A stretch of DNA of 64,000 nucleotides, from contig DVDT01000039.1 in NCBI GenBank assembly GCA_015296085.1, positions 124,001 through 188,000 on the forward strand, given 5' to 3'. Made by a program: the position numbers and the translations under genes. The notes under the pieces were generated by a model that saw only the letters and a program-made list of their open reading frames with translations, searched no databases and was not told where the DNA came from. Of this stretch, positions 1 through 64,000 are shown in pieces; the stretch's first letter is position 1; every line of letters begins with the position of its first letter. Source of the DNA: Trichormus sp. M33_DOE_039 (GTDB taxonomy: Bacteria > Cyanobacteriota > Cyanobacteriia > Cyanobacteriales > Nostocaceae).

Positions 1-1
1 A

Positions 2-229
2 TCAAATCATCAGCATTTTGTAGAATTTGTTTCTAATTTACATAGTCAGTATGTTAGTTGTGTAGGTAAAGCATACTCCGAAGAATATGTTTTTTATAAC
101 GTAGAATTTAAACATAAAAAAGCATATTTTCGCGTAGATTTGCGCAATGTTAATACACCAGGCAAGCTGATCGTTTACAAAACTGTCGCAGCTTTTCGTC
201 CTTATGTGCGTTGGGCGATCGCGGATTAA
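2..229 (+). CDS. 3' end of an unidentified gene (partial)
   Basis: An open frame runs from the window edge to a TAA stop and encodes about 75 residues ending in VRWAIAD. The fragment is soluble-looking and mixed charged/aromatic, without membrane segments or a motif I recognise. The other two forward frames close within about 40 bases, and the GCGATCGC palindrome falls in its last codons, as is common in genes of this genome type. The start and most of the protein lie outside the window, so no function can be given. Confidence 0.55.
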   Translation, partial: SNHQHFVEFVSNLHSQYVSCVGKAYSEEYVFYNVEFKHKKAYFRVDLRNVNTPGKLIVYKTVAAFRPYVRWAIAD

Positions 230-281
230 CTTAAGATTGGCAGAAAAAAGGCAAAAGACAGGAATCTTTTACCTTTTAGCC

Positions 282-1463
282 TTAAAACACAGGATCGCTT
301 AAACGGTTTGTGGGACGGCTTTGATATAAATCTTGGACAACTTGAACAGCAACTACTAAAGCTACGAGGGTGATGACGGCAACGGGCAATAAACCTTTAC
401 CAAACAAGGCGATCGCCAGTAATAAAACTGCTCCTCCTACTCGATATTTGGAACGAATTTTGCAATAGCGAATGACACCAAAATTATGCAAAATACTGAT
501 GGCTATTAAACATAAAGCTACAGCACCGCAGATTAACCAGCGTTGGGGATCAGCAAGTGCAACTCCTGATTTATTGAGGATGACTTCTTCCACTCCTACA
601 CCAGTAGCAGCAATGCCAATTACTAGGGGTAAGTGAGTATACAGCCAAATATTCATAACGCTCACTTTGCCGGTGACTTTTGCTGTTTCAATTGGTGTTC
701 CGCCTAAATTGTCGAAATAGATCCACCATAAACCAAAGGCAATACTTAACCCCAATAATCCAGAAATAGCGGTAAGAACATTCCAATGGTGTTCAGAAAC
801 TCCATTCACTACAGCAATGATTGCTTCACCCAAAACAATGATTGTAAATAACCCAAACCGTTCAGGTAGGTGTGAAGCATGGGGAAGTAGCCCCATTTGC
901 ACCTTGTTTGCAGTCAGGGGTGTAGCAAAATCAATGATAATTCCTAAACCCCAAAGTGCAAATCGCCAAGGAACAGGTAAAAAGGCTGATAATAACCACA
1001 AAAAAGCAGCGATCGCAAAACCGATGGCATAATGAGTAGTCAAAGACTTGGCTGTGGGTATATGTATTCCCGCCAAGACATACTCAATTACTAAAATCAC
1101 TCTACCCAAGGCATAAGCTAAGGCAAATCCGGCCGCACTTTCATTCAAGCCATGATGTATGTTCACCGCCATTGCCGCAGCAGTAAGCATTTGCACCCCA
1201 ACTAGCAAGCGATGTCCAATATCATCACTATCAAAGCGATTAGCGTAAAATGTCGTGCCAATCCATGACCACCAAACAGGTATAAATAAAACTACAAATC
1301 CCCATAATCCTGAAAGCGAAATATCGCTTTTTAAATTGTGTGCTAGCTGAGAGACTGCAACCACAAACACCAAATCATAAAACAACTCCAACCAAGTCGC
1401 ACGTCTTTCTTCGTCACTATCTTCGCCAATACGTAACCTCGGAGTGTGCAGGAAATTTGCCAT
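282..1463 (-). CDS. LtrA-family (low temperature requirement A) membrane protein
   Basis: Predicted 393-residue polytopic membrane protein. The N-terminus carries the family hallmark WLELFYDLVFV at about residues 24-34, followed by many hydrophobic helices through to the C-terminus, matching the usual LtrA length and layout. LtrA was named from a Listeria mutant unable to grow in the cold; its biochemical role is not established. The gene stands alone, divergent from the AAA ATPase gene at 1722, with about 260 bp between them containing a strong palindrome. The ATG at 1463 puts the conserved motif at the expected distance from the N-terminus. Family assignment is firm; function is unknown. 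Confidence 0.85.
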   Translation of the reverse strand: MANFLHTPRLRIGEDSDEERRATWLELFYDLVFVVAVSQLAHNLKSDISLSGLWGFVVLFIPVWWSWIGTTFYANRFDSDDIGHRLLVGVQMLTAAAMAVNIHHGLNESAAGFALAYALGRVILVIEYVLAGIHIPTAKSLTTHYAIGFAIAAFLWLLSAFLPVPWRFALWGLGIIIDFATPLTANKVQMGLLPHASHLPERFGLFTIIVLGEAIIAVVNGVSEHHWNVLTAISGLLGLSIAFGLWWIYFDNLGGTPIETAKVTGKVSVMNIWLYTHLPLVIGIAATGVGVEEVILNKSGVALADPQRWLICGAVALCLIAISILHNFGVIRYCKIRSKYRVGGAVLLLAIALFGKGLLPVAVITLVALVVAVQVVQDLYQSRPTNRLSDPVF

Positions 1464-1527
1464 AGTGGTATGTGCTAATTGCTAATTGTTTTTTACCATT
1501 AGTTGTGCGTGAGAGGAAGACAGGCGA

Positions 1528-1576
1528 ATTTGAGATTTTGGATTGGGGTTGCATCTAAAATCCAAAATCTCAAATT
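1528..1576. repeat. Perfect 17-bp inverted repeat between divergent genes
   Basis: The arms at 1528-1544 and 1560-1576 are exact reverse complements (left arm AATTTGAGATTTTGGAT) around a 15-nt loop. It sits between the LtrA gene and the AAA ATPase gene, which are divergent, so it is not an obvious terminator for either. AT-rich 'ccaaaatc' palindromes of this kind are typical extragenic repeats of Nostocales; more copies elsewhere in the genome are expected. Confidence 0.7.
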
Positions 1577-1721
1577 CCAAATCTAAAATTGAACGCTAGA
1601 GCCTGAAGTGCTTATGGCAGAAGGATTAGCGGACTTTAGTAAACAAGTAAGTCTGTTGAGGCGTGTTTAGAATGAATATAGTTAGCAGCTGATTCTACAC
1701 ACAGAGCTACAGAGGAACGCA

Positions 1722-3185
1722 ATGCTAATTTTTGAGGAACACTTTCAAGATAATCGCTGTAGCTGGGTGACACGGGATAGCTCAGAGTGCAGCCTTTACA
1801 TGGAGGTGGGTCACTATGTATTTGACCACAAACGTGAAGGTGATGCTTATTGGCTATCGTGGAACTCGGCGGAGTTCTTTTACGACAGAACGGATTTTCA
1901 TATTCATATGGTCTTAGAAAAGGCTGCTGGTGTAGATGATCACGGCTACGGGTTCGTCTGGGGACTATTAGACGATCGCAATTTTTTTGAATTCGTGATT
2001 TCTGGTAATGCTTGTTATCGCATTGCTGAGGTGAGAAATGGTAGTTTTGTCAATTACACAGACTGGAAACGCTGCGATCGCATTCAGCGCGGTAATGCTG
2101 TTAACTTACTAGAGATTTGCCGTGTCGGGAATTTTGTCGAGTTTTATATTAACAGTACCCTTGTAGATAAATTCCCAGCGGATAAGTTAATGGATGTCCC
2201 AGGGCGAAATTTTGGTTTTGTCATCCACGACAAAATTAAAATGAAAGTTCACAGTCTGATGGTGAGTGCGCCTGATACGGAAAAAGACTTCAGTGAAGGG
2301 AATCTAGAGGTTTATGATTCTAGATATGAAACCAAAGCTAACTTCGTAGAGCATGAGCCACCCAATGACGATAGTCTAGAGCAAGTGTTTGCAGATTTAA
2401 AGGCGTTAGTTGGTCATGAACGCACTAAGCAGCAACTTTTTTCTTTAGCAAATTACCTCAAAGTCCAAACCGAACGGCAAAGGCGGGGACTGAAAACTGT
2501 AGACACTTCCCTACACCTGATGCTGTACGGCCCACCAGGGACAGGTAAAACCACAATCGCGCGCTTAGTCGGGCGTTTATATAAACATTTAGGATTTCTC
2601 GAAAGGGGACACGTTGTCGAAACTGATCGCGCCGGGATTGTGAGTGGATATATCGGCCAAACTGCACTCCGGGTGGAAAATGCTGTCCAGCAAGCCTTAG
2701 ATGGTGTACTGTTCATTGATGAAGCTCACGCTCTTGTTCCCGAAGATAGCCCTAATGATTATGGCAAAGAAGCATTGCAGATATTAATTAAACGCATGGA
2801 GGATCATCGCGATCGCTTGGCGGTAGTTATAGCTGGTTATACCGAGGAAATGGATCGGTTGCTAGCATCCAACCCCGGTTTTAAATCCCGACTGCACCGT
2901 TTATTTTATCTTGATCACTATACTCCGCATGAGTTATTACTAATTTTCAAGAAATTCTGCCATGATAACGGCTATATCCTAGATGTGTCGGCAAATATCA
3001 TTTTACAAGCTACCTTTGAACTTGCTCATGTCAAACGAGACAGGAATTTTGGTAATGGACGTTTCGCCCGCGCTTTATTTGAACGCAGTATTGAGCAACA
3101 AGCTAATCGCATTGTCCACGATCTTCACAAACTAGATGATTCTCAACTAACTTTAATTACAGCAGAAGATTTATCGGGAAATTAG
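1722..3185 (+). CDS. CbxX/CfqX-type AAA+ ATPase with N-terminal beta-sandwich-like domain
   Basis: 487 residues in two parts. Residues 1-190 are rich in aromatics and short strands and resemble concanavalin/LamG-like (DUF1080-type) sandwich domains; this part is inferred from pattern only. Residues 225-480 form an AAA+ module of the CbxX/CfqX/SpoVK group: Walker [10 protein letters not shown] at about 270, Walker B GVLFIDEAHAL at about 328, sensor-1 region VVIAGYTEEM at about 367, and an arginine-finger segment SRLHRLF near 390. CbbX relatives remodel Rubisco, but no Rubisco genes are nearby and the sandwich domain is not part of CbbX, so a different client is likely. Only ATP hydrolysis and remodelling can be stated. 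Confidence 0.85.
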   Translation: MLIFEEHFQDNRCSWVTRDSSECSLYMEVGHYVFDHKREGDAYWLSWNSAEFFYDRTDFHIHMVLEKAAGVDDHGYGFVWGLLDDRNFFEFVISGNACYRIAEVRNGSFVNYTDWKRCDRIQRGNAVNLLEICRVGNFVEFYINSTLVDKFPADKLMDVPGRNFGFVIHDKIKMKVHSLMVSAPDTEKDFSEGNLEVYDSRYETKANFVEHEPPNDDSLEQVFADLKALVGHERTKQQLFSLANYLKVQTERQRRGLKTVDTSLHLMLYGPPGTGKTTIARLVGRLYKHLGFLERGHVVETDRAGIVSGYIGQTALRVENAVQQALDGVLFIDEAHALVPEDSPNDYGKEALQILIKRMEDHRDRLAVVIAGYTEEMDRLLASNPGFKSRLHRLFYLDHYTPHELLLIFKKFCHDNGYILDVSANIILQATFELAHVKRDRNFGNGRFARALFERSIEQQANRIVHDLHKLDDSQLTLITAEDLSGN

Positions 3186-3223
3186 GGACTTCCAAATAAA
3201 AATATCCAAAATCAAAATTTAGA

Positions 3224-3281
3224 GTGCGTCAGTGCAAAACAACCTTGCATAGCTAGCCAGAAATTATTCGGACTGACGCAC
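3224..3281. repeat. Inverted-repeat element, GTGCGTCAGT family, copy 1
   Basis: GTGCGTCAGT at 3224-3233 pairs with ACTGACGCAC at 3272-3281, enclosing a 38-nt unrelated core. A second element with the same arms and nearly the same total length lies at 18944-19000. Same ends with different cores suggest a mobile or hairpin-type extragenic repeat. It lies between the 3' ends of the AAA ATPase gene and the Uma2 gene. Confidence 0.75.
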
Positions 3282-3307
3282 CACACTAGTTTTTGCCTCA
3301 TGTTGTA

Positions 3308-3850
3308 CTAGTCAAATTCTGGAGACCATAAATCAGAAATCTGTACTTCCCATCCTGGCAGCAAATCAGGAACAGTTAGCAAATCACCATCGTGTAAAAC
3401 TACTGGTTCTTTTCCTGAGTAAAGAACTTCAACCGTGTGATCATCTGGGTTAAGGAGAATTCCTACTCGCGTTCCCAAAGCCAAAAACTCTCGGATTTTT
3501 GCCCGCAACTGTTCTAAATCATCATTGGGAGATTTTACTTCCACTGTCAAATCAGGAGCTAACTGTGCAAAGGACTTCGGAGAACGACGTAAACGTGCTG
3601 CTAAAACAAATGAAGCATCAGGTGCTCTTAAATCAGAATTAGGCAATCTAAAACCAGCACTAGAAGCTGCTACACGTCCCAGTTGACGGGGTTTCACCCA
3701 GTTATATAACTGAGCAATCATTGAAGCTGCAACTTCATCTGATTCATATCCTGATGGACTCATAACAACGATATTCCCCTGTACTAATTCCATGCGATAC
3801 TCAGGAAACTGCTGCTGCACTTTTTCCAAGTCTTGAATTGTCAGGGACAT
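3308..3850 (-). CDS. Uma2 (DUF820) family putative endonuclease, copy 1
   Basis: 180 residues from the chosen start. The family belongs to the PD-(D/E)XK nuclease-like superfamily and is strongly expanded in cyanobacteria with unknown biological role. Visible core: D-A-P-D-A-S-F at about 77-83 and LTVEVKSPNDD at about 104-114, giving the D...E-x-K metal-site pattern. An ATG 21 bases upstream (3871) is open, but AGGAGGG sits just before the ATG at 3850, which I take as the true start. The 5' end lies about 50 bp from the left end of the tnpB element. The Uma2 family call is secure; nuclease activity is inferred from fold only. Confidence 0.85.
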   Translation of the reverse strand: MSLTIQDLEKVQQQFPEYRMELVQGNIVVMSPSGYESDEVAASMIAQLYNWVKPRQLGRVAASSAGFRLPNSDLRAPDASFVLAARLRRSPKSFAQLAPDLTVEVKSPNDDLEQLRAKIREFLALGTRVGILLNPDDHTVEVLYSGKEPVVLHDGDLLTVPDLLPGWEVQISDLWSPEFD

Positions 3851-4012
3851 AAACCCTCCTGAAACAGACATTTAACTAATATAGTAATTCTAAAATTTCT
3901 TACGAGTCGTGAAGCGTAAAGCCCCCGTATTTTTAATCGGGGGATATAAGCGAATGACCGAATTTATTCGGTCGTAACATAGTATAATTACGTTAGAGAG
4001 TTTGACGTAAAG

Positions 4013-5221
4013 ATGCTGGTATTTGAGGCAAAACTTGAAGGAACAAACGAGCAGTATCAATCGCTGGATGAGGCGATTAGAACTGCTCGTTTTGTCCGCA
4101 ATGCTTGCCTCCGGTACTGGATGGACAACCAAAACATCGGCAGGTATGATTTGAGTGCTTATTGCGCTGTCCTTGCTGCCAATGAAAACTTTCCTTGGGT
4201 AGCCAAACTCAACTCTATGGCTCGACAAGCTTCTGCTGAAAGAGCGTGGAGTGCAATTGCTCGGTTTTTTGACAATTGCAAGCAAAACAAACCAGGGAAG
4301 AAAGGTTATCCACGCTTTAAGAAAGAACAGACGCATGGGAGTGTTGAGTATAAAACTAGCGGCTGGAAGCTCTCTTATGACCGTAGCCATGTCACTTTTA
4401 GCGATGGGTTTAAAGCAGGAACTTTCAAACTCTGGGGAACTCGTGACTTGCATTTTTACCAATTGAAACAGTTCAAGAGGGTGCGGGTTGTGCGCCGTGC
4501 CGATGGTTACTACGCGCAGTTTTGTATCGATCAAGAACGAGTTGAAAGGCGAGAACCAACGGGTAAAACTATTGGCTTGGACGTAGGACTTAATCACTTC
4601 TATACCGATAGTGAAGGAAATCCAGTTGAGAACCCTAGACACCTGCGTAAAAGCGAAAAGTCTCTCAAGAGATTGCAGCGCAGATTGTCTAAAACAAAGA
4701 AGGGTTCTAAGAACAGAATCAAGGCAAGAAATCGCTTGAGCAGAAAGCACCTCAAAGTAAGTAGGCAGCGTAAAGACTTTGCTGTGAAGTTGGCAAGGTG
4801 CGTAGTCCAGTCTAACGACTTGGTAGCCTATGAGGATTTGCAGGTGCGGAATATGGTAAGAAATAGACACCTTGCCAAGTCGATTAGTGATGCAGCGTGG
4901 ACGCAGTTTAGGCAGTGGGTTGAGTATTTCGGCAAAGTGTTTGGCGCGGTGACTGTAGCAGTCCCACCCCATTACACCAGCCAGAATTGCTCTAACTGTG
5001 GGGAAGTGGTGAAAAAGTCTCTTAGTACAAGAACTCATGTTTGCCCTCATTGTGGACATACCCAAGATCGGGATTGGAACGCTGCACGGAACATACTTGA
5101 ATTAGGACTACGTACTGTGGGACACACAGGATCTCAAGTCTCTGGAGATATCGACCTCTGTTTGGGTGGAGAAATCCCTCCAAATAAGCCGAGTCGTGGA
5201 AAGAGAAAACCCAAGAAGTGA
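4013..5221 (+). CDS. tnpB: TnpB, RNA-guided endonuclease of IS200/IS605 element
   Basis: 402 residues, full length for the family. The N-terminal helix-turn-helix-like region (1-60) is followed by a beta-barrel region and a RuvC-like nuclease. The catalytic set is intact: D in GLDVGLNHF (about 190), E in AYEDLQV (about 274) and D in DRDWNAARN (about 352). Between the last two lies a four-cysteine zinc ribbon, CSNCG and CPHCG, at about 329-349. TnpB proteins cleave DNA guided by an RNA made from the element's right end. With all residues present and no frameshift, this copy could be active. It begins with ATG about 110 bp inside the left end. Confidence 0.93.
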   Translation: MLVFEAKLEGTNEQYQSLDEAIRTARFVRNACLRYWMDNQNIGRYDLSAYCAVLAANENFPWVAKLNSMARQASAERAWSAIARFFDNCKQNKPGKKGYPRFKKEQTHGSVEYKTSGWKLSYDRSHVTFSDGFKAGTFKLWGTRDLHFYQLKQFKRVRVVRRADGYYAQFCIDQERVERREPTGKTIGLDVGLNHFYTDSEGNPVENPRHLRKSEKSLKRLQRRLSKTKKGSKNRIKARNRLSRKHLKVSRQRKDFAVKLARCVVQSNDLVAYEDLQVRNMVRNRHLAKSISDAAWTQFRQWVEYFGKVFGAVTVAVPPHYTSQNCSNCGEVVKKSLSTRTHVCPHCGHTQDRDWNAARNILELGLRTVGHTGSQVSGDIDLCLGGEIPPNKPSRGKRKPKK

Positions 5222-5262
5222 TTCTTGGAATCCCCCGTTTTCTAAACGGGGGAGGATGTCAA
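5060..5262 (+). ncRNA. Predicted TnpB guide RNA (omegaRNA/reRNA) scaffold
   Basis: Known IS605-type TnpB systems make their guide RNA from the 3' end of tnpB through the right-end hairpin, with the guide being the sequence just beyond the element. Here that gives a scaffold overlapping the last ~160 bases of tnpB, the hairpin at 5232-5252 and the terminal TCAA. The guide would begin at 5263. The 5' boundary is a guess from family size; only the hairpin and the end are visible. Confidence 0.4.
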
Positions 5263-5289
5263 CTCTGTTCATAGTGACTCAGCATTCCC

Positions 5290-6801
5290 TCATCCCAAAA
5301 ACAGCTTATAGGCAGGATTTTGGCTTTCATTCCAATACTGATAGCCGAGGGTATCCAGAAACGCTTGCCATTCCTCCATCTCTTGGGGCGGTACTTGCAT
5401 TCCTACGACAATCCGTCCATAGTCTGCACCGTTGTTGCGGTAGTGGAACATACTAATATTCCAGTTGGGACTCATGGAAGCGACAAATTTCATTAATGCA
5501 CCGGGACGTTCGGGAAATTCAAACCGATAGAGTAGTTCATTGTGGGCTAAGGGAGAATGTCCCCCAACCATGTGCCTTAAATGCAGTTTTGTCAGTTCAT
5601 CATCAGTTAAATCAAGAGTTGGGAAACCGCAGTTTTCAAAGGTTTCTACCATCTTGAGCCTATCGGCACGGTTTTGAATTTGCATCCCGACGAAAATATG
5701 GGCAATTTTCTCGTCTGCAATCCGATAGTTAAACTCAGTCAGATTACGTCTGCCAATACATTCACAAAACTTATGCAGACTACCTGGGGTTTCAGGAATT
5801 GTCACTGCAAAGATCGCTTCACGGCGTTCTCCAAATTCGGCTCGTTCGGCGACAAAGCGCAAACGATCAAAGTTCATGTTTGCACCGCAGGCGACTGCTA
5901 TTAAGGTTTGTCCTTGGATTTGCTCCCGTTCTACATAGGCCTTTGCACCGGCGATCGCTAATGCTCCGGCAGGTTCTAAAATAGAGCGGGTATCTTCAAA
6001 CACATCTTTAATGGCGGCACAGGTATCATCGGTATCTACCAAAATGATGTCATCTACATATTCTTGACACAGCCGAAAGGTTTCTTCCCCTACTTCCCGC
6101 ACTGCTACCCCATCGGCAAATAAACCCACCTGAGATAGCCGCACCCGTTTACCTGCTTTTAATGATTGGTGCATCGCATCTGCATCTACGGGTTCTACGC
6201 CAATAATTTTGATTTCGGGACGAAGGCGTTTCACATAGGCAGCAATGCCGGAAATTAAGCCACCACCGCCTATCGCCACGAATATGGCATGAATAGGCTG
6301 CTGGTGTTGTCTGAGAATTTCCATGCCAATAGTTCCCTGTCCAGCAATGACATGAGGATCATCAAAAGGATGAATGAAAGTTAAACCTTTTTCTGCCTCC
6401 AGTTGTCGAGCAAAGGCGTAAGCATCATCATAAGTATCTCCATGCAATACTACCTCCCCACCTCTTGCCTTGACGGCATCTACCTTTACCTGGGGTGTAG
6501 TCACAGGCATGACGATAATAGCTCTTGTTCCTAACTGCCGCGCACCTAACGCCACACCTTGAGCATGGTTGCCTGCAGAGGCAGCAATTACTCCCTGTGC
6601 GAGTAAATCCGGTGGTAGGTTTGCCATCTTGTTGTAAGCACCACGCAACTTAAAGGAAAATACGGACTGCATATCTTCCCGTTTCAACAAAATTTGATTA
6701 TTCAGTCTGGCAGAAAGATTCGGGGCATACTCTAAAGGCGATTCTTGAGCAACATCGTACACACGAGCAGTCAGAATTTGTACTAGGTAGTCGCAAAGCA
6801 T
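5290..6801 (-). CDS. ilvA: Threonine ammonia-lyase, biosynthetic (IlvA)
   Basis: 503 residues. It catalyses threonine to 2-oxobutanoate plus ammonia, the first committed step of isoleucine synthesis, using PLP. The PLP lysine is in SFKLRGAYN (K51), and the phosphate-binding glycine loop GGGGL is near residue 178. The C-terminal third contains two ACT-like modules (about 325-400 and 415-500; PGSLHKF and PGALMKF are parallel starts), the usual isoleucine/valine feedback domains of biosynthetic IlvA. The length agrees with long-form IlvA. The gene is monocistronic and its 3' end lies 27 bp from the tnpB element. Confidence 0.96.
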   Translation of the reverse strand: MLCDYLVQILTARVYDVAQESPLEYAPNLSARLNNQILLKREDMQSVFSFKLRGAYNKMANLPPDLLAQGVIAASAGNHAQGVALGARQLGTRAIIVMPVTTPQVKVDAVKARGGEVVLHGDTYDDAYAFARQLEAEKGLTFIHPFDDPHVIAGQGTIGMEILRQHQQPIHAIFVAIGGGGLISGIAAYVKRLRPEIKIIGVEPVDADAMHQSLKAGKRVRLSQVGLFADGVAVREVGEETFRLCQEYVDDIILVDTDDTCAAIKDVFEDTRSILEPAGALAIAGAKAYVEREQIQGQTLIAVACGANMNFDRLRFVAERAEFGERREAIFAVTIPETPGSLHKFCECIGRRNLTEFNYRIADEKIAHIFVGMQIQNRADRLKMVETFENCGFPTLDLTDDELTKLHLRHMVGGHSPLAHNELLYRFEFPERPGALMKFVASMSPNWNISMFHYRNNGADYGRIVVGMQVPPQEMEEWQAFLDTLGYQYWNESQNPAYKLFLG

Positions 6802-6970
6802 GGGGTAGATGGAATAAGCAAGGGCTAGATAAAGATTAATTTTACGTTAAGTTCGTCCCCATTCTTTGGCGATTATTGGCGTTGGCATACCCACATGTCG
6901 TAGACATCACTGATAATAAAATGACATAAATATCAATTTAAACTGTTGAGAGTGTTGTCATTTCTAGACA

Positions 6971-7312
6971 ATGATGAATCTAAACGTTCTTTCCCGTATC
7001 GGACATTATTCATTCATATCAGCGTTAGTCATTACAGCTTTATTGCTGCTGGTTGTTTATATTCCCATCTTAAGTGGTTACTTAATCTTTTTAGCGGGAC
7101 TGCTTTTATTGTCTGGTGGGCTATTTTTTGCCACCACCTTGGGTTTATGTATAATGCTGACTAACGAGGCGGAATATTGGGTGATACCGGGAATATATAA
7201 AATACCTCTGCACCCTTGGTTCGCTCGAATATTCGGATGGGTACATCTGTTTATGGGCAGCGTGGCGATTGTGGTGGGAATGATAGTTTTAATTGCAGCG
7301 ATCGCTAATTAG
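6971..7312 (+). CDS. Small membrane protein, unknown
   Basis: 113 residues with three clear hydrophobic segments (about 13-35, 37-60 and 85-110) and a short polar loop (EAEYWVIPGIYKIPLHPW) between the second and third. A second ATG follows immediately (6974), so the start is uncertain by one codon. I do not recognise the family. It precedes the MtfA-like peptidase gene on the same strand with an 88-bp gap, so co-transcription is possible but not shown. Confidence 0.65.
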   Translation: MMNLNVLSRIGHYSFISALVITALLLLVVYIPILSGYLIFLAGLLLLSGGLFFATTLGLCIMLTNEAEYWVIPGIYKIPLHPWFARIFGWVHLFMGSVAIVVGMIVLIAAIAN

Positions 7313-7400
7313 TCTCATGCTTCATTAGCTTTAAGTAAATGAATGATAAGAAGTAAGAAAATATCTCAAATTGATAGATAGCGATCGTCCCTGATAACAA

Positions 7401-8231
7401 ATGGTACAAGCAATTATTGTTTTTATCCTCATTGGGCTAGTGATTGCTGGAATCTTGCTCAGTCCGATACTAATTAAATATCATAGAAATCGTATTCAAA
7501 AGCGTCAATTCCCTGAATTATGGAATGCGACTATCGAAAATAATCTACCTATTTATCTTCAACTTTCTCCTGCTGAACGACGAAGAATTCAAGGGCATAT
7601 ACAAGTATTTCTATCAGAGAAACAATTTATTGGTTGTAGGGGATTAGAAGTAACAGAAGAGATGAAAATTACGATCTCTGCTGTTGCCTGTTTATTACTC
7701 CTGAATGAGCGCGGTAAATACTTTCCTAAGCTGCGGTCAATTTTGATTTATCCGAGTACTTATTTTGTTGATCAAACCGTCAATCTTGATAATTATATTG
7801 TTGAAGAAAGACGCGATGCCAGATTAGGAGAATCATGGACTAAAGACCAAGTGATACTATCTTGGCAACAGGTACAAAGTGATACGCAAAACTGGAGAGA
7901 TGGACATAACGTTGTACTGCATGAATTTGCTCATCAGTTAGATCAAGAAGATGGTAAAGCCGAAGGTGTCCCTATTTTGCCACATCATTCAGATTATGCG
8001 ATTTGGTCTAGGGTGATGACGACAGCATATCAACAGCTTTGTAACGATGTGCAGCAAGGTATCACAACTGTCATGGATAGTTATGGCGCAACCAGTCCCG
8101 CAGAATTTTTTGCAGTGGTGACTGAGACTTTTTTTGAAAAGCCACAGCAATTACATCAAAATCATCCAGTACTTTATGATTTACTGCAAAAATACTACCA
8201 ACTAGACCCTAAAAAATGGGTTGTAAGATGA
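7401..8231 (+). CDS. MtfA-like zinc peptidase (M90 family), membrane-anchored
   Basis: 276 residues. An N-terminal membrane segment (about 3-22) is followed by a soluble domain of the MtfA/DUF980 type. The metal motif HEFAHQLDQEDG (about 173-184) gives the HExxH zinc site, and a later E in the segment AEFFAVVTETFFE (about 234-246) fits the third ligand region. In E. coli MtfA is a cytosolic peptidase that binds the regulator Mlc; cyanobacterial members typically carry a membrane anchor. The C-terminal YDLLQKYYQLDP is characteristic of the family. Enzyme class is confident; the substrate here is unknown. Confidence 0.85.
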   Translation: MVQAIIVFILIGLVIAGILLSPILIKYHRNRIQKRQFPELWNATIENNLPIYLQLSPAERRRIQGHIQVFLSEKQFIGCRGLEVTEEMKITISAVACLLLLNERGKYFPKLRSILIYPSTYFVDQTVNLDNYIVEERRDARLGESWTKDQVILSWQQVQSDTQNWRDGHNVVLHEFAHQLDQEDGKAEGVPILPHHSDYAIWSRVMTTAYQQLCNDVQQGITTVMDSYGATSPAEFFAVVTETFFEKPQQLHQNHPVLYDLLQKYYQLDPKKWVVR

Positions 8232-8454
8232 AATTCAAGGTGAAAGTTATATTTATCTCTTGCCACTATATTACTTCTCAGTCATGCCAGTAATAATACT
8301 GCCAAGATATTTTGTTAAACACATTTTATAACTATAGCGAAATGTGGAAAATACATAAATATTTTTTATTCAAAATCGTAATTTTACTCAGGTAATCCTC
8401 TGCTTACTTAAATATACTTTATACGTAATCCTATGTAAGTATAAATGTAAAAAA

Positions 8455-10140
8455 TTGAAAAATAGTTTAATTCACAACCATAAATATCAACTTTGGCCTA
8501 TCGTGTGCTTACTAATTCTAGAAGCGGCCGGATTTACCCAAAAAGCGATCGCGCAAGAGTATCCCCTACTAGAATCACCCGAAAGAAATGTCTCCTTTTC
8601 CTCCCCTGTAGACGGTTCTGCAGCAGAAAAGCCAGAACCAATGGCACAAGTTACATCAGTTTCCCAATTGCAGGATGTGGAGTCTACAGACTGGGCATTT
8701 CAAGCGTTACAGTCTTTAGTAGAACGCTACGGTTGTATAGCTGGTTATCCCAACAGTACATATCAAGGTAATAGAAGTCTCACTAGGTATGAATTTGCTG
8801 CAGGTATCAATGCTTGCTTAAGTCGCATTAATGAGCTAATTGCTACAGCCAGCAATGATTTAGTCACCAAAGAAGATTTAGCGAAGTTGCAACAATTGCA
8901 GGAAGAGTTTGGTGCAGAATTAGCGACTTTGCGGGGTCGAGTTGATCGTCTAGAAGCGCGTAGTAGTGTAATAGCATCTCAACAATTTTCTCCCACGACT
9001 AAATTTAGCGGTTTGTTAATTACTGGGGTGCAAGGTCGGAGTCATAATCGTGGTGATGTTAACCCTAGAGACGGCAAGAAAGATACAGATGATGCTGGTA
9101 AAAATATTAATGTGATTTCTCTGGCACAGCTATCTTTAAATAGCCAAATTACTCCGCGTAGTTACCTGGTAACAAGTCTTTGGTATGGTGTTGGTAGCAC
9201 TGCACCTAGATTTACAAATAGCGTTTCTCGTAATGATTTATCACTCAGCTACGAATATCCTACAGGTGACGAAGTAATCATCAATGACCTCAGTTATCAC
9301 TGGTTGGTGACAGATAACTTAGCAGTCATGTTCGGCACAGAAGGCATAAATATGATCACTGCGTTTCGCGGCCCCAATCGGGTAGAAAGTGCCGCTACTG
9401 GTGCATTATCTCAGTTTGCCCAAAGAAATCCCCTTTTAGATATCGGGTTCGGTGAGGCTGGTGTAGCGATTGATTGGCAGATTTCTAAACGTATGAGTTT
9501 ACAGGCAGTTTACTCTAGTTATCGGGCTAATCCAGCTAAAAAACCTGGATTTATTGATGGTAACACTACTACTGGTGTGCAGCTATTGCTAACACCTAGT
9601 GATAACCTAGATTTGAGTTTGTATTACGTTAATAACTACTCTCCTGATGGTTGTTTGTTAACTTTTGTGGGTGATGATTGTTTAACAGCAAATTCTAACC
9701 CGTTACAAACAAACGCCGTTGGTACAACTTTAACTTGGCAAATTTCGCCGCGCGTAACTTTTGGTGCTTGGGGTGGTTACACAAATTCTTACATTCCAGG
9801 AAGTTCGGGAAATGTAGAGACTACCAACTATATGGTATTTATGAATTTTCCCGATTTATTTGCTAAAGGTAACTTGGGCGGTATTTATATAGGACAGCCT
9901 CCTAAAATCATTAGTAGTGACTTAGCTGATGGAAGCAATGTCCCCGACTCAATTAATTCCGGTAGAGGACTTGCAGGAGGACAGCCAGGTACTACCACCC
10001 AAATTGAAGCTTTTTATCGTTTCCAGCTAACTGATAATATCAGTCTCACACCTGGAATAATTCACATCTTAGAACCTGGACACACACCAGATAGTGACCC
10101 TGTAACTATCGGTATCCTGCGGAGTAGCTTCAGTTTCTAG
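8455..10140 (+). CDS. Iron-uptake-type porin: SLH domain plus OprB-like beta-barrel
   Basis: 561 residues. A signal peptide-like N-terminus ends near AIAQE. An SLH domain spans about 68-125 (DWAFQALQSLVERYGCIAGYP, RYEFAAG), followed by a coiled coil (about 130-165) that crosses the cell wall. The remaining ~390 residues form an OprB-type beta-barrel ending in the aromatic residue F (SSFSF). This order is the standard cyanobacterial major outer-membrane porin, several of which take up iron or small solutes. The frame starts with TTG and no clear ribosome site is visible; the next in-frame starts would remove the signal peptide. Monocistronic, with 223 bp of AT-rich upstream DNA. Confidence 0.88.
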   Translation: MKNSLIHNHKYQLWPIVCLLILEAAGFTQKAIAQEYPLLESPERNVSFSSPVDGSAAEKPEPMAQVTSVSQLQDVESTDWAFQALQSLVERYGCIAGYPNSTYQGNRSLTRYEFAAGINACLSRINELIATASNDLVTKEDLAKLQQLQEEFGAELATLRGRVDRLEARSSVIASQQFSPTTKFSGLLITGVQGRSHNRGDVNPRDGKKDTDDAGKNINVISLAQLSLNSQITPRSYLVTSLWYGVGSTAPRFTNSVSRNDLSLSYEYPTGDEVIINDLSYHWLVTDNLAVMFGTEGINMITAFRGPNRVESAATGALSQFAQRNPLLDIGFGEAGVAIDWQISKRMSLQAVYSSYRANPAKKPGFIDGNTTTGVQLLLTPSDNLDLSLYYVNNYSPDGCLLTFVGDDCLTANSNPLQTNAVGTTLTWQISPRVTFGAWGGYTNSYIPGSSGNVETTNYMVFMNFPDLFAKGNLGGIYIGQPPKIISSDLADGSNVPDSINSGRGLAGGQPGTTTQIEAFYRFQLTDNISLTPGIIHILEPGHTPDSDPVTIGILRSSFSF

Positions 10141-10173
10141 ATAGAATTTGCTTACTTATTGATCAAGGTGCAA

Positions 10174-10479
10174 CTACTGTTTCATTGCAGGATGGTTGAA
10201 AACTCTACTAGATATGGGAACTCTTAAGCTAGGTTTATCTACTGCTGAGGACACACTAATATTAGTATCAGGGAGAACGGCTTCAACAACTTCATCAGAA
10301 GTATTAGATTTAGTAGGCAAATTTGTATTCGTGCTAGGAATAGCTTCTGATGTTATGGAGGTAGAATTGTGAGATTTATTATCTGATTCACTAACAGTCT
10401 GAGCTTGAGATGGTAATAATATCAAAGTTTGACTAATTACTAAAATTGCTCCCAACAGATGACGCATTGAATAATTCAT
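10174..10479 (-). CDS. Small secreted protein, unknown
   Basis: 101 residues. Residues 1-27 form a good Sec signal peptide (hydrophobic GAILVISQTLILL, cleavage likely after SQAQ). The mature part is Ser/Thr/Asn-rich, low complexity and without cysteines. It converges on the porin gene (stop to stop, 33 bp apart). No family recognised. The signal peptide is the main reason to believe the frame. Confidence 0.55.
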   Translation of the reverse strand: MNYSMRHLLGAILVISQTLILLPSQAQTVSESDNKSHNSTSITSEAIPSTNTNLPTKSNTSDEVVEAVLPDTNISVSSAVDKPSLRVPISSRVFNHPAMKQ

Positions 10480-10824
10480 GTTGATGATTGATCAGATACA
10501 TCAATACGTTAGGCTTTTGATATTTTCAGAGCAAAGGGAAATCTTACGGAAATATTTTTGATGCAATTTGTGGGTAATTTCTAGCTATTACAGCGTAGTT
10601 TTATATAACTAACGTAGCGTTTTTATATAGTTTCAGTAGTTTATTTGAAATTTGGATAAAGCACAATATCATAAAAATCTAAATTTGGTTAAAATTTAGA
10701 TTATTTATTGGAAAAGTTTCCAATAAATAAAGTTCTGGAAATTTGTGAAGCTAGTTTTAATTGATGATAGAGCAACTTTCAGAATGAAGTCTAGAGCTAA
10801 TTTATAAAGGCTTCATGGCAGTAT
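10480..10824. other. 345-bp spacer with two adjacent palindromes
   Basis: No gene is visible. The spacer holds two perfect hairpins side by side: 10676-10702 (11-bp arms AATCTAAATTT) and 10701-10730 (14-bp arms, 2-nt centre). They lie downstream of the Hsp70-like gene and upstream of the small secreted protein gene. Confidence 0.6.
10676..10730. terminator. Twin palindromes downstream of the Hsp70-like gene
   Basis: The first stem is 10676-10686 with 10692-10702; the second is 10701-10714 with 10717-10730, all arms perfectly complementary. The 2-nt centre of the second makes it closer to a true palindrome than a loop hairpin. They may end Hsp70-like transcription on the minus strand or bind a protein; there is no long U tract. 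Confidence 0.4.
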
Positions 10825-12423
10825 TTAACTCAACTGCGCTACGAGTTGATTTTCTAACAGAGTTTCACTAGTTAATAAATCCTCAACAGAGATTCTTAAA
10901 AACCTTTGCTGATCAACTTGAAACAAAATTTTAATGCGATCGCTCCCCGGAAAGCCAGGGGGTGTCAGTTGGGCGATTGTTCTTGCACCCTCTTGATCAT
11001 TTAAAGGTTTGACGGTGGTGACACCACTATCTAAGCGGCGCGTAATTAAGCGATCGCCATCAAAATACACTTCTGTACCACCTGTTTCCGCACCGAGTTC
11101 GCCAATAATTAACTCGATGCTGGGTTGATTCTCTAAGGAAGCACCCAAGTATAATTCTACTGGCTGAGTCATGGGGTAAGCTTGTCCGGCTTTAATAATC
11201 GGATGCCAATTGTGACGTTGATTGCGGCGATCCCAATACCGTACACCATAACTATGGTAGAGAAAATCTTTGATTTCTACGCCTTGGGTTAGTTGCAGCG
11301 CACCTTGGGCGATCGCTTCAAAGGGACGTTCCGAACGAATCTTTTCCGGTGCGAAATATTGTCTTACCCATGTCTGCACTGCTGGTAATTGTACAGTCCC
11401 ACCCACTAACAACACGGCGTTAATATCCGAGAGTTCAATTCCTTGGCGGCGTGCTTGTTGTAATAGATTGGTCATTGACTCATCTAATTGCTCAAAAAAG
11501 GCGTGTTCCTTGAGGATATTTTCTAGGGTGTCACGATTTAATTCCAATTCGTAACTTTCAAAGTTTTCATCATCAAAATAAACCTCGCTGGCTTGGTTTT
11601 GGCTAGATAGCTGAATCTTTACTTTCTCGGCCAGTCGTATGGTTAGAGGACTAACAGCTAAATCTTGGGTTTTGGCAAAATAATCTACTAACCAATTATC
11701 AATATCTGTACCGCCTAAATTCTGCCCAGCTTTGGCTAAAACACGGGCGGTTTTGATTTTTTGTTTAGAGTCTTCGGCTAGGGATTTATTACCCCATTTG
11801 AGTAGAAAGCCTACAGGTTTGGTGTTGGCTTGGCTACTTCTATTTAACTGCACCAAGGATAAATCTAATGTACCGCCACCAAAATCAATCACTAACAGAT
11901 TTTCTGCTTCAGCTAAACCATAGCCTAAAGCGGCGGCTGTGGGTTCGTCTAGCATCCGCACCTGTTCGACGGGGAGGACTTGGCAAACTTTACCTAGCCA
12001 ATACCGATAGGCTTCAAAGCTATCTACGGGGACGGTTAAGACTAAGGAATCTAACCCGCCTTCTAGGGGTGCGAGTTGTTCAATGACTTGGGTGAGAAAC
12101 CATTGTCCTACTTGTTCAAAGGTGACAGTTTGTCCGTCTAGTTCTGGGAGGAAACCTTGGATATCTGAACCGATTCCGCGTTTGAAGCTACGGAAAAATC
12201 TGGTGTCGCTTTTGAGATCAAGACCGCGATCGCGTACTTGTTGCCCTACTATCACTTTACCTTGGTTGGCATCTTCTATGTAAACTAAGCTGGGAATTAA
12301 TGGGGGGTTGAGGTTTTGTTGAATGGATAAACCAGGTAGGGTAAGGGTTTGGGGCTGTTGGGTGACGGGATTCCAACGAGCAATGACTGTGTTACTTGTA
12401 CCAAAATCGATTGCGATCGCCAT
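10825..12423 (-). CDS. Hsp70-like ATPase lacking the lid domain
   Basis: 532 residues. The N-terminal actin/Hsp70 ATPase is intact: phosphate-1 motif AIDFGTSNTVIA (3-14), phosphate-2 motif LLVIDFGGGTLDLSL near 180, and adenosine motif VLLVGGTVQLP near 340. About 150 residues follow that resemble a reduced beta-sandwich substrate domain (FQVDQQRFLRISVED near 507), but the helical lid of DnaK is missing and the total is about 100 residues shorter than DnaK. Such proteins are widespread in cyanobacteria as YegD-like or divergent Hsp70s with unknown clients. The gene is followed on the same strand by no close partner; uvsE lies 49 bp upstream, also on the minus strand. Confidence 0.88.
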   Translation of the reverse strand: MAIAIDFGTSNTVIARWNPVTQQPQTLTLPGLSIQQNLNPPLIPSLVYIEDANQGKVIVGQQVRDRGLDLKSDTRFFRSFKRGIGSDIQGFLPELDGQTVTFEQVGQWFLTQVIEQLAPLEGGLDSLVLTVPVDSFEAYRYWLGKVCQVLPVEQVRMLDEPTAAALGYGLAEAENLLVIDFGGGTLDLSLVQLNRSSQANTKPVGFLLKWGNKSLAEDSKQKIKTARVLAKAGQNLGGTDIDNWLVDYFAKTQDLAVSPLTIRLAEKVKIQLSSQNQASEVYFDDENFESYELELNRDTLENILKEHAFFEQLDESMTNLLQQARRQGIELSDINAVLLVGGTVQLPAVQTWVRQYFAPEKIRSERPFEAIAQGALQLTQGVEIKDFLYHSYGVRYWDRRNQRHNWHPIIKAGQAYPMTQPVELYLGASLENQPSIELIIGELGAETGGTEVYFDGDRLITRRLDSGVTTVKPLNDQEGARTIAQLTPPGFPGSDRIKILFQVDQQRFLRISVEDLLTSETLLENQLVAQLS

Positions 12424-12472
12424 AGTCTAAATTGATCTCACGCAGAAGCGCAGAGAGTGTTTGAGGTTGAAA

Positions 12473-13420
12473 CTATTGTGCCATAAGCCACCATGAGCGT
12501 AGATGTGAAATTGCGACTTCTTTTTGTTTAGCTTCGATTTCTATCCAAGGAGCTTGCTGGTAAATTTTAGGCATGGCAATAATTAGATCACTGTGTTTCC
12601 TGTCGTTGAATGCTTGTTCACCGTTGGAAATGTGGACTAATTGCCAGTCTGGATGCTTCCAAGTTTCTTTGGCTGCGTAAAACATGGCATCTACGCTGGG
12701 ATGATTATAGCTATCTAATTTTTCATGGCAAATATGATGATGGGCATCAAATACCATTGGGATTTGAGCTTGTTGGCAAACTGCGAAAATTTCTGCGGCA
12801 CTGTAGGCGTATTCGTCGTTTTCTAGTGTCAAACGGTTTTTGATGTTGGCTGGTAATTCGGAGATCACTTTAATTAGTTGTTCGCTACGTTGGGATTTAC
12901 CGCCATGAATATTCATCAATGACCAGGGTGAACAAGGTAAGCCCAGTAAATCGAGGTTACGGGCGTGTCTAGCTAAGATTTTGATACTGGTTTGTACAAC
13001 TTCGAGAGAATCGGAACTCAGCACCACATATTGATCTGGGTGCAGTACCATTCTGATGTTTAAGGATTGGGCTTGTTGACCAATTTTCCCTAACTCAGCA
13101 CTCATCGCTTCTAAAATATTTGCGCCAATTTCATCTTCCATATCGCTGAGGGGAAACAAAGCCGAAGACATTCGATATAGTCGGATCTTGTTCTCTGCAC
13201 AAAAGGATAAGGCATCATGCAAACGCTGCAAATTATGTTGATAAATTTCTGTTAATGCAGTTTCACGCTGATTCAAGTTGAGTTGTAAGTAGCGTGTACG
13301 TGTCATTGTCCGAAAGCGGACTTTTTTATCTACAGTAATGCAAACCAGTCCTAATTCTGGCTTGGTGTTGTTGTTTAACTTTGCTGTCTGAGGCAAATTA
13401 TTTAACTGGGTTGCAGCCAT
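12473..13420 (-). CDS. uvsE: UV damage repair endonuclease UvsE/UvdE
   Basis: 315 residues, TIM-barrel endonuclease family that nicks DNA 5' to UV photoproducts using bound divalent metals. Characteristic blocks are LYRMSSALFPLSD (about 102-114), MVLHPDQYV (about 148-156), LTLENDEY (about 195-202) and VFDAHHHICH (about 223-232); the histidines and acidic residues are those that bind metals in the family. Length is normal for bacterial UvsE. It lies upstream of the Hsp70-like gene on the same strand, 49 bp away, and could share a transcript. No LexA-like box is obvious upstream. Confidence 0.93.
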   Translation of the reverse strand: MAATQLNNLPQTAKLNNNTKPELGLVCITVDKKVRFRTMTRTRYLQLNLNQRETALTEIYQHNLQRLHDALSFCAENKIRLYRMSSALFPLSDMEDEIGANILEAMSAELGKIGQQAQSLNIRMVLHPDQYVVLSSDSLEVVQTSIKILARHARNLDLLGLPCSPWSLMNIHGGKSQRSEQLIKVISELPANIKNRLTLENDEYAYSAAEIFAVCQQAQIPMVFDAHHHICHEKLDSYNHPSVDAMFYAAKETWKHPDWQLVHISNGEQAFNDRKHSDLIIAMPKIYQQAPWIEIEAKQKEVAISHLRSWWLMAQ

Positions 13421-13696
13421 TTATCTGTCTTTGTTTACCACCTTTTTATTTAACTGAATTGTCCTGGCGAATGTGTAGTATCTCAAGCTTGATTTTGCAT
13501 AGGTTTCAATAGTGTGAAGTAAACAGAACCAAAGGAAGAATGTCAAGATTTAGATATGTATCTTTTGGCAGTGCTGTCAAGTTAGTGAAATATTTATTAA
13601 TATAGGTATAAATCTAGTGTCAGGAGTTCCAAGCAATTCGAGATAGCAAGCATTATTCAGACATCAGTGAGTTTTCCAGCAAAGGAGCAAAGGAGC

Positions 13697-13915
13697 ATGA
13701 AAGACCAGCCACAGTCTGACTCTAAGGAATTCGTAGGTAATCTCAAGAATGGTATTTGGCTGTTTGGCCTTTCCTCTTGGGTATTTGGTATAACTGACCG
13801 CAGTATTGCATCCTTTGCCGATGGCTATCTATCTGCATTGGATTTGACACAACTATTTACAGCCGCCACCTTCTTTGTGGCATGGCTATTTTTAAAACCA
13901 ACGTCTAGGGTGTAA
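13697..13915 (+). CDS. Small protein with one or two membrane segments, unknown
   Basis: 72 residues. The chosen ATG at 13697 is preceded by AAAGGAGC; an in-frame GTG at 13667 would add ten residues but lacks a better site. Hydrophobic stretches occur at about 19-32 and 50-66. Small conserved proteins of this type are common in Nostocales, but I do not recognise this one. It stands alone between divergent uvsE and the kinase gene. Confidence 0.5.
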   Translation: MKDQPQSDSKEFVGNLKNGIWLFGLSSWVFGITDRSIASFADGYLSALDLTQLFTAATFFVAWLFLKPTSRV

Positions 13916-14078
13916 TCAAAATTCAAAATGATAGTGTTTTCATCTGTAGGGGTTTAAGAGTTTCACAATGCTTAAACCCCTATACCCCTACCTTGTAAAA
14001 ATTTATCTGGCAAATGGCAGCGATCGCTTGTGGGAATTGTATATTGGTATAAAAATACTAAATATTTCGTAGCTATCA

Positions 14079-15611
14079 ATGAGCTACTGCATTAATCCCA
14101 CTTGTCTCAAGCCGCAGAACAATCATGATGCCCTATTTTGCCAAAGTTGTGGTTCAGAACTACTCTTGGAAGGGTGTTACCGTGCAACTCGTCTACTGAG
14201 TGACCCAAATAAACCCAGTGGCTTCGGTACTATCTACGAAGTAGAGGATCACGGTCTGCGAAAAATTTTGAAGATACTACATAACACCCACCCCAAAGCG
14301 GTGGAACTATTTCAGCAGGAAGCCAACGTTTTAAAGCAGTTACAGCATCCGGGTATTCCGCAAGTTGAGTCAGATGGCTACTTCATTTATTTTCCAAGGA
14401 ATAGCCAGCAACCCCTGCATTGCTTGGTGATGGAAAAAATTGAGGGGATGAATTTAGAAGAATATCTGATGCGGAGAAACTTTCAACCCATCGGCGAACG
14501 GGCTGCTGTACGTTGGTTGAAACAACTAGCAGAAATTTTACACCAAGTTCATCAGCAACAATATTTTCACCGCGATATTAAACCACCAAATATCATGCTA
14601 CGCCCCGATGGGCAGTTAGTGTTGATTGATTTCGGCACAGCCAGAGAAGTTACACAAACCTTTATCCACAAAGTATCGGGACAGCAAGTTACAGGCATTA
14701 TTTCCACAGGATATACACCACCAGAGCAAATGAATGGGAAAGCTGTTCCCCAGTCAGATTTTTTTGCTTTGGGGCGGACTTTTGTTTATTTATTAACAGG
14801 TAAAACCCCTGATTTTTTTAATGATGACCCCCGTACTGGGCAGTTAATTTGGCGAGATAGTGCGACAGAAATTTCCCAGGGTTTAGCAGATTTAATTGAT
14901 TATTTGATAGCTCCCTTTCCAGGTAATAGACCCAAAGATACGGCAGAACTCTTAAATATTGTCATTCAATTAGAAAATACTTATCGTTCTTCTCAACCAA
15001 AATTTTCACAAAAACAGCCTACTTTTAACTCTAATAACAATAGCCAAACACCAGTATCTCTGAGCTACGTCGGATTTTGGCAGCGATTTGTAGCTTATCT
15101 CATCGATTTAGCAATCTTAGCTATTTTAGGAGCATCAATAGGCTATATTTTTGGATTCACATTTCCCAATTTTTCCCATCCTACCTATACTTACAGTACT
15201 ACTGCTGCCGCTAACAATGCGGGAGTTAGTGGTCTTTGTGCCAGCATTGGCGGTACATTTGGCGGAGTGGGATTTTTATTTTTATTAATAGCAATTGTAA
15301 CTGCTGCTTCACCAGAAGGTGGGCCAGATATCATTCCCACTTTTTTCGCAGCGATACTATGCTGGCTTTACTTCACAGTTTTAGAAACTTTTTCTAAACA
15401 ACAAGCAACTATAGGCAAAATGATTTTAGGCATTAGTGTTACTGACCTTAAAGGTAATGATATTTCATTTTTTAAGGCAAATTTACGTTATTGGTTGAAA
15501 ACTGTTTCTAGTTTAGGGTTTTTCATCGGTTATATTATTGTCGGTCTACATCAAAAAAAGCAAGCTCTACATGATTTACTGGCTGGTACTTTAGTGATTA
15601 AAAAACACTGA
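14079..15611 (+). CDS. Zinc-ribbon / Ser-Thr protein kinase / RDD membrane protein
   Basis: 510 residues with three modules. Residues 4-24 are a four-cysteine ribbon (C-x4-C and C-x2-C). Residues 40-300 are a eukaryotic-like kinase: catalytic HRDIKPPNIM (about 164) and DFGTA (about 184), with P-loop region PSGFGTIYE near 46. Residues 325-505 are an RDD domain with four or so membrane helices, containing VGFWQRFVAYLIDLAIL and the conserved ATIGKMILGI and HDLLAGT blocks. It therefore phosphorylates proteins from the inner face of the membrane. The short gene at 15676 follows on the same strand. Domain calls are strong; the substrate is unknown. Confidence 0.9.
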   Translation: MSYCINPTCLKPQNNHDALFCQSCGSELLLEGCYRATRLLSDPNKPSGFGTIYEVEDHGLRKILKILHNTHPKAVELFQQEANVLKQLQHPGIPQVESDGYFIYFPRNSQQPLHCLVMEKIEGMNLEEYLMRRNFQPIGERAAVRWLKQLAEILHQVHQQQYFHRDIKPPNIMLRPDGQLVLIDFGTAREVTQTFIHKVSGQQVTGIISTGYTPPEQMNGKAVPQSDFFALGRTFVYLLTGKTPDFFNDDPRTGQLIWRDSATEISQGLADLIDYLIAPFPGNRPKDTAELLNIVIQLENTYRSSQPKFSQKQPTFNSNNNSQTPVSLSYVGFWQRFVAYLIDLAILAILGASIGYIFGFTFPNFSHPTYTYSTTAAANNAGVSGLCASIGGTFGGVGFLFLLIAIVTAASPEGGPDIIPTFFAAILCWLYFTVLETFSKQQATIGKMILGISVTDLKGNDISFFKANLRYWLKTVSSLGFFIGYIIVGLHQKKQALHDLLAGTLVIKKH

Positions 15612-15675
15612 CAGACTGCCAGAGAATAAAAGATACAGTTAGTATAAATAATAATTATTTGGAAGGTCGTCTAAT

Positions 15676-16047
15676 ATGAATCAGCCACCAGATTTACAGG
15701 TCAAATATAAAAAAATATTTCCCATTCTTATGTTAATTTGTAGTATTTTTATCCTGTATGTATCATTATTAACCGGATTTTCACTCAATACAATTACAGG
15801 TTTAATACTTTTACTACTCGGTCTGTTAATGTTGACACGCACGGTAGCCGTGATTACTCAAAATGAGATTCAGATGATGAATCTATTGGGAATGACAGTT
15901 AAAGTCTATTCTTACACTCCCGACCAAATTGTAGTTGCAAATAATTGCATTTATGTTGATGGCAAAAAAGTTATTTCAGGTTGGTGGGCAGATATCAATA
16001 TCCAAGAAGTAAAAGCATTTTTCTTGCAAATCCAAAAAGAACAATAA
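15676..16047 (+). CDS. Small membrane protein, unknown (PH-like tail)
   Basis: 123 residues with two adjacent membrane helices (about 14-34 and 37-57), then a beta-rich soluble tail (VAVITQNEIQMMNLLGMTVKV onward) that reads like the short PH-like domains of bacterial membrane proteins; that resemblance is only by pattern. It follows the kinase gene by 64 bp and ends before a strong bidirectional terminator, suggesting a two-gene unit. AAGG is present about 12 bp before the ATG. Confidence 0.6.
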   Translation: MNQPPDLQVKYKKIFPILMLICSIFILYVSLLTGFSLNTITGLILLLLGLLMLTRTVAVITQNEIQMMNLLGMTVKVYSYTPDQIVVANNCIYVDGKKVISGWWADINIQEVKAFFLQIQKEQ

Positions 16048-16114
16048 ATTGTGGTTTAATCACGTAACACCACATCTGATTAAGCTCTAAACTTTTTAAA
16101 CACTGAGGTAATCA

Positions 16115-16160
16115 TAAAATTAGGGTAACTCTGAAAGTTTCAGAATTACCCTAATTTTAT
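16115..16160. terminator. Bidirectional terminator between convergent genes
   Basis: A long stem with one mismatch joins 16115-16136 to 16138-16160 (core AATTAGGGTAA/TTACCCTAATT). It is flanked by A-rich sequence on one side and T-rich on the other. It sits exactly between the 3' ends of the small membrane protein gene and ftsH. Confidence 0.8.
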
Positions 16161-16178
16161 ATTGGAAATTACTAGAAA

Positions 16179-18020
16179 TTAAGCGAATGCAGCAGTTTTT
16201 ACATCGTTATTTGCCAGAATTTCTTGCAATTCATCCGCATCTACTGTTTCTTTATCAATCAGCATTTGCGCGATTTGGTCTAAGATGTGGCGGTTACTTA
16301 CCAGCACTTCTTTAGCACGGCTGTAGGCTGTGTCTACTAATTTCCGCACTTCTTCGTCAATAGCAGCCGCAGTTTCTTCAGAGAAATCACGCTCTGACAT
16401 GATATCGCGTCCGAGGAACATATTACCTTGCTGACGACCGAGGGCGACGGGGCCGAGTTTATCACTCATCCCAAAGCGGGTAATCATTTGACGCGCTACA
16501 CGCGCAACTTGTTGTAAGTCGTTGGAAGCACCTGTGGTAACTTCTTCTTCACCGAAGATAATTTCTTCTGCTAAACGACCACCTAAAGCCACTGCCATCT
16601 GATTTTCAAGATAAGCGCGGCTGTATAAACCTGTATCCATGCGGTCTTCGCTAGGGGTAAACCAAGTTAAACCACCAGCACGACCACGGGGAATGATGCT
16701 AATTTTTTGTACTGGGTCATAGTCAGGCATTAAAGCACCAACTAGGGCGTGACCAGCTTCGTGATAAGCAACCAAGGTTTTGCGTTTTTCGCTCATTACG
16801 CGGTCTTTCTTCTCTGGCCCAGCTAGAACGCGATCGATGGCATCATTGATTTCATCCATCGAAATTTCGGTTAAGTTGCGTCTAGCTGCTAAAATCGCGG
16901 CTTCGTTGAGCAGGTTGGATAAATCTGCACCTGTAAAGCCAGGAGTCCGGCGAGCGATTTTATCTAAGTCTACGTCTTTGGCTAAGGTCTTGCCACGGGC
17001 ATGGACTTTGAGAATTTCACTACGTCCACCATAGTCGGGACGGTCTACGACGACTTGACGGTCAAAACGACCAGGACGTAATAAGGCCGCGTCTAATACG
17101 TCGGGACGGTTGGTAGCGGCAATAATGATGATGCCTGTGTTACCTTCAAACCCATCCATTTCGGTGAGTAATTGGTTGAGGGTTTGTTCCCGTTCATCGT
17201 TACCACCGCCTAAACCTGCACCCCGTTGACGACCTACAGCGTCAATTTCATCGATGAAGACGATACAGGGAGCATTGGTTTTAGCTTGTTCAAATAAGTC
17301 GCGGACGCGGGAAGCACCCACACCGACAAACATTTCGACAAACTCAGAACCTGAGATGGAGAAGAAAGGTACACCTGCTTCCCCTGCTACTGCGCGCGCG
17401 AGGAGGGTTTTACCTGTACCGGGAGGGCCTACTAGTAGCACACCTTTAGGAATTTTTGCACCGACGGCGGTAAAGCGATCGGCATTTTTCAAAAAGTCTA
17501 CAACTTCGTTTAATTCTAATTTGGCTTGGTCAATACCAGCGACATCGCCAAAGGTGACTTGAGTTTGAGGCTCCATTTGCACTCTCGCTTTGGACTTGCC
17601 AAAGTTCATAGCTTGGCTACCTGGGCCATTTTGAGCGCGACGGAGTAAGAAGAATAAGCCCACCAGCAGTAAAACTGGGAGGAATAAGCTACTTAATGCT
17701 TTGAGCCAAAAACCTTCATCGGTCTGAGGCAGTACTGATATATCAACGCCTTTAGAAGTAAGAGTATTAATTAACTCTGGGTCGTTGACTAAAGTAACAA
17801 GTTTTTTATTAGGGTCGTATTTGGGTGTAACCAAGGCTGTAGAACGGTCTGCACTCAAGCTGACTTTTTCTACTCTGCCTTTTTCTACTTCTTGAATAAA
17901 CTGGCTATATCGCCATGTATCAGGGTTTTGGGGTTGTTTATCAAAGAAAGCTGTGCCAAGAGCAATTACAACAATAAATAGCAGCGCGTACAGCCCCGCA
18001 TTTCTCCATCTTTTATTCAC
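16179..18020 (-). CDS. ftsH: ATP-dependent zinc metalloprotease FtsH
   Basis: 613 residues. Two membrane helices (about 9-25 and 106-125) flank a lumenal/periplasmic loop. The AAA+ module has Walker [14 protein letters not shown] near 198, Walker [12 protein letters not shown] near 257 and the arginine-rich second region of homology ([21 protein letters not shown]). The zinc site is HEAGH at about 419-423. Cyanobacteria carry four FtsH proteins that form hexamers, degrade damaged photosystem II D1 and control membrane protein quality; which paralogue this is cannot be told here. It follows the class IV aminotransferase gene by 87 bp on the same strand. Confidence 0.97.
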
Positions 18021-18107
18021 TGAGGTTGATCCTCCCGTATTTTTGTGCGTAGGGCATTATTAGAATTATGTTAACTTATCTTAAGGTATAACAAAATGAG
18101 ACTTCTG

Positions 18108-18896
18108 TCATGCTAAGAATAACCTCCTAAGTTGCTGAAAGCATGGATGGTAGGGATTATATTGTAGCGACCCTGTAGGTTGATAAACGGTATGGATGGG
18201 GATAATTTCCACCACACTATTAGTGTAGGCGATCGCTTCTAAGCTTTGGACTAATTCCTGCGTCCAAGCTGCTTCATGCACCACCTGTTGATGATGAGAC
18301 AAGCTATTGATTAATTGCTGGCGGCTAATTCCTGGCAAGATACCCGCTTCTAAGGGGGGAGTCCACCAACTCCCATCACCCCACCCCCAAAGATTACCTG
18401 TGCTGGTTTCTAGCCAATTCCCTGCACCATCAACAAGAATAGCTTCTTGGGCATTTTCGGAGACTGTGGTTTTCGCTAACCAAGCACTGAGGTAGTTACC
18501 AGTTTTATGAGAGGGAAGACTACGAGATAAGGCGCAACTAGCAACGGCACAGGCGACACCGTGATGTTGTTTATCTGAGAGATTTTCTGGTAAGAATCTG
18601 CCAATTATCCATTCCCTACCATCGGGGAAGATGGTAATTCTGAGAACGGGAAACTGAGTTAACATCTCTTCTGCACCTTGACGTAACCGTTTCCAGTCTG
18701 GTTGTTGCCAATTGAAAGCTTGGAGAGAGAAAAGTAGGCGATCGCAATGTGCCTGCCAGTTAGTTAAACTACTATCTAGCGAGTTGTCATACACCCTTAA
18801 CGTTGTAAAAATCGTTGCCCCATAGAGTAAACCTGGATCATTAATATCTAATTCCAGAGTTTGGGACTGAATTAAACTACCGTTGTACCAGAACAT
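18108..18896 (-). CDS. Class IV PLP aminotransferase (aminodeoxychorismate lyase-like)
   Basis: 262 residues from the ATG giving MFWYNG. Fold-type IV PLP enzyme: catalytic lysine in HKTGNYLS (about 147), LLYGATIFTTLRVY near the N-terminus, and ETSTGNLWG followed by GILPGISRQQL, which bind the cofactor phosphate. Cyanobacterial members of this size are usually annotated 4-amino-4-deoxychorismate lyase (PabC), making p-aminobenzoate for folate; branched-chain or D-amino acid transaminases are alternatives. The frame is open 13 codons further upstream to 18935, but those codons run through a heptamer repeat and are probably untranslated. Confidence 0.82.
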   Translation of the reverse strand: MFWYNGSLIQSQTLELDINDPGLLYGATIFTTLRVYDNSLDSSLTNWQAHCDRLLFSLQAFNWQQPDWKRLRQGAEEMLTQFPVLRITIFPDGREWIIGRFLPENLSDKQHHGVACAVASCALSRSLPSHKTGNYLSAWLAKTTVSENAQEAILVDGAGNWLETSTGNLWGWGDGSWWTPPLEAGILPGISRQQLINSLSHHQQVVHEAAWTQELVQSLEAIAYTNSVVEIIPIHTVYQPTGSLQYNPYHPCFQQLRRLFLA

Positions 18897-18899
18897 ATT

Positions 18900-18930
18900 G
18901 GGGACTGGGGACTGGGGACTGGGGACTGGG
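18900..18930. repeat. Heptamer tandem repeat (GGGGACT)x4
   Basis: Four and a half head-to-tail copies of a 7-bp unit. Such short tandemly repeated repetitive sequences are characteristic of heterocystous cyanobacterial genomes. It lies directly upstream of the start codon of the class IV aminotransferase gene and falsely extends its reading frame. Confidence 0.9.
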
Positions 18931-18943
18931 AGCATATTAGTAG

Positions 18944-19000
18944 GGTGCGTCAGTATGAATAATGTCTGGGTATAGTTAGGTTCTATCGCACTGACGCACC
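18944..19000. repeat. Inverted-repeat element, GTGCGTCAGT family, copy 2
   Basis: Arms GGTGCGTCAGT (18944-18954) and ACTGACGCACC (18990-19000) are perfect 11-bp complements around a 35-nt core. Arms and overall size match the element at 3224-3281, while the cores differ. Confidence 0.78.
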
Positions 19001-19077
19001 GTAAATTGGGATATTTTTTTATCTAGAATTCCCTGAACCAATTCACTTGAGAAGATATTTCACACAAGTCTATAGCT

Positions 19078-19208
19078 CAATACGGTTCAGTTAGTGAAAT
19101 TTAAACATTACAGATCCCCCTAAATCCCCCTTAAAAAGGGGGACTTTGATTCTTGTTCCCCCCTTTTTCAAGGCTAGGGGGGATCAAAACCTTAACTGAA
19201 CCGTATTG
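19078..19208. mobile_element. 131-bp MITE with perfect 10-bp target duplication
   Basis: Terminal inverted repeats of 16 bp (CAATACGGTTCAGTTA at 19078-19093; its complement at 19193-19208) are flanked immediately by identical 10-bp direct repeats GTCTATAGCT at 19068-19077 and 19209-19218. The interior is a nested palindrome of the ATCCCCCTAAATCCCCC type, common in Nostoc. There is no coding capacity, so a transposase must act in trans. The right target duplicate contains the TAG stop codon of the NACHT-HEAT gene. Confidence 0.9.
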
Positions 19209-19210
19209 GT

Positions 19211-22200
19211 CTATAGCTGAACTTCGTAGTAAGGTAATGGATTCTGCCCCGCACCCATTAGCCATCGTGCATCGGGTTTCCATGCGCCGTTGAGTTCTTC
19301 ACGGCGGCGGGTGTAGACGGTTAGTTGATTGTCTACAAACTTTAGCAGGTTGTATTGCCAGGGATAACCAGGGTTAAGTTCGTGGGTGGGTGCGCCGAAA
19401 GTACCTGCACAGATGCGGTCAAGTTTTCGACCATTCGCACTCATATCATAACGGTAGAGGCTAGTTTCGGCCTTGTGGACGTGTCCGTGGAGGAAGAAGC
19501 GGAAACCTGCGACCGCTAACTGTTCCATGAAGCTTTGGTCTTTGATGCGGTCTTCCCACGCGCTATCTAGAGGATGATGCCAGACGGCAATTTTGCGGCA
19601 GTTTTGATAATTTTGTTGGCGGCGAATTTCTTTGAGGGCGTTGGTGAGTGCATTCATGTTAATGCTGGCACGGGATTTGTAATGATGATCCAATTGCCAA
19701 GCGGAGTTTAAACCTAGAATGAGTAGGTTTTGGTTGGGGAAATAGTCGAGGGTGTATTGCTTCTCATACTCTAGGGGATAGGGTTGGTTTTTAATGGCTT
19801 GGTAGAATTTGCTGAAGTGTTCAAAGCGTCTTTTGTGGTTTTCTGGATCTAAAACCGCAATGTAATTACCGCCATCATCAATAACGCAACTTTCATCCAT
19901 TGACCCTTGATATTTTTTGCGAAGTGTTGGGATGTAACCTTCTTCCTCTGAGATTTGCCAATTGAGGTCATGATTACCTGGGACGATGATAATTTGCTCA
20001 GGTTTGAGGCGGAAGTCTTGGCGGAGTTCGTCAAGAAATTGTTGGGCTGCTGCGTATTCGTTGGGGGTTGATTTGTTGGCGATGTCGCCGGAGAGAATGA
20101 GGGCATCAAGTTGAGGAATACCGAGTTCGTTTTGCAAGTCGCTTGCTAGTTGGTTAGACCAAAGTTTGGCTTGGTCTGGTGTGCCAAAGTGCAGGTCTGA
20201 GAGGTGGAGAATGTACATTAGAGATGTTTTAATAGGCTGAGATGGAGGAGTATCCGGTTGGGATTTGGATTCAGTTAGGCAATTATGTTGGGATTTGGAT
20301 TCAGTTAGGCAATTATAGTATTGACAGTTTTCTTGTATTGCTTCCAGTGCTTGTAGTGCATAAGGCAGCGTATCTCCATTATTTGCTGACACAAATTCTT
20401 CATGTTCTAGTAATTTAATTAGCCCAGGAATCGCCACCTCTGATTTTATTTCTCCCAGGGCAGATGCCGCACTAGAACGCACAGAGGAGTCTTTATCTTC
20501 TAGTAATTTAATTAGCCCAGGAATCGCCGCCTCTGATTTTATTTCTCCTAAGACTTTTGCTGCACTAGAACGTACAGTAGATTTTTTATCTTCTAGCAAT
20601 TTAATTAGTTTAGGAATCGCCATTTCTACGTTGATTTGTTTCAGGGCAAATGCCGCACTATAGCACACATAAGATTCTTCATGTTCTAGCAATTTAATGA
20701 GTGCAGGAATTGATTGTTCTGATTTGATTTGCCCCAGAGCTTCAGCCGCACTATAACGAACATAGAAGTTTTTTTCTTCTAGTAATTTAATGAGTCCGAG
20801 AATTGCCGCTTCTGATTTGATTTCTCCCAGGGCAGATGCGGCACGAGAACGCACAAAAGAGTATTCATCTTCTAGTAATTTAATGAGTACGGGAATCGCT
20901 GCTTCTGATTTGATTTTTCCCAGGGATTTAGCCGCACTATAACGTACATAATAGTTTTTATCTTCTAGTAATTTAATGAGTACGGGAATCACCGTTTTTG
21001 ATTTGATTTTTCCTAAAGCATCTGCCGCACTAGAACGCGTATCCGAGTCTTCATGCCCTAGTAATTTAATGAGTTCAGGAACCGCAGTTTCTGAGTTGAT
21101 TTTCCCCAAAGCATCTGCTGCACTAGAACGCACATAAGAATTTTTATCCTTTAATAACTTAATTAATTTAGGAATTGCTGTTTCTGATTTGATTCCTCCC
21201 AAGGCAGATGCCACACTAGAACGTACAGAAGATTTTTCATGTTCTAGTAATTTAATTAGCTCAGAAATCACTGCTTCTGATTTGATTTTTTCCAGTTCAG
21301 ACACCGCATGATAAAGCTCATCAAAGTTTTGATGTGTTGATAATTTATTTTGATGTGTTGATAATTTATTTAGTTTTGAAATCACTACTCCTGATTTGAT
21401 TTCTTCCAGGGCTTTAGCCGCACGAGAACGTACAGAAGATTTTTCATGTTCTAGTAATTTAATTAGCCCAGGAATCGCCGCATCTGATTTGATTTCTCCC
21501 AGGGCAGATGCCGCACTATAAAGCACATCAGAGTTGCCATCTTCTAGTAATTGAATGAGATAAGGAATTGCTTTGTCAGATTTAGTTAAACCTAAAAGGC
21601 GGATTTTAAATAGCAGAGGAATTTCTAACCCAGCAACTAAATCAACCGTCGGCTGTTGCAACTCTTGCTTTACTGCGCCTGCTAACTTTGCCCCTAACTG
21701 CCAATCTACCTTTAAGGCTAAGTTCACCACTCGCACCGCCTGCGCCCCATCATCTACCAATTCCAGCATCAATTTCAGGGGTTCAGTCCACTTTAAATAA
21801 TTCAAATACTCACGCTGGAGACAGTCATCACTGAGGTTTGGTAACTGCTTGAGTAAACATTCGGCGGTGTAATATTCCTGAATTAGTTGGTGGCGAAATT
21901 CAATTTGGTCATTTGCCCCCAGTTGAATTAAATGATGGTTGAGTAAATCTTGCAGCCATTCTAATGCTCTGTCACGGGGTCGATCAAATTTCTCGGCTTG
22001 CAAAAACTGGGTTAAAACATCCTCGGCTTTTGACTTGGGTATGGCAACATTCAATTCTGTCAGCTTATCGCCTGTGGTCATGTAGAACGCCAAATGTTTT
22101 AATAACGAGAACCACCACCGCCGAGACTCATCTGTAACTGGGATATCTTGACGGAATTGACGCTCATAGCTTTGGGTAAACTGACGAAACACCAAACCTA

Positions 22201-23098
22201 AGTTCGGCGGGATGTCTCCTGTGGCTTGAAACAATGAACACAGCATTAACAGCAGCAACGGTGTTTCCCCAAACTCCCGCAACCTGTCGCCTAAGTTCTG
22301 CAACATCTGCTCACCCTGTTGCGGTAAATAGGCGCGGACAAACTGCTGCATTTGTTCTGCTGTCAGGGGTTGCATTTCCAGCTTCTTAGTAATGCCCAAA
22401 TCACCCCCCACGCCTAAATCCCGCGTGGTGAATATCATCGGCGTGGTTTTTTGGTAGTCTTGCCGGAACTTATATAAATCTTGTCGCGCTTTCTCTGAGG
22501 GTAATTCGTTGATACCATCTACCAGCAGCAAAAATTGTCCCTGACACAGCAGTTGTTCTATGGTTGCAGTTTCTAGTAGTAGGCGATGGCGTTTCAAGAA
22601 ATCCCGAATCAAGTCTAGGACTGAGGTTTGGTAATAGCGCAACTCTACTAAAATGGGGATTTGACCTAACCCCCCGACCCCCTTCCCTGCAAGGGAAGGG
22701 GGAGAATTAACTCCTCTGTCCACTTCGGGGAGGGAAGGGGGAGAACTAGCTCCCCTCTCCGCTTCGGAGAGGGGTTGGGGGAGGGGTTTCTTCGCTTCTT
22801 CCAGCAACAACCGCGCCAACGCTGTGGATTTCCCCGAACCAGGTCGCCCTACTAGCAAAACGTGTTCTTGAGCATATTTCCGCAACCCAGCCAGAACGTC
22901 TAAACGCTCAACTTTCTCCTGGCTTGCGCTCCTTTCTTCCTGGGCAGATTGCACCGTCTGCACCATAAAATCTAATAGTAGCGGTGAGTGCTTCTGCTCA
23001 ATTCGCTGCTGTCCCACTACATCCGTCAGCGTGTAAGTATTCCACCATTGGGCATAATCATTACAGAGTGAGTGTAGGTAATCATTCCAGTTAATCAT
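19211..23098 (-). CDS. NACHT NTPase / HEAT repeats / calcineurin-like phosphoesterase fusion
   Basis: 1295 residues. Residues 1-70 are a helical leader. The NACHT module has Walker A GRPGSGKST (84-92) and Walker B FLLLVDGINEL (189-199). A helical middle region follows to about 505. Thirteen HEAT/PBS-lyase-like repeats of 31 residues (about 507-922, consensus AIPxLIKLLEDxxSxVRSSAAxALGxIKSE) come next; repeat 3 is degenerate. The C-terminal 335 residues (from MYILHLSDLHFG at about 960) are a complete metallophosphoesterase: DLHFG, GDIAN, GNHD (about 1039), WHHP and HGHVH (about 1202). NACHT plus repeats is the NLR/STAND plan of bacterial immune ATPases; the enzyme would be the effector. Residues ~104-146 are encoded by an inserted GC-rich repeat. 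The role is inferred; domains are clear. Confidence 0.92.
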   Translation of the reverse strand: MINWNDYLHSLCNDYAQWWNTYTLTDVVGQQRIEQKHSPLLLDFMVQTVQSAQEERSASQEKVERLDVLAGLRKYAQEHVLLVGRPGSGKSTALARLLLEEAKKPLPQPLSEAERGASSPPSLPEVDRGVNSPPSLAGKGVGGLGQIPILVELRYYQTSVLDLIRDFLKRHRLLLETATIEQLLCQGQFLLLVDGINELPSEKARQDLYKFRQDYQKTTPMIFTTRDLGVGGDLGITKKLEMQPLTAEQMQQFVRAYLPQQGEQMLQNLGDRLREFGETPLLLLMLCSLFQATGDIPPNLGLVFRQFTQSYERQFRQDIPVTDESRRWWFSLLKHLAFYMTTGDKLTELNVAIPKSKAEDVLTQFLQAEKFDRPRDRALEWLQDLLNHHLIQLGANDQIEFRHQLIQEYYTAECLLKQLPNLSDDCLQREYLNYLKWTEPLKLMLELVDDGAQAVRVVNLALKVDWQLGAKLAGAVKQELQQPTVDLVAGLEIPLLFKIRLLGLTKSDKAIPYLIQLLEDGNSDVLYSAASALGEIKSDAAIPGLIKLLEHEKSSVRSRAAKALEEIKSGVVISKLNKLSTHQNKLSTHQNFDELYHAVSELEKIKSEAVISELIKLLEHEKSSVRSSVASALGGIKSETAIPKLIKLLKDKNSYVRSSAADALGKINSETAVPELIKLLGHEDSDTRSSAADALGKIKSKTVIPVLIKLLEDKNYYVRYSAAKSLGKIKSEAAIPVLIKLLEDEYSFVRSRAASALGEIKSEAAILGLIKLLEEKNFYVRYSAAEALGQIKSEQSIPALIKLLEHEESYVCYSAAFALKQINVEMAIPKLIKLLEDKKSTVRSSAAKVLGEIKSEAAIPGLIKLLEDKDSSVRSSAASALGEIKSEVAIPGLIKLLEHEEFVSANNGDTLPYALQALEAIQENCQYYNCLTESKSQHNCLTESKSQPDTPPSQPIKTSLMYILHLSDLHFGTPDQAKLWSNQLASDLQNELGIPQLDALILSGDIANKSTPNEYAAAQQFLDELRQDFRLKPEQIIIVPGNHDLNWQISEEEGYIPTLRKKYQGSMDESCVIDDGGNYIAVLDPENHKRRFEHFSKFYQAIKNQPYPLEYEKQYTLDYFPNQNLLILGLNSAWQLDHHYKSRASINMNALTNALKEIRRQQNYQNCRKIAVWHHPLDSAWEDRIKDQSFMEQLAVAGFRFFLHGHVHKAETSLYRYDMSANGRKLDRICAGTFGAPTHELNPGYPWQYNLLKFVDNQLTVYTRRREELNGAWKPDARWLMGAGQNPLPYYEVQL
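20258..20317. repeat. Tandem 30-bp duplication inside the NACHT-HEAT gene
   Basis: Two copies of a 30-bp unit (20258-20287, 20288-20317; start TTGGGATTTGGATTC) encode the repeated peptide CLTESKSQ in the linker between the HEAT array and the phosphoesterase. The duplication is in frame and adds ten residues. Confidence 0.85.
22673..22790. repeat. GC-rich extragenic-type repeat inserted in frame in the NACHT domain
   Basis: About 118 bp of CCCCCTTCCCT/AGGGAAGGGGG-type palindromes, the same family as the intergenic copy at 23351-23439. It encodes a Pro/Ser/Gly-rich stretch (KPLPQPLSEAERG... GKGVGGLG) between the Walker A helix and the next strand, and keeps the reading frame. Confidence 0.85.
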
Positions 23099-23556
23099 GC
23101 TGTGTGGATTTGTGGGATGCTGATTTTGGGCAAAGGGTAAGGGTTACAGGGCAAGGTGAAAGGTTTTTGAGTTCACCTCTAGTCACAGTATGTCATGGAC
23201 TCGGTTAAATTTACTGAGTTAAATTGTAACTGTTTGATTGGGTTTTAGATTGTCGTTCATGAGTATCAGAACTCCGTCGCCGAGTATTTTTGATAGATGA
23301 ACGAGTCTTTGAACGCCTTAAGCCACTAGAATATCGACTCAGTAAACACAAACCTAACCCCCCAACCCCCTTCCCTTGTAGGGAAGGGGGAGCAAAACTC
23401 CCCTCTCCTTGCAGGGGAGGGGTTGGGGGAGGGGTTTTCTAGGATGATTGAATTGCTGTACTAGGAGAAACACATCTAAGATAGGCATTGTACATTCATC
23501 TTTTGCACTTAGCCCTGTTTATGCTAATTTCATCTCAGTGAACTCTGCTAACAACA
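23099..23556. other. 458-bp divergent spacer between the NACHT gene and a small membrane protein gene
   Basis: No gene seen. It must hold both promoters. It contains a GC-rich repeat at 23351-23439 of the same family as the one inside the NACHT gene. The rest is AT-rich without a motif I can name. Confidence 0.6.
23351..23439. repeat. GC-rich extragenic palindrome pair
   Basis: Two consecutive hairpins: CCCCCTTCCCT/AGGGAAGGGGG, then CCCCTCTCC/GGGGAGGGG with tails AACCCCCC and GGGGAGGGGTT closing the whole. A typical multicopy Nostocales repeat, with one related copy inside the adjacent gene. Confidence 0.8.
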
Positions 23557-24060
23557 ATGTCTAAGCCATTACCAACTGAAACTCAGCCTCAACCCCTCAG
23601 TGATTTTGAATTAGACTTGCTCAAAGAGGAATACTTTTTTCTGCAAAACACCATCGAAGACTATAACAAGCAGATTTGGGTAATTAAAGCACTGGGTATT
23701 ACTGGGACTGGGGGTGTTCTAGCATTGATGTTACAGCAAAGACCAAATGCTAGTGCGATCGCGCTCATTGGTTGCACTATTCCTTTATTTTTCTGGATTC
23801 TGGAAAGTCAATGGAAGCACTTTCAGCGCGGTTTTTATCCCCGTGTGGCGGAAATAGAATCTATCTTAATTCAAGACTATGGTTTGAAGTCTCCCGGTAT
23901 CTACAACAGTTGGAATCATACTTTAAAACGCACATCCAAGACTAAACGTAAGGGTTATCTGTGGGATGGTTTACTTAACAGCACTGTATTTGTCAGCTAC
24001 GTTTTAGAAATTGCTTTTCTAGTGCTGATAGCTGTTTTAGCCCCAGTTATCTGGAAGTGA
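23557..24060 (+). CDS. Small membrane protein, unknown, divergent from the NACHT gene
   Basis: 167 residues: a polar, acidic N-terminus (1-35), two close membrane helices (about 43-60 and 66-84), a cytosolic stretch of ~55 residues with basic TLKRTSKTKRKG, and a final helix (about 143-164). The plan (paired helices, soluble loop, last helix) is reminiscent of SLATT/DUF4231-type small membrane proteins of conflict systems, but I cannot assign it by motif. It is head-to-head with the NACHT-HEAT gene. No close downstream partner. Confidence 0.6.
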   Translation: MSKPLPTETQPQPLSDFELDLLKEEYFFLQNTIEDYNKQIWVIKALGITGTGGVLALMLQQRPNASAIALIGCTIPLFFWILESQWKHFQRGFYPRVAEIESILIQDYGLKSPGIYNSWNHTLKRTSKTKRKGYLWDGLLNSTVFVSYVLEIAFLVLIAVLAPVIWK

Positions 24061-24211
24061 TTTTTTCGGTAGCAAAAATCACGGGATTATGCGATTACTT
24101 CGCTCCGCTATCGCTGAACTCTTAATGACAATTTAAAGGCTCCAGAAAGCTTGAAATCCTTGCAGATAGTACTTGTCTGTACACTTTCAAACATCCTCTA
24201 ATGACCAATAA

Positions 24212-25117
24212 TTAATCTTTAGGCGGTAGTTTAATACTACTAGTTCCATCTGGATTGGTAATTACTTGCCCACCTAACTTCTCAATAGCATCAATTGCTC
24301 TTTGACGAGTTTTTTGATCAACAGGATTAGTTAATATCATGCCCCAAGTGGCAATTTGTGCATATTTGCTACTAGGATTACGGCTGAGAAATTCGGCAGT
24401 TTTTTGCGAAGTGAAAGCTACAAATTTACTCTCTTCATCATCATATTGGCTAGCCCAATTAGCAGCTGTTGTAAAAGATGCTTGGGCAGCTTGAGCATTG
24501 CCTAAAAATAATAACTCATCAATGCCTTTATAACGCCAAATGTAATAAGACCTTTCGGGAACTTGGGGAGATAATAATTTTAAACTTTTTTCCATTAATT
24601 CTATTGAACGTTCAGGCATACCAGCATACAGCGATGTGCTTGTAGAAAGACTGATATAAGCTCCTAAAAATCTGGGATCGTGTTTTAAAATTATGTCAAA
24701 ATAGTCGGGACTTAAACTATATCCTGTTCTCTCGCGGATTTCATCATCTCCAAAGTATTGTAAGAAATTTAGATATGCCCAATTTGACATTAAATTATCA
24801 TAGCCAAAACTGGGTGTTTGCTTGAGTATATTTAGTCTGGTTTTTTCTTGCTGTAGTTCTTTTTCTAAAGTTTCTAGAGGAATATATTGTCGATTATTGA
24901 GTATTCTATTCAGTCTTGGGAATTGCATAAAGCTAATCCCTGAAAGGCATAAAAATACTACTAAAGGTGTAACGATAGTTTGACGCGACATTAACATATT
25001 TTTTTGATCTTTTAACGCATATTTGCTCATTTTATCTAGTATTATTCCCGTCAAAATGCTCATTAGTATCATGAAACGAGATTTACATGACAAGAACATT
25101 CGCTCTAAAGGATGCAA
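24212..25117 (-). CDS. TPR-like membrane-anchored protein, unknown
   Basis: 301 residues in the longest frame. A membrane helix (TIVTPLVVFLCLSGISFMQF, about 47-66) is followed by a helical domain with TPR-like pairs (LEKELQQEKTRL; FLGAYISLSTSTSLYAGMPERSIELMEKSLKLL; AQASFTTAANWA). The start is uncertain: ATGs at residues 30 (position 25030) and 41-43 also precede the helix, and the first 29 residues look like possible untranslated sequence. Likely a protein anchored in the inner membrane with its TPR-like part on one face. Family not recognised; the C-terminus ends in IKLPPKD. Confidence 0.65.
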   Translation of the reverse strand: MHPLERMFLSCKSRFMILMSILTGIILDKMSKYALKDQKNMLMSRQTIVTPLVVFLCLSGISFMQFPRLNRILNNRQYIPLETLEKELQQEKTRLNILKQTPSFGYDNLMSNWAYLNFLQYFGDDEIRERTGYSLSPDYFDIILKHDPRFLGAYISLSTSTSLYAGMPERSIELMEKSLKLLSPQVPERSYYIWRYKGIDELLFLGNAQAAQASFTTAANWASQYDDEESKFVAFTSQKTAEFLSRNPSSKYAQIATWGMILTNPVDQKTRQRAIDAIEKLGGQVITNPDGTSSIKLPPKD

Positions 25118-25422
25118 AAGGGTATTTTATTCGTAGTTAGAAATCAATTCCTCTTTGCGAACCTAGTCATCTGAAGTTAAACTTTACAGCAAGTCATGAG
25201 TGTAGGGTTTTTTACAGATAGATAGTCAGTTATGATGTTTGCAAGCCAGTAATTATCCTTTTCAATAAGTTTTTATTATACTTAAAATGGGAATAAATCT
25301 AGAATATACACTACTATTGGTAGTCAGTTTAATTACTTTTATTAAGTAACCCTAGTCAAATTTACCACAGCCATTAAAATTGGATCTTGTTTAGATTGAA
25401 ACCTTGTATTTTTAATTAACTC
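25118..25422. other. 305-bp divergent spacer, no gene seen
   Basis: An AT-rich stretch between the TPR-like gene (minus) and the three-gene cassette (plus). I see no palindrome, small gene or known operator in it; it presumably carries promoters for both sides. Confidence 0.5.
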
Positions 25423-25878
25423 ATGGAAATTACTGTGAAAGAAGAATCCGCGAGAAACGGTCAACTGATTAAGGCTGAAAGCGGCAATTTTCAAGCAATC
25501 ATCCAGCAGATTAATTCTAATAACCTGGATAGTAATAACATTATTGACGCGATGAAAGCTGCAATAGCCGAAGTTGTGCAGTTAGAAATTACTACTTGGG
25601 TTGTAGAACCTTCTACTCAGCTGGATGGAGAATTGCAACCGAGTTCAACATCTGCTAAACCTGGCAATAGAATTTATACCAAGATTAATTTAGTTGACGG
25701 TGATATTGAAAATGAGGTTGGTAGCCAATTTCTCAGTAGTGGCCCTTATGCAGAACTCCTCAGTTTTCATTTAGACCAAGTAAAGGAGAGCCGAGAAATT
25801 ATGCAAAAGAATATAGAAAGTGTACATAAGGTCTATAAAATTTTAATGGAAATGGTCAATTCTCGTAGAACTTTGTAA
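25423..25878 (+). CDS. Unknown cassette protein A (soluble)
   Basis: 151 residues, soluble, mostly helical at both ends, no cysteines. Two blocks stand out: VVQLEITTWVVEPS (51-64) and KINLVDGDIENEVG (87-100), followed by a long amphipathic helix. Related blocks occur in the next gene's protein (LEVNTMVV and QLDGDIITR), so A looks like a shorter relative of B. First gene of a three-gene run ending at 27888. No known family recognised. Confidence 0.6.
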   Translation: MEITVKEESARNGQLIKAESGNFQAIIQQINSNNLDSNNIIDAMKAAIAEVVQLEITTWVVEPSTQLDGELQPSSTSAKPGNRIYTKINLVDGDIENEVGSQFLSSGPYAELLSFHLDQVKESREIMQKNIESVHKVYKILMEMVNSRRTL

Positions 25879-26021
25879 CTAACTAAATCAAATTATTGAG
25901 TTGTTTCATTAGTTCATGATTTAGCATCATACCTACAGTAACTTAGCTGTACTTGTAGGTAGTTTGCGTGTGAATGTGAAAGCACAAAACTCATACAAGT
26001 AACATTCTAAGGGTAGTCACT

Positions 26022-26936
26022 ATGGTGAATAGGACACAAATCCAAGCTAGAGATAGTCTGGTTAATCAAGATAAAAATAATTTAACTTTATCTAATGAAA
26101 CTCAAAGTAAAGATGGAATTCAATCTCACGCTAGAAATTTATTAGATAAATTTGTATCTTCTGTGCAGGTATTAATTGAAGATATTACTGCTCTAGAAGT
26201 TAATACGATGGTTGTAAGTAGAATAAGCGGTACAAAATTTAGTGCTTGGGAAGCATATCAAAGTATTTATTCCATACATGACAAAGATTACTTTGAGGTA
26301 ATGGGAATTCCTGAATCGCCAGAATTACGCGATCGCTATACAAGTTTGTTCTCACAACTAGAAAGAGAGTATTTTTATCTTCTCATAGAAGATGCCAATT
26401 CTAAATCAAATGTTTCGCAAAATGCAAAAGTGAAGCAATATCATCAACGCTTACATTTTTTAAAAGAAATTAAACGAGGCAAAATCATTGAATCTGATCC
26501 TAGATATGTGGAATTAGCTAGACCTATATTACCTGCACCTGCACCTGTAATAGATGATATCAATCAGGAAAATCAAACAAATTGGCAAGAAGAATGGGAA
26601 AAAAATTGTGACGAAATTCAAGAGCTTTTGAATAACGATAAATTTGTGCGGACTCTGCGTAAAATTATTGAATTGAAAGCTGCTTTAGATGGCGGTGATG
26701 TCACCAGTACTAAAATAGATACAATTTATGCTCAAACAGTCATGCAATTAGATGGCGATATTATTACTAGATATCACAAGGACTTATTTGATTTACCAGA
26801 AGATGCCAAAAACTTAATTCTACAAATTCATAATGATGGAGTAGTTGCTGGGGAAAAACAGTGGCGGGGAATATTAGATTTCATGATTAATTTGGTGAAA
26901 AGTTTGGCAAATATATCTCCCAATGGTCAAAGATAA
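26022..26936 (+). CDS. Unknown cassette protein B (soluble)
   Basis: 304 residues, soluble, charged and helical. It repeats the two landmarks of protein A, LEVNTMVVSR at about 59-68 and MQLDGDIITRYHKDL near 243-257, but with about 170 intervening residues that include a coiled-coil-like region and a short Pro-rich break (ILPAPAPV). Its last 14 bases overlap the start of the third gene, a strong sign of translational coupling. Function unknown. The start ATG at 26022 follows a 143-bp gap from gene A. Confidence 0.65.
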   Translation: MVNRTQIQARDSLVNQDKNNLTLSNETQSKDGIQSHARNLLDKFVSSVQVLIEDITALEVNTMVVSRISGTKFSAWEAYQSIYSIHDKDYFEVMGIPESPELRDRYTSLFSQLEREYFYLLIEDANSKSNVSQNAKVKQYHQRLHFLKEIKRGKIIESDPRYVELARPILPAPAPVIDDINQENQTNWQEEWEKNCDEIQELLNNDKFVRTLRKIIELKAALDGGDVTSTKIDTIYAQTVMQLDGDIITRYHKDLFDLPEDAKNLILQIHNDGVVAGEKQWRGILDFMINLVKSLANISPNGQR

Positions 26937-27888
26937 GGCTCAAAAAAAACATTTGGCTGATGTTAACCTTGGTTTTTCATTGCAAATCCCTCAAGGTCAT
27001 AGTGTCGAAATTAAATTTGAACAGTCTCAGTGTAATTTCTACTTAAACCAGCAAGTTGTAGAACAAATTCAGCTAGCTCAAAAAAAAGGTGTAGCATTAG
27101 AAGTACCTTCTAAGTTACTTATTTATCTTTGGTACTGTCTTTGCTGCCAAAATCATTTTATTCCCAATCAAAGGTTTAAACAACGCAGTAATAAAATTAC
27201 TAAATCCTTCTTTGGCTTTCTCATTAATGTTTTGAGAATATTTAGGAGTAAACATTTACAAAATCCAACAAGCTTACAGATTGGCACTACCTTTAATTCT
27301 TATTATCATTTGGACAAATTAGCTAGTGATAATTACCAAGAAGAAGACTGTATATTGCAAAGTGTTGTCTTATTTCATGGTGATGTCATGCAGAAAATTC
27401 GAGAGGATTTCATTTTAAATAATCCTCAGTCTGCACTAGTTATTTCGGCTCATTATTGGTTAATAGAACAATTACTAGGTTCTTTAAGAAATCAGGTAAG
27501 CTTACTAGTTTGGGAGTTATCTTCACTATTTCCTGCTGGGTTAGTTGTTAGTAAAATAGATTTTATTAATAATATTAATTTAGTACAACAGATATTTTTA
27601 TTGGTCATAGCTTGGTTAGGAATAGCGACATTAATTTTTGTTGTTCGTGATTTCTTGTTCCGTCTGCTAAAAAGAAGCGTTGCGATTAAATATCAATATT
27701 TGAATCTGATCGCATGGTTCATTAGTTGCATACCCCCTGCGATCGCCATGATTTACACTCAAGATTTTCAGGCAATTAATGATACAATTTTCCTAGTTAT
27801 TTCAGTTTGTATACCTCTACTACTCCAGCCAATTTTAAGTTTTATTTGGCCGCAAGTAATCAAGTTAATTTTGCGGCGTTTTTTGTGA
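26923..27888 (+). CDS. Unknown cassette protein C (membrane)
   Basis: 321 residues, starting inside the end of gene B (14-bp overlap). Residues 1-110 are soluble with a beta-rich start (FSLQIPQGHSVEIKFEQ). A middle part follows, and the last ~120 residues contain three or four membrane helices (about 220-243, 260-282, 290-312), ending in a basic tail KLILRRFL. A cysteine-rich patch LWYCLCCQNHF lies at about 68-78. Likely the membrane component to which A and B couple. It converges on ackA with a 36-bp gap. No family recognised. Confidence 0.65.
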   Translation: MVKDKAQKKHLADVNLGFSLQIPQGHSVEIKFEQSQCNFYLNQQVVEQIQLAQKKGVALEVPSKLLIYLWYCLCCQNHFIPNQRFKQRSNKITKSFFGFLINVLRIFRSKHLQNPTSLQIGTTFNSYYHLDKLASDNYQEEDCILQSVVLFHGDVMQKIREDFILNNPQSALVISAHYWLIEQLLGSLRNQVSLLVWELSSLFPAGLVVSKIDFINNINLVQQIFLLVIAWLGIATLIFVVRDFLFRLLKRSVAIKYQYLNLIAWFISCIPPAIAMIYTQDFQAINDTIFLVISVCIPLLLQPILSFIWPQVIKLILRRFL

Positions 27889-27924
27889 GTAATAAGTAGA
27901 GACTAAGAAGTAAAAAACTACCAA

Positions 27925-29145
27925 CTAATGTCCATGAATTAATTCCCAACACTGTTGAGCGATCGCCCAATCTTCTTGAGTATGAATGACTAACACTCGG
28001 ACTGTAGAATCAGGAGTAGCAATATCTTCATCTACAGGTTTATTTTGATTTTTCTGTGGGTCGATTTTTAAACCTAAAAATCTAAAAGCTTCACAAGCTG
28101 CTTGGCGAATTCCGGCTGATTTTTCACCAATCCCGGCGGTGAAAACTAAAACGTCTAAACCTCCTAAGCTGGCCAGCATAGAACCAATCTCTGCTTTGAG
28201 GCGATGAACATAAATATCCCAGGCTAGTTGAGCGCGATAGTTACCTTGATTAATCGCTGCTATCACTTGCGGTAAATCGCTAGATACACCAGAAATTCCC
28301 CTCAATCCTGAAGCTTTATTTAAGACATAATCTAACCTTTCCGCAGAGTAATCATGTTGCCGCATTAGATAAACTAGAATACCTGGGTCTAGTGAACCAC
28401 AACGGCTGCCCATCATCAACCCATCTAAAGGTGTGAAACCCATTGTTGTGTCAATACTGCGACCATTTTCTATGGCTGCTAGGGAAGCACCATTACCAAG
28501 ATGACAGCTAATGATTCGCAGAGATGTTAAATCTTTACCGAGGATTTGCGCTGCACGGTGAGAACAGTATTGATGGCTGATGCCATGAAACCCGTAGCGA
28601 CGGATACCTTGTTCTACCCATTCATAGGGGCCGGGGTAAATAGCGGCTGCATCCGGTAGAGTAGCATGAAAACTGGTATCAAACACTGCTACCTGCGGAA
28701 CATCGCTTAAGTTTTTTTCGATAGCTTCAATCCCTTCTAATGCGGCTGGATTGTGTGCTGGAGCTAGGTTAGAAAGCCGGGCGATCGCCTGTTTTACTTC
28801 TTCTGTAATCTTGACACTATGACGGTAATTTTGTCCGCCATGTACTACCCGATGTCCTACTACATCAATTTCTGATAATTCACCAATGACCTTGGTATTA
28901 CCACGAGTGAGAGTATAGAGCATATAAGCGACGTGTGCCTGTCGAGAATCCCCATAGATGGATTCATGCAATTTTTCCCCTGTGGCGGTTTGCACTTCAA
29001 TTTCTGCCACACCCCGGTCTTGAGTCCAGTTAACTTTCCCTTCCCAAAGCGGTTGGGGTGCTGTCTGGGGGATTGCATCGTTAGGGATTTCATACAGACA
29101 ACTTTTTTGGCTGCTAGAACCAGCGTTCAAAACTAGTACTTTCAT
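27925..29145 (-). CDS. ackA: Acetate kinase
   Basis: 406 residues, normal length. It interconverts acetyl phosphate and ADP with acetate and ATP in the cytosol. Signature 1 (LVLNAGSSSQK, 4-14) and signature 2 (the segment FHGISHQYC, near 190) are present, with the phosphate-binding CHLGNGAS near 215 and TAGIGEKS near 338. The nearby phosphoketolase gene makes acetyl phosphate, so AckA would harvest ATP from that branch. It shares strand with tal, pyk, gap and xfp but is separated from them by two small plus-strand genes. Confidence 0.97.
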   Translation of the reverse strand: MKVLVLNAGSSSQKSCLYEIPNDAIPQTAPQPLWEGKVNWTQDRGVAEIEVQTATGEKLHESIYGDSRQAHVAYMLYTLTRGNTKVIGELSEIDVVGHRVVHGGQNYRHSVKITEEVKQAIARLSNLAPAHNPAALEGIEAIEKNLSDVPQVAVFDTSFHATLPDAAAIYPGPYEWVEQGIRRYGFHGISHQYCSHRAAQILGKDLTSLRIISCHLGNGASLAAIENGRSIDTTMGFTPLDGLMMGSRCGSLDPGILVYLMRQHDYSAERLDYVLNKASGLRGISGVSSDLPQVIAAINQGNYRAQLAWDIYVHRLKAEIGSMLASLGGLDVLVFTAGIGEKSAGIRQAACEAFRFLGLKIDPQKNQNKPVDEDIATPDSTVRVLVIHTQEDWAIAQQCWELIHGH

Positions 29146-29245
29146 TACTTTTGTGGATTTGAGGTTTGTGAAATGCGAACTATATGGCTTCTCAATTTGA
29201 AGTATTTAATAAACTTATTACCAATAGTCAGGGGAGAGCAAAAAC

Positions 29246-29626
29246 GTGAAACGTTTCCAGAAGTTATCCTCAATTGCGCTCTTGTTATTAGCCTTCATTT
29301 ATCCGCCTGCTATGGCTGAAGCTAAGGATATAGGGACGGGCGACTGGGTGGAAAAAGGGCTGAATACTCAACTGACTGAGCCGAGTGTGGAGCTAGAAAC
29401 AAATTTAGCTGGTGAAGGTAAAACTGATGAACTTTTGTTAGCTCACCGACGACGCTATAGACGGCATTATTATCGACGTAGACACCACCATTATTATCGC
29501 CGAGGACGGTATAGACGGCATTACTATCGCCGCCGCTATCGTCATGGACATTATTACCGTCATGGATACTGGTATCGGGTTCGAGATCGTCATGGTAGAT
29601 CCATTTACAATTGGTCACGGTATTAA
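29246..29626 (+). CDS. Small secreted Arg/Tyr/His-rich protein, paralogue 1
   Basis: 126 residues, GTG start after GGGGAGAGCA. A Sec signal peptide (MKRFQKLSSIALLLLAFIYPPAMAEA) is followed by an acidic mature start (residues 27-62) and then about 60 residues made almost only of R, Y, H and G (RRYRRHYYRRR). It is clearly related to the gene at 30253 (same MK-F-KLS-IA signal, same E-LLLA boundary before the basic tail). An acidic pro-part that neutralises a basic tail until cleavage at LLLAHRR is one reading. No known family; not an export-motif bacteriocin I recognise. Confidence 0.7.
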   Translation: MKRFQKLSSIALLLLAFIYPPAMAEAKDIGTGDWVEKGLNTQLTEPSVELETNLAGEGKTDELLLAHRRRYRRHYYRRRHHHYYRRGRYRRHYYRRRYRHGHYYRHGYWYRVRDRHGRSIYNWSRY

Positions 29627-30252
29627 AAAATACAGAGATCAAGCAAAATTCATAGTTCAAAAAGCAGTTAATCTGAAATACTTGTTCGGAGAAATTAACA
29701 CATAGCTTGTTCTGCTGTAGGGTAGTAGTTGCTAGCTACTACCTGCTTTTTCCTATTTTGAGTAGATGCTGATCAATATTCACTGTGAGGATAAGTTGGG
29801 AGACAGAAAATTGTAGATTTTATATCTTAGATTGAACAATTGAGAAATTAGAAGTTTCGCTATGCTGCATCCACTACGCTATGCTAAATCCCAAATGTGA
29901 GGAGCAGTAGATATAGGTTTCAGGTGTTTTAGTTTATTTGATGTTTATTCACATCCAGGAATTATATTTGATTTTTGCCAAGATTCAGTGCCAATCAAAA
30001 AAGCTTATTCTCCAGTCCCATCCGACGCAAATTATTTCAACAATCAACGCAGATGATGATAGTTGGGTTTGATTGTGCTAACTGGCTGATTACGTTTCAA
30101 AAATTAACAGATTACGGCTAAAATTCAGAAAAATTTATCTCTAATTTTGCATAAATATCAGCCTTGGGACAGAAGATTATCTATACACACTTTATTAGTG
30201 TCTTTCTTATTGAGTGTGCTACTTAATTGTTTTTTTACCAAGGAAAAATAAA
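29627..30252. other. 626-bp spacer between the two secreted-protein paralogues
   Basis: Holds a probable terminator at 29721-29750 and the promoter region of the second paralogue. No further gene or element is recognised. Confidence 0.5.
29721..29750 (+). terminator. Rho-independent-like terminator after paralogue 1
   Basis: GGTAGTAG (29721-29728) pairs with CTACTACC (29736-29743) across a 7-nt loop, followed by TGCTTTT. It lies about 95 bp beyond the stop of the first secreted Arg/Tyr-rich gene. Confidence 0.6.
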
Positions 30253-30552
30253 GTGAAAAATTTCAAGAAACTATCTGCGATCGCAGTATTGCTATGCGCT
30301 TTTGTGTATCCATCCTCAATTGCGGAAGCAAAGAGTACATCTCTAGAGAATTCTTTGCAAACATCAAGTTTGGATGCAGAGAACAATGTTGTTGCTAACG
30401 AGGGTGAGTTACTCCTAGCTCAACGGGATAGTTATCGGCGGCGGTATATCCGGCGACCCAGTGTCCGCAGGCAGTACATTCGCCGGCAGCAAAGAGCTAG
30501 ACGGCAGTACATTCGCCGGGTATACAATGGTCGAAACTGGCGGCGTTACTAA
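30253..30552 (+). CDS. Small secreted Arg/Tyr-rich protein, paralogue 2
   Basis: 99 residues from a GTG preceded by AAGGAAAAATAAA. The frame is open to an ATG at 30214, but homology with paralogue 1 begins at this GTG (MKNFKKLSAIAVLLCAFVYPSSIAEA). The signal peptide is followed by an acidic spacer and a basic tail with repeated RRQYIRR units (YIRRPSVRRQYIRRQQRARR). Probably a duplicate of the gene at 29246, with a tail richer in Ile/Gln and without histidines. Exported; role unknown. Confidence 0.68.
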   Translation: MKNFKKLSAIAVLLCAFVYPSSIAEAKSTSLENSLQTSSLDAENNVVANEGELLLAQRDSYRRRYIRRPSVRRQYIRRQQRARRQYIRRVYNGRNWRRY

Positions 30553-30664
30553 AAACTGCCCTCTCTGAACTCCAAGATTACCGTTGAGGTAGTAGCGAGT
30601 CAGAGGAGAAGAAGTTGTATCAACACTTGTACACCAGGAATGAAAAATTAACGCTTTTTAGCAG

Positions 30665-30697
30665 TTAGTAGTTAGTTATCTAACCGCTAACTACTAA
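30665..30697. terminator. Hairpin between convergent genes
   Basis: TTAGTAGTTAG (30665-30675) pairs with CTAACTACTAA (30687-30697), followed by AAAAA on the plus strand. It separates the second secreted-protein gene from the convergent tal gene. The position favours a terminator; the U tract is weak on both strands. Confidence 0.5.
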
Positions 30698-30721
30698 AAA
30701 ACGACGCTCGCCATTAAAGTC

Positions 30722-31723
30722 TTAATGGCTGGCTACGACTCCTTCTAAAGAAGTGAGTCGTTCTGCCAAAAGTTTTTCTAAATCTTCCAATGCTTTGGTA
30801 AAGCCTTTGATACCTTCGTCGAGTTTGTCGTAAGCCATGCGGTCAGTAGCGTGCATCTTCTCGAAGGTGGCTTTATCCATAGCAATCTTTTCCACACCAG
30901 AAGCAGTAGCTTTGGTGGTTTCGAGTTTGCGTGGTAGGTCGCCGATGGTAGCTTGCAATTCACCCAACAAAGATGGGGAAATGGTCAATAAGTCGCAACC
31001 TGCAAGTTCAGTGATTTCGCCGATGTTACGGAAGCTTGCACCCATAACTTCAGTTTTATAACCAAATTTTTTGTAGTAGTTGTAGATTGTAGTCACTGAC
31101 AATACACCGGGGTCTTCCGCAGAGGGGTAGCTATCTTTGCCGGTTTCTTTCTTGTACCAGTCGAGAATACGTCCGACGAAGGGAGAAATCAGGGTAACAC
31201 CAGCTTCAGCACAAGCGATCGCCTGATGCAAACCAAATAGTAGAGTTAAGTTACAGTGAATACCTTCTTTTTCCAAAATTTCTGCTGCTTTGATCCCTTC
31301 CCAAGTAGAAGCGATTTTGATTAAAACACGCTCTGGAGTGATGCCAGCAGCTTTATATTGAGCAATTAGTTCTCGTGCTTTAGTAACAGTAGCTTCAGTA
31401 TCGTAGGACAAACGAGCATCTACTTCTGTAGATACACGACCAGGGATAATTTGCAGAATCTTCAGACCAAAGGAAACTGCCAAACGGTCAAAAGCTAAAG
31501 TCACGATTTGACTCTGGCTAGCACCCGCACCTGCATCTTTTTTAGCTTGCAGTAAGGTCTGATCTACAATGTCCTGATATTCTGGCATTTTAGCTGCTGC
31601 CGTAATCAGTGAGGGATTAGTAGTAGCATCTTGGGGTTTAAACTTTTCAATGGCTTGAATATCGCCTGTATCTGCCACCACAACGGTCATTGTCCGCAAT
31701 TGTTCTAGTAAATTTTTAGACAT
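30722..31723 (-). CDS. tal: Transaldolase
   Basis: 333 residues from MSKNLLEQ. It moves a dihydroxyacetone unit between sugar phosphates in the pentose phosphate pathway, with a Schiff base at the lysine of [12 protein letters not shown] (about 137). N-terminal [25 protein letters not shown] and [10 protein letters not shown] are family blocks; the length is that of class I TalB. The frame starts 12 bases earlier at another ATG, but that ATG forms part of the ribosome site (ATGGAG, then six bases, then ATG), so I choose 31723. Upstream lies pyk on the same strand. Confidence 0.95.
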
Positions 31724-32026
31724 AAAATACTCCATGATTGTTGTTTATCTGTGCTTTGGGGCAAGTGAGCATTGGACATTGAGTTAAATTTCTCCCCCTG
31801 CTCCTCCGCAATTGCTCCACTTGGGGAGAAGTCAGATCGGAGGAAACCTCCAATCTGAACTTCGGGACAAAACCCAAGACGGCATTGCTCCCTACCCCCT
31901 ACCTTTTTCAATAAGGATTTACACTTCCCCTCTTCTTCACACCCATTCTTCTTCCTTACAATTCTGATTTTGGCAATTTTTCTTAATATTGCCGATTGAC
32001 TGAAGCCTCAGCCTAATTTTAGGGTG
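31724..32026. other. 303-bp spacer between tal and pyk with a palindromic repeat
   Basis: Contains an inverted repeat at 31832-31858 (TCAGATCGGAGG, AAA, CCTCCAATCTGA; one mismatch) of a type frequent in Nostocales spacers. No gene seen. The tal promoter must lie here unless tal is read from pyk. Confidence 0.55.
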
Positions 32027-33457
32027 TTAAGCGGTGATGGGTTGTCCGATAGAATGCACTTTAATTAAGCTAGTTGTTCCTGATTTACCAATTGGAACTC
32101 CAGAAGTAATAACTACCTTATCTCCTTCATGTACTAGACCTGTTCTGAGAATAGTGCTGACTAAATTCGTAAACATTTCTTCAGCATTGTAAACAGGAGG
32201 AATTAGTAAGGGTTCGACACCCCAGGATAAGGCTAACTGATGATAGGCGGTTTCATCGGGAGTTAAGGCAAAAATCGGTGTTTGAGGGCGATATTTAGAG
32301 ACGAGTTTGGCTGTACTTCCCGATGAAGTGTTACACAAAATAGCCCGTGCGCCAGTTTCATAGGCTATGCGACAGACCGCTTCCGCTACGGATTCAGTGA
32401 CGCTAAGGCTACCTGCTTCATTAGTCAAGCAATGTCTACTACCCTCTTGCAAGGATTTTTCTGTGGCGATCGCAATATCGTTCATTACCTGCACAGCCGC
32501 AATGGGATACTGTCCCACAGCAGTTTCTCCAGAGAGCATGACGGCATCTGTACCATCCAGGATAGAGTTAGCCACGTCGGTAGCTTCGGCACGGGTGGGA
32601 TCAGGTGCGCCAATCATGGACTCTAGCATTTGGGTGGCAGTAATCACCGGCTTACCTGCCTGATTGCAACGGCGAATGATATCTTTTTGGATTAAGGGGA
32701 CTTCGTGAATGGGCATTTCTACCCCCAAATCACCACGAGCAATCATAATCCCATCGGCGGCAGCAATGATTGAGTCAATTTGTTCAACCGCTTCTGGACG
32801 CTCGATTTTGGCAATTACCCGAATAGACAAACCCGCCGATTCAATCATCCGTTTGGCTGGTTCTAGATCGTGGGGTGACTGCACAAAGGAAACCGCCACC
32901 CAATCAACACCCAATTCCATGCCAAAGCGCAAATCTTGTAAGTCTTTTTCGGTAATAGAACTTACAGGTAAACGAGTGACAGGTAGATTTACACCCTTAC
33001 GGGTGGAAATTACCCCGCCAGTTTTAACTTGAGCATGAATGCGATCGGCATCGCGATCGCACACGATCATCTTCACCCGACCATCATTAATTAAAATCGG
33101 CTCTCCCGGTCGTACCATTGCAAACAAAGTCGGCAGAGGTAAGGGTAATTCATGGATATTCTCACCCTTCTCTTTTAAAACAAAGGTAACTTGATCACCA
33201 ACTTCCACCGTCAAACCTTCCGGCGGCAGAGTTCCCAAACGAATTTTTGGCCCACATAAATCTTGCAATAAAGCTACAGGCTTCTGCTCATCAGCACTAA
33301 TTTGCCTAATATTTTGAGCAGTTTGGGCATGAAATTCATAAGCCCCGTGAGAAAAATTCAACCGCGCCACATTCATCCCGGCTTCTACCAATGCTTGCAG
33401 TCTGTCTGGTGCAGAGGTAGCAGGCCCTACGGTACAGATAATTTTTGTTCGACGCAT
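32027..33457 (-). CDS. pyk: Pyruvate kinase
   Basis: 476 residues from MRRTKIICTVGPA. It converts phosphoenolpyruvate and ADP to pyruvate and ATP. Landmarks are RLNFSHG near 32, the active-site lysine region VIAKIERPEA (about 215-224), IARGDLGVE and the segment ATDVANSILDGTDAVML. The C-terminal regulatory domain ends GKSGTTSLIKVHSI. The frame is open 14 codons upstream, but those codons are a GGGGCA-rich low-complexity spacer, so the internal ATG is preferred. Lies between gap and tal on the same strand, in a lower-glycolysis/phosphoketolase group. Confidence 0.96.
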   Translation of the reverse strand: MRRTKIICTVGPATSAPDRLQALVEAGMNVARLNFSHGAYEFHAQTAQNIRQISADEQKPVALLQDLCGPKIRLGTLPPEGLTVEVGDQVTFVLKEKGENIHELPLPLPTLFAMVRPGEPILINDGRVKMIVCDRDADRIHAQVKTGGVISTRKGVNLPVTRLPVSSITEKDLQDLRFGMELGVDWVAVSFVQSPHDLEPAKRMIESAGLSIRVIAKIERPEAVEQIDSIIAAADGIMIARGDLGVEMPIHEVPLIQKDIIRRCNQAGKPVITATQMLESMIGAPDPTRAEATDVANSILDGTDAVMLSGETAVGQYPIAAVQVMNDIAIATEKSLQEGSRHCLTNEAGSLSVTESVAEAVCRIAYETGARAILCNTSSGSTAKLVSKYRPQTPIFALTPDETAYHQLALSWGVEPLLIPPVYNAEEMFTNLVSTILRTGLVHEGDKVVITSGVPIGKSGTTSLIKVHSIGQPITA

Positions 33458-33564
33458 ATGTGTGAGGGAATGGGGAACAGGGAATGGGGCAGGGGGCAAG
33501 GGGGCAGGGGTATTGGAATAAAATCTCCCCTATACCCCTACACCCTTACACCCCTAAACCCTGC

Positions 33565-34910
<1,346 letters not shown>

Positions 34911-37292
34911 CTAATACGGCCACTGCCAGTCACGAATTTCTGGCATATCTTCGCCATGTTCGGCGATGTAGTGTTTGTGTTCGATCAGCTTGTCTTGGAG
35001 ATGTTGCTTCACATAGGCAGCTTTGTACCCTAGTTTGGGGACGCGATCAATTACGTCCATCACTAAATGGAAGCGATCTAAATCATTCAAGACAACCATA
35101 TCAAAGGGGGTAGTGGTAGTTCCCTCTTCTTTGTAACCCCGCACATGGAGGTTTTTATGGTTGGTGTGACGATAGGTGAGACGATGGATTAACCAAGGAT
35201 AGCCATGAAAGGCGAAGATTATGGGTTTATCTGTGGTGAATAGGGTGTCAAATTCTTTGGGGGTTAAACCGTGGGGATGTTCTGTGTTGGGTTGTAGGGT
35301 CATCAAGTTCACAACGTTGACTACCCGCACTTTTAAGTCAGGGAAGTGTCGCCGCAAAATATCCACAGCCGCTAGGGTTTCTAAGGTGGGGACATCGCCT
35401 GCACAACCCATGACTACATCTGGTTCACCACCTTGGTCATTACTTGCCCATTCCCAAATGCTGATTCCTTTGGTGCAGTGTTTAATCGCTGCATCCATAT
35501 CGAGATATTGTAATGCTGGTTGTTTGCCTGCCACGATGACGTTGACATATTGACGGCTTCTTAAACAGTGGTCTGTCACTGATAAGAGGGTATTGGCATC
35601 AGGTGGGAGATAAACACGAATGATTTCGGATTTTTTGTTGACTACATGGTCGATAAAACCAGGGTCTTGGTGAGAAAAGCCGTTGTGGTCTTGTCGCCAA
35701 ACGTGAGAGGTAAGTAGATAGTTAAGAGATGCGATCGGTCTGCGCCAAGGTATATGACGAGTCGTTTTCAACCATTTGGCGTGTTGGTTGAACATCGAAT
35801 CGATAATGTGAATGAATGCTTCGTAGCAAGAGAAGAAACCATGACGACCTGTCAGCAGATAACCTTCTAACCATCCTTGACAGCAAGTCTCACTTAGGAT
35901 TTCCATGACTCGACCACTGGGGGAGAGATGATCATCTTCAGGAAGGGTTTGGGCTACCCAAGTCCGGTCTGTGACATCCAGTACAGCATTGATGCGATTC
36001 GAGGCTGTTTCATCAGGCCCAAAAACGCGGAAGTTACGGCTATCTAGGTTGAGTTGCATCACATCCCGCAGGAATTTCCCCATGACTTGGGTAGCTTCCG
36101 CAATGACTCTACCTGGTTGGGGAACGTTCACCGCATAATCTTGGAAGTTGGGCATCTTCAGGTCACGTAACAAGATGCCGCCGTTAGCATGGGGATTGTC
36201 TCCCATGCGACGATGTCCTGTAGGGGCAAGTTCTGCCAATTCAGGAATCAATGTACCGTTAGCATCAAAGAGTTCTTCGGGTTTGTAACTTTTCATCCAC
36301 TCTTCTAGAAGTTGGATATGGTGGGGTTTCCCAGCTAAATCTCCAAAGGGGACTTGATGCGATCGCCAATAATCTTCTGTCTTTTTCCCATCTACTTCTT
36401 TTGGCCCTGTCCAACCTTTGGGGGTTCTGAGGATAATCATGGGCCACTGGGGGCGTTTGGTAAACCCATGTACACGGGCTTCTCTTTGAATGTTGTGAAT
36501 TTCGTTGGTAACGATATCTAGAGTCGCGGCCATCTGCTGATGCACATCCGCCGGCTCAGAACCTTCTACGAAATAAGGTTTATACCCATAACCTATAAAT
36601 AGGCTTTCCAATTCCTCGTAACTCAACCGCGCCAAGACTGTGGGGTTAGCGATTTTATATCCATTCAGATGTAGAATCGGTAACACTGCTCCATCTGTGG
36701 CGGGGTTAAGAAACTTGTTGGAATGCCAACTAGTAGCCAAAGCCCCTGTTTCAGCTTCCCCATCACCGACAACGGCAGCCACAATTAAATCTGGATTATC
36801 AAAAGCAGCTCCGTAGGCATGAACCAGGGCATAACCTAGTTCCCCACCTTCATGAATAGAACCAGGGGTTTCTGGTGCGACGTGGCTAGGAATACCACCA
36901 GGGAAAGAGAATTGTTTGAACAGTTTTTTCATCCCCTCATCATCTTGGGAGATATTGGGATAAAACTTGCTGTAAGTTCCTTCTAGATAAGTATTGGCTA
37001 CCAGCCCCGGCCCACCATGACCAGGCCCGGCAATGTAGATCATGTTGAGGTCATACTTTTTAATGATTCTATTGAGATGAACATAAATAAAGTTCAATCC
37101 TGGAGTTGTTCCCCAATGTCCCAATAGTCTAGGTTTGACGTGTTCTAATGTGAGTGTTTCTTTGAGCAGAGGATTGTCAAGTAAATATATTTGCCCTACT
37201 GACAAATAATTCGCTGCCCGCCAGTAGGCATTCATTTTATGCAATTCTGCATCGGTTAAAGGCTTTGTCTGTGGAGGACTTGCTAGAGTCAT
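34911..37292 (-). CDS. xfp: Phosphoketolase (Xfp/Xpk)
   Basis: 793 residues, full length. Thiamine-diphosphate enzyme that splits xylulose 5-phosphate or fructose 6-phosphate with phosphate into acetyl phosphate plus glyceraldehyde 3-phosphate or erythrose 4-phosphate. Seen are GPGHGGPG (about 89-96), the ThDP motif [19 protein letters not shown] (about 181-199), [12 protein letters not shown] and the C-terminal [12 protein letters not shown]-like ending ([16 protein letters not shown]). The frame opens four codons earlier, but that ATG is part of the ribosome site ATGGAGTTTAAG, so I use 37292. First gene of the xfp-gap-pyk-tal run. Confidence 0.96.
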
Positions 37293-37659
37293 CTTAAACT
37301 CCATTACACAATAAATTTTGCCGAATTTCTGTTCTATGCCAGTGTAGTTATTTGCGCTCTGAAGGTCATCTTACCTATGACAAATTTTCCCAGTTGTCCC
37401 TGGAAATTTAAGTGTTATTAGCCTTTGAATACACTGGCAGCAATCTACAATACAAATCAAAAAATGACGGCAATGACCATCTAGGAAAGGTTAACAGAGT
37501 TTACATTTCAGTGAGTAATTTTTAACATTGATTTTATGTGTTATTAAGAAAATCACGAAGGTATTTAATTTTCTTTATGTATTAAATTTAGAGGGATAAA
37601 CAGTACAGCAATTGCTGTTTGAACCCAGAATTCCCCCACATAAGCGGGTGGGGAGTATG
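37293..37659. other. Spacer upstream of xfp with a possible solo IS605-type right end
   Basis: AT-rich promoter region for xfp. At its far end, 37633-37663, lies a hairpin CCCCAC/GTGGGG followed by AGTATGTCAA, similar to the right end of the tnpB element at 5231-5262. No other gene is visible. Confidence 0.5.
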
Positions 37660-37663
37660 TCAA
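37629..37663 (+). repeat. Solo right-end-like hairpin of an IS200/IS605 element
   Basis: GAATTCCCCCAC, loop, GTGGGGAGTATGTCAA parallels GAATCCCCCGTTT, loop, AAACGGGGGAGGATGTCAA at the true element's right end, including the terminal TGTCAA. No tnpB remnant precedes it. The TCA (37660-37662) also supplies the stop codon of the adjacent Uma2 gene on the other strand. Confidence 0.5.
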
Positions 37664-38409
37664 TGATTTAATCTCACGTCTTCTACTGATAAACTTAATG
37701 CTTGGGCAATTTGCTCTACATTTAAACCCATTTGTAGAAGTTGTGGTATGGCTTTTAATCTGGCTTGTTCAGCTTGTTCAGCACGTTGACGTTCTTGCTC
37801 TACCTGTTGAGAGATTTCTATATAAGATAAGAAACGTTTGCCATCTGGGCGATATAGCTGTAACCCCTCTGGGGATAAAACAAAGCGAATTTTTAAGCGC
37901 GGACTTACCCAATCGTCCATTTGCAAAATCACATCTAAACCGTATTCGCCACGTAACCAACCTTGCAAGCTTTTACTGTCTGGATCGTAGATGTAATACT
38001 CTTCTACTCCATAGCGGTCATAGAAAAGCAGTTTTTTATCCATTTCTACAGGTGTATTACTGGGTGAGAGAATTTCAAATACTACCTGTGGCGGAATTCC
38101 GGCTTCTTTCCATTGCTGGTAAGATAGTCTATCTCCCTTCGGTCTACCAAAAACTACCATGACATCTGGGGCATTGACGATGTTATTTCGTCCCTCCACT
38201 GGATACCAAAATAAATCCCCAGCTACAAACACGTTAGGATCATCGGCGAATAGCCAATCTAAATTCTGTTTAATTTCCACAATCCAGCGAAACTGGATGG
38301 TGTTATTCGCCACTGGTTGTCCGTCACTATCGGGATAGATGACCTCTGTTTGGGTTGGTGGTGGGATTTCCAATACCATAGCTTCCCTCTCAGTAGGATG
38401 TTTGACCAT
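37660..38409 (-). CDS. Uma2 (DUF820) family putative endonuclease, copy 2
   Basis: 249 residues. The nuclease-like core is WYPVEGRNNIVNAPDVMVVFG (D about 79) and PQVVFEILSPSN (E-I-L, about 107-118) followed by KKLLFYDRYGVEEYYIYDP, the usual DUF820 order. The lysine of the E-x-K site is replaced by L in FEILS, as in many cyanobacterial members. A charged coiled coil (QQVEQERQRAEQAEQARLK, about 203-221) and a helix-turn-helix-like tail (LNVEQIAQALSLSVEDVR) end the protein. An alternative ATG at 38379 follows GAGAGG. Upstream is divergent uvrA. Confidence 0.85.
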   Translation of the reverse strand: MVKHPTEREAMVLEIPPPTQTEVIYPDSDGQPVANNTIQFRWIVEIKQNLDWLFADDPNVFVAGDLFWYPVEGRNNIVNAPDVMVVFGRPKGDRLSYQQWKEAGIPPQVVFEILSPSNTPVEMDKKLLFYDRYGVEEYYIYDPDSKSLQGWLRGEYGLDVILQMDDWVSPRLKIRFVLSPEGLQLYRPDGKRFLSYIEISQQVEQERQRAEQAEQARLKAIPQLLQMGLNVEQIAQALSLSVEDVRLNH

Positions 38410-38478
38410 AATGCTTCCAAATTAGCAGATATAGAGGCAGGTCTGCGGTTGGAATAGGGGGCAATTACTGCATTACAG

Positions 38479-38492
38479 AGTATGATTGTACT
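38479..38492 (+). promoter_or_regulatory. Possible LexA box upstream of uvrA
   Basis: AGTATGATTGTACT differs at one position from the Anabaena LexA consensus RGTAC-N3-D-GTWC-B. It lies 87 bp before the uvrA ATG, where an SOS operator would be expected. Single degenerate match, so only suggestive. Confidence 0.4.
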
Positions 38493-38578
38493 ACTATAGG
38501 CGTAGTCATCACAAAGCTGGATAAAGATAGTATTATTAAGAACTGTTTCACGCTGCCTCTCATTATTGGCCTGTCAAT

Positions 38579-41461
38579 ATGTCAGATTACAAGCTAGCCG
38601 CATCCCTGAATGGACACCTCCCCTACAACAACCACAATCCCCAGAATACAATTCGGATTCGCGGCGCGAGACAGCATAATCTGAAGAATATTGACTTAGA
38701 ATTGCCACGCGATCGCCTGATCGTGTTTACTGGTGTCTCAGGTTCGGGTAAGTCATCTTTGGCCTTTGATACGATCTTCGCTGAAGGTCAACGGCGTTAC
38801 GTAGAATCTCTTAGTGCCTATGCCCGGCAGTTTTTGGGACAATTAGATAAGCCAGATGTGGAAGCGATTGAAGGATTAAGTCCAGCGATTTCCATTGACC
38901 AAAAATCCACCTCTCATAATCCCCGTTCTACGGTGGGAACAGTCACGGAAATTTACGACTATTTGCGGCTGTTATTTGGTCGGGCTGGTGAACCCCATTG
39001 TCCCATATGCGATCGCTCAATTGCTCCCCAAACTATAGACGAAATGTGCGATCGGATTATGGAACTACCAGACCGTACTAAGTTCCAAATTCTTGCACCT
39101 GTGGTGCGGGGTAAAAAAGGTACTCATCGTAAGTTATTGTCGAGTTTGGCTGCTCAAGGGTTTGTCCGTGTCCGCATCAATGGCGAAATCCGGGAATTAT
39201 CTGACTCAATTGAATTAGATAAAAATTATACTCATAATATTGAATTGGTTATTGACCGTTTAGTCAAAAAGCCTGATATTCAGGAACGTTTAGTTGATTC
39301 TTTATCTACGTGTCTGAAACAATCTAGTGGTATCGCTAAAATATTAGTGAGTCTCCCTACTGAAGATTCTTCAGGCGAAGAACAAGAATTAGTCTTCTCA
39401 GAAAATTTTGCTTGTCCAGAACATGGTGCGGTAATGGATGAATTATCACCGCGCTTATTTTCGTTTAATTCTCCCTATGGTGCTTGTCCCCACTGTCACG
39501 GAATTGGGACACTCAGAAGATTTTCGCCAGAGTTGGTAGTTCCTGATCCTGAAGCACCAGTATACGCTGCGATCGCGCCTTGGTCGGATAAAGAAAATTC
39601 TTACTATCTAGAATTACTGTATAGTGTCGGCAGTAATCATGGGTTTGAATTACAAACTAATTGGCAAAAACTCACACCTGAACAGCAGCAAATCATTCTG
39701 TATGGTGAACCAGAAGTTAATAAAGACCAGAAAACACACCAATACAAAGGTGCGATTCCTATTTTACAGCGACAATATGAAGGTGGCTCTGAGTTAATTA
39801 AGCAAAAATTAGAGCAGTATTTAGTTGATCAACCTTGTGAAGTTTGTGGCGGTAAAAGATTAAAACCGGAAGCTTTAGCAGTCAGGTTTGGACAATTCAA
39901 TATTTTAGATTTAACCGGTGTTTCAATTCGAGATTGTCGGGAGAGAATTGAACATTTAAAATTGAGCGATCGCCAAATGAAAATTGCTGATTTAGTATTA
40001 CGAGAAATCAGAGCTAGATTACAATTTTTATTAGATGTCGGCTTAGATTATCTCAGCTTAGATCGAGCTGCTATGACCCTTTCCGGCGGGGAATCGCAAC
40101 GTATTCGCCTAGCTACACAAATTGGCTCTGGTTTAACAGGCGTGCTTTATGTTTTGGACGAACCAAGTATTGGTTTGCATCAAAGAGATAACAGCAGATT
40201 GCTACAAACTTTAACTAAATTACGTGATTTAGGTAATACTTTAATTGTTGTAGAACATGATGAGGAAACTATCCGCGCCGCCGACTACATAGTTGATATC
40301 GGCCCCGGTGCAGGGGTTCATGGTGGTAATATTATTTCCCAAGGTGATCTACATACATTACTTACATCTGAACAATCATTAACAGGTGCATATTTATCAG
40401 GAAGGAGAGTCATTCATACTCCGGCAGAACGCCGTGAAGGTAATGGGCGCAGTTTAATTATTTCAAATGCCCATCGCAACAACTTAAAAAATATCGATGT
40501 CGAGATTCCTTTAGGTAAACTTGTAGTTGTCACTGGTGTTTCTGGTTCTGGTAAATCGACTTTAATTAATGAATTACTTTATCCCGCATTGCAGCATCAT
40601 TTAACTAAGAAAGTGCCTTTACCTAAAGCAGTAGAGAAAATTCAAGGGTTAAATAGTATTGATAAAGCGATCGTCATTGATCAGTCACCCATTGGACGCA
40701 CACCCCGTTCTAACCCAGCAACTTATACAGGGGTTTTTGATGTCATTCGAGAAGTTTTTTCACAAACAGTAGAAGCTAAAGCCAGAGGTTATAAACCCGG
40801 ACAATTTTCTTTCAATGTTAAAGGTGGACGCTGTGAAGCCTGTGGTGGACAGGGTGTAAATATCATTGAAATGAATTTTCTCCCTGATGTTTATGTGCAG
40901 TGTGAAGTGTGTAAAGGTGCAAGATATAACCGCGAAACTTTGCAGGTAAAATATAAGAATAAATCTATTTCTGACGTTCTGAATATGACAGTTGAGGAGA
41001 GTTTAGAGTTTTTTCAGAACATCCCTAAAGCTGTCAACCGTTTACAAACGTTAGTCGATGTTGGATTAGGTTATGTGCAGTTAGGACAACCTGCCACTAC
41101 TTTATCTGGTGGTGAAGCGCAAAGAGTGAAATTAGCTACGGAATTATCTCGTCGGGCCACAGGTAAGACACTTTATTTAATTGATGAACCAACTACAGGT
41201 CTATCTTTTTATGATGTGCATAAGTTATTAGATGTATTGCAAAGATTAGTAGATAAAGGTAATTCCGTTTTATTAATTGAACACAACTTAGATGTCATCC
41301 GTTGTGCTGATTGGGTAATAGATTTAGGGCCAGAAGGTGGCGATAAAGGTGGAGAAATAATTGCAGTGGGAACACCGGAAGAAGTTGCTAAAAATTCTAG
41401 GTCTTATACTGGGCAATATTTGCAGCAGGCGTTGCAACATTATCCAGCGATGAAGTCTTAG
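38579..41461 (+). CDS. uvrA: Excinuclease ABC subunit A
   Basis: 960 residues. Damage-sensing ATPase of nucleotide excision repair, working as a dimer with UvrB. Two ABC modules: Walker [10 protein letters not shown] (about 51) and GVSGSGKST (about 652), each with its signature ([16 protein letters not shown] near 500; [15 protein letters not shown] near 842). The three zinc modules have their cysteine pairs intact (CPICDR, CPHCHG...CEVCGG, and CEACGG...CEVCKG). Length normal. Divergent from the Uma2 gene; the stop codon touches a HigB-like relic on the other strand. Confidence 0.97.
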
Positions 41462-41473
41462 CATTTTCAGAAC

Positions 41474-41740
41474 GTCGTATTCGGCATGAGTTAAGACATA
41501 TTTTATATATATTATTTGTCACTCATAGTTGATACTGGTAATTAAGTTGTATTTATTCCCTTTAATATTAAAAACTGTAAAATTACCTACTGCTTCAGCT
41601 TGAGGATAAACAGCTTGAATTTCTAATAAATTTCCCCAGCTAGCTTTACTGGCGGTTAGATACTAATCATCAAGAGATTCACCGGAATCAGCGTGTGTTT
41701 GACAAAATTCTCGTAGCTTTTTCCGGCTGATGATTTGCAT
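41474..41740 (-). pseudogene. Decayed HigB-type mRNA interferase toxin gene
   Basis: Translation of the minus strand from the ATG at 41740 gives MQIISRKKLREF, then a TAG at codon 26, then a clean continuation YLTASKASWGNLLEIQAVYP, VGNFTVFNIKGNKYNLIT, a TGA in place of an arginine-like codon, and IIYIKYVLTHAEYD. The order and motifs (NLLEIQAVYP, FNIxGNKYxLI, YVLTHAEYD) are those of the HigB toxin family. Two nonsense changes and loss of the last few residues inactivate it. No higA antitoxin follows: the reading would run straight into the end of uvrA. Confidence 0.85.
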
Positions 41741-41761
41741 TTTGAACAATCACACTAAGCA

Positions 41762-41956
41762 TTATTTAGAAGTATCATCGCTTGGTTGTTGTGCTGGTTT
41801 GACGACAACTTTGCCATTTTCTACTACAGTTTTAGCTTGAGTGATATTCTGCGTTTGCTGAACTGGCTCATCTTGACACTGGTGTTGATGAGCAATATTT
41901 TGTTCATGTTGTTGGTTGAGGACAACAGCACAACTGGCGCAAGTATGAAAAGACAT
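41762..41956 (-). CDS. Small soluble protein, unknown
   Basis: 64 residues: a cysteine pair CASC (6-9), a His/Gln-rich stretch (QQHEQNIAHQHQCQ), then a VVENGKVVVKP tail. It might bind a metal through C-x2-C and the histidines; this is a guess. It lies just upstream of the HigB-like relic on the same strand but does not resemble a HigA antitoxin. Weak coding evidence other than composition. Confidence 0.4.
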   Translation of the reverse strand: MSFHTCASCAVVLNQQHEQNIAHQHQCQDEPVQQTQNITQAKTVVENGKVVVKPAQQPSDDTSK

Positions 41957-42152
41957 ATTTTGTAATTTGCTATCTATATCTATTATTGCACTGCTAATTG
42001 AGTTTCAATGCTTCTAGTTCATTACATTCAAAGACGTGGGTAAATTTTCTGATCAGCATGTTTGAATTATGCTACAAATAGCAGATTCTGAATGTAGGCA
42101 CTTGCTTTATTATGCTTATAGCCTATTTTTAATATCTAAGCTTAAGTAAATA

Positions 42153-42183
42153 GGAAAGCGGTCTAGTTCTCGCCCCGCTTTCC
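42153..42183 (+). repeat. 9-bp stem hairpin upstream of the DUF1400 gene
   Basis: GGAAAGCGG (42153-42161) pairs with CCGCTTTCC (42175-42183) over a 13-nt loop. It is 47 bp before the ATG at 42230, so it probably falls in the leader; an attenuator or extragenic repeat are both possible. Confidence 0.5.
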
Positions 42184-42229
42184 CCAAGTCTCAAACTGAT
42201 GAAGACGGGTTAAATAGCGGGTTTTTCTT

Positions 42230-43867
42230 ATGAAAAAGATTCTGAAGTACCTGAGTTTAGGATTACTATCCACATTTTTAACTGCAATTCCAGGCGTTGC
42301 AGCTGAACGCATTAGTTTTTTTTATCCTCCCTTTGGAGAATTTTCTTTACCTGTTAATTCTTTAGAAACTTTTGCTAAGGAAGGGAAGATAGACAAGAAT
42401 TTACAATTTTATGCCCAACGTGCCACACCTGAACAATTGGCGCAATTAAGGGAACTACTTCAGATTCGTTTTAATGTCACGCCGACTCTCGTCTCTCAAG
42501 TTACTTACTCACCGGTGGGAGAGCAGGTGTTGCAGCGAATGGGAGAATTACTATTAACTGATTCTGGTAAAAATGGCTTTTATGCTTTGCGAGCAGCTTT
42601 AATTTTGTCAGCTGCATCGCCGGAGGGTTTATCACTTACCAATTTTCTACGGAAGTTTCCCAGCAATGATGTCCGACTGAATTTTACAGAAGCGGTGAAA
42701 ATAGTTGATGATTTGTCACAACTACTCAAAACTAGGGATAGGGTAGTAGCTGCTTTGCAAAAGGAATCCCTAACGCAGTCTTTCAATTCACAGATTGATT
42801 TTTCAAACTTGCCAGATTTAAGAAAGCCTGGAAAATGGAGTTGGGAAATCAGGCAATTTAATTTAATCGATGCCACACGCGATCGCCGTCTCCCTCTGGA
42901 TTTATACTTACCTAAAGTCACCACAGAGAATAAAACTCAACCACCTTTTCCCCTAATTGTGATTTCTCACGGTGTCGCCTCAGACCGCTACACCTTCGCT
43001 TATTTAGCTAAACATTTAGCATCCTACGGTTTTGCTGTCGCGGTCATAGAACATCCTGGTAGTAACGCTCAACGCTTTCAGCAATACTTTGCAGGTTTAG
43101 CAGCACCCCCAGCACCTAAAGAATTTATTGATAGACCTCTAGATATCAAGTTTTTGCTGGATGAACTCCAGCGTATGGAACAGGCTGATCCCAAGCTGAA
43201 AGGAAAACTGAATTTTGAGCAAATAGGAGCAATTGGTCAATCTTTTGGTGGTTACACTATCTTAGCTTTGGCAGGAGCGCAGATTAACTTTGAGAATCTG
43301 AATCAAAGCTGTTTACCTGATAATTCAAATTTAAATTTATCACTGATTTTGCAGTGTCAAGCCAACGAATTACCTGTAGAAAGCTACAATCTTCAGGATA
43401 ATCGCATCAAGGCAATTATCGCCATTAATCCTATTAATAGTGCCGTTTTTGGTGATAGAGGGATCAATCAAGTGCAATTACCTGCGATGTTTATAGCAGG
43501 TAGTCAAGATATTTTTGCTCCCCCAGTACCGGAACAGATTCGTCCATTTACTGAGTTACCAAATTCTAATAAATATTTATTTTTAATTGAAAATGCTACC
43601 CATTTCACCTTTATCGGGGAATCGCCTCAAGAAAGTAATGTTTTACCTGTACCCAACGGCTTGTTAGGCCCTGATCGTAATGTAGCTTATTCTTATCTCA
43701 ATGCTTTAAGTGTGGCTTTTTTAGAAGCTAATTTACTCAACCGCTCTGAATATCGTTCCTATTTGCAGCCTGCATACGCCCAATATATTAGTCAATCTCC
43801 TCTAAATGTCAGTCTTTTACAGAATTTAAGTAAAGAACAATTGAATCAAGCAATCAATCAGAAATAG
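42230..43867 (+). CDS. Alpha/beta hydrolase with N-terminal DUF1400 domain, exported
   Basis: 545 residues. Sec signal peptide (1-24, cut near GVAAE), then DUF1400 (about 25-165; ISFFYPPFGEFSLPVNSLETFAKEG), a domain found mainly in cyanobacteria. An alpha/beta hydrolase follows: IVISHGVASDRYTF at about 243-256, nucleophile elbow GQSFGGY near 338-344, acid in AGSQDIFAPP near 424, and histidine in NATHFTFIGE near 455. Likely a periplasmic lipase/dienelactone-hydrolase-like enzyme; the substrate is unknown. Monocistronic. Confidence 0.87.
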   Translation: MKKILKYLSLGLLSTFLTAIPGVAAERISFFYPPFGEFSLPVNSLETFAKEGKIDKNLQFYAQRATPEQLAQLRELLQIRFNVTPTLVSQVTYSPVGEQVLQRMGELLLTDSGKNGFYALRAALILSAASPEGLSLTNFLRKFPSNDVRLNFTEAVKIVDDLSQLLKTRDRVVAALQKESLTQSFNSQIDFSNLPDLRKPGKWSWEIRQFNLIDATRDRRLPLDLYLPKVTTENKTQPPFPLIVISHGVASDRYTFAYLAKHLASYGFAVAVIEHPGSNAQRFQQYFAGLAAPPAPKEFIDRPLDIKFLLDELQRMEQADPKLKGKLNFEQIGAIGQSFGGYTILALAGAQINFENLNQSCLPDNSNLNLSLILQCQANELPVESYNLQDNRIKAIIAINPINSAVFGDRGINQVQLPAMFIAGSQDIFAPPVPEQIRPFTELPNSNKYLFLIENATHFTFIGESPQESNVLPVPNGLLGPDRNVAYSYLNALSVAFLEANLLNRSEYRSYLQPAYAQYISQSPLNVSLLQNLSKEQLNQAINQK

Positions 43868-44431
43868 GGAATCGGAGATAAGATTGACTATTTGATGATT
43901 GACTAAATTCAGTAAAATTGCTGACGACAATTTGAAGAATAGAGTTCCTCACAAATATGTCTTTTATTTGTCTTGTGTATGACAATTTTGTGTTTTTTCT
44001 AATCTAGAAATTCATTGTCAGGAGATCACGATATTTCTGAGATAGTATTTATAAAAACTTATTGAATTTTAAGTAGTTTATATATAGAGTTGTAAACAAG
44101 TATTAAGAAATACTTATTAAAAAAGATTGCAAGTCATTGATTTAATTGCTAACGTGTGTATCAGCAACGGTGCTGATTAACGCTCTGAATTGAGGAGAAG
44201 TAAAAGCAATGAGCTATATTCATTCAACCAATTGTGGGAACTATTGATTTGCAATCTGTAATCTGCAAGCTAGGAACAATGCAGATTCATTCATAAATAT
44301 GTCGTTGCTACAGGTTAATTGCTGTTCTGACTAGAAAATCAACTGATTATTTGTCTTCCCTGGTATTGAGATTAGTGCTGATTGATTAATGAAGAACTGG
44401 GGTAAGACTCAGAATTTGGAGGTGAAAACCG
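43868..44431. other. 564-bp spacer before the SDR gene
   Basis: AT-rich. It contains a tiny open frame at 44209-44247 (MSYIHSTNCGNY) preceded by GAGGAG, too short to call, and no recognised repeat. The SDR promoter lies here. Otherwise nothing seen. Confidence 0.45.
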
Positions 44432-45304
44432 ATGAATATTCAAGGTAAAGTTGCTCTAGTTACAGGAGCTTCCCGTGGTATTGGGCGAGCGATCGCTTTA
44501 GAATTAGCAGCACACGGAATACAAAGATTGATTTTAATCGCACGCGATCGCCAAAAGTTAAGAGAATTAGCCGAAGAAATCGAGGCGATGGGCATACAAG
44601 CTACAGTTTTGGCAATTGATTTAACACAAGCAACAGAAGTCAATATCGCCATAGCTCAACTGTGGCGTAGTTACGGCCCAATTCACCTATTGGTTAACTG
44701 TGCTGGGGTAGCATACCAAAATTCCTTTTTGCGTTCCAAACTCCCCCAGGTACAAGAAGAACTCTCTGTGAATTTATTGGGAATGTATACCCTCACCAGT
44801 CTGATAGCCAAACGCATGGCTAGCCAACGACAAGGGACAATTATCAATGTTTCCAGCTTAATGGGGAAAGTCGCTGCACCCACAATGGCCACCTATTCTG
44901 CTACAAAATTCGCCATTTTAGGCTTTACCCAAGCTTTGCGCCAAGAACTAGCAGAATACAACATTCAGGTAAAAGCATTGTTACCCACCCTCACCGACAC
45001 AGACATGGTGCGAGACTTACAACTATTTCGCTGGGTGATCCCCATGACTCCGCAGCAAGTAGCCAAAGCACTTGTTACAGGATTAGAAAAAGATTCTCCA
45101 GAAATTATAGTAGGATGGCAAAGTCATCTAGCTGTGTGGTGTCAACGTCTAGCACCGTGGTTGCTGGAGATGATTTTAAAAATAGCCGCACCCCCAAAGG
45201 AACAAACACCAGTAAAACCCAGTTTACTCACCAAAATCCAGCGTTTTACTGATTTATTCCTGTCCAGAAATATGCTGACTTTCGTATCTGCACGCAAATC
45301 CTAG
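44432..45304 (+). CDS. Short-chain dehydrogenase/reductase (SDR)
   Basis: 290 residues. Classical SDR fold: cofactor motif TGASRGIG (10-17), NCAG near 89, catalytic serine in NVSSLMGK near 139-146, and YSATK near 155-159. Arg after the glycine motif (LIARDRQKL) suggests NADP(H). A C-terminal extension of about 50 residues with hydrophobic MILKIAAPP may sit at a membrane. GGAGG lies before the ATG. The substrate cannot be inferred. The next gene (GH57) is 124 bp downstream on the same strand. Confidence 0.88.
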   Translation: MNIQGKVALVTGASRGIGRAIALELAAHGIQRLILIARDRQKLRELAEEIEAMGIQATVLAIDLTQATEVNIAIAQLWRSYGPIHLLVNCAGVAYQNSFLRSKLPQVQEELSVNLLGMYTLTSLIAKRMASQRQGTIINVSSLMGKVAAPTMATYSATKFAILGFTQALRQELAEYNIQVKALLPTLTDTDMVRDLQLFRWVIPMTPQQVAKALVTGLEKDSPEIIVGWQSHLAVWCQRLAPWLLEMILKIAAPPKEQTPVKPSLLTKIQRFTDLFLSRNMLTFVSARKS

Positions 45305-45428
45305 AAAAGAGTGAGGGGGGAGTAGAGGTATCCTCTCATCCTCTTTGCATTGAGCTCGTGAAAAAATATATCCAAACATCAGCTTGCAGTTGGATAATTA
45401 GGTATTCTTTGTTTCGGAGTCATCAGCG

Positions 45429-46922
45429 ATGCTGAATTTTCCTACGACCTTACCACCGGAAATCATTGATGACTTACCGAATATTTGCGGTTGGGAAGCA
45501 GAGGTCACAAGTGTTGTTAACCATGACGCGCCTGTATTCTTACCGTCAACAAATGTACAGCTAGAAAATGTCAACGCAGTATTTGCGATCGCCTTACATA
45601 TGCACCAACCGACTATTCCGGCTGGTCATGATGGCAAACTGATCAACAATCTGCAATATATGTTTGAACATCCCCAAGAAGGCGACAACCACAACGCCGC
45701 ACCCTTTGCTTATTGCTACAGTCGTATGGGAGATTTTATTCCCGAACTGGTAAATCAAGGTTGCAATCCCCGGATCATGCTGGATTATTCTGGGAATTTG
45801 CTGTGGGGACTCAGACAAATGGGACGCAACGATGTTATCGATAACCTCAAGCGAATTACTAGCGATCGCACCTATCAACCCTATGTAGAATGGTTGGGGA
45901 CAATGTGGGGTCATGCTGTTGTACCTTCTACCCCCATCTCAGATATTAAATTACACATTTTAGCTTGGCAACAACATTTTGCCGCCATTTTTGGCTGGGA
46001 AGCATTGGCGCGGGTTAAGGGATTTTCGCCGCCAGAAATGCACTTACCAAATCACCCTGATACTTTATTTGCCTTTGTCAAAGCACTCAAAGAATGTGGC
46101 TATCGTTGGCTACTGGTGCAAGAACATTCCGTAGAAACAATTGATGGTCAATCTCTGCATCATAAACATTTACCCCATCGTTTAATGGCTCGTAATTCTC
46201 AAGGTGAAACTATTAGTATTACAGCCTTAATTAAAACCCAAGGTTCGGATACAAAATTAGTCGCTCAAATGCAACCGTATTATGAAGCCAAAACCTTATC
46301 CAAATACAAATTAGGTAATGTATTGATCCCACCAATAGTTAGTCAAATTGGTGATGGTGAAAATGGTGGTGTGATGATGAATGAATTTCCTAGTGCTTTT
46401 AACCAAGCTTGGTGGGATATGGTTCATCATGGTGGCGGTAAATCTGGCGTTGTTGGTGTATGTGGTACTGAATATTTAGAATTAATTGAGGCTGCTGGTT
46501 GTCAGTCAGAAGACTTTCCTATGTGTCAGCCAGTCGGACAATATCAAATATGGCAAAGAGTTAACTCAGAAAATTGTCAGCCTGAAGCTGTAGAAAATGC
46601 TATTCAGGAATTGAAACAAACTAATCCACATTTTCATATGGATGGGGCATCTTGGACAAATCATATCAGTTGGGTAAAAGGATACGAAAATGTTTTATCA
46701 CCTATGTATGAATTAAGCAGTTTATTTCATCAAAAGTTTGATCAATTATTGCTGAATAATTCAGGAGCCTCTGTGACAAAACAGCCTGAATATCGTCAAG
46801 CACTTTTACATAATCTTTTACTACAAACAAGCTGTTTTCGTTATTGGGGACAAGGCACTTGGACAGATTATGCCTATGAAATTTACCAACGTGGCAAGAA
46901 TTTACTACCTTACACGATGTGA
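45429..46922 (+). CDS. Glycoside hydrolase family 57 protein
   Basis: 497 residues. The GH57 hallmark HMHQP is at 57-61 with an unusual ~55-residue N-terminal extension before it. Other blocks are LDYSGNLLWGL, EWLGTMWGHAVVPSTP and FSPPEMHLPNHPDTL. GH57 enzymes are retaining alpha-glucan hydrolases or branching enzymes of a (beta/alpha)7 barrel; uncharacterised cyanobacterial members of this size exist. Likely acts on glycogen or a storage glucan in the cytosol (no signal peptide). Family confident; activity not shown. Confidence 0.87.
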   Translation: MLNFPTTLPPEIIDDLPNICGWEAEVTSVVNHDAPVFLPSTNVQLENVNAVFAIALHMHQPTIPAGHDGKLINNLQYMFEHPQEGDNHNAAPFAYCYSRMGDFIPELVNQGCNPRIMLDYSGNLLWGLRQMGRNDVIDNLKRITSDRTYQPYVEWLGTMWGHAVVPSTPISDIKLHILAWQQHFAAIFGWEALARVKGFSPPEMHLPNHPDTLFAFVKALKECGYRWLLVQEHSVETIDGQSLHHKHLPHRLMARNSQGETISITALIKTQGSDTKLVAQMQPYYEAKTLSKYKLGNVLIPPIVSQIGDGENGGVMMNEFPSAFNQAWWDMVHHGGGKSGVVGVCGTEYLELIEAAGCQSEDFPMCQPVGQYQIWQRVNSENCQPEAVENAIQELKQTNPHFHMDGASWTNHISWVKGYENVLSPMYELSSLFHQKFDQLLLNNSGASVTKQPEYRQALLHNLLLQTSCFRYWGQGTWTDYAYEIYQRGKNLLPYTM

Positions 46923-46940
46923 ATTTAACAATAAGAGCCT

Positions 46941-47116
46941 ATTTATAAAGTCAATATTAAGTAGTGGCGTGGCAAGGCTAAAATAGTGCGAAAATATAGT
47001 CGTGGTGTGGGCATCTTGCCCGCACCGGACGGGCTAAAAGCCCATCCTACAAGAGAGTTTTAATGCAACATTCAAGGCTTGCCACGCTACTACAATTTAA
47101 GCTTTACTTTATAAAT
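46941..47116. mobile_element. 176-bp imperfect inverted-repeat element (MITE-like)
   Basis: Outer ends ATTTATAAAGT (46941-46951) and ACTTTATAAAT (47106-47116) are complementary. Inside them GTAGTGGCGTGGCAAG (46961-46976) pairs with CTTGCCACGCTACTAC near 47078-47093 with one mismatch. The core holds a GGGCATCTTGCCCGC / GGGCTAAAAGCCC palindrome common in Nostoc. No coding capacity; no clear target duplication. Lies between the convergent GH57 and DOMON-like genes. Confidence 0.6.
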
Positions 47117-47139
47117 CATCTCTAAGTTGTTCGTTCAAT

Positions 47140-47679
47140 TCATAACATAATTACAAAACTGTTTCGTAGATGAAAATCTGCTGCTGTACCTTTATGAGTT
47201 AACGCCCAGTAAGTTATGTGATTATCTGTTTGTTTAACAACAGTAGTAATTCCTACTTCTAAAACTTGTTCAGGTGGGATGATTTGAGTTAAATCAATAT
47301 CCACTGAAAGTAGGAAACTATCGAACTGATTCTGAACCCTAAAAGGAAGTTTGGTAAAAGCTGTTTCTGCTTGCATCCCTTGACGATAATCATCAAAGTG
47401 ATAAATATTCCAGTCTCCAGTCGGGGAAAGATTGAATTCCCAATAATGTTGAGAATTCTTGATACCCAAGAAGAACTCAAAGCAGGTTTCTTGCCACAGT
47501 TCATCTTTGCGGTTTGGTGTGTCGGCTGGTGAAGAAATAACAACTTGTTTTAAGTCGCCTGCGAGTTGGTAGTTAATGGTGAGTCGATTATGATCACGGC
47601 TAATATTACCCGTGATTGTAATATCAGGTAAATATTCCTCTGTGGGGAACGTTTGTAGAGAAAAGGTTTGTTGGTTCAT
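47140..47679 (-). CDS. DOMON-like domain protein
   Basis: 179 residues, beta-sandwich composition. Family blocks WQETCFEFFLG (about 61-71) and YWEFNLSPTGDWNIYHFDDYRQGM (about 79-102) match the 'DOMON-like' group found in cyanobacteria. No signal peptide, so probably cytosolic; some relatives bind sugars or haem, not shown here. Its ATG overlaps the stop codon of the phosphotransferase gene by four bases (ATGA), so the two are translationally coupled and probably act together. Confidence 0.78.
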   Translation of the reverse strand: MNQQTFSLQTFPTEEYLPDITITGNISRDHNRLTINYQLAGDLKQVVISSPADTPNRKDELWQETCFEFFLGIKNSQHYWEFNLSPTGDWNIYHFDDYRQGMQAETAFTKLPFRVQNQFDSFLLSVDIDLTQIIPPEQVLEVGITTVVKQTDNHITYWALTHKGTAADFHLRNSFVIML

Positions 47680-48794
47680 TTCATATCTTGAATGATCTGG
47701 CGAATCTGGGCTTCTTGAGATTCTATACTTTCAGTTAACTTAAACTGTACGATCGCTCTAGCTAAATTATGTTCTGGATGCTTGATTTTAAAGTAGACAT
47801 TCCCGGCTAAATAATCGGCAAAAAACCGCAGTCCTAATTCAAAGGCGATGAGGCGAATCGCATCATACATATATGCGTAATCGTTCTCAGTTAAAAATGC
47901 TTTAGCAACTGAGAGATAACCCCGTAAGATTCCCTGACATAAATCTGTATCAAAATAAATGCTGTCCCAATCTTCTGTCTCTTCTCCAGCCGGATTACAA
48001 CCAGAACGCAAACAGTCTCCAATATCGTAATGTACTAATCCTGGCTTGACAGTGTCTAAATCTATGACACTCACAGCTTTATGAGTGGTAGTATCAAACA
48101 TAACATTGTTAATTTTGGGATCGCCGTGCATCAAGCGTAGAGGTAACTTACCTTCGGCTTTGGCATTTTCTAGGGTGTGGGCAAAGATAGTGCGATCGCT
48201 CACAAATTGCAAGCAATAATTGACTTCTGGGGATAATTTTGGCGTGGTTTTCGCCAGCACTTCTTGGTAATTGTGTAGGTAAAGCGGTGTAATATGAAAA
48301 CCTTCGAGGGTATCAGCTAGTTTTTCTGGTGGTAAATCGCTGATGAGGTTGTGAAACATCCCTAAAGCATAGCCAATTTCTTGAGCTTGTTCTAGATTCT
48401 GCATGGTGTCGAAAGATCGCGAATCTTCGATAAAGCTAATTGCTCGCCAAAAATTACCTGCTGCATCAATACAATAGTCTTGACCTGCTTGAGTTGATAG
48501 CACACGCGGCATTTCCCATCGGCGATTCAAAGGCTTATGCTGTAAACGTTGGTAAATATGCTCAGTGAAGGTACGCATATTTTGCATAATTAGTTGGGGT
48601 TGACGAAACACCTGCGTATTGATGCGTTGCAGAATAAAATGCTTTTCCCCAGAGGAATCAATACTGACTAAGAAAGTATCATTGATATTGCCACTACCAA
48701 AAGCTCCCACATCCACAATTTGACCCTGAAGTATGAATTGTTCAGCGATCGCCACCAAATTTTCTACGCTTTGTGTCCTGATAACTGTTGTCAT
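47676..48794 (-). CDS. APH-family phosphotransferase (sugar/choline kinase-like)
   Basis: 372 residues from MTTVIRTQ. Aminoglycoside phosphotransferase fold: glycine-rich strand FGSGNINDTFLV (about 34-45), catalytic loop LRLMHGDPKINNVMFD (about 215-230) and metal motif VIDLDTVKPG (about 240-249), then HYDIGDCLRSGCNP. The closest familiar type is N-acetylhexosamine 1-kinase / homoserine-kinase-like sugar kinases. With the coupled DOMON-like gene downstream it could phosphorylate a bound sugar; this is inference. A longer frame to 48818 adds eight residues without a better start. Confidence 0.85.
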   Translation of the reverse strand: MTTVIRTQSVENLVAIAEQFILQGQIVDVGAFGSGNINDTFLVSIDSSGEKHFILQRINTQVFRQPQLIMQNMRTFTEHIYQRLQHKPLNRRWEMPRVLSTQAGQDYCIDAAGNFWRAISFIEDSRSFDTMQNLEQAQEIGYALGMFHNLISDLPPEKLADTLEGFHITPLYLHNYQEVLAKTTPKLSPEVNYCLQFVSDRTIFAHTLENAKAEGKLPLRLMHGDPKINNVMFDTTTHKAVSVIDLDTVKPGLVHYDIGDCLRSGCNPAGEETEDWDSIYFDTDLCQGILRGYLSVAKAFLTENDYAYMYDAIRLIAFELGLRFFADYLAGNVYFKIKHPEHNLARAIVQFKLTESIESQEAQIRQIIQDMK

Positions 48795-49348
48795 ATTTAT
48801 TTTTACTACTCCCCACACTTAACAATTCAAAATTCGTCTTGAAAAGTTTCCTACGGCGGGAAACCCACCTACAGAACTTTTCGCAAAATTTAAAATTAAA
48901 TTACACTCAGGTAATTAGGAGACTATGGTAGCTCAAGTTTTACCTTGGGTCTGTATATAAGTGTTGCAAAGATAGCGATGAGCTACGTTATGCTTTCGGC
49001 GATCGCCACAAGCAGATGCTATGAATCCACCTCAGCTGGTTTTATCTGTGTCATCACTAGTACTAGTATGAAATCATACTTTTACTTACATACTTTCAAG
49101 CGAGAAGTGATGAGTATAGGTGCAGGGGTTTCAGAATATTAAACTTTACATAGCTAATAGTCCTTGTTGGCTAAGTGCTAGAGATATTTCGTTTCACAAC
49201 AGAGGCATTTACTTTTGAATTTGCGTAAAACATCAGCAATAGGCTGATTAATATCTATGAGGTTAATAAGCGTAACTTAAGCGTAGCTGTCTACCTAATC
49301 AACCTCAAGTATTAAAGTAATTGCCATATTTTTAGGTAAATTTCAACC
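48795..49348. other. ~550-bp spacer before the biosynthetic cluster
   Basis: Contains a hairpin-rich stretch at about 48840-48890 (GTTTCC/GGAAAC and GAAAAGTT/AACTTTTC arms) and a 12-codon frame at 48925-48960 (MVAQVLPWVCI) behind AGGAG. No larger gene is credible. The promoter of the DAHP synthase gene should be in the second half. Confidence 0.5.
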
Positions 49349-50449
49349 ATGATTATTGTCATGAAACCTGCTACTCCAATGGCAGAAATTGAAGCAATTA
49401 GAGTAGAAATTCAACAACGCAATCTTGTTACAGAAATATGTACAGGACAACACAAAGTCGTGATTGGGTTAATCGGTGATACATCAGAAATTGACCAGCA
49501 GCAAATTCACAATCTGAGTCCTTTTATTGAACAGGTTATTCGTATCAAAAAACCATTCAAACGGGCTTCTTTAGAGTTCCGCTATGGAGAGCAGAGTGAA
49601 GTAGTTGTATCTACACCTAATGGACTCGTAACTTTTGGTCAAAATCATCCTTTAGTTATAGTTGCTGGGCCTTGTTCTGTTGAGAATGAGGAAATGATTA
49701 TCGCCACCGCCCACACAGTAAAAGCATCTGGCGCACAATTTCTGCGAGGTGGAGCATACAAACCTCGAACTTCTCCATATGCTTTCCAAGGACATGGTGA
49801 AAGTGCTTTAAATCTATTAGCAAAAGCGCGTGAAGCAACTGGTTTAGGGATTATTACAGAAGTTATGGATGCGGCTGATTTAGATAAGGTGGCAGAAATT
49901 GCAGATGTTATCCAAATTGGCGCACGCAATATGCAGAATTTTTCCCTGTTGAAAAAAGTTGGTGCTACCAATAAACCAGTGCTACTAAAACGTGGTTTGT
50001 CTGCCACAATTGAAGACTGGTTAATGTCAGCTGAATATATTTTAGCAGCCGGGAATCCTAATGTGATTTTATGTGAGCGCGGAATTCGTACTTTTGACAG
50101 ACAATATACCCGCAATACTTTAGATATCTCTGCAATTCCTGTATTGCGATCGCTGACTCATTTACCAATTATGATTGACCCTAGTCATGCTACTGGTATA
50201 TCAGAATTCGTCCCAACAATGGCGATGGCCGCAATTGCAGCCGGTACGGACTCCTTGATGATTGAAGTTCACCCTAACCCGGCTAAGGCTCTTTCCGATG
50301 GGCCGCAGTCTCTCACATTAGAAAGATATACAGAAGTAATGCGGGAACTAGCTACTTTAGCTAAATTCTTTGGTCGTTGGACTGAAAAATTTGCCTATCA
50401 CTCCATACACGATAATGCTGCACACCAAATCTTAAAAGCTAAAGTTTAA
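49349..50449 (+). CDS. aroF: 3-deoxy-7-phosphoheptulonate (DAHP) synthase
   Basis: 366 residues. It condenses PEP and erythrose 4-phosphate, the entry step of the shikimate pathway. Type I-beta form: an N-terminal ferredoxin-like regulatory domain (1-75) precedes the barrel. Seen are AGPCSVEN (about 106-113, metal cysteine), [16 protein letters not shown] (about 132-147), LKRGLSAT near 213 and MIDPSHATG near 273. Leading a cluster that uses chorismate, it is probably a dedicated copy boosting aromatic supply. A perfect hairpin follows before the chorismate lyase gene. Confidence 0.94.
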
Positions 50450-50489
50450 TTTTTATCAGTATTGATTGAATCTCAATTGATTTTTGATG

Positions 50490-50518
50490 CAATAGGTTCT
50501 ATTTACAAGAACCTATTG
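50490..50518 (+). terminator. Perfect 11-bp hairpin between DAHP synthase and chorismate lyase genes
   Basis: CAATAGGTTCT (50490-50500) pairs exactly with AGAACCTATTG (50508-50518) over a 7-nt loop, 41 bp after the DAHP synthase stop. No U tract follows, so it may act as an RNA processing/stability element or partial terminator inside the operon. Confidence 0.5.
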
Positions 50519-50563
50519 ACCATCAACCTTGCTCACTTTTTAGTTACTAAGTAAGGATGAAAT

Positions 50564-51151
50564 ATGATGAATGGTAAAACAGCTTTCTTGGCTTCTGCCT
50601 TAAGAAAAAATCTACAAGTATCTCCACAACGCAGTTATATTGAGCCATCATTACTGAGTACATTTCAAAGAATTCTACTCACCACTAACGGCACAATTAC
50701 CGATATGATTGAAGCCTATTCAGGAGAACAAATCAAGCTGGTAAAGCTGTCTGAAGAAATTATTAATTTAGAGCGTGATATCCCAGAGATGCAATTAAAA
50801 AAAGGGGATGAAGTGGTTGAGAGAAAAATTCTCTTGCGTGGGAGTATCAGTCAGAGAAATTATGTTTATGCTGACTCAATACTCGTTCTCGATAGATTAG
50901 AAAATAATGTCAGAGAGGAATTATTAAATACTAAAAAGCCCATTGGTAAGGTTTGGGTTGAGCAGAAGGTGGCGATATTTAAAGAAAATATCGATTCTGG
51001 TAGAGAAGTAGCGAGTCATTTAGCTGATTATTTTCAGATTCAGCCAAAAGAAAATCTCATTTTTCGGACTTATTGTGTAATTTCTAATAAGCAGTACACG
51101 ATGATGATTACAGAAAAATTCCCTGAAAGTTATTTCCAAAGAATTTTTTAA
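50564..51151 (+). CDS. Chorismate lyase (DUF98 family), making 4-hydroxybenzoate
   Basis: 195 residues. Blocks of the DUF98/chorismate pyruvate-lyase family: the segment LSTFQRILLTTNGTITDMIEAY (about 28-49), VERKILLRG (about 85-93) and a late TEKFPES. The family removes pyruvate from chorismate to give 4-hydroxybenzoate; cyanobacteria use one copy for plastoquinone. A second role here is implied by the neighbours (aryl ligase, 4-hydroxybenzoate hydroxylase homologue). The start has tandem ATGs after AAGGATG. The protein is soluble, of normal length. Confidence 0.85.
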   Translation: MMNGKTAFLASALRKNLQVSPQRSYIEPSLLSTFQRILLTTNGTITDMIEAYSGEQIKLVKLSEEIINLERDIPEMQLKKGDEVVERKILLRGSISQRNYVYADSILVLDRLENNVREELLNTKKPIGKVWVEQKVAIFKENIDSGREVASHLADYFQIQPKENLIFRTYCVISNKQYTMMITEKFPESYFQRIF

Positions 51152-51184
51152 AATACTCAAATTTGCTGATCAATGAGGTGATTT

Positions 51185-52723
51185 ATGTTAATCAAGTTAC
51201 TCAAAAATTCTGTAAATAGCTTTCCGAAAAAGACAGCTATTGTTTATGACAAATTGAGAATTAGCTATCAAGAACTTTATACACAGATTCAAGGCTTAAG
51301 TCAGGGGTTAAAATCCCTTGGGATTGCTCAAGGTGACTGTGTTGCTTTAGTGCTACCCAACTGTCCTGAATTTGTCACTAGTTTTTATGCGATCGCGCAA
51401 TTAAATACTATAGCTTTACCTCTCAATCATCTGTTTAAGGAAGAAGAAATTAGCTATTGTCTTGACGATAGCCAGGCGAAGGTAATTATTACAGATATTA
51501 AACGAGTTGAGATTTGTCGAAGTGCGATCGCTAAACTCAATCGCAATATCAAAATCATCGTCGTTGATGGTTTCCATCCTGAAACTTATTACTTTCATGA
51601 CCTTATCCTCCCAGTAGCATCAGCAATTGATTACAATGCAACTTCCTACTTTACTGGTGACTTACTTTATCAGTATTCATCTGGTTCTACAGGAAGACCA
51701 AAACGAGTTTGTCGGACTCAATTAAACCTCTATCATGAAGTAAAAAACTTCACTGTTACCACCCAAATCACATCAGCCGATAATTTCTTGTGTACCGTTC
51801 CTCTATATCACTCCCACGGGTTAGGAAATTGCTTATTGGCGGCTACTTGCAATGGTGCAACTTTGGTCATTTTAGAGCAGGTTATACAGAAAAATGGTAC
51901 TCCTATCGAAGTCCCCTTTGTCTTTCGTCGCCCCAGAGTTTTAGAACTCATCCAAAGTGAGAGTATTTCGATTTTGCCTGCTGTTCCCTACATTTTTAAC
52001 ACCCTGGCAGAAACACCAACTGACATACAAGTAGATTTATCGAGTTTGAGACTTTGCTTTTCAGCAGGTAATTTCCTATCCCAAGAAGTATTTGATAAAT
52101 TCTTGCAACGTTTTCATCTTCCTGTCCGCCAACTTTATGGGTGTACGGAAGCGGGTTCTATTGCAATTAATTTAGGTGCAGAACTGGAAGAAACATATAA
52201 TTCTGTTGGTTTCCCCATGCAAAATGTCGAAATCAAAATTGTTGATGATGAAGGTAAAGAAGTTCCAACTGGGGTGATTGGAGAAGTAGTCATTAAAAGT
52301 CAAACATTGACCTGTGGTTACTCAAATATGCCTGAACTCAATCAACAAGCATTTAAAGATAGCTGCTTTTTTACAGGTGATTTAGGCAAAAAAGATAACT
52401 TTGGTCGCCTTTATATTACAGGTCGTAAAAAGCTCTTAATTGATACAGGTGGGCGCAAAATTGACCCTATAGAAATTGAGGACATTTTACTCACTCACCC
52501 TAAAGTCAAAGAAGTCGTAGTAGTTGGTGTTAAAGGGCATCATGCCGGGGAAATCGTTAAAGCAGTTATTGTACAGCAAGGACGAGATAAATGTGAAGAC
52601 CGAGAAATTTTAGGTTACTGCAAAGAACGACTCGCAGAATTTAAAATCCCTAAAATCATTGAATTTCGCTCGGAAATTCCTAAGAGTCCTCTGGGTAAAA
52701 TTCTTAGAAAAGAACTAGTCTAA
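51185..52723 (+). CDS. Aryl-AMP ligase (class I adenylate-forming enzyme)
   Basis: 512 residues, stand-alone adenylation enzyme. The P-loop motif YQYSSGSTGRPKRV is at about 160-173 (the usual K is present, but RV replaces GV after it). Further motifs are LYGCTEAGS (about 318-326), FTGDLGKKDNFGRLYITGR (about 398-416) and the catalytic lysine in PKSPLGKILRKEL near the end. Next to a chorismate lyase and a free carrier protein, it most likely activates 4-hydroxybenzoate (or its hydroxylated/chlorinated form) and loads it as a thioester. A CoA-ligase role is the alternative. GAGGTG precedes the ATG. Confidence 0.88.
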   Translation: MLIKLLKNSVNSFPKKTAIVYDKLRISYQELYTQIQGLSQGLKSLGIAQGDCVALVLPNCPEFVTSFYAIAQLNTIALPLNHLFKEEEISYCLDDSQAKVIITDIKRVEICRSAIAKLNRNIKIIVVDGFHPETYYFHDLILPVASAIDYNATSYFTGDLLYQYSSGSTGRPKRVCRTQLNLYHEVKNFTVTTQITSADNFLCTVPLYHSHGLGNCLLAATCNGATLVILEQVIQKNGTPIEVPFVFRRPRVLELIQSESISILPAVPYIFNTLAETPTDIQVDLSSLRLCFSAGNFLSQEVFDKFLQRFHLPVRQLYGCTEAGSIAINLGAELEETYNSVGFPMQNVEIKIVDDEGKEVPTGVIGEVVIKSQTLTCGYSNMPELNQQAFKDSCFFTGDLGKKDNFGRLYITGRKKLLIDTGGRKIDPIEIEDILLTHPKVKEVVVVGVKGHHAGEIVKAVIVQQGRDKCEDREILGYCKERLAEFKIPKIIEFRSEIPKSPLGKILRKELV

Positions 52724-52757
52724 ATCTTTAATTATTCACTTAGCAGGAGCAACCAAA

Positions 52758-53012
52758 ATGTTTACTACTGAAAGCGTTAAACAACAAATTCAACAATTAG
52801 TTAGTGAAGTTTTGCCAGATGTCAGCCCAGAAGAATTACAAGACAATGTTGATATTTTTAACTTAGGTCTAGATTCAATCAATGCTATGACCTTAGTTTC
52901 TAACTTGCAAGATGCTTTTGATATTCAATTAGATGCCAGCGAGATTAGTTTTGAAAATTTCCAGAATATCGCTACGATTGTAGACATGATTGAAAGCAAA
53001 AAGGGATTATAA
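52758..53012 (+). CDS. Stand-alone acyl/aryl carrier protein
   Basis: 84 residues, four-helix carrier protein. The phosphopantetheine site is S40 in LGLDSINAM. It would carry the aryl group activated by the preceding ligase; the gap between them is 34 bp with a good AGGAG. Its acidic character and length are typical. Confidence 0.9.
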   Translation: MFTTESVKQQIQQLVSEVLPDVSPEELQDNVDIFNLGLDSINAMTLVSNLQDAFDIQLDASEISFENFQNIATIVDMIESKKGL

Positions 53013-53026
53013 ACGGGTTATATAAA

Positions 53027-53083
53027 GTTCGTAGTGAGGACTTTATTCCTTTTTAAATGAGGGCTAAAATCCCTACTACGAAC
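53027..53083. repeat. 57-bp inverted-repeat element inside the cluster
   Basis: GTTCGTAGT (53027-53035) pairs with ACTACGAAC (53075-53083); the core contains GAGGGCTAAAATCCCT. Belongs to a group of 'TTCGTAGT...GGGCT' repeats common in cyanobacteria, related to the copy at 59989-60062. Lies between the carrier protein and NRPS genes. Confidence 0.75.
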
Positions 53084-53115
53084 ATAAAAATTTTTGATAT
53101 TTCTGCTTAACTATT

Positions 53116-55683
53116 ATGTCGCTTCAAACACTCACAACACAGCAAAGCCAGTCAGCAGCAGCACAGCAAGACCTTTGGCAGGCCATTAAAAACGTTATCA
53201 GTTTACAAAATCAAGCACCGCCTTTAGTACCAGTTTCCAGAGAAAATTCCTTACCCTTATCTTTTCCACAAGAAAGACTATGGTTTTTACATCAACTCGA
53301 ACCCAGCCGCGCCTCAGCTTATAATATTCCTTTAGGATTAAAAATCACTGGCAATCTTAATATATCGGCTCTGCAAAAAAGCCTGAATGAAATCTTAGTG
53401 CGTCACGAAACTTTACGTACTACTTTTTCATCTTCAGCAGGTAAACCCATTCAAATCATTCACCCACCAACTAATTTCACTTTCTCCATCGTCGATTTAC
53501 AAAATTTACCTCAACAACAGCGAGAGACTGAAGCACTCAAATTAATTCAAGCAGAAACTAGAAAACCTTTTGATCTGTCAAAATTACCTTTGATTCGGGC
53601 AAATTTATTCCAACTAGATCAAGAACAATATATTCTCCTATTTACAGTTCACCATATTATTATCGATGCTTGGTCAAAAGGCGTACTTTTTCAAGAATTA
53701 GCAACACTTTATACTGCCTTTGTTAAGGATCAGCCGTTACCTTTAACGGAACTAAAAATTCAATATGCAGATTTTGCTGTTTGGCAACGTCAATCACTTG
53801 CAGATGAGTTTCAAGAATTGTTGTTGAACTACTGGAAACAACAATTAGGCAGCAATCTCCGTGAGTTAAATATCCCCACAGACCGTCCTCGCCCGACTGT
53901 ACCTAAATCTGGTAGTGCTTATAAAAAACTGATACTACCCTCAGAACTTACTAAGGGACTTAAAGCTTTAAGTCGTCAAGAGGGTGCAACCCTATTTGCT
54001 ACTTTATTAGCTGCTTTCAATGTACTACTCTACCGCTACACAGAACAAGAAGACTTGTTTGTCTGTAGTCCTATTGCTAACCGCAACCGCAAGGATATTA
54101 AGCCACTAATTGGTTATTTTATTAACTTACTCATCTTACGAACCCAGTTTGATCCCCATTCTTCCTTTCAAACATTATTAAGTGAAGTTCGTAAAGTGGC
54201 TTCTGGCGGTTTCGCTCACCAAGATTTACCAGTACAGCAATTAATCAATTCTCTCAACCTGCTGCAAACACCTTTATCGCGTGTGATGTTTGCATTGCAG
54301 AATACAGCCATACATACTCTGCAACTACCAGGTCTAACTGTACAAAATCTAGATTTAGATTGTGGGACAGCAGACTTTGATTTGTATCTGTATCTGATTG
54401 AAGAAGGTGATACTCTGGCGGCTGTATTTAAATACAACACAGATTTATTTGATGAGACAACTATTGCCCAAATGCTAGGACATTACAAAATCATTTTAGA
54501 TCAGATCGTTAACGATCCAGGGCAGACTGTCTTATCATTGTTACCCCTCAGCATGGAGGAACAGCAACAACTGCAAGCTAAACGAGTTAAACAGGTTGAT
54601 AACTCCATCCCAGCCACACCCAGAATTTATGTTGCTCCCCGCAACACTGTAGAACTAAAATTAACGCAGATTTGGAGTCAGCTTTTAGGCATTGATTCTA
54701 TAGGTGTACAAGATAATTTTTTTGATTTGGGGGGACAATCATTACTAGCAATGAGTTTGTTCACTCAAATTGAACAGGCTTTTGGTCAAACTCTACCTTT
54801 AGGTACTCTCCTTCAAGCACCAACAATTGAACAACTGGCTCAAATTCTTAACGCAGCAACAGGTACAAATTCTTGGTCTTCGTTAGTACCAATTCAAACT
54901 CAAGGAACAAAACCCCCCTTCTTGTGTGTGCATGGACAGCAGGGAAATGTCCTCAATTTTCGAGAATTAGCTCGTTATTTGGGTGATGATCAGCCTTTCT
55001 ATGGTTTGCAAGCGAAAGGTTTAGATGGAAAACAAGCTCCTTACTTCCGTATAGAAGACATGGCCGCCCACTACATTCGAGAAATTCGCACCATTCAGCC
55101 CACAGGGCCTTATTACTTGGGGGGGAATTCGATGGGGGGAACGATCGCCTTTGAGATGGCGCAACAACTCCAACAACAAGGTGAGAAAGTTGCACTATTA
55201 GTAATGTTTGATACCTTCAACAAGGGGGCTTTTCCCAGGCTATCATTCCGACAACAGCATTATGGGGCTTATTTGTGGCAGATGGGTTTGTCTTCAGAGT
55301 TATTAGCAGAATTAGGCGAATTGCTACAACGTCAGATCCAAACTTTAATCTGCCAGTTGTACTTGCGGTTAGGAATGTCTTTACCTGCAAATTTGCATCG
55401 GGTGTTTGTAGCAGAAGCGAATATGCAAGCTAAAAGAGCTTATACACCCCAAATATATAGCGATCGCCTCGTCTTATTTCGTGCCACTGAGCCTGCTGTC
55501 TTTACAAAACGGTATTTACCTACCTCAGAAGATTGGCTTCATCGCGACCCTCTCCACGCTTGGGGTGAATTTACTAGCGCAGGGTTGGAAATTCATGATG
55601 TTCCAGGGGATCACTATTCAATTTTTGCACAGCCTCATGTACAAACTTTAGCCGCAAAATTAAAGGCTTGTTTAGCACCATAA
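53116..55683 (+). CDS. NRPS protein: condensation - carrier - thioesterase, no adenylation domain
   Basis: 855 residues. Condensation domain about 40-480 with SFPQERLWFLHQLEP (50-64) and the active-site HHIIIDAWS near 178-186. Carrier domain about 510-590 with serine in DNFFDLGGQSLLAMS (about 533-547). Type I thioesterase about 600-855: nucleophile GNSMGG near 669, and catalytic histidine in GDHYSIF near 831. It has no adenylation domain, so the carrier must be loaded by the stand-alone ligase (or the C domain uses a free nucleophile). That suggests joining of two aryl units, or of an aryl unit with an amine/alcohol, then release by the thioesterase. Confidence 0.93.
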   Translation: MSLQTLTTQQSQSAAAQQDLWQAIKNVISLQNQAPPLVPVSRENSLPLSFPQERLWFLHQLEPSRASAYNIPLGLKITGNLNISALQKSLNEILVRHETLRTTFSSSAGKPIQIIHPPTNFTFSIVDLQNLPQQQRETEALKLIQAETRKPFDLSKLPLIRANLFQLDQEQYILLFTVHHIIIDAWSKGVLFQELATLYTAFVKDQPLPLTELKIQYADFAVWQRQSLADEFQELLLNYWKQQLGSNLRELNIPTDRPRPTVPKSGSAYKKLILPSELTKGLKALSRQEGATLFATLLAAFNVLLYRYTEQEDLFVCSPIANRNRKDIKPLIGYFINLLILRTQFDPHSSFQTLLSEVRKVASGGFAHQDLPVQQLINSLNLLQTPLSRVMFALQNTAIHTLQLPGLTVQNLDLDCGTADFDLYLYLIEEGDTLAAVFKYNTDLFDETTIAQMLGHYKIILDQIVNDPGQTVLSLLPLSMEEQQQLQAKRVKQVDNSIPATPRIYVAPRNTVELKLTQIWSQLLGIDSIGVQDNFFDLGGQSLLAMSLFTQIEQAFGQTLPLGTLLQAPTIEQLAQILNAATGTNSWSSLVPIQTQGTKPPFLCVHGQQGNVLNFRELARYLGDDQPFYGLQAKGLDGKQAPYFRIEDMAAHYIREIRTIQPTGPYYLGGNSMGGTIAFEMAQQLQQQGEKVALLVMFDTFNKGAFPRLSFRQQHYGAYLWQMGLSSELLAELGELLQRQIQTLICQLYLRLGMSLPANLHRVFVAEANMQAKRAYTPQIYSDRLVLFRATEPAVFTKRYLPTSEDWLHRDPLHAWGEFTSAGLEIHDVPGDHYSIFAQPHVQTLAAKLKACLAP

Positions 55684-55796
55684 AAAATTTATGAACTAGC
55701 TGCATAAAATACTGATAACAAGATGATAAGTCATTCAAATCGGTAGCGAAAAGTTCAACTTACCAAGATTTAAAAGCTTAACGAGGATATTTTCTC

Positions 55797-57521
55797 ATGA
55801 ACGCAAATATGTATGATGTTGCCATTTGTGGCGGTGGTTTAGCTGGATTAACTCTAGCCAGACAGTTAAGACAAACAATGCCGAATCTCTCCATTATTGT
55901 CCTTGATCGTTTGTCCCGCCCTTTACCCGAAGCGACTTTTAAAGTAGGAGAATCGACAGTAGAAGTAGGCGCACACTATTTAGGTGAAGTGCTTCAATTA
56001 ACTGATTACTTTGAAAAAAATCATTTACCAAAACTAGGTCTGAGATATTTCTTTGGTGATACAACAGGCCCAATAGAAAACAGACCAGAATTGGGTTTAT
56101 CAAGGTTTCATTCACCCTCTTCATATCAAATTGATCGCGGTAGATTAGAAAATGACTTGCGGCAGTTCAATATAGAAGCAGGCATAAACCTAGTAGAAAA
56201 TTGTCTGGTTCAAGAAATTGAGATTGCTGAACAATCTATACAATTGCACAATATTATTTATACCCAAGGCGCAGATAAACAAACTCACACAATACAGGCT
56301 CGTTGGGTAATTGATGCGATGGGTCGCCGCCGATTTATCCAAAAGAAATTAGGTTTAGGCAAGCCAAATAATTCTAGATATAGTGCAGTGTGGTTTTGGT
56401 TTGATGGTCGTCTAGATATTAGCAATTTTGTCGATAGAAGTGTTACAGAGTGGCACGATCGCGTCCCCAATGACCAACGTTATTATTCAACTAATCACTT
56501 GTGCGGTAAAGGTTACTGGGTCTGGTTGATTCCTTTATCATCTAACAACACTAGTATTGGGATTGTGACTGATGAAGAATCACAACCCTTTGGTGAACAT
56601 CATACTTACGAACAGGCTTTCCAATGGTTAGAAAAGCATGAACCTGTCTTAGCATCGCATCTCAAGGGATATCAGCCCGAAAAATTTATGAAGATGCCCA
56701 AGTATAGTTACTCTTCTCGTCAAGTCTTTTCTAGCGATCGCTGGGCTTGTGTGGGTGAGGCTGGGATGTTCCCTGATCCCTTCTATTCCCCTGGCACAGA
56801 TTTAATCGGCTTTGGTAATTCTCTAGTCACCCAAATGATTCAAGCTGACTTAGAAGGTAAACTCACCCCAGAAATGGTGAATGATGCCAACCGCTTTTTA
56901 ATTACCTATCGAGATGGAGTCGCCAGCAATATTCACGCTATGTATTCCTGTTTACATAGTGAAGTAACTGGGGCTGTCAAAGTCATCTGGGATACTTTAG
57001 CTGCTTGGTCATTTAGCGCGCCTTTAATGTTCAATTCCATATTCCTGGATTCGGAGAAGAGAGCCAAAATCCGTAAAGGTTCTGGACAGTTCTTTTTGCT
57101 AACTCACCGGATGCAACAACTGTTTAAAGATTGGGCAGCTAAGTCTACACATATAGGCACATTTGAATTTATCGATTATTTGGAGATGCCCTTTGTCAGT
57201 GAGTTGCGATCGCGCAATTTACAATCTAATAAAACTGAACAAGAACTGATCGATGACCATATCGCTAGTATACAAATGTTTGAGGAATTAGCCCAAGTCA
57301 TTTTCTTGTTGGCATTAGCAGATACCATGCCAGAAAAATTAAATGATTTTCCTGAAAATGTGTGGTTAAATGCCTGGGCAATTAGTTTAGATCCTGAAAA
57401 ATGGGAAAATGATGGCTTATTTAGACCTACTTCCCAACCTCGCAATCTACACCGAATTAAGGAACAATTTCAAAAAGTTATTAAATTCCGCTCTCAAGTC
57501 AGAGAAATGGCTGCTGTTTAA
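55797..57521 (+). CDS. Flavin-dependent halogenase
   Basis: 574 residues. An N-terminal FAD-binding fold (CGGGLAGLTLARQL, about 10-23; FKVGESTVEVGAHYLGE, about 47-63) and the halogenase WxWxIP signature as WVWLIPL at about 241-247. GDRW-like CVGEAGMFPDPFYSPGTDL (about 318-336) places it with the phenol/pyrrole halogenases acting on carrier-bound substrates rather than free tryptophan. In this cluster it most plausibly chlorinates or brominates a hydroxybenzoyl ring. A separate flavin reductase gene is not seen here. Related non-halogenating FAD oxidases remain possible but the signature argues against it. Confidence 0.82.
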   Translation: MNANMYDVAICGGGLAGLTLARQLRQTMPNLSIIVLDRLSRPLPEATFKVGESTVEVGAHYLGEVLQLTDYFEKNHLPKLGLRYFFGDTTGPIENRPELGLSRFHSPSSYQIDRGRLENDLRQFNIEAGINLVENCLVQEIEIAEQSIQLHNIIYTQGADKQTHTIQARWVIDAMGRRRFIQKKLGLGKPNNSRYSAVWFWFDGRLDISNFVDRSVTEWHDRVPNDQRYYSTNHLCGKGYWVWLIPLSSNNTSIGIVTDEESQPFGEHHTYEQAFQWLEKHEPVLASHLKGYQPEKFMKMPKYSYSSRQVFSSDRWACVGEAGMFPDPFYSPGTDLIGFGNSLVTQMIQADLEGKLTPEMVNDANRFLITYRDGVASNIHAMYSCLHSEVTGAVKVIWDTLAAWSFSAPLMFNSIFLDSEKRAKIRKGSGQFFLLTHRMQQLFKDWAAKSTHIGTFEFIDYLEMPFVSELRSRNLQSNKTEQELIDDHIASIQMFEELAQVIFLLALADTMPEKLNDFPENVWLNAWAISLDPEKWENDGLFRPTSQPRNLHRIKEQFQKVIKFRSQVREMAAV

Positions 57522-57542
57522 TTATTCTTCTAGGTGTAGAGT

Positions 57543-58745
57543 ATGAATACTACAACAGCGTTAACAACATCAATTTGCATTTTAGGTGCAGGCCCGGCAG
57601 GGATTGTTCTTGGTCATATTCTCCTTAAAAATGGTATTGATTGTATTGTCATTGATAAATATAATCGCGAAGAAATTTATGCCAGAGGAAGAGCAGGGGC
57701 AATCGAAAGTACAACTTTTCAATTACTGAATAAGTATGGTTTAGCCGATACTATCCTCCAAAAAGGACGGACACAAAATAGCTGTGAATTTCGTTATCCA
57801 CAAGGCAGTCTTGTATTTACATACAGTGATTTAAGTGATGGCGATGTTCATTACGTCTATCCCCAAAGCAACCTTAATGATGATTTAATTCAAAAATATA
57901 TCGATGCAGGTGGCAAAATACTCTTACACCATGAAGGACAAAAAATCACTCAAACTGAAGATGGTGTAACTGTTGAATGTTATGCTCAAGACATTGGGGA
58001 AAAAGTAATTATTCACGCTGATTTTGTCGCAGGTTGCGACGGATATCATGGTTTAGCACGGCAATCAATTCCAGATCAAGCTGTTACCATCTATAACAAA
58101 CAATACAACTATCGTTGGTTAGCCCTTTTAGCCTACGCACCACCTGCCGCTAACCATGCCATTTACGCTCTACATCCTGATGGTTTTGCCGCTTTTCTAC
58201 TCCGTAACAACCATGTTTCTCGCTATTATTTACAAATTCCCTTACATGACCAATTACAAGATTGGTCAGATGATAGAATTTGGGAAAATTTGCAGAAACG
58301 CCTTGCTAAATCAGGTTGTAAGTTACCGATAGGAACAATCTTTGAAAAACGGATTATGGCATTACGTAACTATGTCATAGAACCGTTAAGATATCAGCGA
58401 TTATTAATAGCTGGTGATGCAGCCCATATTATTACTCCAATGGGTGGTAAAGGTTTAAATCTAGCTGTTCAAGATGCAGGTGTTTTAGCAGAAACTTTAG
58501 TTAGTTACTATCTAGAAAAACACGAACTTTCATATCTAGAACGCTACTCTGAAATCCGGTTGCCCTACATTTGGCGCGCTCAAGAATTCTCTTGTAGTCT
58601 CCTAAATATGTTACACAAATCTGAAAGTAATGATCCCGACGAGGTGAGATTTCATCAGAAGTTAAGTGAAGCTAAACTGTTGCAACTAACTCAACCTACT
58701 ACCTTTGCTAAAAACTTCGCTAGGAACTATGTCGGCATCATATAG
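57543..58745 (+). CDS. 4-hydroxybenzoate 3-monooxygenase homologue (PobA-like)
   Basis: 400 residues, very close in length and order to PobA: GAGPAGIVLGHIL (about 15-27), the segment CDGYHGLARQSIP (about 161-173), GDAAHIITPMGGKGLNLA (about 292-309) and the C-terminal NYVGI. Compared with the well-studied enzyme, the tyrosine in IYALHP, the arginines and YY in RNNHVSRYYLQ, and the last NY are kept. The serine that binds the carboxylate (S212 in the Pseudomonas numbering, in CSQRS) becomes leucine (FLLRN), so the substrate may be an esterified or thioesterified form. It expects FAD and NADPH and adds a 3-hydroxyl ortho to the phenol. 21 bp after the halogenase gene. Confidence 0.87.
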   Translation: MNTTTALTTSICILGAGPAGIVLGHILLKNGIDCIVIDKYNREEIYARGRAGAIESTTFQLLNKYGLADTILQKGRTQNSCEFRYPQGSLVFTYSDLSDGDVHYVYPQSNLNDDLIQKYIDAGGKILLHHEGQKITQTEDGVTVECYAQDIGEKVIIHADFVAGCDGYHGLARQSIPDQAVTIYNKQYNYRWLALLAYAPPAANHAIYALHPDGFAAFLLRNNHVSRYYLQIPLHDQLQDWSDDRIWENLQKRLAKSGCKLPIGTIFEKRIMALRNYVIEPLRYQRLLIAGDAAHIITPMGGKGLNLAVQDAGVLAETLVSYYLEKHELSYLERYSEIRLPYIWRAQEFSCSLLNMLHKSESNDPDEVRFHQKLSEAKLLQLTQPTTFAKNFARNYVGII

Positions 58746-58915
58746 ATATGATGTGGTTTAACCACTACATTACAAGATGTGAAAGAGGATAGACTTACTC
58801 AAGACTACGTGTATACGTATTAATAAAAAATTTGTGAATATTGGGTAGAAATAATCATTTTTGTTCTTAAAATATTCACCAGTTTTGTTCCGTAATATTC
58901 CCAAGGAGGAAGGGG

Positions 58916-58932
58916 TAAATCCCCTATACCTA
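58916..58932 (+). promoter_or_regulatory. Small hairpin in the leader of the cupin gene
   Basis: AGGGG-TAAAT-CCCCT lies between AAGGAGG (58902-58908) and the ATG (58936). The SD core is 27 bases from the ATG; folding the hairpin would bring it close. Position and spacing are unusual; a control function is inference. Confidence 0.35.
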
Positions 58933-58935
58933 TAC

Positions 58936-59967
58936 ATGAAATCAGCTTTATTTGGTTTAATTGGTTCTTTGGTTTTAACTTTAACAGTTGGTTCTACTGC
59001 CAAAGCTGCCAGCATGAAAGATATGTCAGAAGTGCGACCACTCCCCGCAGAGTTGATGGAGTACATTGAGCAAGCAGAAGCAGGTACTTTACCAGATCCT
59101 CTAACTCTTGGTAAGGAAACTCTATGGGTAGCTGGTGGACGTAACACTTTTTTAGAAACAGTTGCAGACAATGGTGGGAAATACTCCGTATTTGATCTTT
59201 ACGTTCCTCCCAACGTCGGCCCACCTCTGCACTTTCACAACCGTGAAGATGAGTGGTTCTATGTGGTAGAAGGAAATCCCAGTTTCCAACACCAAGATCA
59301 TACCTTCGTAGCAGATCCCGGCACATTACTTTTTAGCCCTCAGTTAGAACGTCATGCCTTTTTAAATAAAACAAAAGACCCAGTGCGGATGCTGCTGTTT
59401 TATGCACTACCGCCAGGAAGTGATTCCACATTTGCGGGAAATATTGAAGAGTTCTTTAGGGAAGTAGGCCAAGAAGTTACTGATCCTTATACTCCACCAC
59501 CATTTAATCCTGCTGAACTCCTCATTGCTGGGCCAAAATATGGCCTCACCTTTCCTAGTACCTTTGTGTTCACCACACCTGAGTTTACTGGTAACGAAGT
59601 CTCTATTCTTCGTACTGGTGTAGTTGATGCAGCCGCTAGAGTCATTCTGAGTTTGGGTAATGGCATTGAAATCCCAGTAGAGTTTGGTGTTGGTGAGTTC
59701 TTGCAAAATGTCTCTATACCCACAAACTTGGGTAATCAACCCCTCAATTTAACTTTGAAAGATCCCAGCGAAGGTTCATATCTAGGTTTACTGCAAAATC
59801 AAGCTGTGCTGATAACTACTAGCGTACCAGAATCTTCTTCTACTGTTGGTTTATTAGCCTTTGGCGTGTTAGGCGTGGCTTTATTGCTGAAGAAAAAGCA
59901 ATCTAGATTCGGTCACATAAGTCAACTACAACTCAAAACTGCCAAGATAAACGCTTCACAAATTTAG
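58936..59967 (+). CDS. Exported cupin-domain protein with PEP-CTERM-like tail
   Basis: 343 residues from the ATG that begins the signal peptide (MKSALFGLIGSLVLTLTVGSTAKA). The cupin core is PPLHFHNREDEWFYVVEGNPSF (about 94-115) and TLLFSPQLERHAFLN, giving the two metal-binding histidine boxes. Near the C-terminus VPESSSTVGLLAFGVLGVALLLKKK resembles a PEP-CTERM sorting signal with the second P changed to S, so the protein is likely held at the envelope. Mononuclear cupins include dioxygenases and binding proteins; which this is cannot be read. It follows the PobA-like gene by 190 bp. Confidence 0.82.
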   Translation: MKSALFGLIGSLVLTLTVGSTAKAASMKDMSEVRPLPAELMEYIEQAEAGTLPDPLTLGKETLWVAGGRNTFLETVADNGGKYSVFDLYVPPNVGPPLHFHNREDEWFYVVEGNPSFQHQDHTFVADPGTLLFSPQLERHAFLNKTKDPVRMLLFYALPPGSDSTFAGNIEEFFREVGQEVTDPYTPPPFNPAELLIAGPKYGLTFPSTFVFTTPEFTGNEVSILRTGVVDAAARVILSLGNGIEIPVEFGVGEFLQNVSIPTNLGNQPLNLTLKDPSEGSYLGLLQNQAVLITTSVPESSSTVGLLAFGVLGVALLLKKKQSRFGHISQLQLKTAKINASQI

Positions 59968-59988
59968 TGGTCTGTTGCACAAAGTATA

Positions 59989-60062
59989 CAAGGTTTGTAG
60001 TCAGGGCTTTAGCCCTTGAAGTACGTATTCAAAAATGGCTAAATCCTTAACTACAAACCTTG
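59989..60062. repeat. 74-bp inverted-repeat element after the cupin gene
   Basis: A perfect 13-bp repeat CAAGGTTTGTAGT (59989-60001) / ACTACAAACCTTG (60050-60062) encloses CAGGGCTTTAGCCCTTG. Similar to the 53027-53083 element and to 'TTTGTAGT...AGGGCTTTAGCCC' repeats scattered through cyanobacterial genomes. Confidence 0.8.
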
Positions 60063-60116
60063 TGTTTAAGCTTCAAAAGACAATGTTTTGTCAAGTTTTT
60101 CAACAAGGGAATTTTC

Positions 60117-60731
60117 ATGATTGAACTTTATACTCACAACACACCCAACGGTCATAAGATATCGATTTGTTTGGAAGAACTTAAACTTCCTTATTCTGTC
60201 AAAGTAGTTGATGTGCGTCAGGGTGAACAATTTAAAGATGAGTTTTTAGCATTGAATCCCAACGCTAAAATTCCGGTGATTTTCGACCATGAAACAGGAC
60301 AAACAATCTTTGAATCTTGTGCAATTCTGCTGTATCTAGCAGATAAAACTGGATGTTTAATCCCATCAGGCCAAGCTAGGTGGGAAGCAATTGAGTGGTT
60401 ATTCTTCCAAGCTGCTTCCATTGGCCCAATGCTAGGACAACGCGCCCACTTTGCGTTTTTTGCTCCCGAAAAAATTCCTTATGCTATCGAACGCTACACT
60501 AAGGAAACTGAACGCCTTTATGGTGTGCTGGAAGGCCGTTTGAAGGAACGCAAATATATCTGCGATGAATACTCGATTGTAGATATTGCCCATTGGGGTT
60601 GGATCTACACAGCTAAACGTATGGGCTTTAGCTTAGACCCATTTCCTAGTCTATCCGCATGGCACGATCGCATTGCAGAACGCCCCGCAGTTGCTAAAGG
60701 TATTACCATCCCCGCACCCTTACCTATGTAA
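60117..60731 (+). CDS. Glutathione S-transferase family protein
   Basis: 204 residues from the ATG after AAGGGAATTTTC. Thioredoxin-like N-terminal domain (IELYTHNTPNGHKISICLEELKLPY), cis-proline in AKIPVIFD near 58, and EScAILLYLA near 72-81 for the glutathione gamma-glutamyl group, then an all-helical C-terminal domain. GSTs conjugate or isomerise electrophiles. Its place after the halogenase cluster suggests handling of a quinone or chlorinated intermediate, but it could simply be a neighbour. A longer frame upstream to 60060 lacks homology and overlaps the repeat. Confidence 0.88.
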   Translation: MIELYTHNTPNGHKISICLEELKLPYSVKVVDVRQGEQFKDEFLALNPNAKIPVIFDHETGQTIFESCAILLYLADKTGCLIPSGQARWEAIEWLFFQAASIGPMLGQRAHFAFFAPEKIPYAIERYTKETERLYGVLEGRLKERKYICDEYSIVDIAHWGWIYTAKRMGFSLDPFPSLSAWHDRIAERPAVAKGITIPAPLPM

Positions 60732-61297
60732 TCCCAATTCTCTAAAATTTAGCAACAGAAGCAAAATCAGCAACCCTTGTGAACTATAGTTTTCTCCTCT
60801 TCTCTACAAGATGTTGCGCGAAAGTTGGAAGTTTGCATTTATATAAAGCCATATACCCAGCCCACATGATTCTGAAAGGGCTGGGTTTTATATTGTGATG
60901 TGTGAGGCCACAAGACTATCACCCCTATCCGTGTACCTTACGCCCACGAGAATTTCTATCTTTCGGTAAACGCTGAGATTATTTTGTTTGTGTTAGGAAA
61001 CTTAGCCTACACCAGTGTAGAAATCCCTAGTAAAACTAACTGATGTCAATTTCTAGCTGAACAAGTAGATGTAAAGTAACTGCATAAATCACCTAGCAAT
61101 CTCTGATAAGTCTCTAAATGCAAAAATTCAGTCTATAAACACGCAAGTAGATATCATCATAAATATCACTTACATTCCTTGTTTATAGGAACTAAGGTAA
61201 ACCGATAGGATGTCTAGTTAGCATTGCCGTTGGCTGTTAAAAATGCCAAGATTGTTGTTAATTTTAATAACTAGTAAAGTCTAGGTAATTCAATTAT
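60732..61297. other. 566-bp spacer with a strong terminator; likely end of the cluster
   Basis: A terminator at 60856-60890 separates the GST gene from the ABC transporter genes. The remaining ~400 bp are AT-rich with no gene seen; they should hold the transporter promoter. I found no NtcA site of the GTA-N8-TAC form. Confidence 0.6.
60856..60890 (+). terminator. Rho-independent terminator after the GST gene
   Basis: CCCAGCCC (60856-60863) pairs with GGGCTGGG (60878-60885) over a 14-nt loop, followed by TTTTA. Classic form, 125 bp after the GST stop; marks the probable 3' boundary of the biosynthetic cluster. Confidence 0.85.
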
Positions 61298-62122
61298 ATG
61301 GTACTACGCTCTAAAAGACCACTTGCTCCCAACAAAAAGCCCAAACAATTTGTTTGGGGAATTCTCCAGCAAATCTTTGCTCCATTATGCGGTATTGCCA
61401 GTATTTTGATCTTATGGCATTTGATGAGTCTTACTCCCGATACTTCTTTACCTTCTCCTTTTGAAGTTATCAGCAATACTTGGGGATTAATTGTTGACCC
61501 ATTTTTTAATAAAGGTGGATTAAACAAAGGCTTTTTTTGGTTGATTTTGGCTAGTCTCAAACGAGTTATGTTTGGATATTTAATAGCTGTATTAATTGGT
61601 ATTCCCATTGGGTTTTTAATTAGCCTTAATCGTTTTTTAAGAGAAGCTATAGATCCGGTGATTCAGCTTTTACGTCCTGTTGCACCCCTAGCTTGGCTAC
61701 CTTTAGCACAAGCTATATTTTTGAAACCCAATCCATCAGCTATTTTCGTCATTACTATTACTGCTATTTGGCCGATTATTCTCAATACAGCTTTGGGTGT
61801 AAAAATGGTTCCCAAAGATTATACCAATGTCTCAAAAATCTTAGAGCTTTCATTTTTTGAGAACTTTTATAAGGTCTTAATCCCTGCAACACTACCGTAC
61901 ATTTTTACTGGGTTAAGAATTGCTATTGGTCTTTCTTGGTTGGCCGTAGTTGCAGCAGAAATGTTACTGTCTGATGACGGATTAGGCTTTTTTATTGTGA
62001 ATGCTTATAACAATTCCAACATCAGCGAGATAATATTGGCGATTATATATTTAGGTATAGTAGGTTTGATTCTAGACAAAATTATGTCTTACATAGCTTT
62101 CAAAGTTACGCCGCAAGAATAG
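61298..62122 (+). CDS. ABC transporter permease (nitrate/sulfonate/bicarbonate type)
   Basis: 274 residues, five or six membrane helices. Binding-protein-dependent permease of the SsuC/TauC/NrtB group: IGIPIGFLISLNR (about 99-111), PVAPLAWLPLAQAIF (about 127-141) and the cytosolic EAA-like loop ILELSFFENFYKVLIPATLPYIFTGLRIA (about 184-212). The next gene is the matching ATPase, 58 bp on. A substrate such as nitrate, bicarbonate, taurine or an alkanesulfonate is possible; the binding-protein gene points to the CmpA/NrtA side. Confidence 0.9.
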   Translation: MVLRSKRPLAPNKKPKQFVWGILQQIFAPLCGIASILILWHLMSLTPDTSLPSPFEVISNTWGLIVDPFFNKGGLNKGFFWLILASLKRVMFGYLIAVLIGIPIGFLISLNRFLREAIDPVIQLLRPVAPLAWLPLAQAIFLKPNPSAIFVITITAIWPIILNTALGVKMVPKDYTNVSKILELSFFENFYKVLIPATLPYIFTGLRIAIGLSWLAVVAAEMLLSDDGLGFFIVNAYNNSNISEIILAIIYLGIVGLILDKIMSYIAFKVTPQE

Positions 62123-62180
62123 TAATAGTCAATATTTACTGTCCCCCATCCTCTGTCCCTTAATATTAAAAGAACCTCCA

Positions 62181-63008
62181 ATGCAGAACTTTGTCACGAT
62201 TCACGGCATTAATAAAGAGTACCCTGCACCCAATGGTGAGAGAAACGTTATTCTCAAAGATATTTATCTAGAAATTAAGCAAGGAGATTTTGTTTCTCTG
62301 ATTGGTCATTCTGGTTGCGGTAAATCTACTTTACTGAATATGATTGCAGGTATGGAAAAGCCTTCTAGCGGTTATGTAGAAGTAGATGGTACAAGAGTAA
62401 AACGTCCAGGTGCAGAACGAATGATGGTATTTCAAAACTATTCGTTGTTACCTTGGTTAAGTGCTTGGGATAATGTGGCTTTAGCTGTCGATAAAGTGCT
62501 ATCTCATAAACCAAAAGTTGAACGCGATCGCATTGTTGCCGCTCACTTAGAAATGGTAGGTTTGAAAGATGCAGCCCGCAAAAAACCAGGACAACTTTCT
62601 GGGGGGATGAAACAAAGAGTTGCCCTGGCTCGTGCTTTAGCAATTAAACCCAAACTGTTACTGTTGGATGAACCCTTTGGGGCTTTGGATGCACTCACCC
62701 GCAAAACTCTACAAGCCGAATTAATGGATATTTGCAATCAGGCTCATATCACAACCATTATGGTGACTCATGATGTTGATGAAGCACTGTTACTTTCTGA
62801 TCGCGTGGTGATGTTGAATAATGGCCCGGCTGCTACTATTGGCCAAATTTTAGATGTTCCTTTTGGTCGTTCTCGCATTCCATCAGAGATTGTAGATCAT
62901 CCCCTTTATCATGATCTGCGCCACGAATTGCTGAATTTTTTGCACCATCAACAGCAAGCGCAATATAAAGAAGTTGAAAAAATGCCGATTTTGAAATCTG
63001 CGGCGTAA
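62181..63008 (+). CDS. ABC transporter ATP-binding protein (NrtD/SsuB type)
   Basis: 275 residues. Walker A GHSGCGKST (about 42-50), Q-loop MVFQNYSLLPW near 87, signature LSGGMKQRVALARAL (about 138-152), Walker B LLLLDEPFGALDALTRKTL and the H-switch TIMVTHDVDEAL. Compared with NrtC it has no fused substrate-binding domain, so it is NrtD/SsuB-like. It drives the permease encoded 58 bp upstream. The GCGATCGC palindrome lies within it. Confidence 0.93.
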   Translation: MQNFVTIHGINKEYPAPNGERNVILKDIYLEIKQGDFVSLIGHSGCGKSTLLNMIAGMEKPSSGYVEVDGTRVKRPGAERMMVFQNYSLLPWLSAWDNVALAVDKVLSHKPKVERDRIVAAHLEMVGLKDAARKKPGQLSGGMKQRVALARALAIKPKLLLLDEPFGALDALTRKTLQAELMDICNQAHITTIMVTHDVDEALLLSDRVVMLNNGPAATIGQILDVPFGRSRIPSEIVDHPLYHDLRHELLNFLHHQQQAQYKEVEKMPILKSAA

Positions 63009-63193
63009 AAAAGACGGAATAATTTTATTTGGGGATTTGGGATTGAACAATCTCAAGGTGAAAATTCCAAGTCCTAAGTTTCCATAATTTTGGTGAAACT
63101 AGTTGCACTGGAAATGTCTTCTACTTTTATTGATCAAAATTGATTGCCTGTAGAAAACACAGTTGTTATTTTTATATTCACACTAATTGATAT

Positions 63194-64000
63194 ATGTCAA
63201 AGTTTACTAGAAGACATTTTATAGCTGCTGGTGGAGCAGCATTTTTATCTACAACTCTAAATCATCGTTCTTCAGCTATCCCATCGAATGCAAGTTTATA
63301 TGCTGCTAATGGTGATGCACCAGAAGTTACAGGAGCAAAACTCGGCTTTGTACCTGTAACTAGTTGTTGTCCATTGATTGTAGCTAAAGCTAAGGGCTTT
63401 TTTGCCAAGCATGGAATGCCTAATGTACAGGTGTTAAGACAGCCTTCTTGGGCAATCATCCGCGACAAACTGATGTTAGGTTCAGGTAATGAAGGTTTGG
63501 ATGGCGCACATTTGCTATTTCCGATGGTACATTTGATGGCCACTGGTGAGATTAGCTACGGACGCAAAATTCCGATGTATATTTTGGCGCGGATGAATGT
63601 CAACGGACAGGGTGTTTCTGTAACTAATGCTTATCAAGATTTAAAACTGGGGCTGGATAGTTCTCCCCTCAAGTCAGTGTTTGCCAAAAAAAGTTTAGGT
63701 GGGGAAAATGTGCGTTGCGCTGTACCCTACCGCCGGGTAACTGGTGACTTTTTTATGCGTTGGTGGTTAGCGTATGGTGGGATTGATCCAGATAAAGACG
63801 TATCCCTGATTGTAGTTCCACCACCGCAGATGGTAGCGAATATGCGGGGTGGTTCAATGGACGCTTTTTGTGTGGTAGATCCTTGGCATCATCGCTTGAT
63901 TAAACAAGGAATTGGTTATTCTACAGTTACTAGTGGGGAATTATGGAATAATCACCCAGAAAAGGCTTTGGGAGTGCGTGCTGAATGGGTAGATAAACAT
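63194..64000 (+). CDS. CmpA/NrtA-family ABC substrate-binding protein (partial)
   Basis: 269 residues visible; the C-terminal part is beyond the window edge. Twin-arginine signal MSKFTRRHFIAAGGAAF with a TRRHF motif, so Tat export is likely. Family blocks are LGFVPVTSCCPLIVAKAKGFFAKHGM, DGAHLLFPMVHLMATG, NMRGGSMDAFCVVDPWHHRLIKQGIGY and GELWNNHPEKALGVRAEWVD. They match nitrate- and bicarbonate-binding proteins; the site shows DPWHH where NrtA has EPWNA, so the ligand could differ. Co-oriented with the permease and ATPase genes. Confidence 0.88.
   Translation, partial: MSKFTRRHFIAAGGAAFLSTTLNHRSSAIPSNASLYAANGDAPEVTGAKLGFVPVTSCCPLIVAKAKGFFAKHGMPNVQVLRQPSWAIIRDKLMLGSGNEGLDGAHLLFPMVHLMATGEISYGRKIPMYILARMNVNGQGVSVTNAYQDLKLGLDSSPLKSVFAKKSLGGENVRCAVPYRRVTGDFFMRWWLAYGGIDPDKDVSLIVVPPPQMVANMRGGSMDAFCVVDPWHHRLIKQGIGYSTVTSGELWNNHPEKALGVRAEWVDKH

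Follow-up and report, generated by a model that had tools for sequence, protein, structure and literature searches.

The window, by which we mean the whole stretch of 64,000 nucleotides that was analysed, contains nine unbroken, co-oriented open reading frames between positions 49349 and 60731 of the plus strand, and an ORF check returned the location and strand as first given. Details of the genes are presented in Table 1. Along the run the intergenic gaps measure 114, 33, 34, 103, 113, 21, 115 and 92 bp, and the gap from the ninth gene to the next one is 566 bp. Assignments of the nine frames are backed by both Pfam and NCBIfam profiles except for the cupin, for which NCBIfam gave no match at 0.001. 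Comparison with relatives suggests that two annotated starts, those of the cupin and the GST, are probably too far upstream: the cupin relative in L026 begins at the residue equal to window position 58936 (MKSALFGL; first ORF start, 58861), and the GST relatives in L026 and L027 begin at the residue equal to position 60117 (MIELYTHN; first ORF start, 60060). Promoter and terminator scans were uninformative, with fewer sites than in shuffled sequence. The initial annotation had read these genes as a pathway leading from chorismate to a halogenated hydroxybenzoate, and the frames, profiles and motifs agree with that reading.

Table 1. Genes of the cluster, with window coordinates and supporting profiles.
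Feature	Coordinates	Strand	Profile evidence
DAHP synthase, ferredoxin-like N domain	49349..50449	+	PF00793 294.3 bits, PF18152; NF009933 670.5 bits (cut-off 486)
Chorismate pyruvate-lyase, Rv2949c-like	50564..51151	+	PF01947 46.5 bits (cut-off 22)
Stand-alone AMP-forming ligase	51185..52723	+	PF00501, PF13193
Free carrier protein, GLDS motif	52758..53012	+	PF00550 54.5 bits
C-T-TE protein without adenylation domain	53116..55683	+	PF00668, PF00550, PF00975
FAD-dependent halogenase	55797..57521	+	PF04820 36 bits (cut-off 21)
PobA-like FAD hydroxylase	57543..58745	+	NF006091 396.7 bits (cut-off 351)
Cupin, predicted to be exported, PEP-CTERM-like tail	58936..59967	+	PF07883 44.4 bits
Glutathione S-transferase (GST)	60117..60731	+	PF13409, PF00043

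The identities of the genes, their order, their conservation and the signs of their transfer can be observed directly. A search for relatives in cyanobacterial genomes, which had been proposed as a check, found related clusters in nine genomes besides the source genome. Five genomes from three families, the source genome among them, have all nine gene kinds in unchanged order, which is far beyond chance; the nine genes are therefore a genuine cyanobacterial operon and not a chance run of ORFs. The shorter run of carrier, C-T-TE and halogenase genes is present in 10 genomes, with neighbourhoods read for part of the 28 genomes with a halogenase and part of the 63 with a chorismate lyase. Several genomes are drafts, including G368 with a contig of 6.9 kb. 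In a tree the halogenases of the ten clusters do not form one clade, and two halogenases from another genome (G296) fall inside. One of these (L119) lies within an NRPS stretch. The other (L118) has a carrier protein, part of a ligase and NRPS fragments as neighbours and may be a disrupted additional member of the cluster family, so ten genomes is a lower count. In the three families, copies of the cluster have 94-97% of their DNA in common along stretches longer than 1 kb, whereas for uvrA the figure is 72-75% in the two, out of three, family pairs for which it was compared. This difference suggests that versions of the cluster have passed from one cyanobacterial family to another. Among plasmid records, the best halogenase match reached only 54% (in Gloeothece) and chorismate lyase matches only 25-27%.

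The DAHP synthase would feed chorismate to the dedicated chorismate lyase, which would convert it to 4-hydroxybenzoate. The nearest solved chain to this lyase is 2nwi (E 4e-17), and its score against the cyanobacterial chorismate lyase equivalog NF037993 is 20.1 bits (cut-off 175). Relatives of the ligase in the PDB include oxalate-, feruloyl- and 4-coumarate-CoA ligases and 2,3-dihydroxybenzoate-AMP ligases; 4-hydroxybenzoate is proposed as its substrate, which it would load onto the free carrier. The attachment serine of the carrier (in GLDS) is conserved in all 13 aligned rows, the window included. The ligase is the only adenylating enzyme within the nine genes.

Such a gene set calls to mind the ambigol (ab) cluster of Symphyonema bifilamentata, formerly Fischerella ambigua. 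A 2021 study of ambigol reportedly assigns a DAHP synthase, chorismate lyase, ligase, carrier, C-PCP-TE protein and halogenase to the formation of 3-chloro-4-hydroxybenzoic acid. This six-gene module, compared by domain and gene content only, matches the first six genes of the window kind for kind. By this analogy the first six genes look like the known ambigol route, and the difference lies in the last three, which form the tail of the operon. The ambigol cluster has P450 coupling enzymes and a second halogenase, where the window instead has the PobA-like hydroxylase, the cupin with a PEP-CTERM-like tail and the GST. A relationship to ambigol together with a distinct identity had been claimed earlier and is borne out; the description of the pathway as unrecognised holds for the tail but not for the whole.

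Neither a P450, as stated by the initial annotation, nor a second halogenase was found within the nine-gene run or in the genes that follow it, and the cluster stretches read gave no match to an FMO query or to either of two P450 queries. In a search for ambigol loci, the chorismate lyase was compared with 217 genomes of the family; 20 had a match, and when all 20 neighbourhoods were read with the nine window proteins, the FMO and the two P450 queries, none combined the six-gene module with a match to either P450. An ambigol-like product made in trans, with P450s from other parts of the genome coupling a dichlorophenol derived from 3-chloro-4-hydroxybenzoate, could draw on the P450 genes present elsewhere in the source genome (9 matched stretches) and on FMO-like enzymes elsewhere in G117, G339 and, partially, G331, which share 67-76% identity with the corresponding enzymes of bmp-like loci. 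However, FMO kin in the source genome are only 28-31% identical, three cluster genomes (G001, G366 and G376) have none at E 1e-10, the cluster stretches lack matches to the P450 and FMO queries, and the recurring partner of the module is the PobA-like gene, so that we regard this alternative as highly improbable.

The minimal set of the hs_bmp polybrominated diphenyl ether cluster comprises the brominase Bmp5, the chorismate lyase Bmp6 and the P450 Bmp7 (PMC6520454). The two systems are alike in having a chorismate lyase next to a halogenase and differ in that the window has a ligase, a carrier, a C-T-TE protein and another type of halogenase, and is without a P450. Among the nine genes there is neither an FMO-type enzyme nor a P450.

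The halogenase of the window contains the motifs KVGEST, PKLG, GYWVWLIP and CGGGLAG. Its GxGxxG and WxWxIP motifs, active-site lysine and PF04820 score above cut-off are those of a flavin-dependent halogenase. The motifs align across 8 copies, the first varying slightly. PltA is the nearest solved chain (E 3e-21), and the lysine of PKLG aligns with FPKK of PltA. The enzyme is 64% identical to a halogenase of a Microcystis NRPS locus, which lies there between NRPS genes and not, as here, in a hydroxybenzoate operon. We take the Microcystis enzyme to be the cyanopeptolin halogenase McnD. McnD chlorinates the phenol of tyrosine. The window halogenase would chlorinate (or brominate) the carrier-bound ring ortho to the phenol; which halide is used, chloride or bromide, we can only infer.

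The C-T-TE protein carries HHIIIDAWS in its condensation (C) domain, with Ala at the Gly of HHxxxDG, GGQSL in its carrier domain and GNSMG in its TE domain. In all ten halogenase-type clusters, window included, HHxxxD is followed by A (8) or F (2) and never by G, and GNSMG is kept, several of the ten being near-copies of one another, whereas the halogenase-free core copies keep HHxxxDG in 5/5. Among C motifs from nine NRPS-type loci (n=22), Gly is replaced by Ala once and by Ser once, so the change to Ala is not diagnostic alone. Two pattern matches belonging to different frames or proteins, a 369-aa frame of L026 and a 343-aa frame of L132, were left out.

By analogy with the ambigol route, halogenation would take place on the carrier and release through the C-T-TE protein: the C domain would transfer the aryl group onto the carrier domain of this protein, from which the TE would hydrolyse it to 3-halo-4-hydroxybenzoic acid. 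The condensation domain had been offered as a contrast to ambigol, a point that is lost since Ab9 of that cluster is presumably a C-PCP-TE protein; for the same reason the domain need not mean an ester or amide. The C-T-TE protein could nevertheless join two units, the C domain coupling the halohydroxybenzoyl group to a second T-bound unit before release by the TE. The C and T motifs are present save for the one Gly to Ala change, related core loci (L081 and L084) also contain a Hyg5-like chorismatase that could give a second hydroxybenzoate, and three cluster copies (G331, G339 and G406) have an inserted GDSL hydrolase gene. Against this stand the single adenylating enzyme, the free acid reportedly released by the equivalent protein of ambigol, and the HHxxxDG motif, changed in every halogenase-type copy. 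We consider such a coupled product unlikely, whether its second unit is a further hydroxybenzoate, which would make it a depside, or an amino acid that is loaded in trans. Of the product first proposed, the halogenated hydroxybenzoate route thus stands, while the ester or amide is not required with one adenylating enzyme.

The PobA-like hydroxylase, correctly named at the outset, reaches 326 bits against the PobA equivalog TIGR02360, below the cut-off of 538.7. It resembles PobA over its full length and in most active-site residues: those equal, by the PobA numbering that we assume, to Y201, R214, R220, Y222, N300 and Y385 are invariant across 8 aligned copies. In PobA, Arg and Tyr residues bind the carboxylate. 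The window enzyme differs in the pocket, where S212 is replaced by Leu or Met and T294 by Met in 7/7 copies shown, and in its biosynthetic setting with halogenases; because of these pocket changes the free acid may not be its substrate. The gene adjoins the carrier, C-T-TE and halogenase run in 9 of the 10 genomes, and in the tenth (G376) the contig ends before that place. The same kind of chorismate lyase is present in 16 of the 17 genomes with a PobA-like gene, two of the 17 genes being distant (46% and 40%), compared with 63 of all 388 genomes (Fisher p 6e-13, without correction for relatedness between genomes).

The enzyme would hydroxylate the halo-acid, presumably at ring position 3 of the (halo-)4-hydroxybenzoate, most likely giving 5-halo-3,4-dihydroxybenzoate. 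It is improbable, in our view, that it instead hydroxylates C1 in an oxidative decarboxylation to a halogenated hydroquinone, processed by the GST and cupin as in chlorophenol degradation. The altered pocket (S212 to L/M), the nearby GST and cupin genes and similar PobA-like genes near FMO-like enzymes in L062 and L113 would suit such a reaction, but the enzyme retains the carboxylate-binding Arg and Tyr of PobA, and the best models of the GST are disulfide-bond oxidoreductases, under their cut-offs.

The cupin keeps its metal-binding motif HxHx4E...H in 9 different aligned rows, and SLL1785 is its best solved relative (E 3e-6). The secreted cupin of the initial annotation can be refined to one with a PEP-CTERM-like tail, which scores 15.0 bits against TIGR02595, just under the cut-off of 16. 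Such a tail may be of the exosortase type. Exosortase (PF09721) is present in 9/9 genomes searched (8 of the ten cluster genomes and G349). Cupins diverge more than the other cluster proteins (30-90% identity, some pairs comparing different paralogues); identity of the GST among copies compared is 60-97%, and its score against NF010579 is 194.8 bits (cut-off 332). We infer only that the cupin, with its predicted extracellular location, and the GST would act on, or protect against, a halocatechol.

Taken together, we read the locus as an operon for a halogenated (chlorinated or brominated) dihydroxybenzoate, with a probability of about 0.6. A bolder version is conceivable though doubtful: a mobile, surface-acting halocatechol pathway, in which the altered HHxxxD(A/F) C domain serves as an acyl shuttle, not a bond-forming enzyme, and the PobA-like enzyme with its changed pocket yields a halogenated protocatechuate. 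In this version a metal cupin anchored by exosortase would use or oxidise the product on the surface of the cell, in the role of allelochemical or metal ligand. In the literature searched we found no surface-acting halocatechol product of this kind and, as first claimed, no named product matching the cluster. Provided that the ambigol scheme is as described, the halobenzoate module is not confined to a single strain: here it carries a new tail, it is present in ten genomes of the order, and it has seemingly moved between families. The enzyme set suits the questions of whether a condensation domain may do no more than hand an acyl group on to a carrier ahead of hydrolysis, and of what keeps a PobA-type hydroxylase next to halogenases. 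The predicted halogenated dihydroxybenzoate can be searched for by mass spectrometry.

Nitrate-type ABC transporter genes (61298-63008) lie downstream of the cluster across the 566-bp gap and likewise follow it in G001. They had no match in the flanking stretches read for the clusters in five other genomes (G036, G331, G339, G117 and G406) and are probably not part of the cluster. Relatives of these transporter genes do, however, adjoin a chorismate lyase gene at two other loci, L104 (77% and 71%) and L089 (45% and 53%).

Nine unbroken ORFs on one strand, separated by intergenic gaps of 21–115 bp, make up the operon in the 7.0-Mb genome of this strain (window at G000:C105:124001-188000). Their Pfam and NCBIfam assignments match the functions proposed in the initial annotation, which had read them as nine co-oriented pathway genes, and the operon is real and conserved. 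The route encoded by its first half is probably a known one, the combination of genes in its second half is new, and a halogenated dihydroxybenzoate is the most likely product. The chorismate lyase reaches only 20.1 of 175 bits against NF037993 (model cyano_chori_ly) and therefore looks, from its sequence, like a dedicated enzyme distinct from that type. Coordinates and gene contents are presented in the table.

Features of the window and of the chorismate lyase loci in compared genomes
Feature	Position	Strand	Content
Operon, window	49349-60731	+	DAHP synthase, Rv2949c-like chorismate lyase, AMP-forming ligase, free carrier protein, condensation-carrier-thioesterase (C-T-TE) protein, flavin halogenase, 4-hydroxybenzoate 3-monooxygenase (PobA)-like protein, cupin, GST
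Large protein, window	19211-23098	-	1295 aa; weak NACHT match, long HEAT repeats, C-terminal calcineurin-type phosphoesterase
Transposon gene, window	4013-5221	+	IS605-type OrfB/TnpB with Cas12f1-like TNB domain
bmp-like locus L093 (G217)	3019-17512		Chorismate lyase, 1-2 FMO-like enzymes, two P450s; also DAHP synthase, PEP synthase, TauE-type exporter, sulfotransferase
bmp-like loci L143, L144			As L093 without the sulfotransferase; PEP synthase cut by locus end in L143
bmp-like loci L069, L104, L135			Chorismate lyase, 1-2 FMO-like enzymes, two P450s
ABC genes, L104 (G462)	9455-12700		Nitrate-type permease and ATPase adjoining chorismate lyase
ABC genes, L089 (G338)			Nitrate-type permease and ATPase adjoining chorismate lyase
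Halogenase-free cores L068, L080, L081, L086, L084 (incomplete)			Ligase, carrier, C-T-TE
NRPS-starter loci L097, L101, L105, L126, L128-L132			Chorismate lyase, ligase, carrier, directly followed by multi-module NRPS genes
Sulfotransferase-rich loci L073, L078, L079, L083, L085, L087, L088, L092, L125, L141			Chorismate lyase with sulfotransferases

The closest known counterpart of the first half is the ambigol pathway, in which 3-chloro-4-hydroxybenzoate is reportedly formed by a DAHP synthase, chorismate lyase, ligase, carrier, halogenase and C-PCP-TE protein. The halogenase is said to act on the carrier-bound ring, after which the C-PCP-TE protein takes the acid over and releases it. The six upstream genes of the operon represent this same set. 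The condensation domain had earlier been taken to set the operon apart from ambigol; if a C-PCP-TE protein does act in the ambigol route, this contrast falls. In ten halogenase-type copies, several of which are near-copies of each other so that the counts represent fewer independent cases, the condensation motif reads HHxxxDA in eight and HHxxxDF in two, and the thioesterase motif GNSMG is present in all ten. DG is kept in 5/5 halogenase-free core copies and in 20/22 condensation motifs from nine NRPS-type loci. The altered HHxxxD(A/F) motif would fit, without proving, a condensation domain with a changed task. 2,4-Dichlorophenol is a building block of the ambigols (PMC13097137), and the cblaster survey of Jung et al. 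2021 placed ab clusters in no other organism (PMC8065813), which agrees with the different tail of the window cluster and, if such genomes were then public, counts against a very close core match to ab. Searches of open-licence papers turned up no product or cluster matching the operon, and to that extent the claim that no named product corresponds to it is upheld.

The tail begins with the PobA-like hydroxylase. Residues which we take, on PobA numbering, to be equivalent to Y201, R214, R220, Y222, N300 and Y385 are invariant in eight PobA-like copies, while the S212 position is Leu or Met and the T294 position Met in 7/7 copies shown. Among the 17 of 388 order genomes matched by this protein (E 1e-50), the chorismate lyase is present in 16 (Fisher p 6e-13, genome kinship not being allowed for) and a halogenase of the window's type in eight. 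The exception, G368, has a contig that starts inside the cluster. Elsewhere the PobA-like gene adjoins an FMO-like enzyme (L062) or, in L113, a halogenase-like protein (PF04820) that separates it from an FMO-like gene. The cupin has a signal-peptide-like N-terminus, a conserved metal-binding motif and a PEP-CTERM-like C-terminus (15.0 bits, cut-off 16), and exosortases were found in all nine genomes searched, eight of them cluster genomes. Among solved structures, its closest relative is SLL1785 (E 3e-6), presumably the periplasmic copper cupin CucA.

Searches of the same 388 genomes matched the chorismate lyase in 63 (E 1e-8) and the halogenase in 28 (E 1e-120); a family search of 217 genomes matched the lyase in 20 (E 1e-20). 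Reading of neighbourhoods placed the halogenase-type cluster in at least ten genomes, nine from the order set (G000, the window's own genome, G001, G036, G117, G331, G339, G366, G368, G376) and G406 from the family search, a lower count because the neighbourhoods of only part of the 28 were read. All nine gene kinds occur in the same order in G000, G001, G036, G331 and G339 (families f1, f3 and f2), with a GDSL hydrolase gene inserted in G331 and G339 and additional cupins in G331. Within the stretches read, G117 has every gene kind except GST, and G406 has the GDSL gene and lacks DAHP synthase. The DAHP synthase of G366 and G376 is a different one, resembling the AroFGH-type enzyme of L080 at 71%, and their cupin is placed upstream; no GST was seen in G366 up to the contig end. 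Contig ends interrupt the G376 and G368 clusters.

Cluster DNA is 94–97% identical over stretches >1 kb, with a few shorter stretches at 90–92%, among G117 (f15), G331/G339 (f2) and G368 (f8), three families whose UvrA proteins share 77–79%. Their uvrA DNA is 72–75% identical (G117 against G331 and G368), and the four halogenases form a tight group in the tree. Together these comparisons point to recent transfer between families, and the operon is probably mobile. The G117 copy is no stray contig, since it is carried on 1.69 Mb, in contrast to the 6.9-kb contig of G368. In G339, an IS605-type OrfB gene is found 1.5 kb upstream of the cluster. The window cluster shares 78–93% identity with its counterpart in G001 (same genus) and 58–85% with the one in G406 (same family).

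The chorismate lyase family is common to several kinds of locus, the halogenase type among them; the remaining loci showed none of these partners. The minimal bmp set consists of a brominase, chorismate lyase and P450 (PMC6520454). The FMO and P450 loci resemble bmp clusters and are candidate clusters for halogenated, perhaps sulfated, diphenyl ethers. L079 and some other sulfotransferase loci also contain a ligase, small carrier protein and HemN-like radical SAM protein, and L073 includes a halogenase 62% like the window's. We regard the sulfotransferase type as reminiscent of aeruginoguanidine clusters. The NRPS-starter loci are predicted to make 4-hydroxybenzoyl-started peptides. Among the halogenase-free cores, L080, L081 and L084 have an AroFGH-type DAHP synthase, joined in the latter two by a Hyg5-like chorismatase, and the thioesterase nucleophile motif carries Cys (GRCFG) in L080 and L081, that of L084 lying beyond the contig. 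The ABC genes of L104 and L089 adjoin the chorismate lyase, and genes of this type also lie downstream of the window cluster; a functional link is possible. TauE/SafE-type exporters recur in hydroxybenzoate loci of differing kinds (L060, L061/L107, L062, L093, L143, L144) and possibly export their aromatic products. Elsewhere in the window, besides the IS605-type gene, the 1295-aa protein resembles STAND-type proteins of conflict or defence systems.
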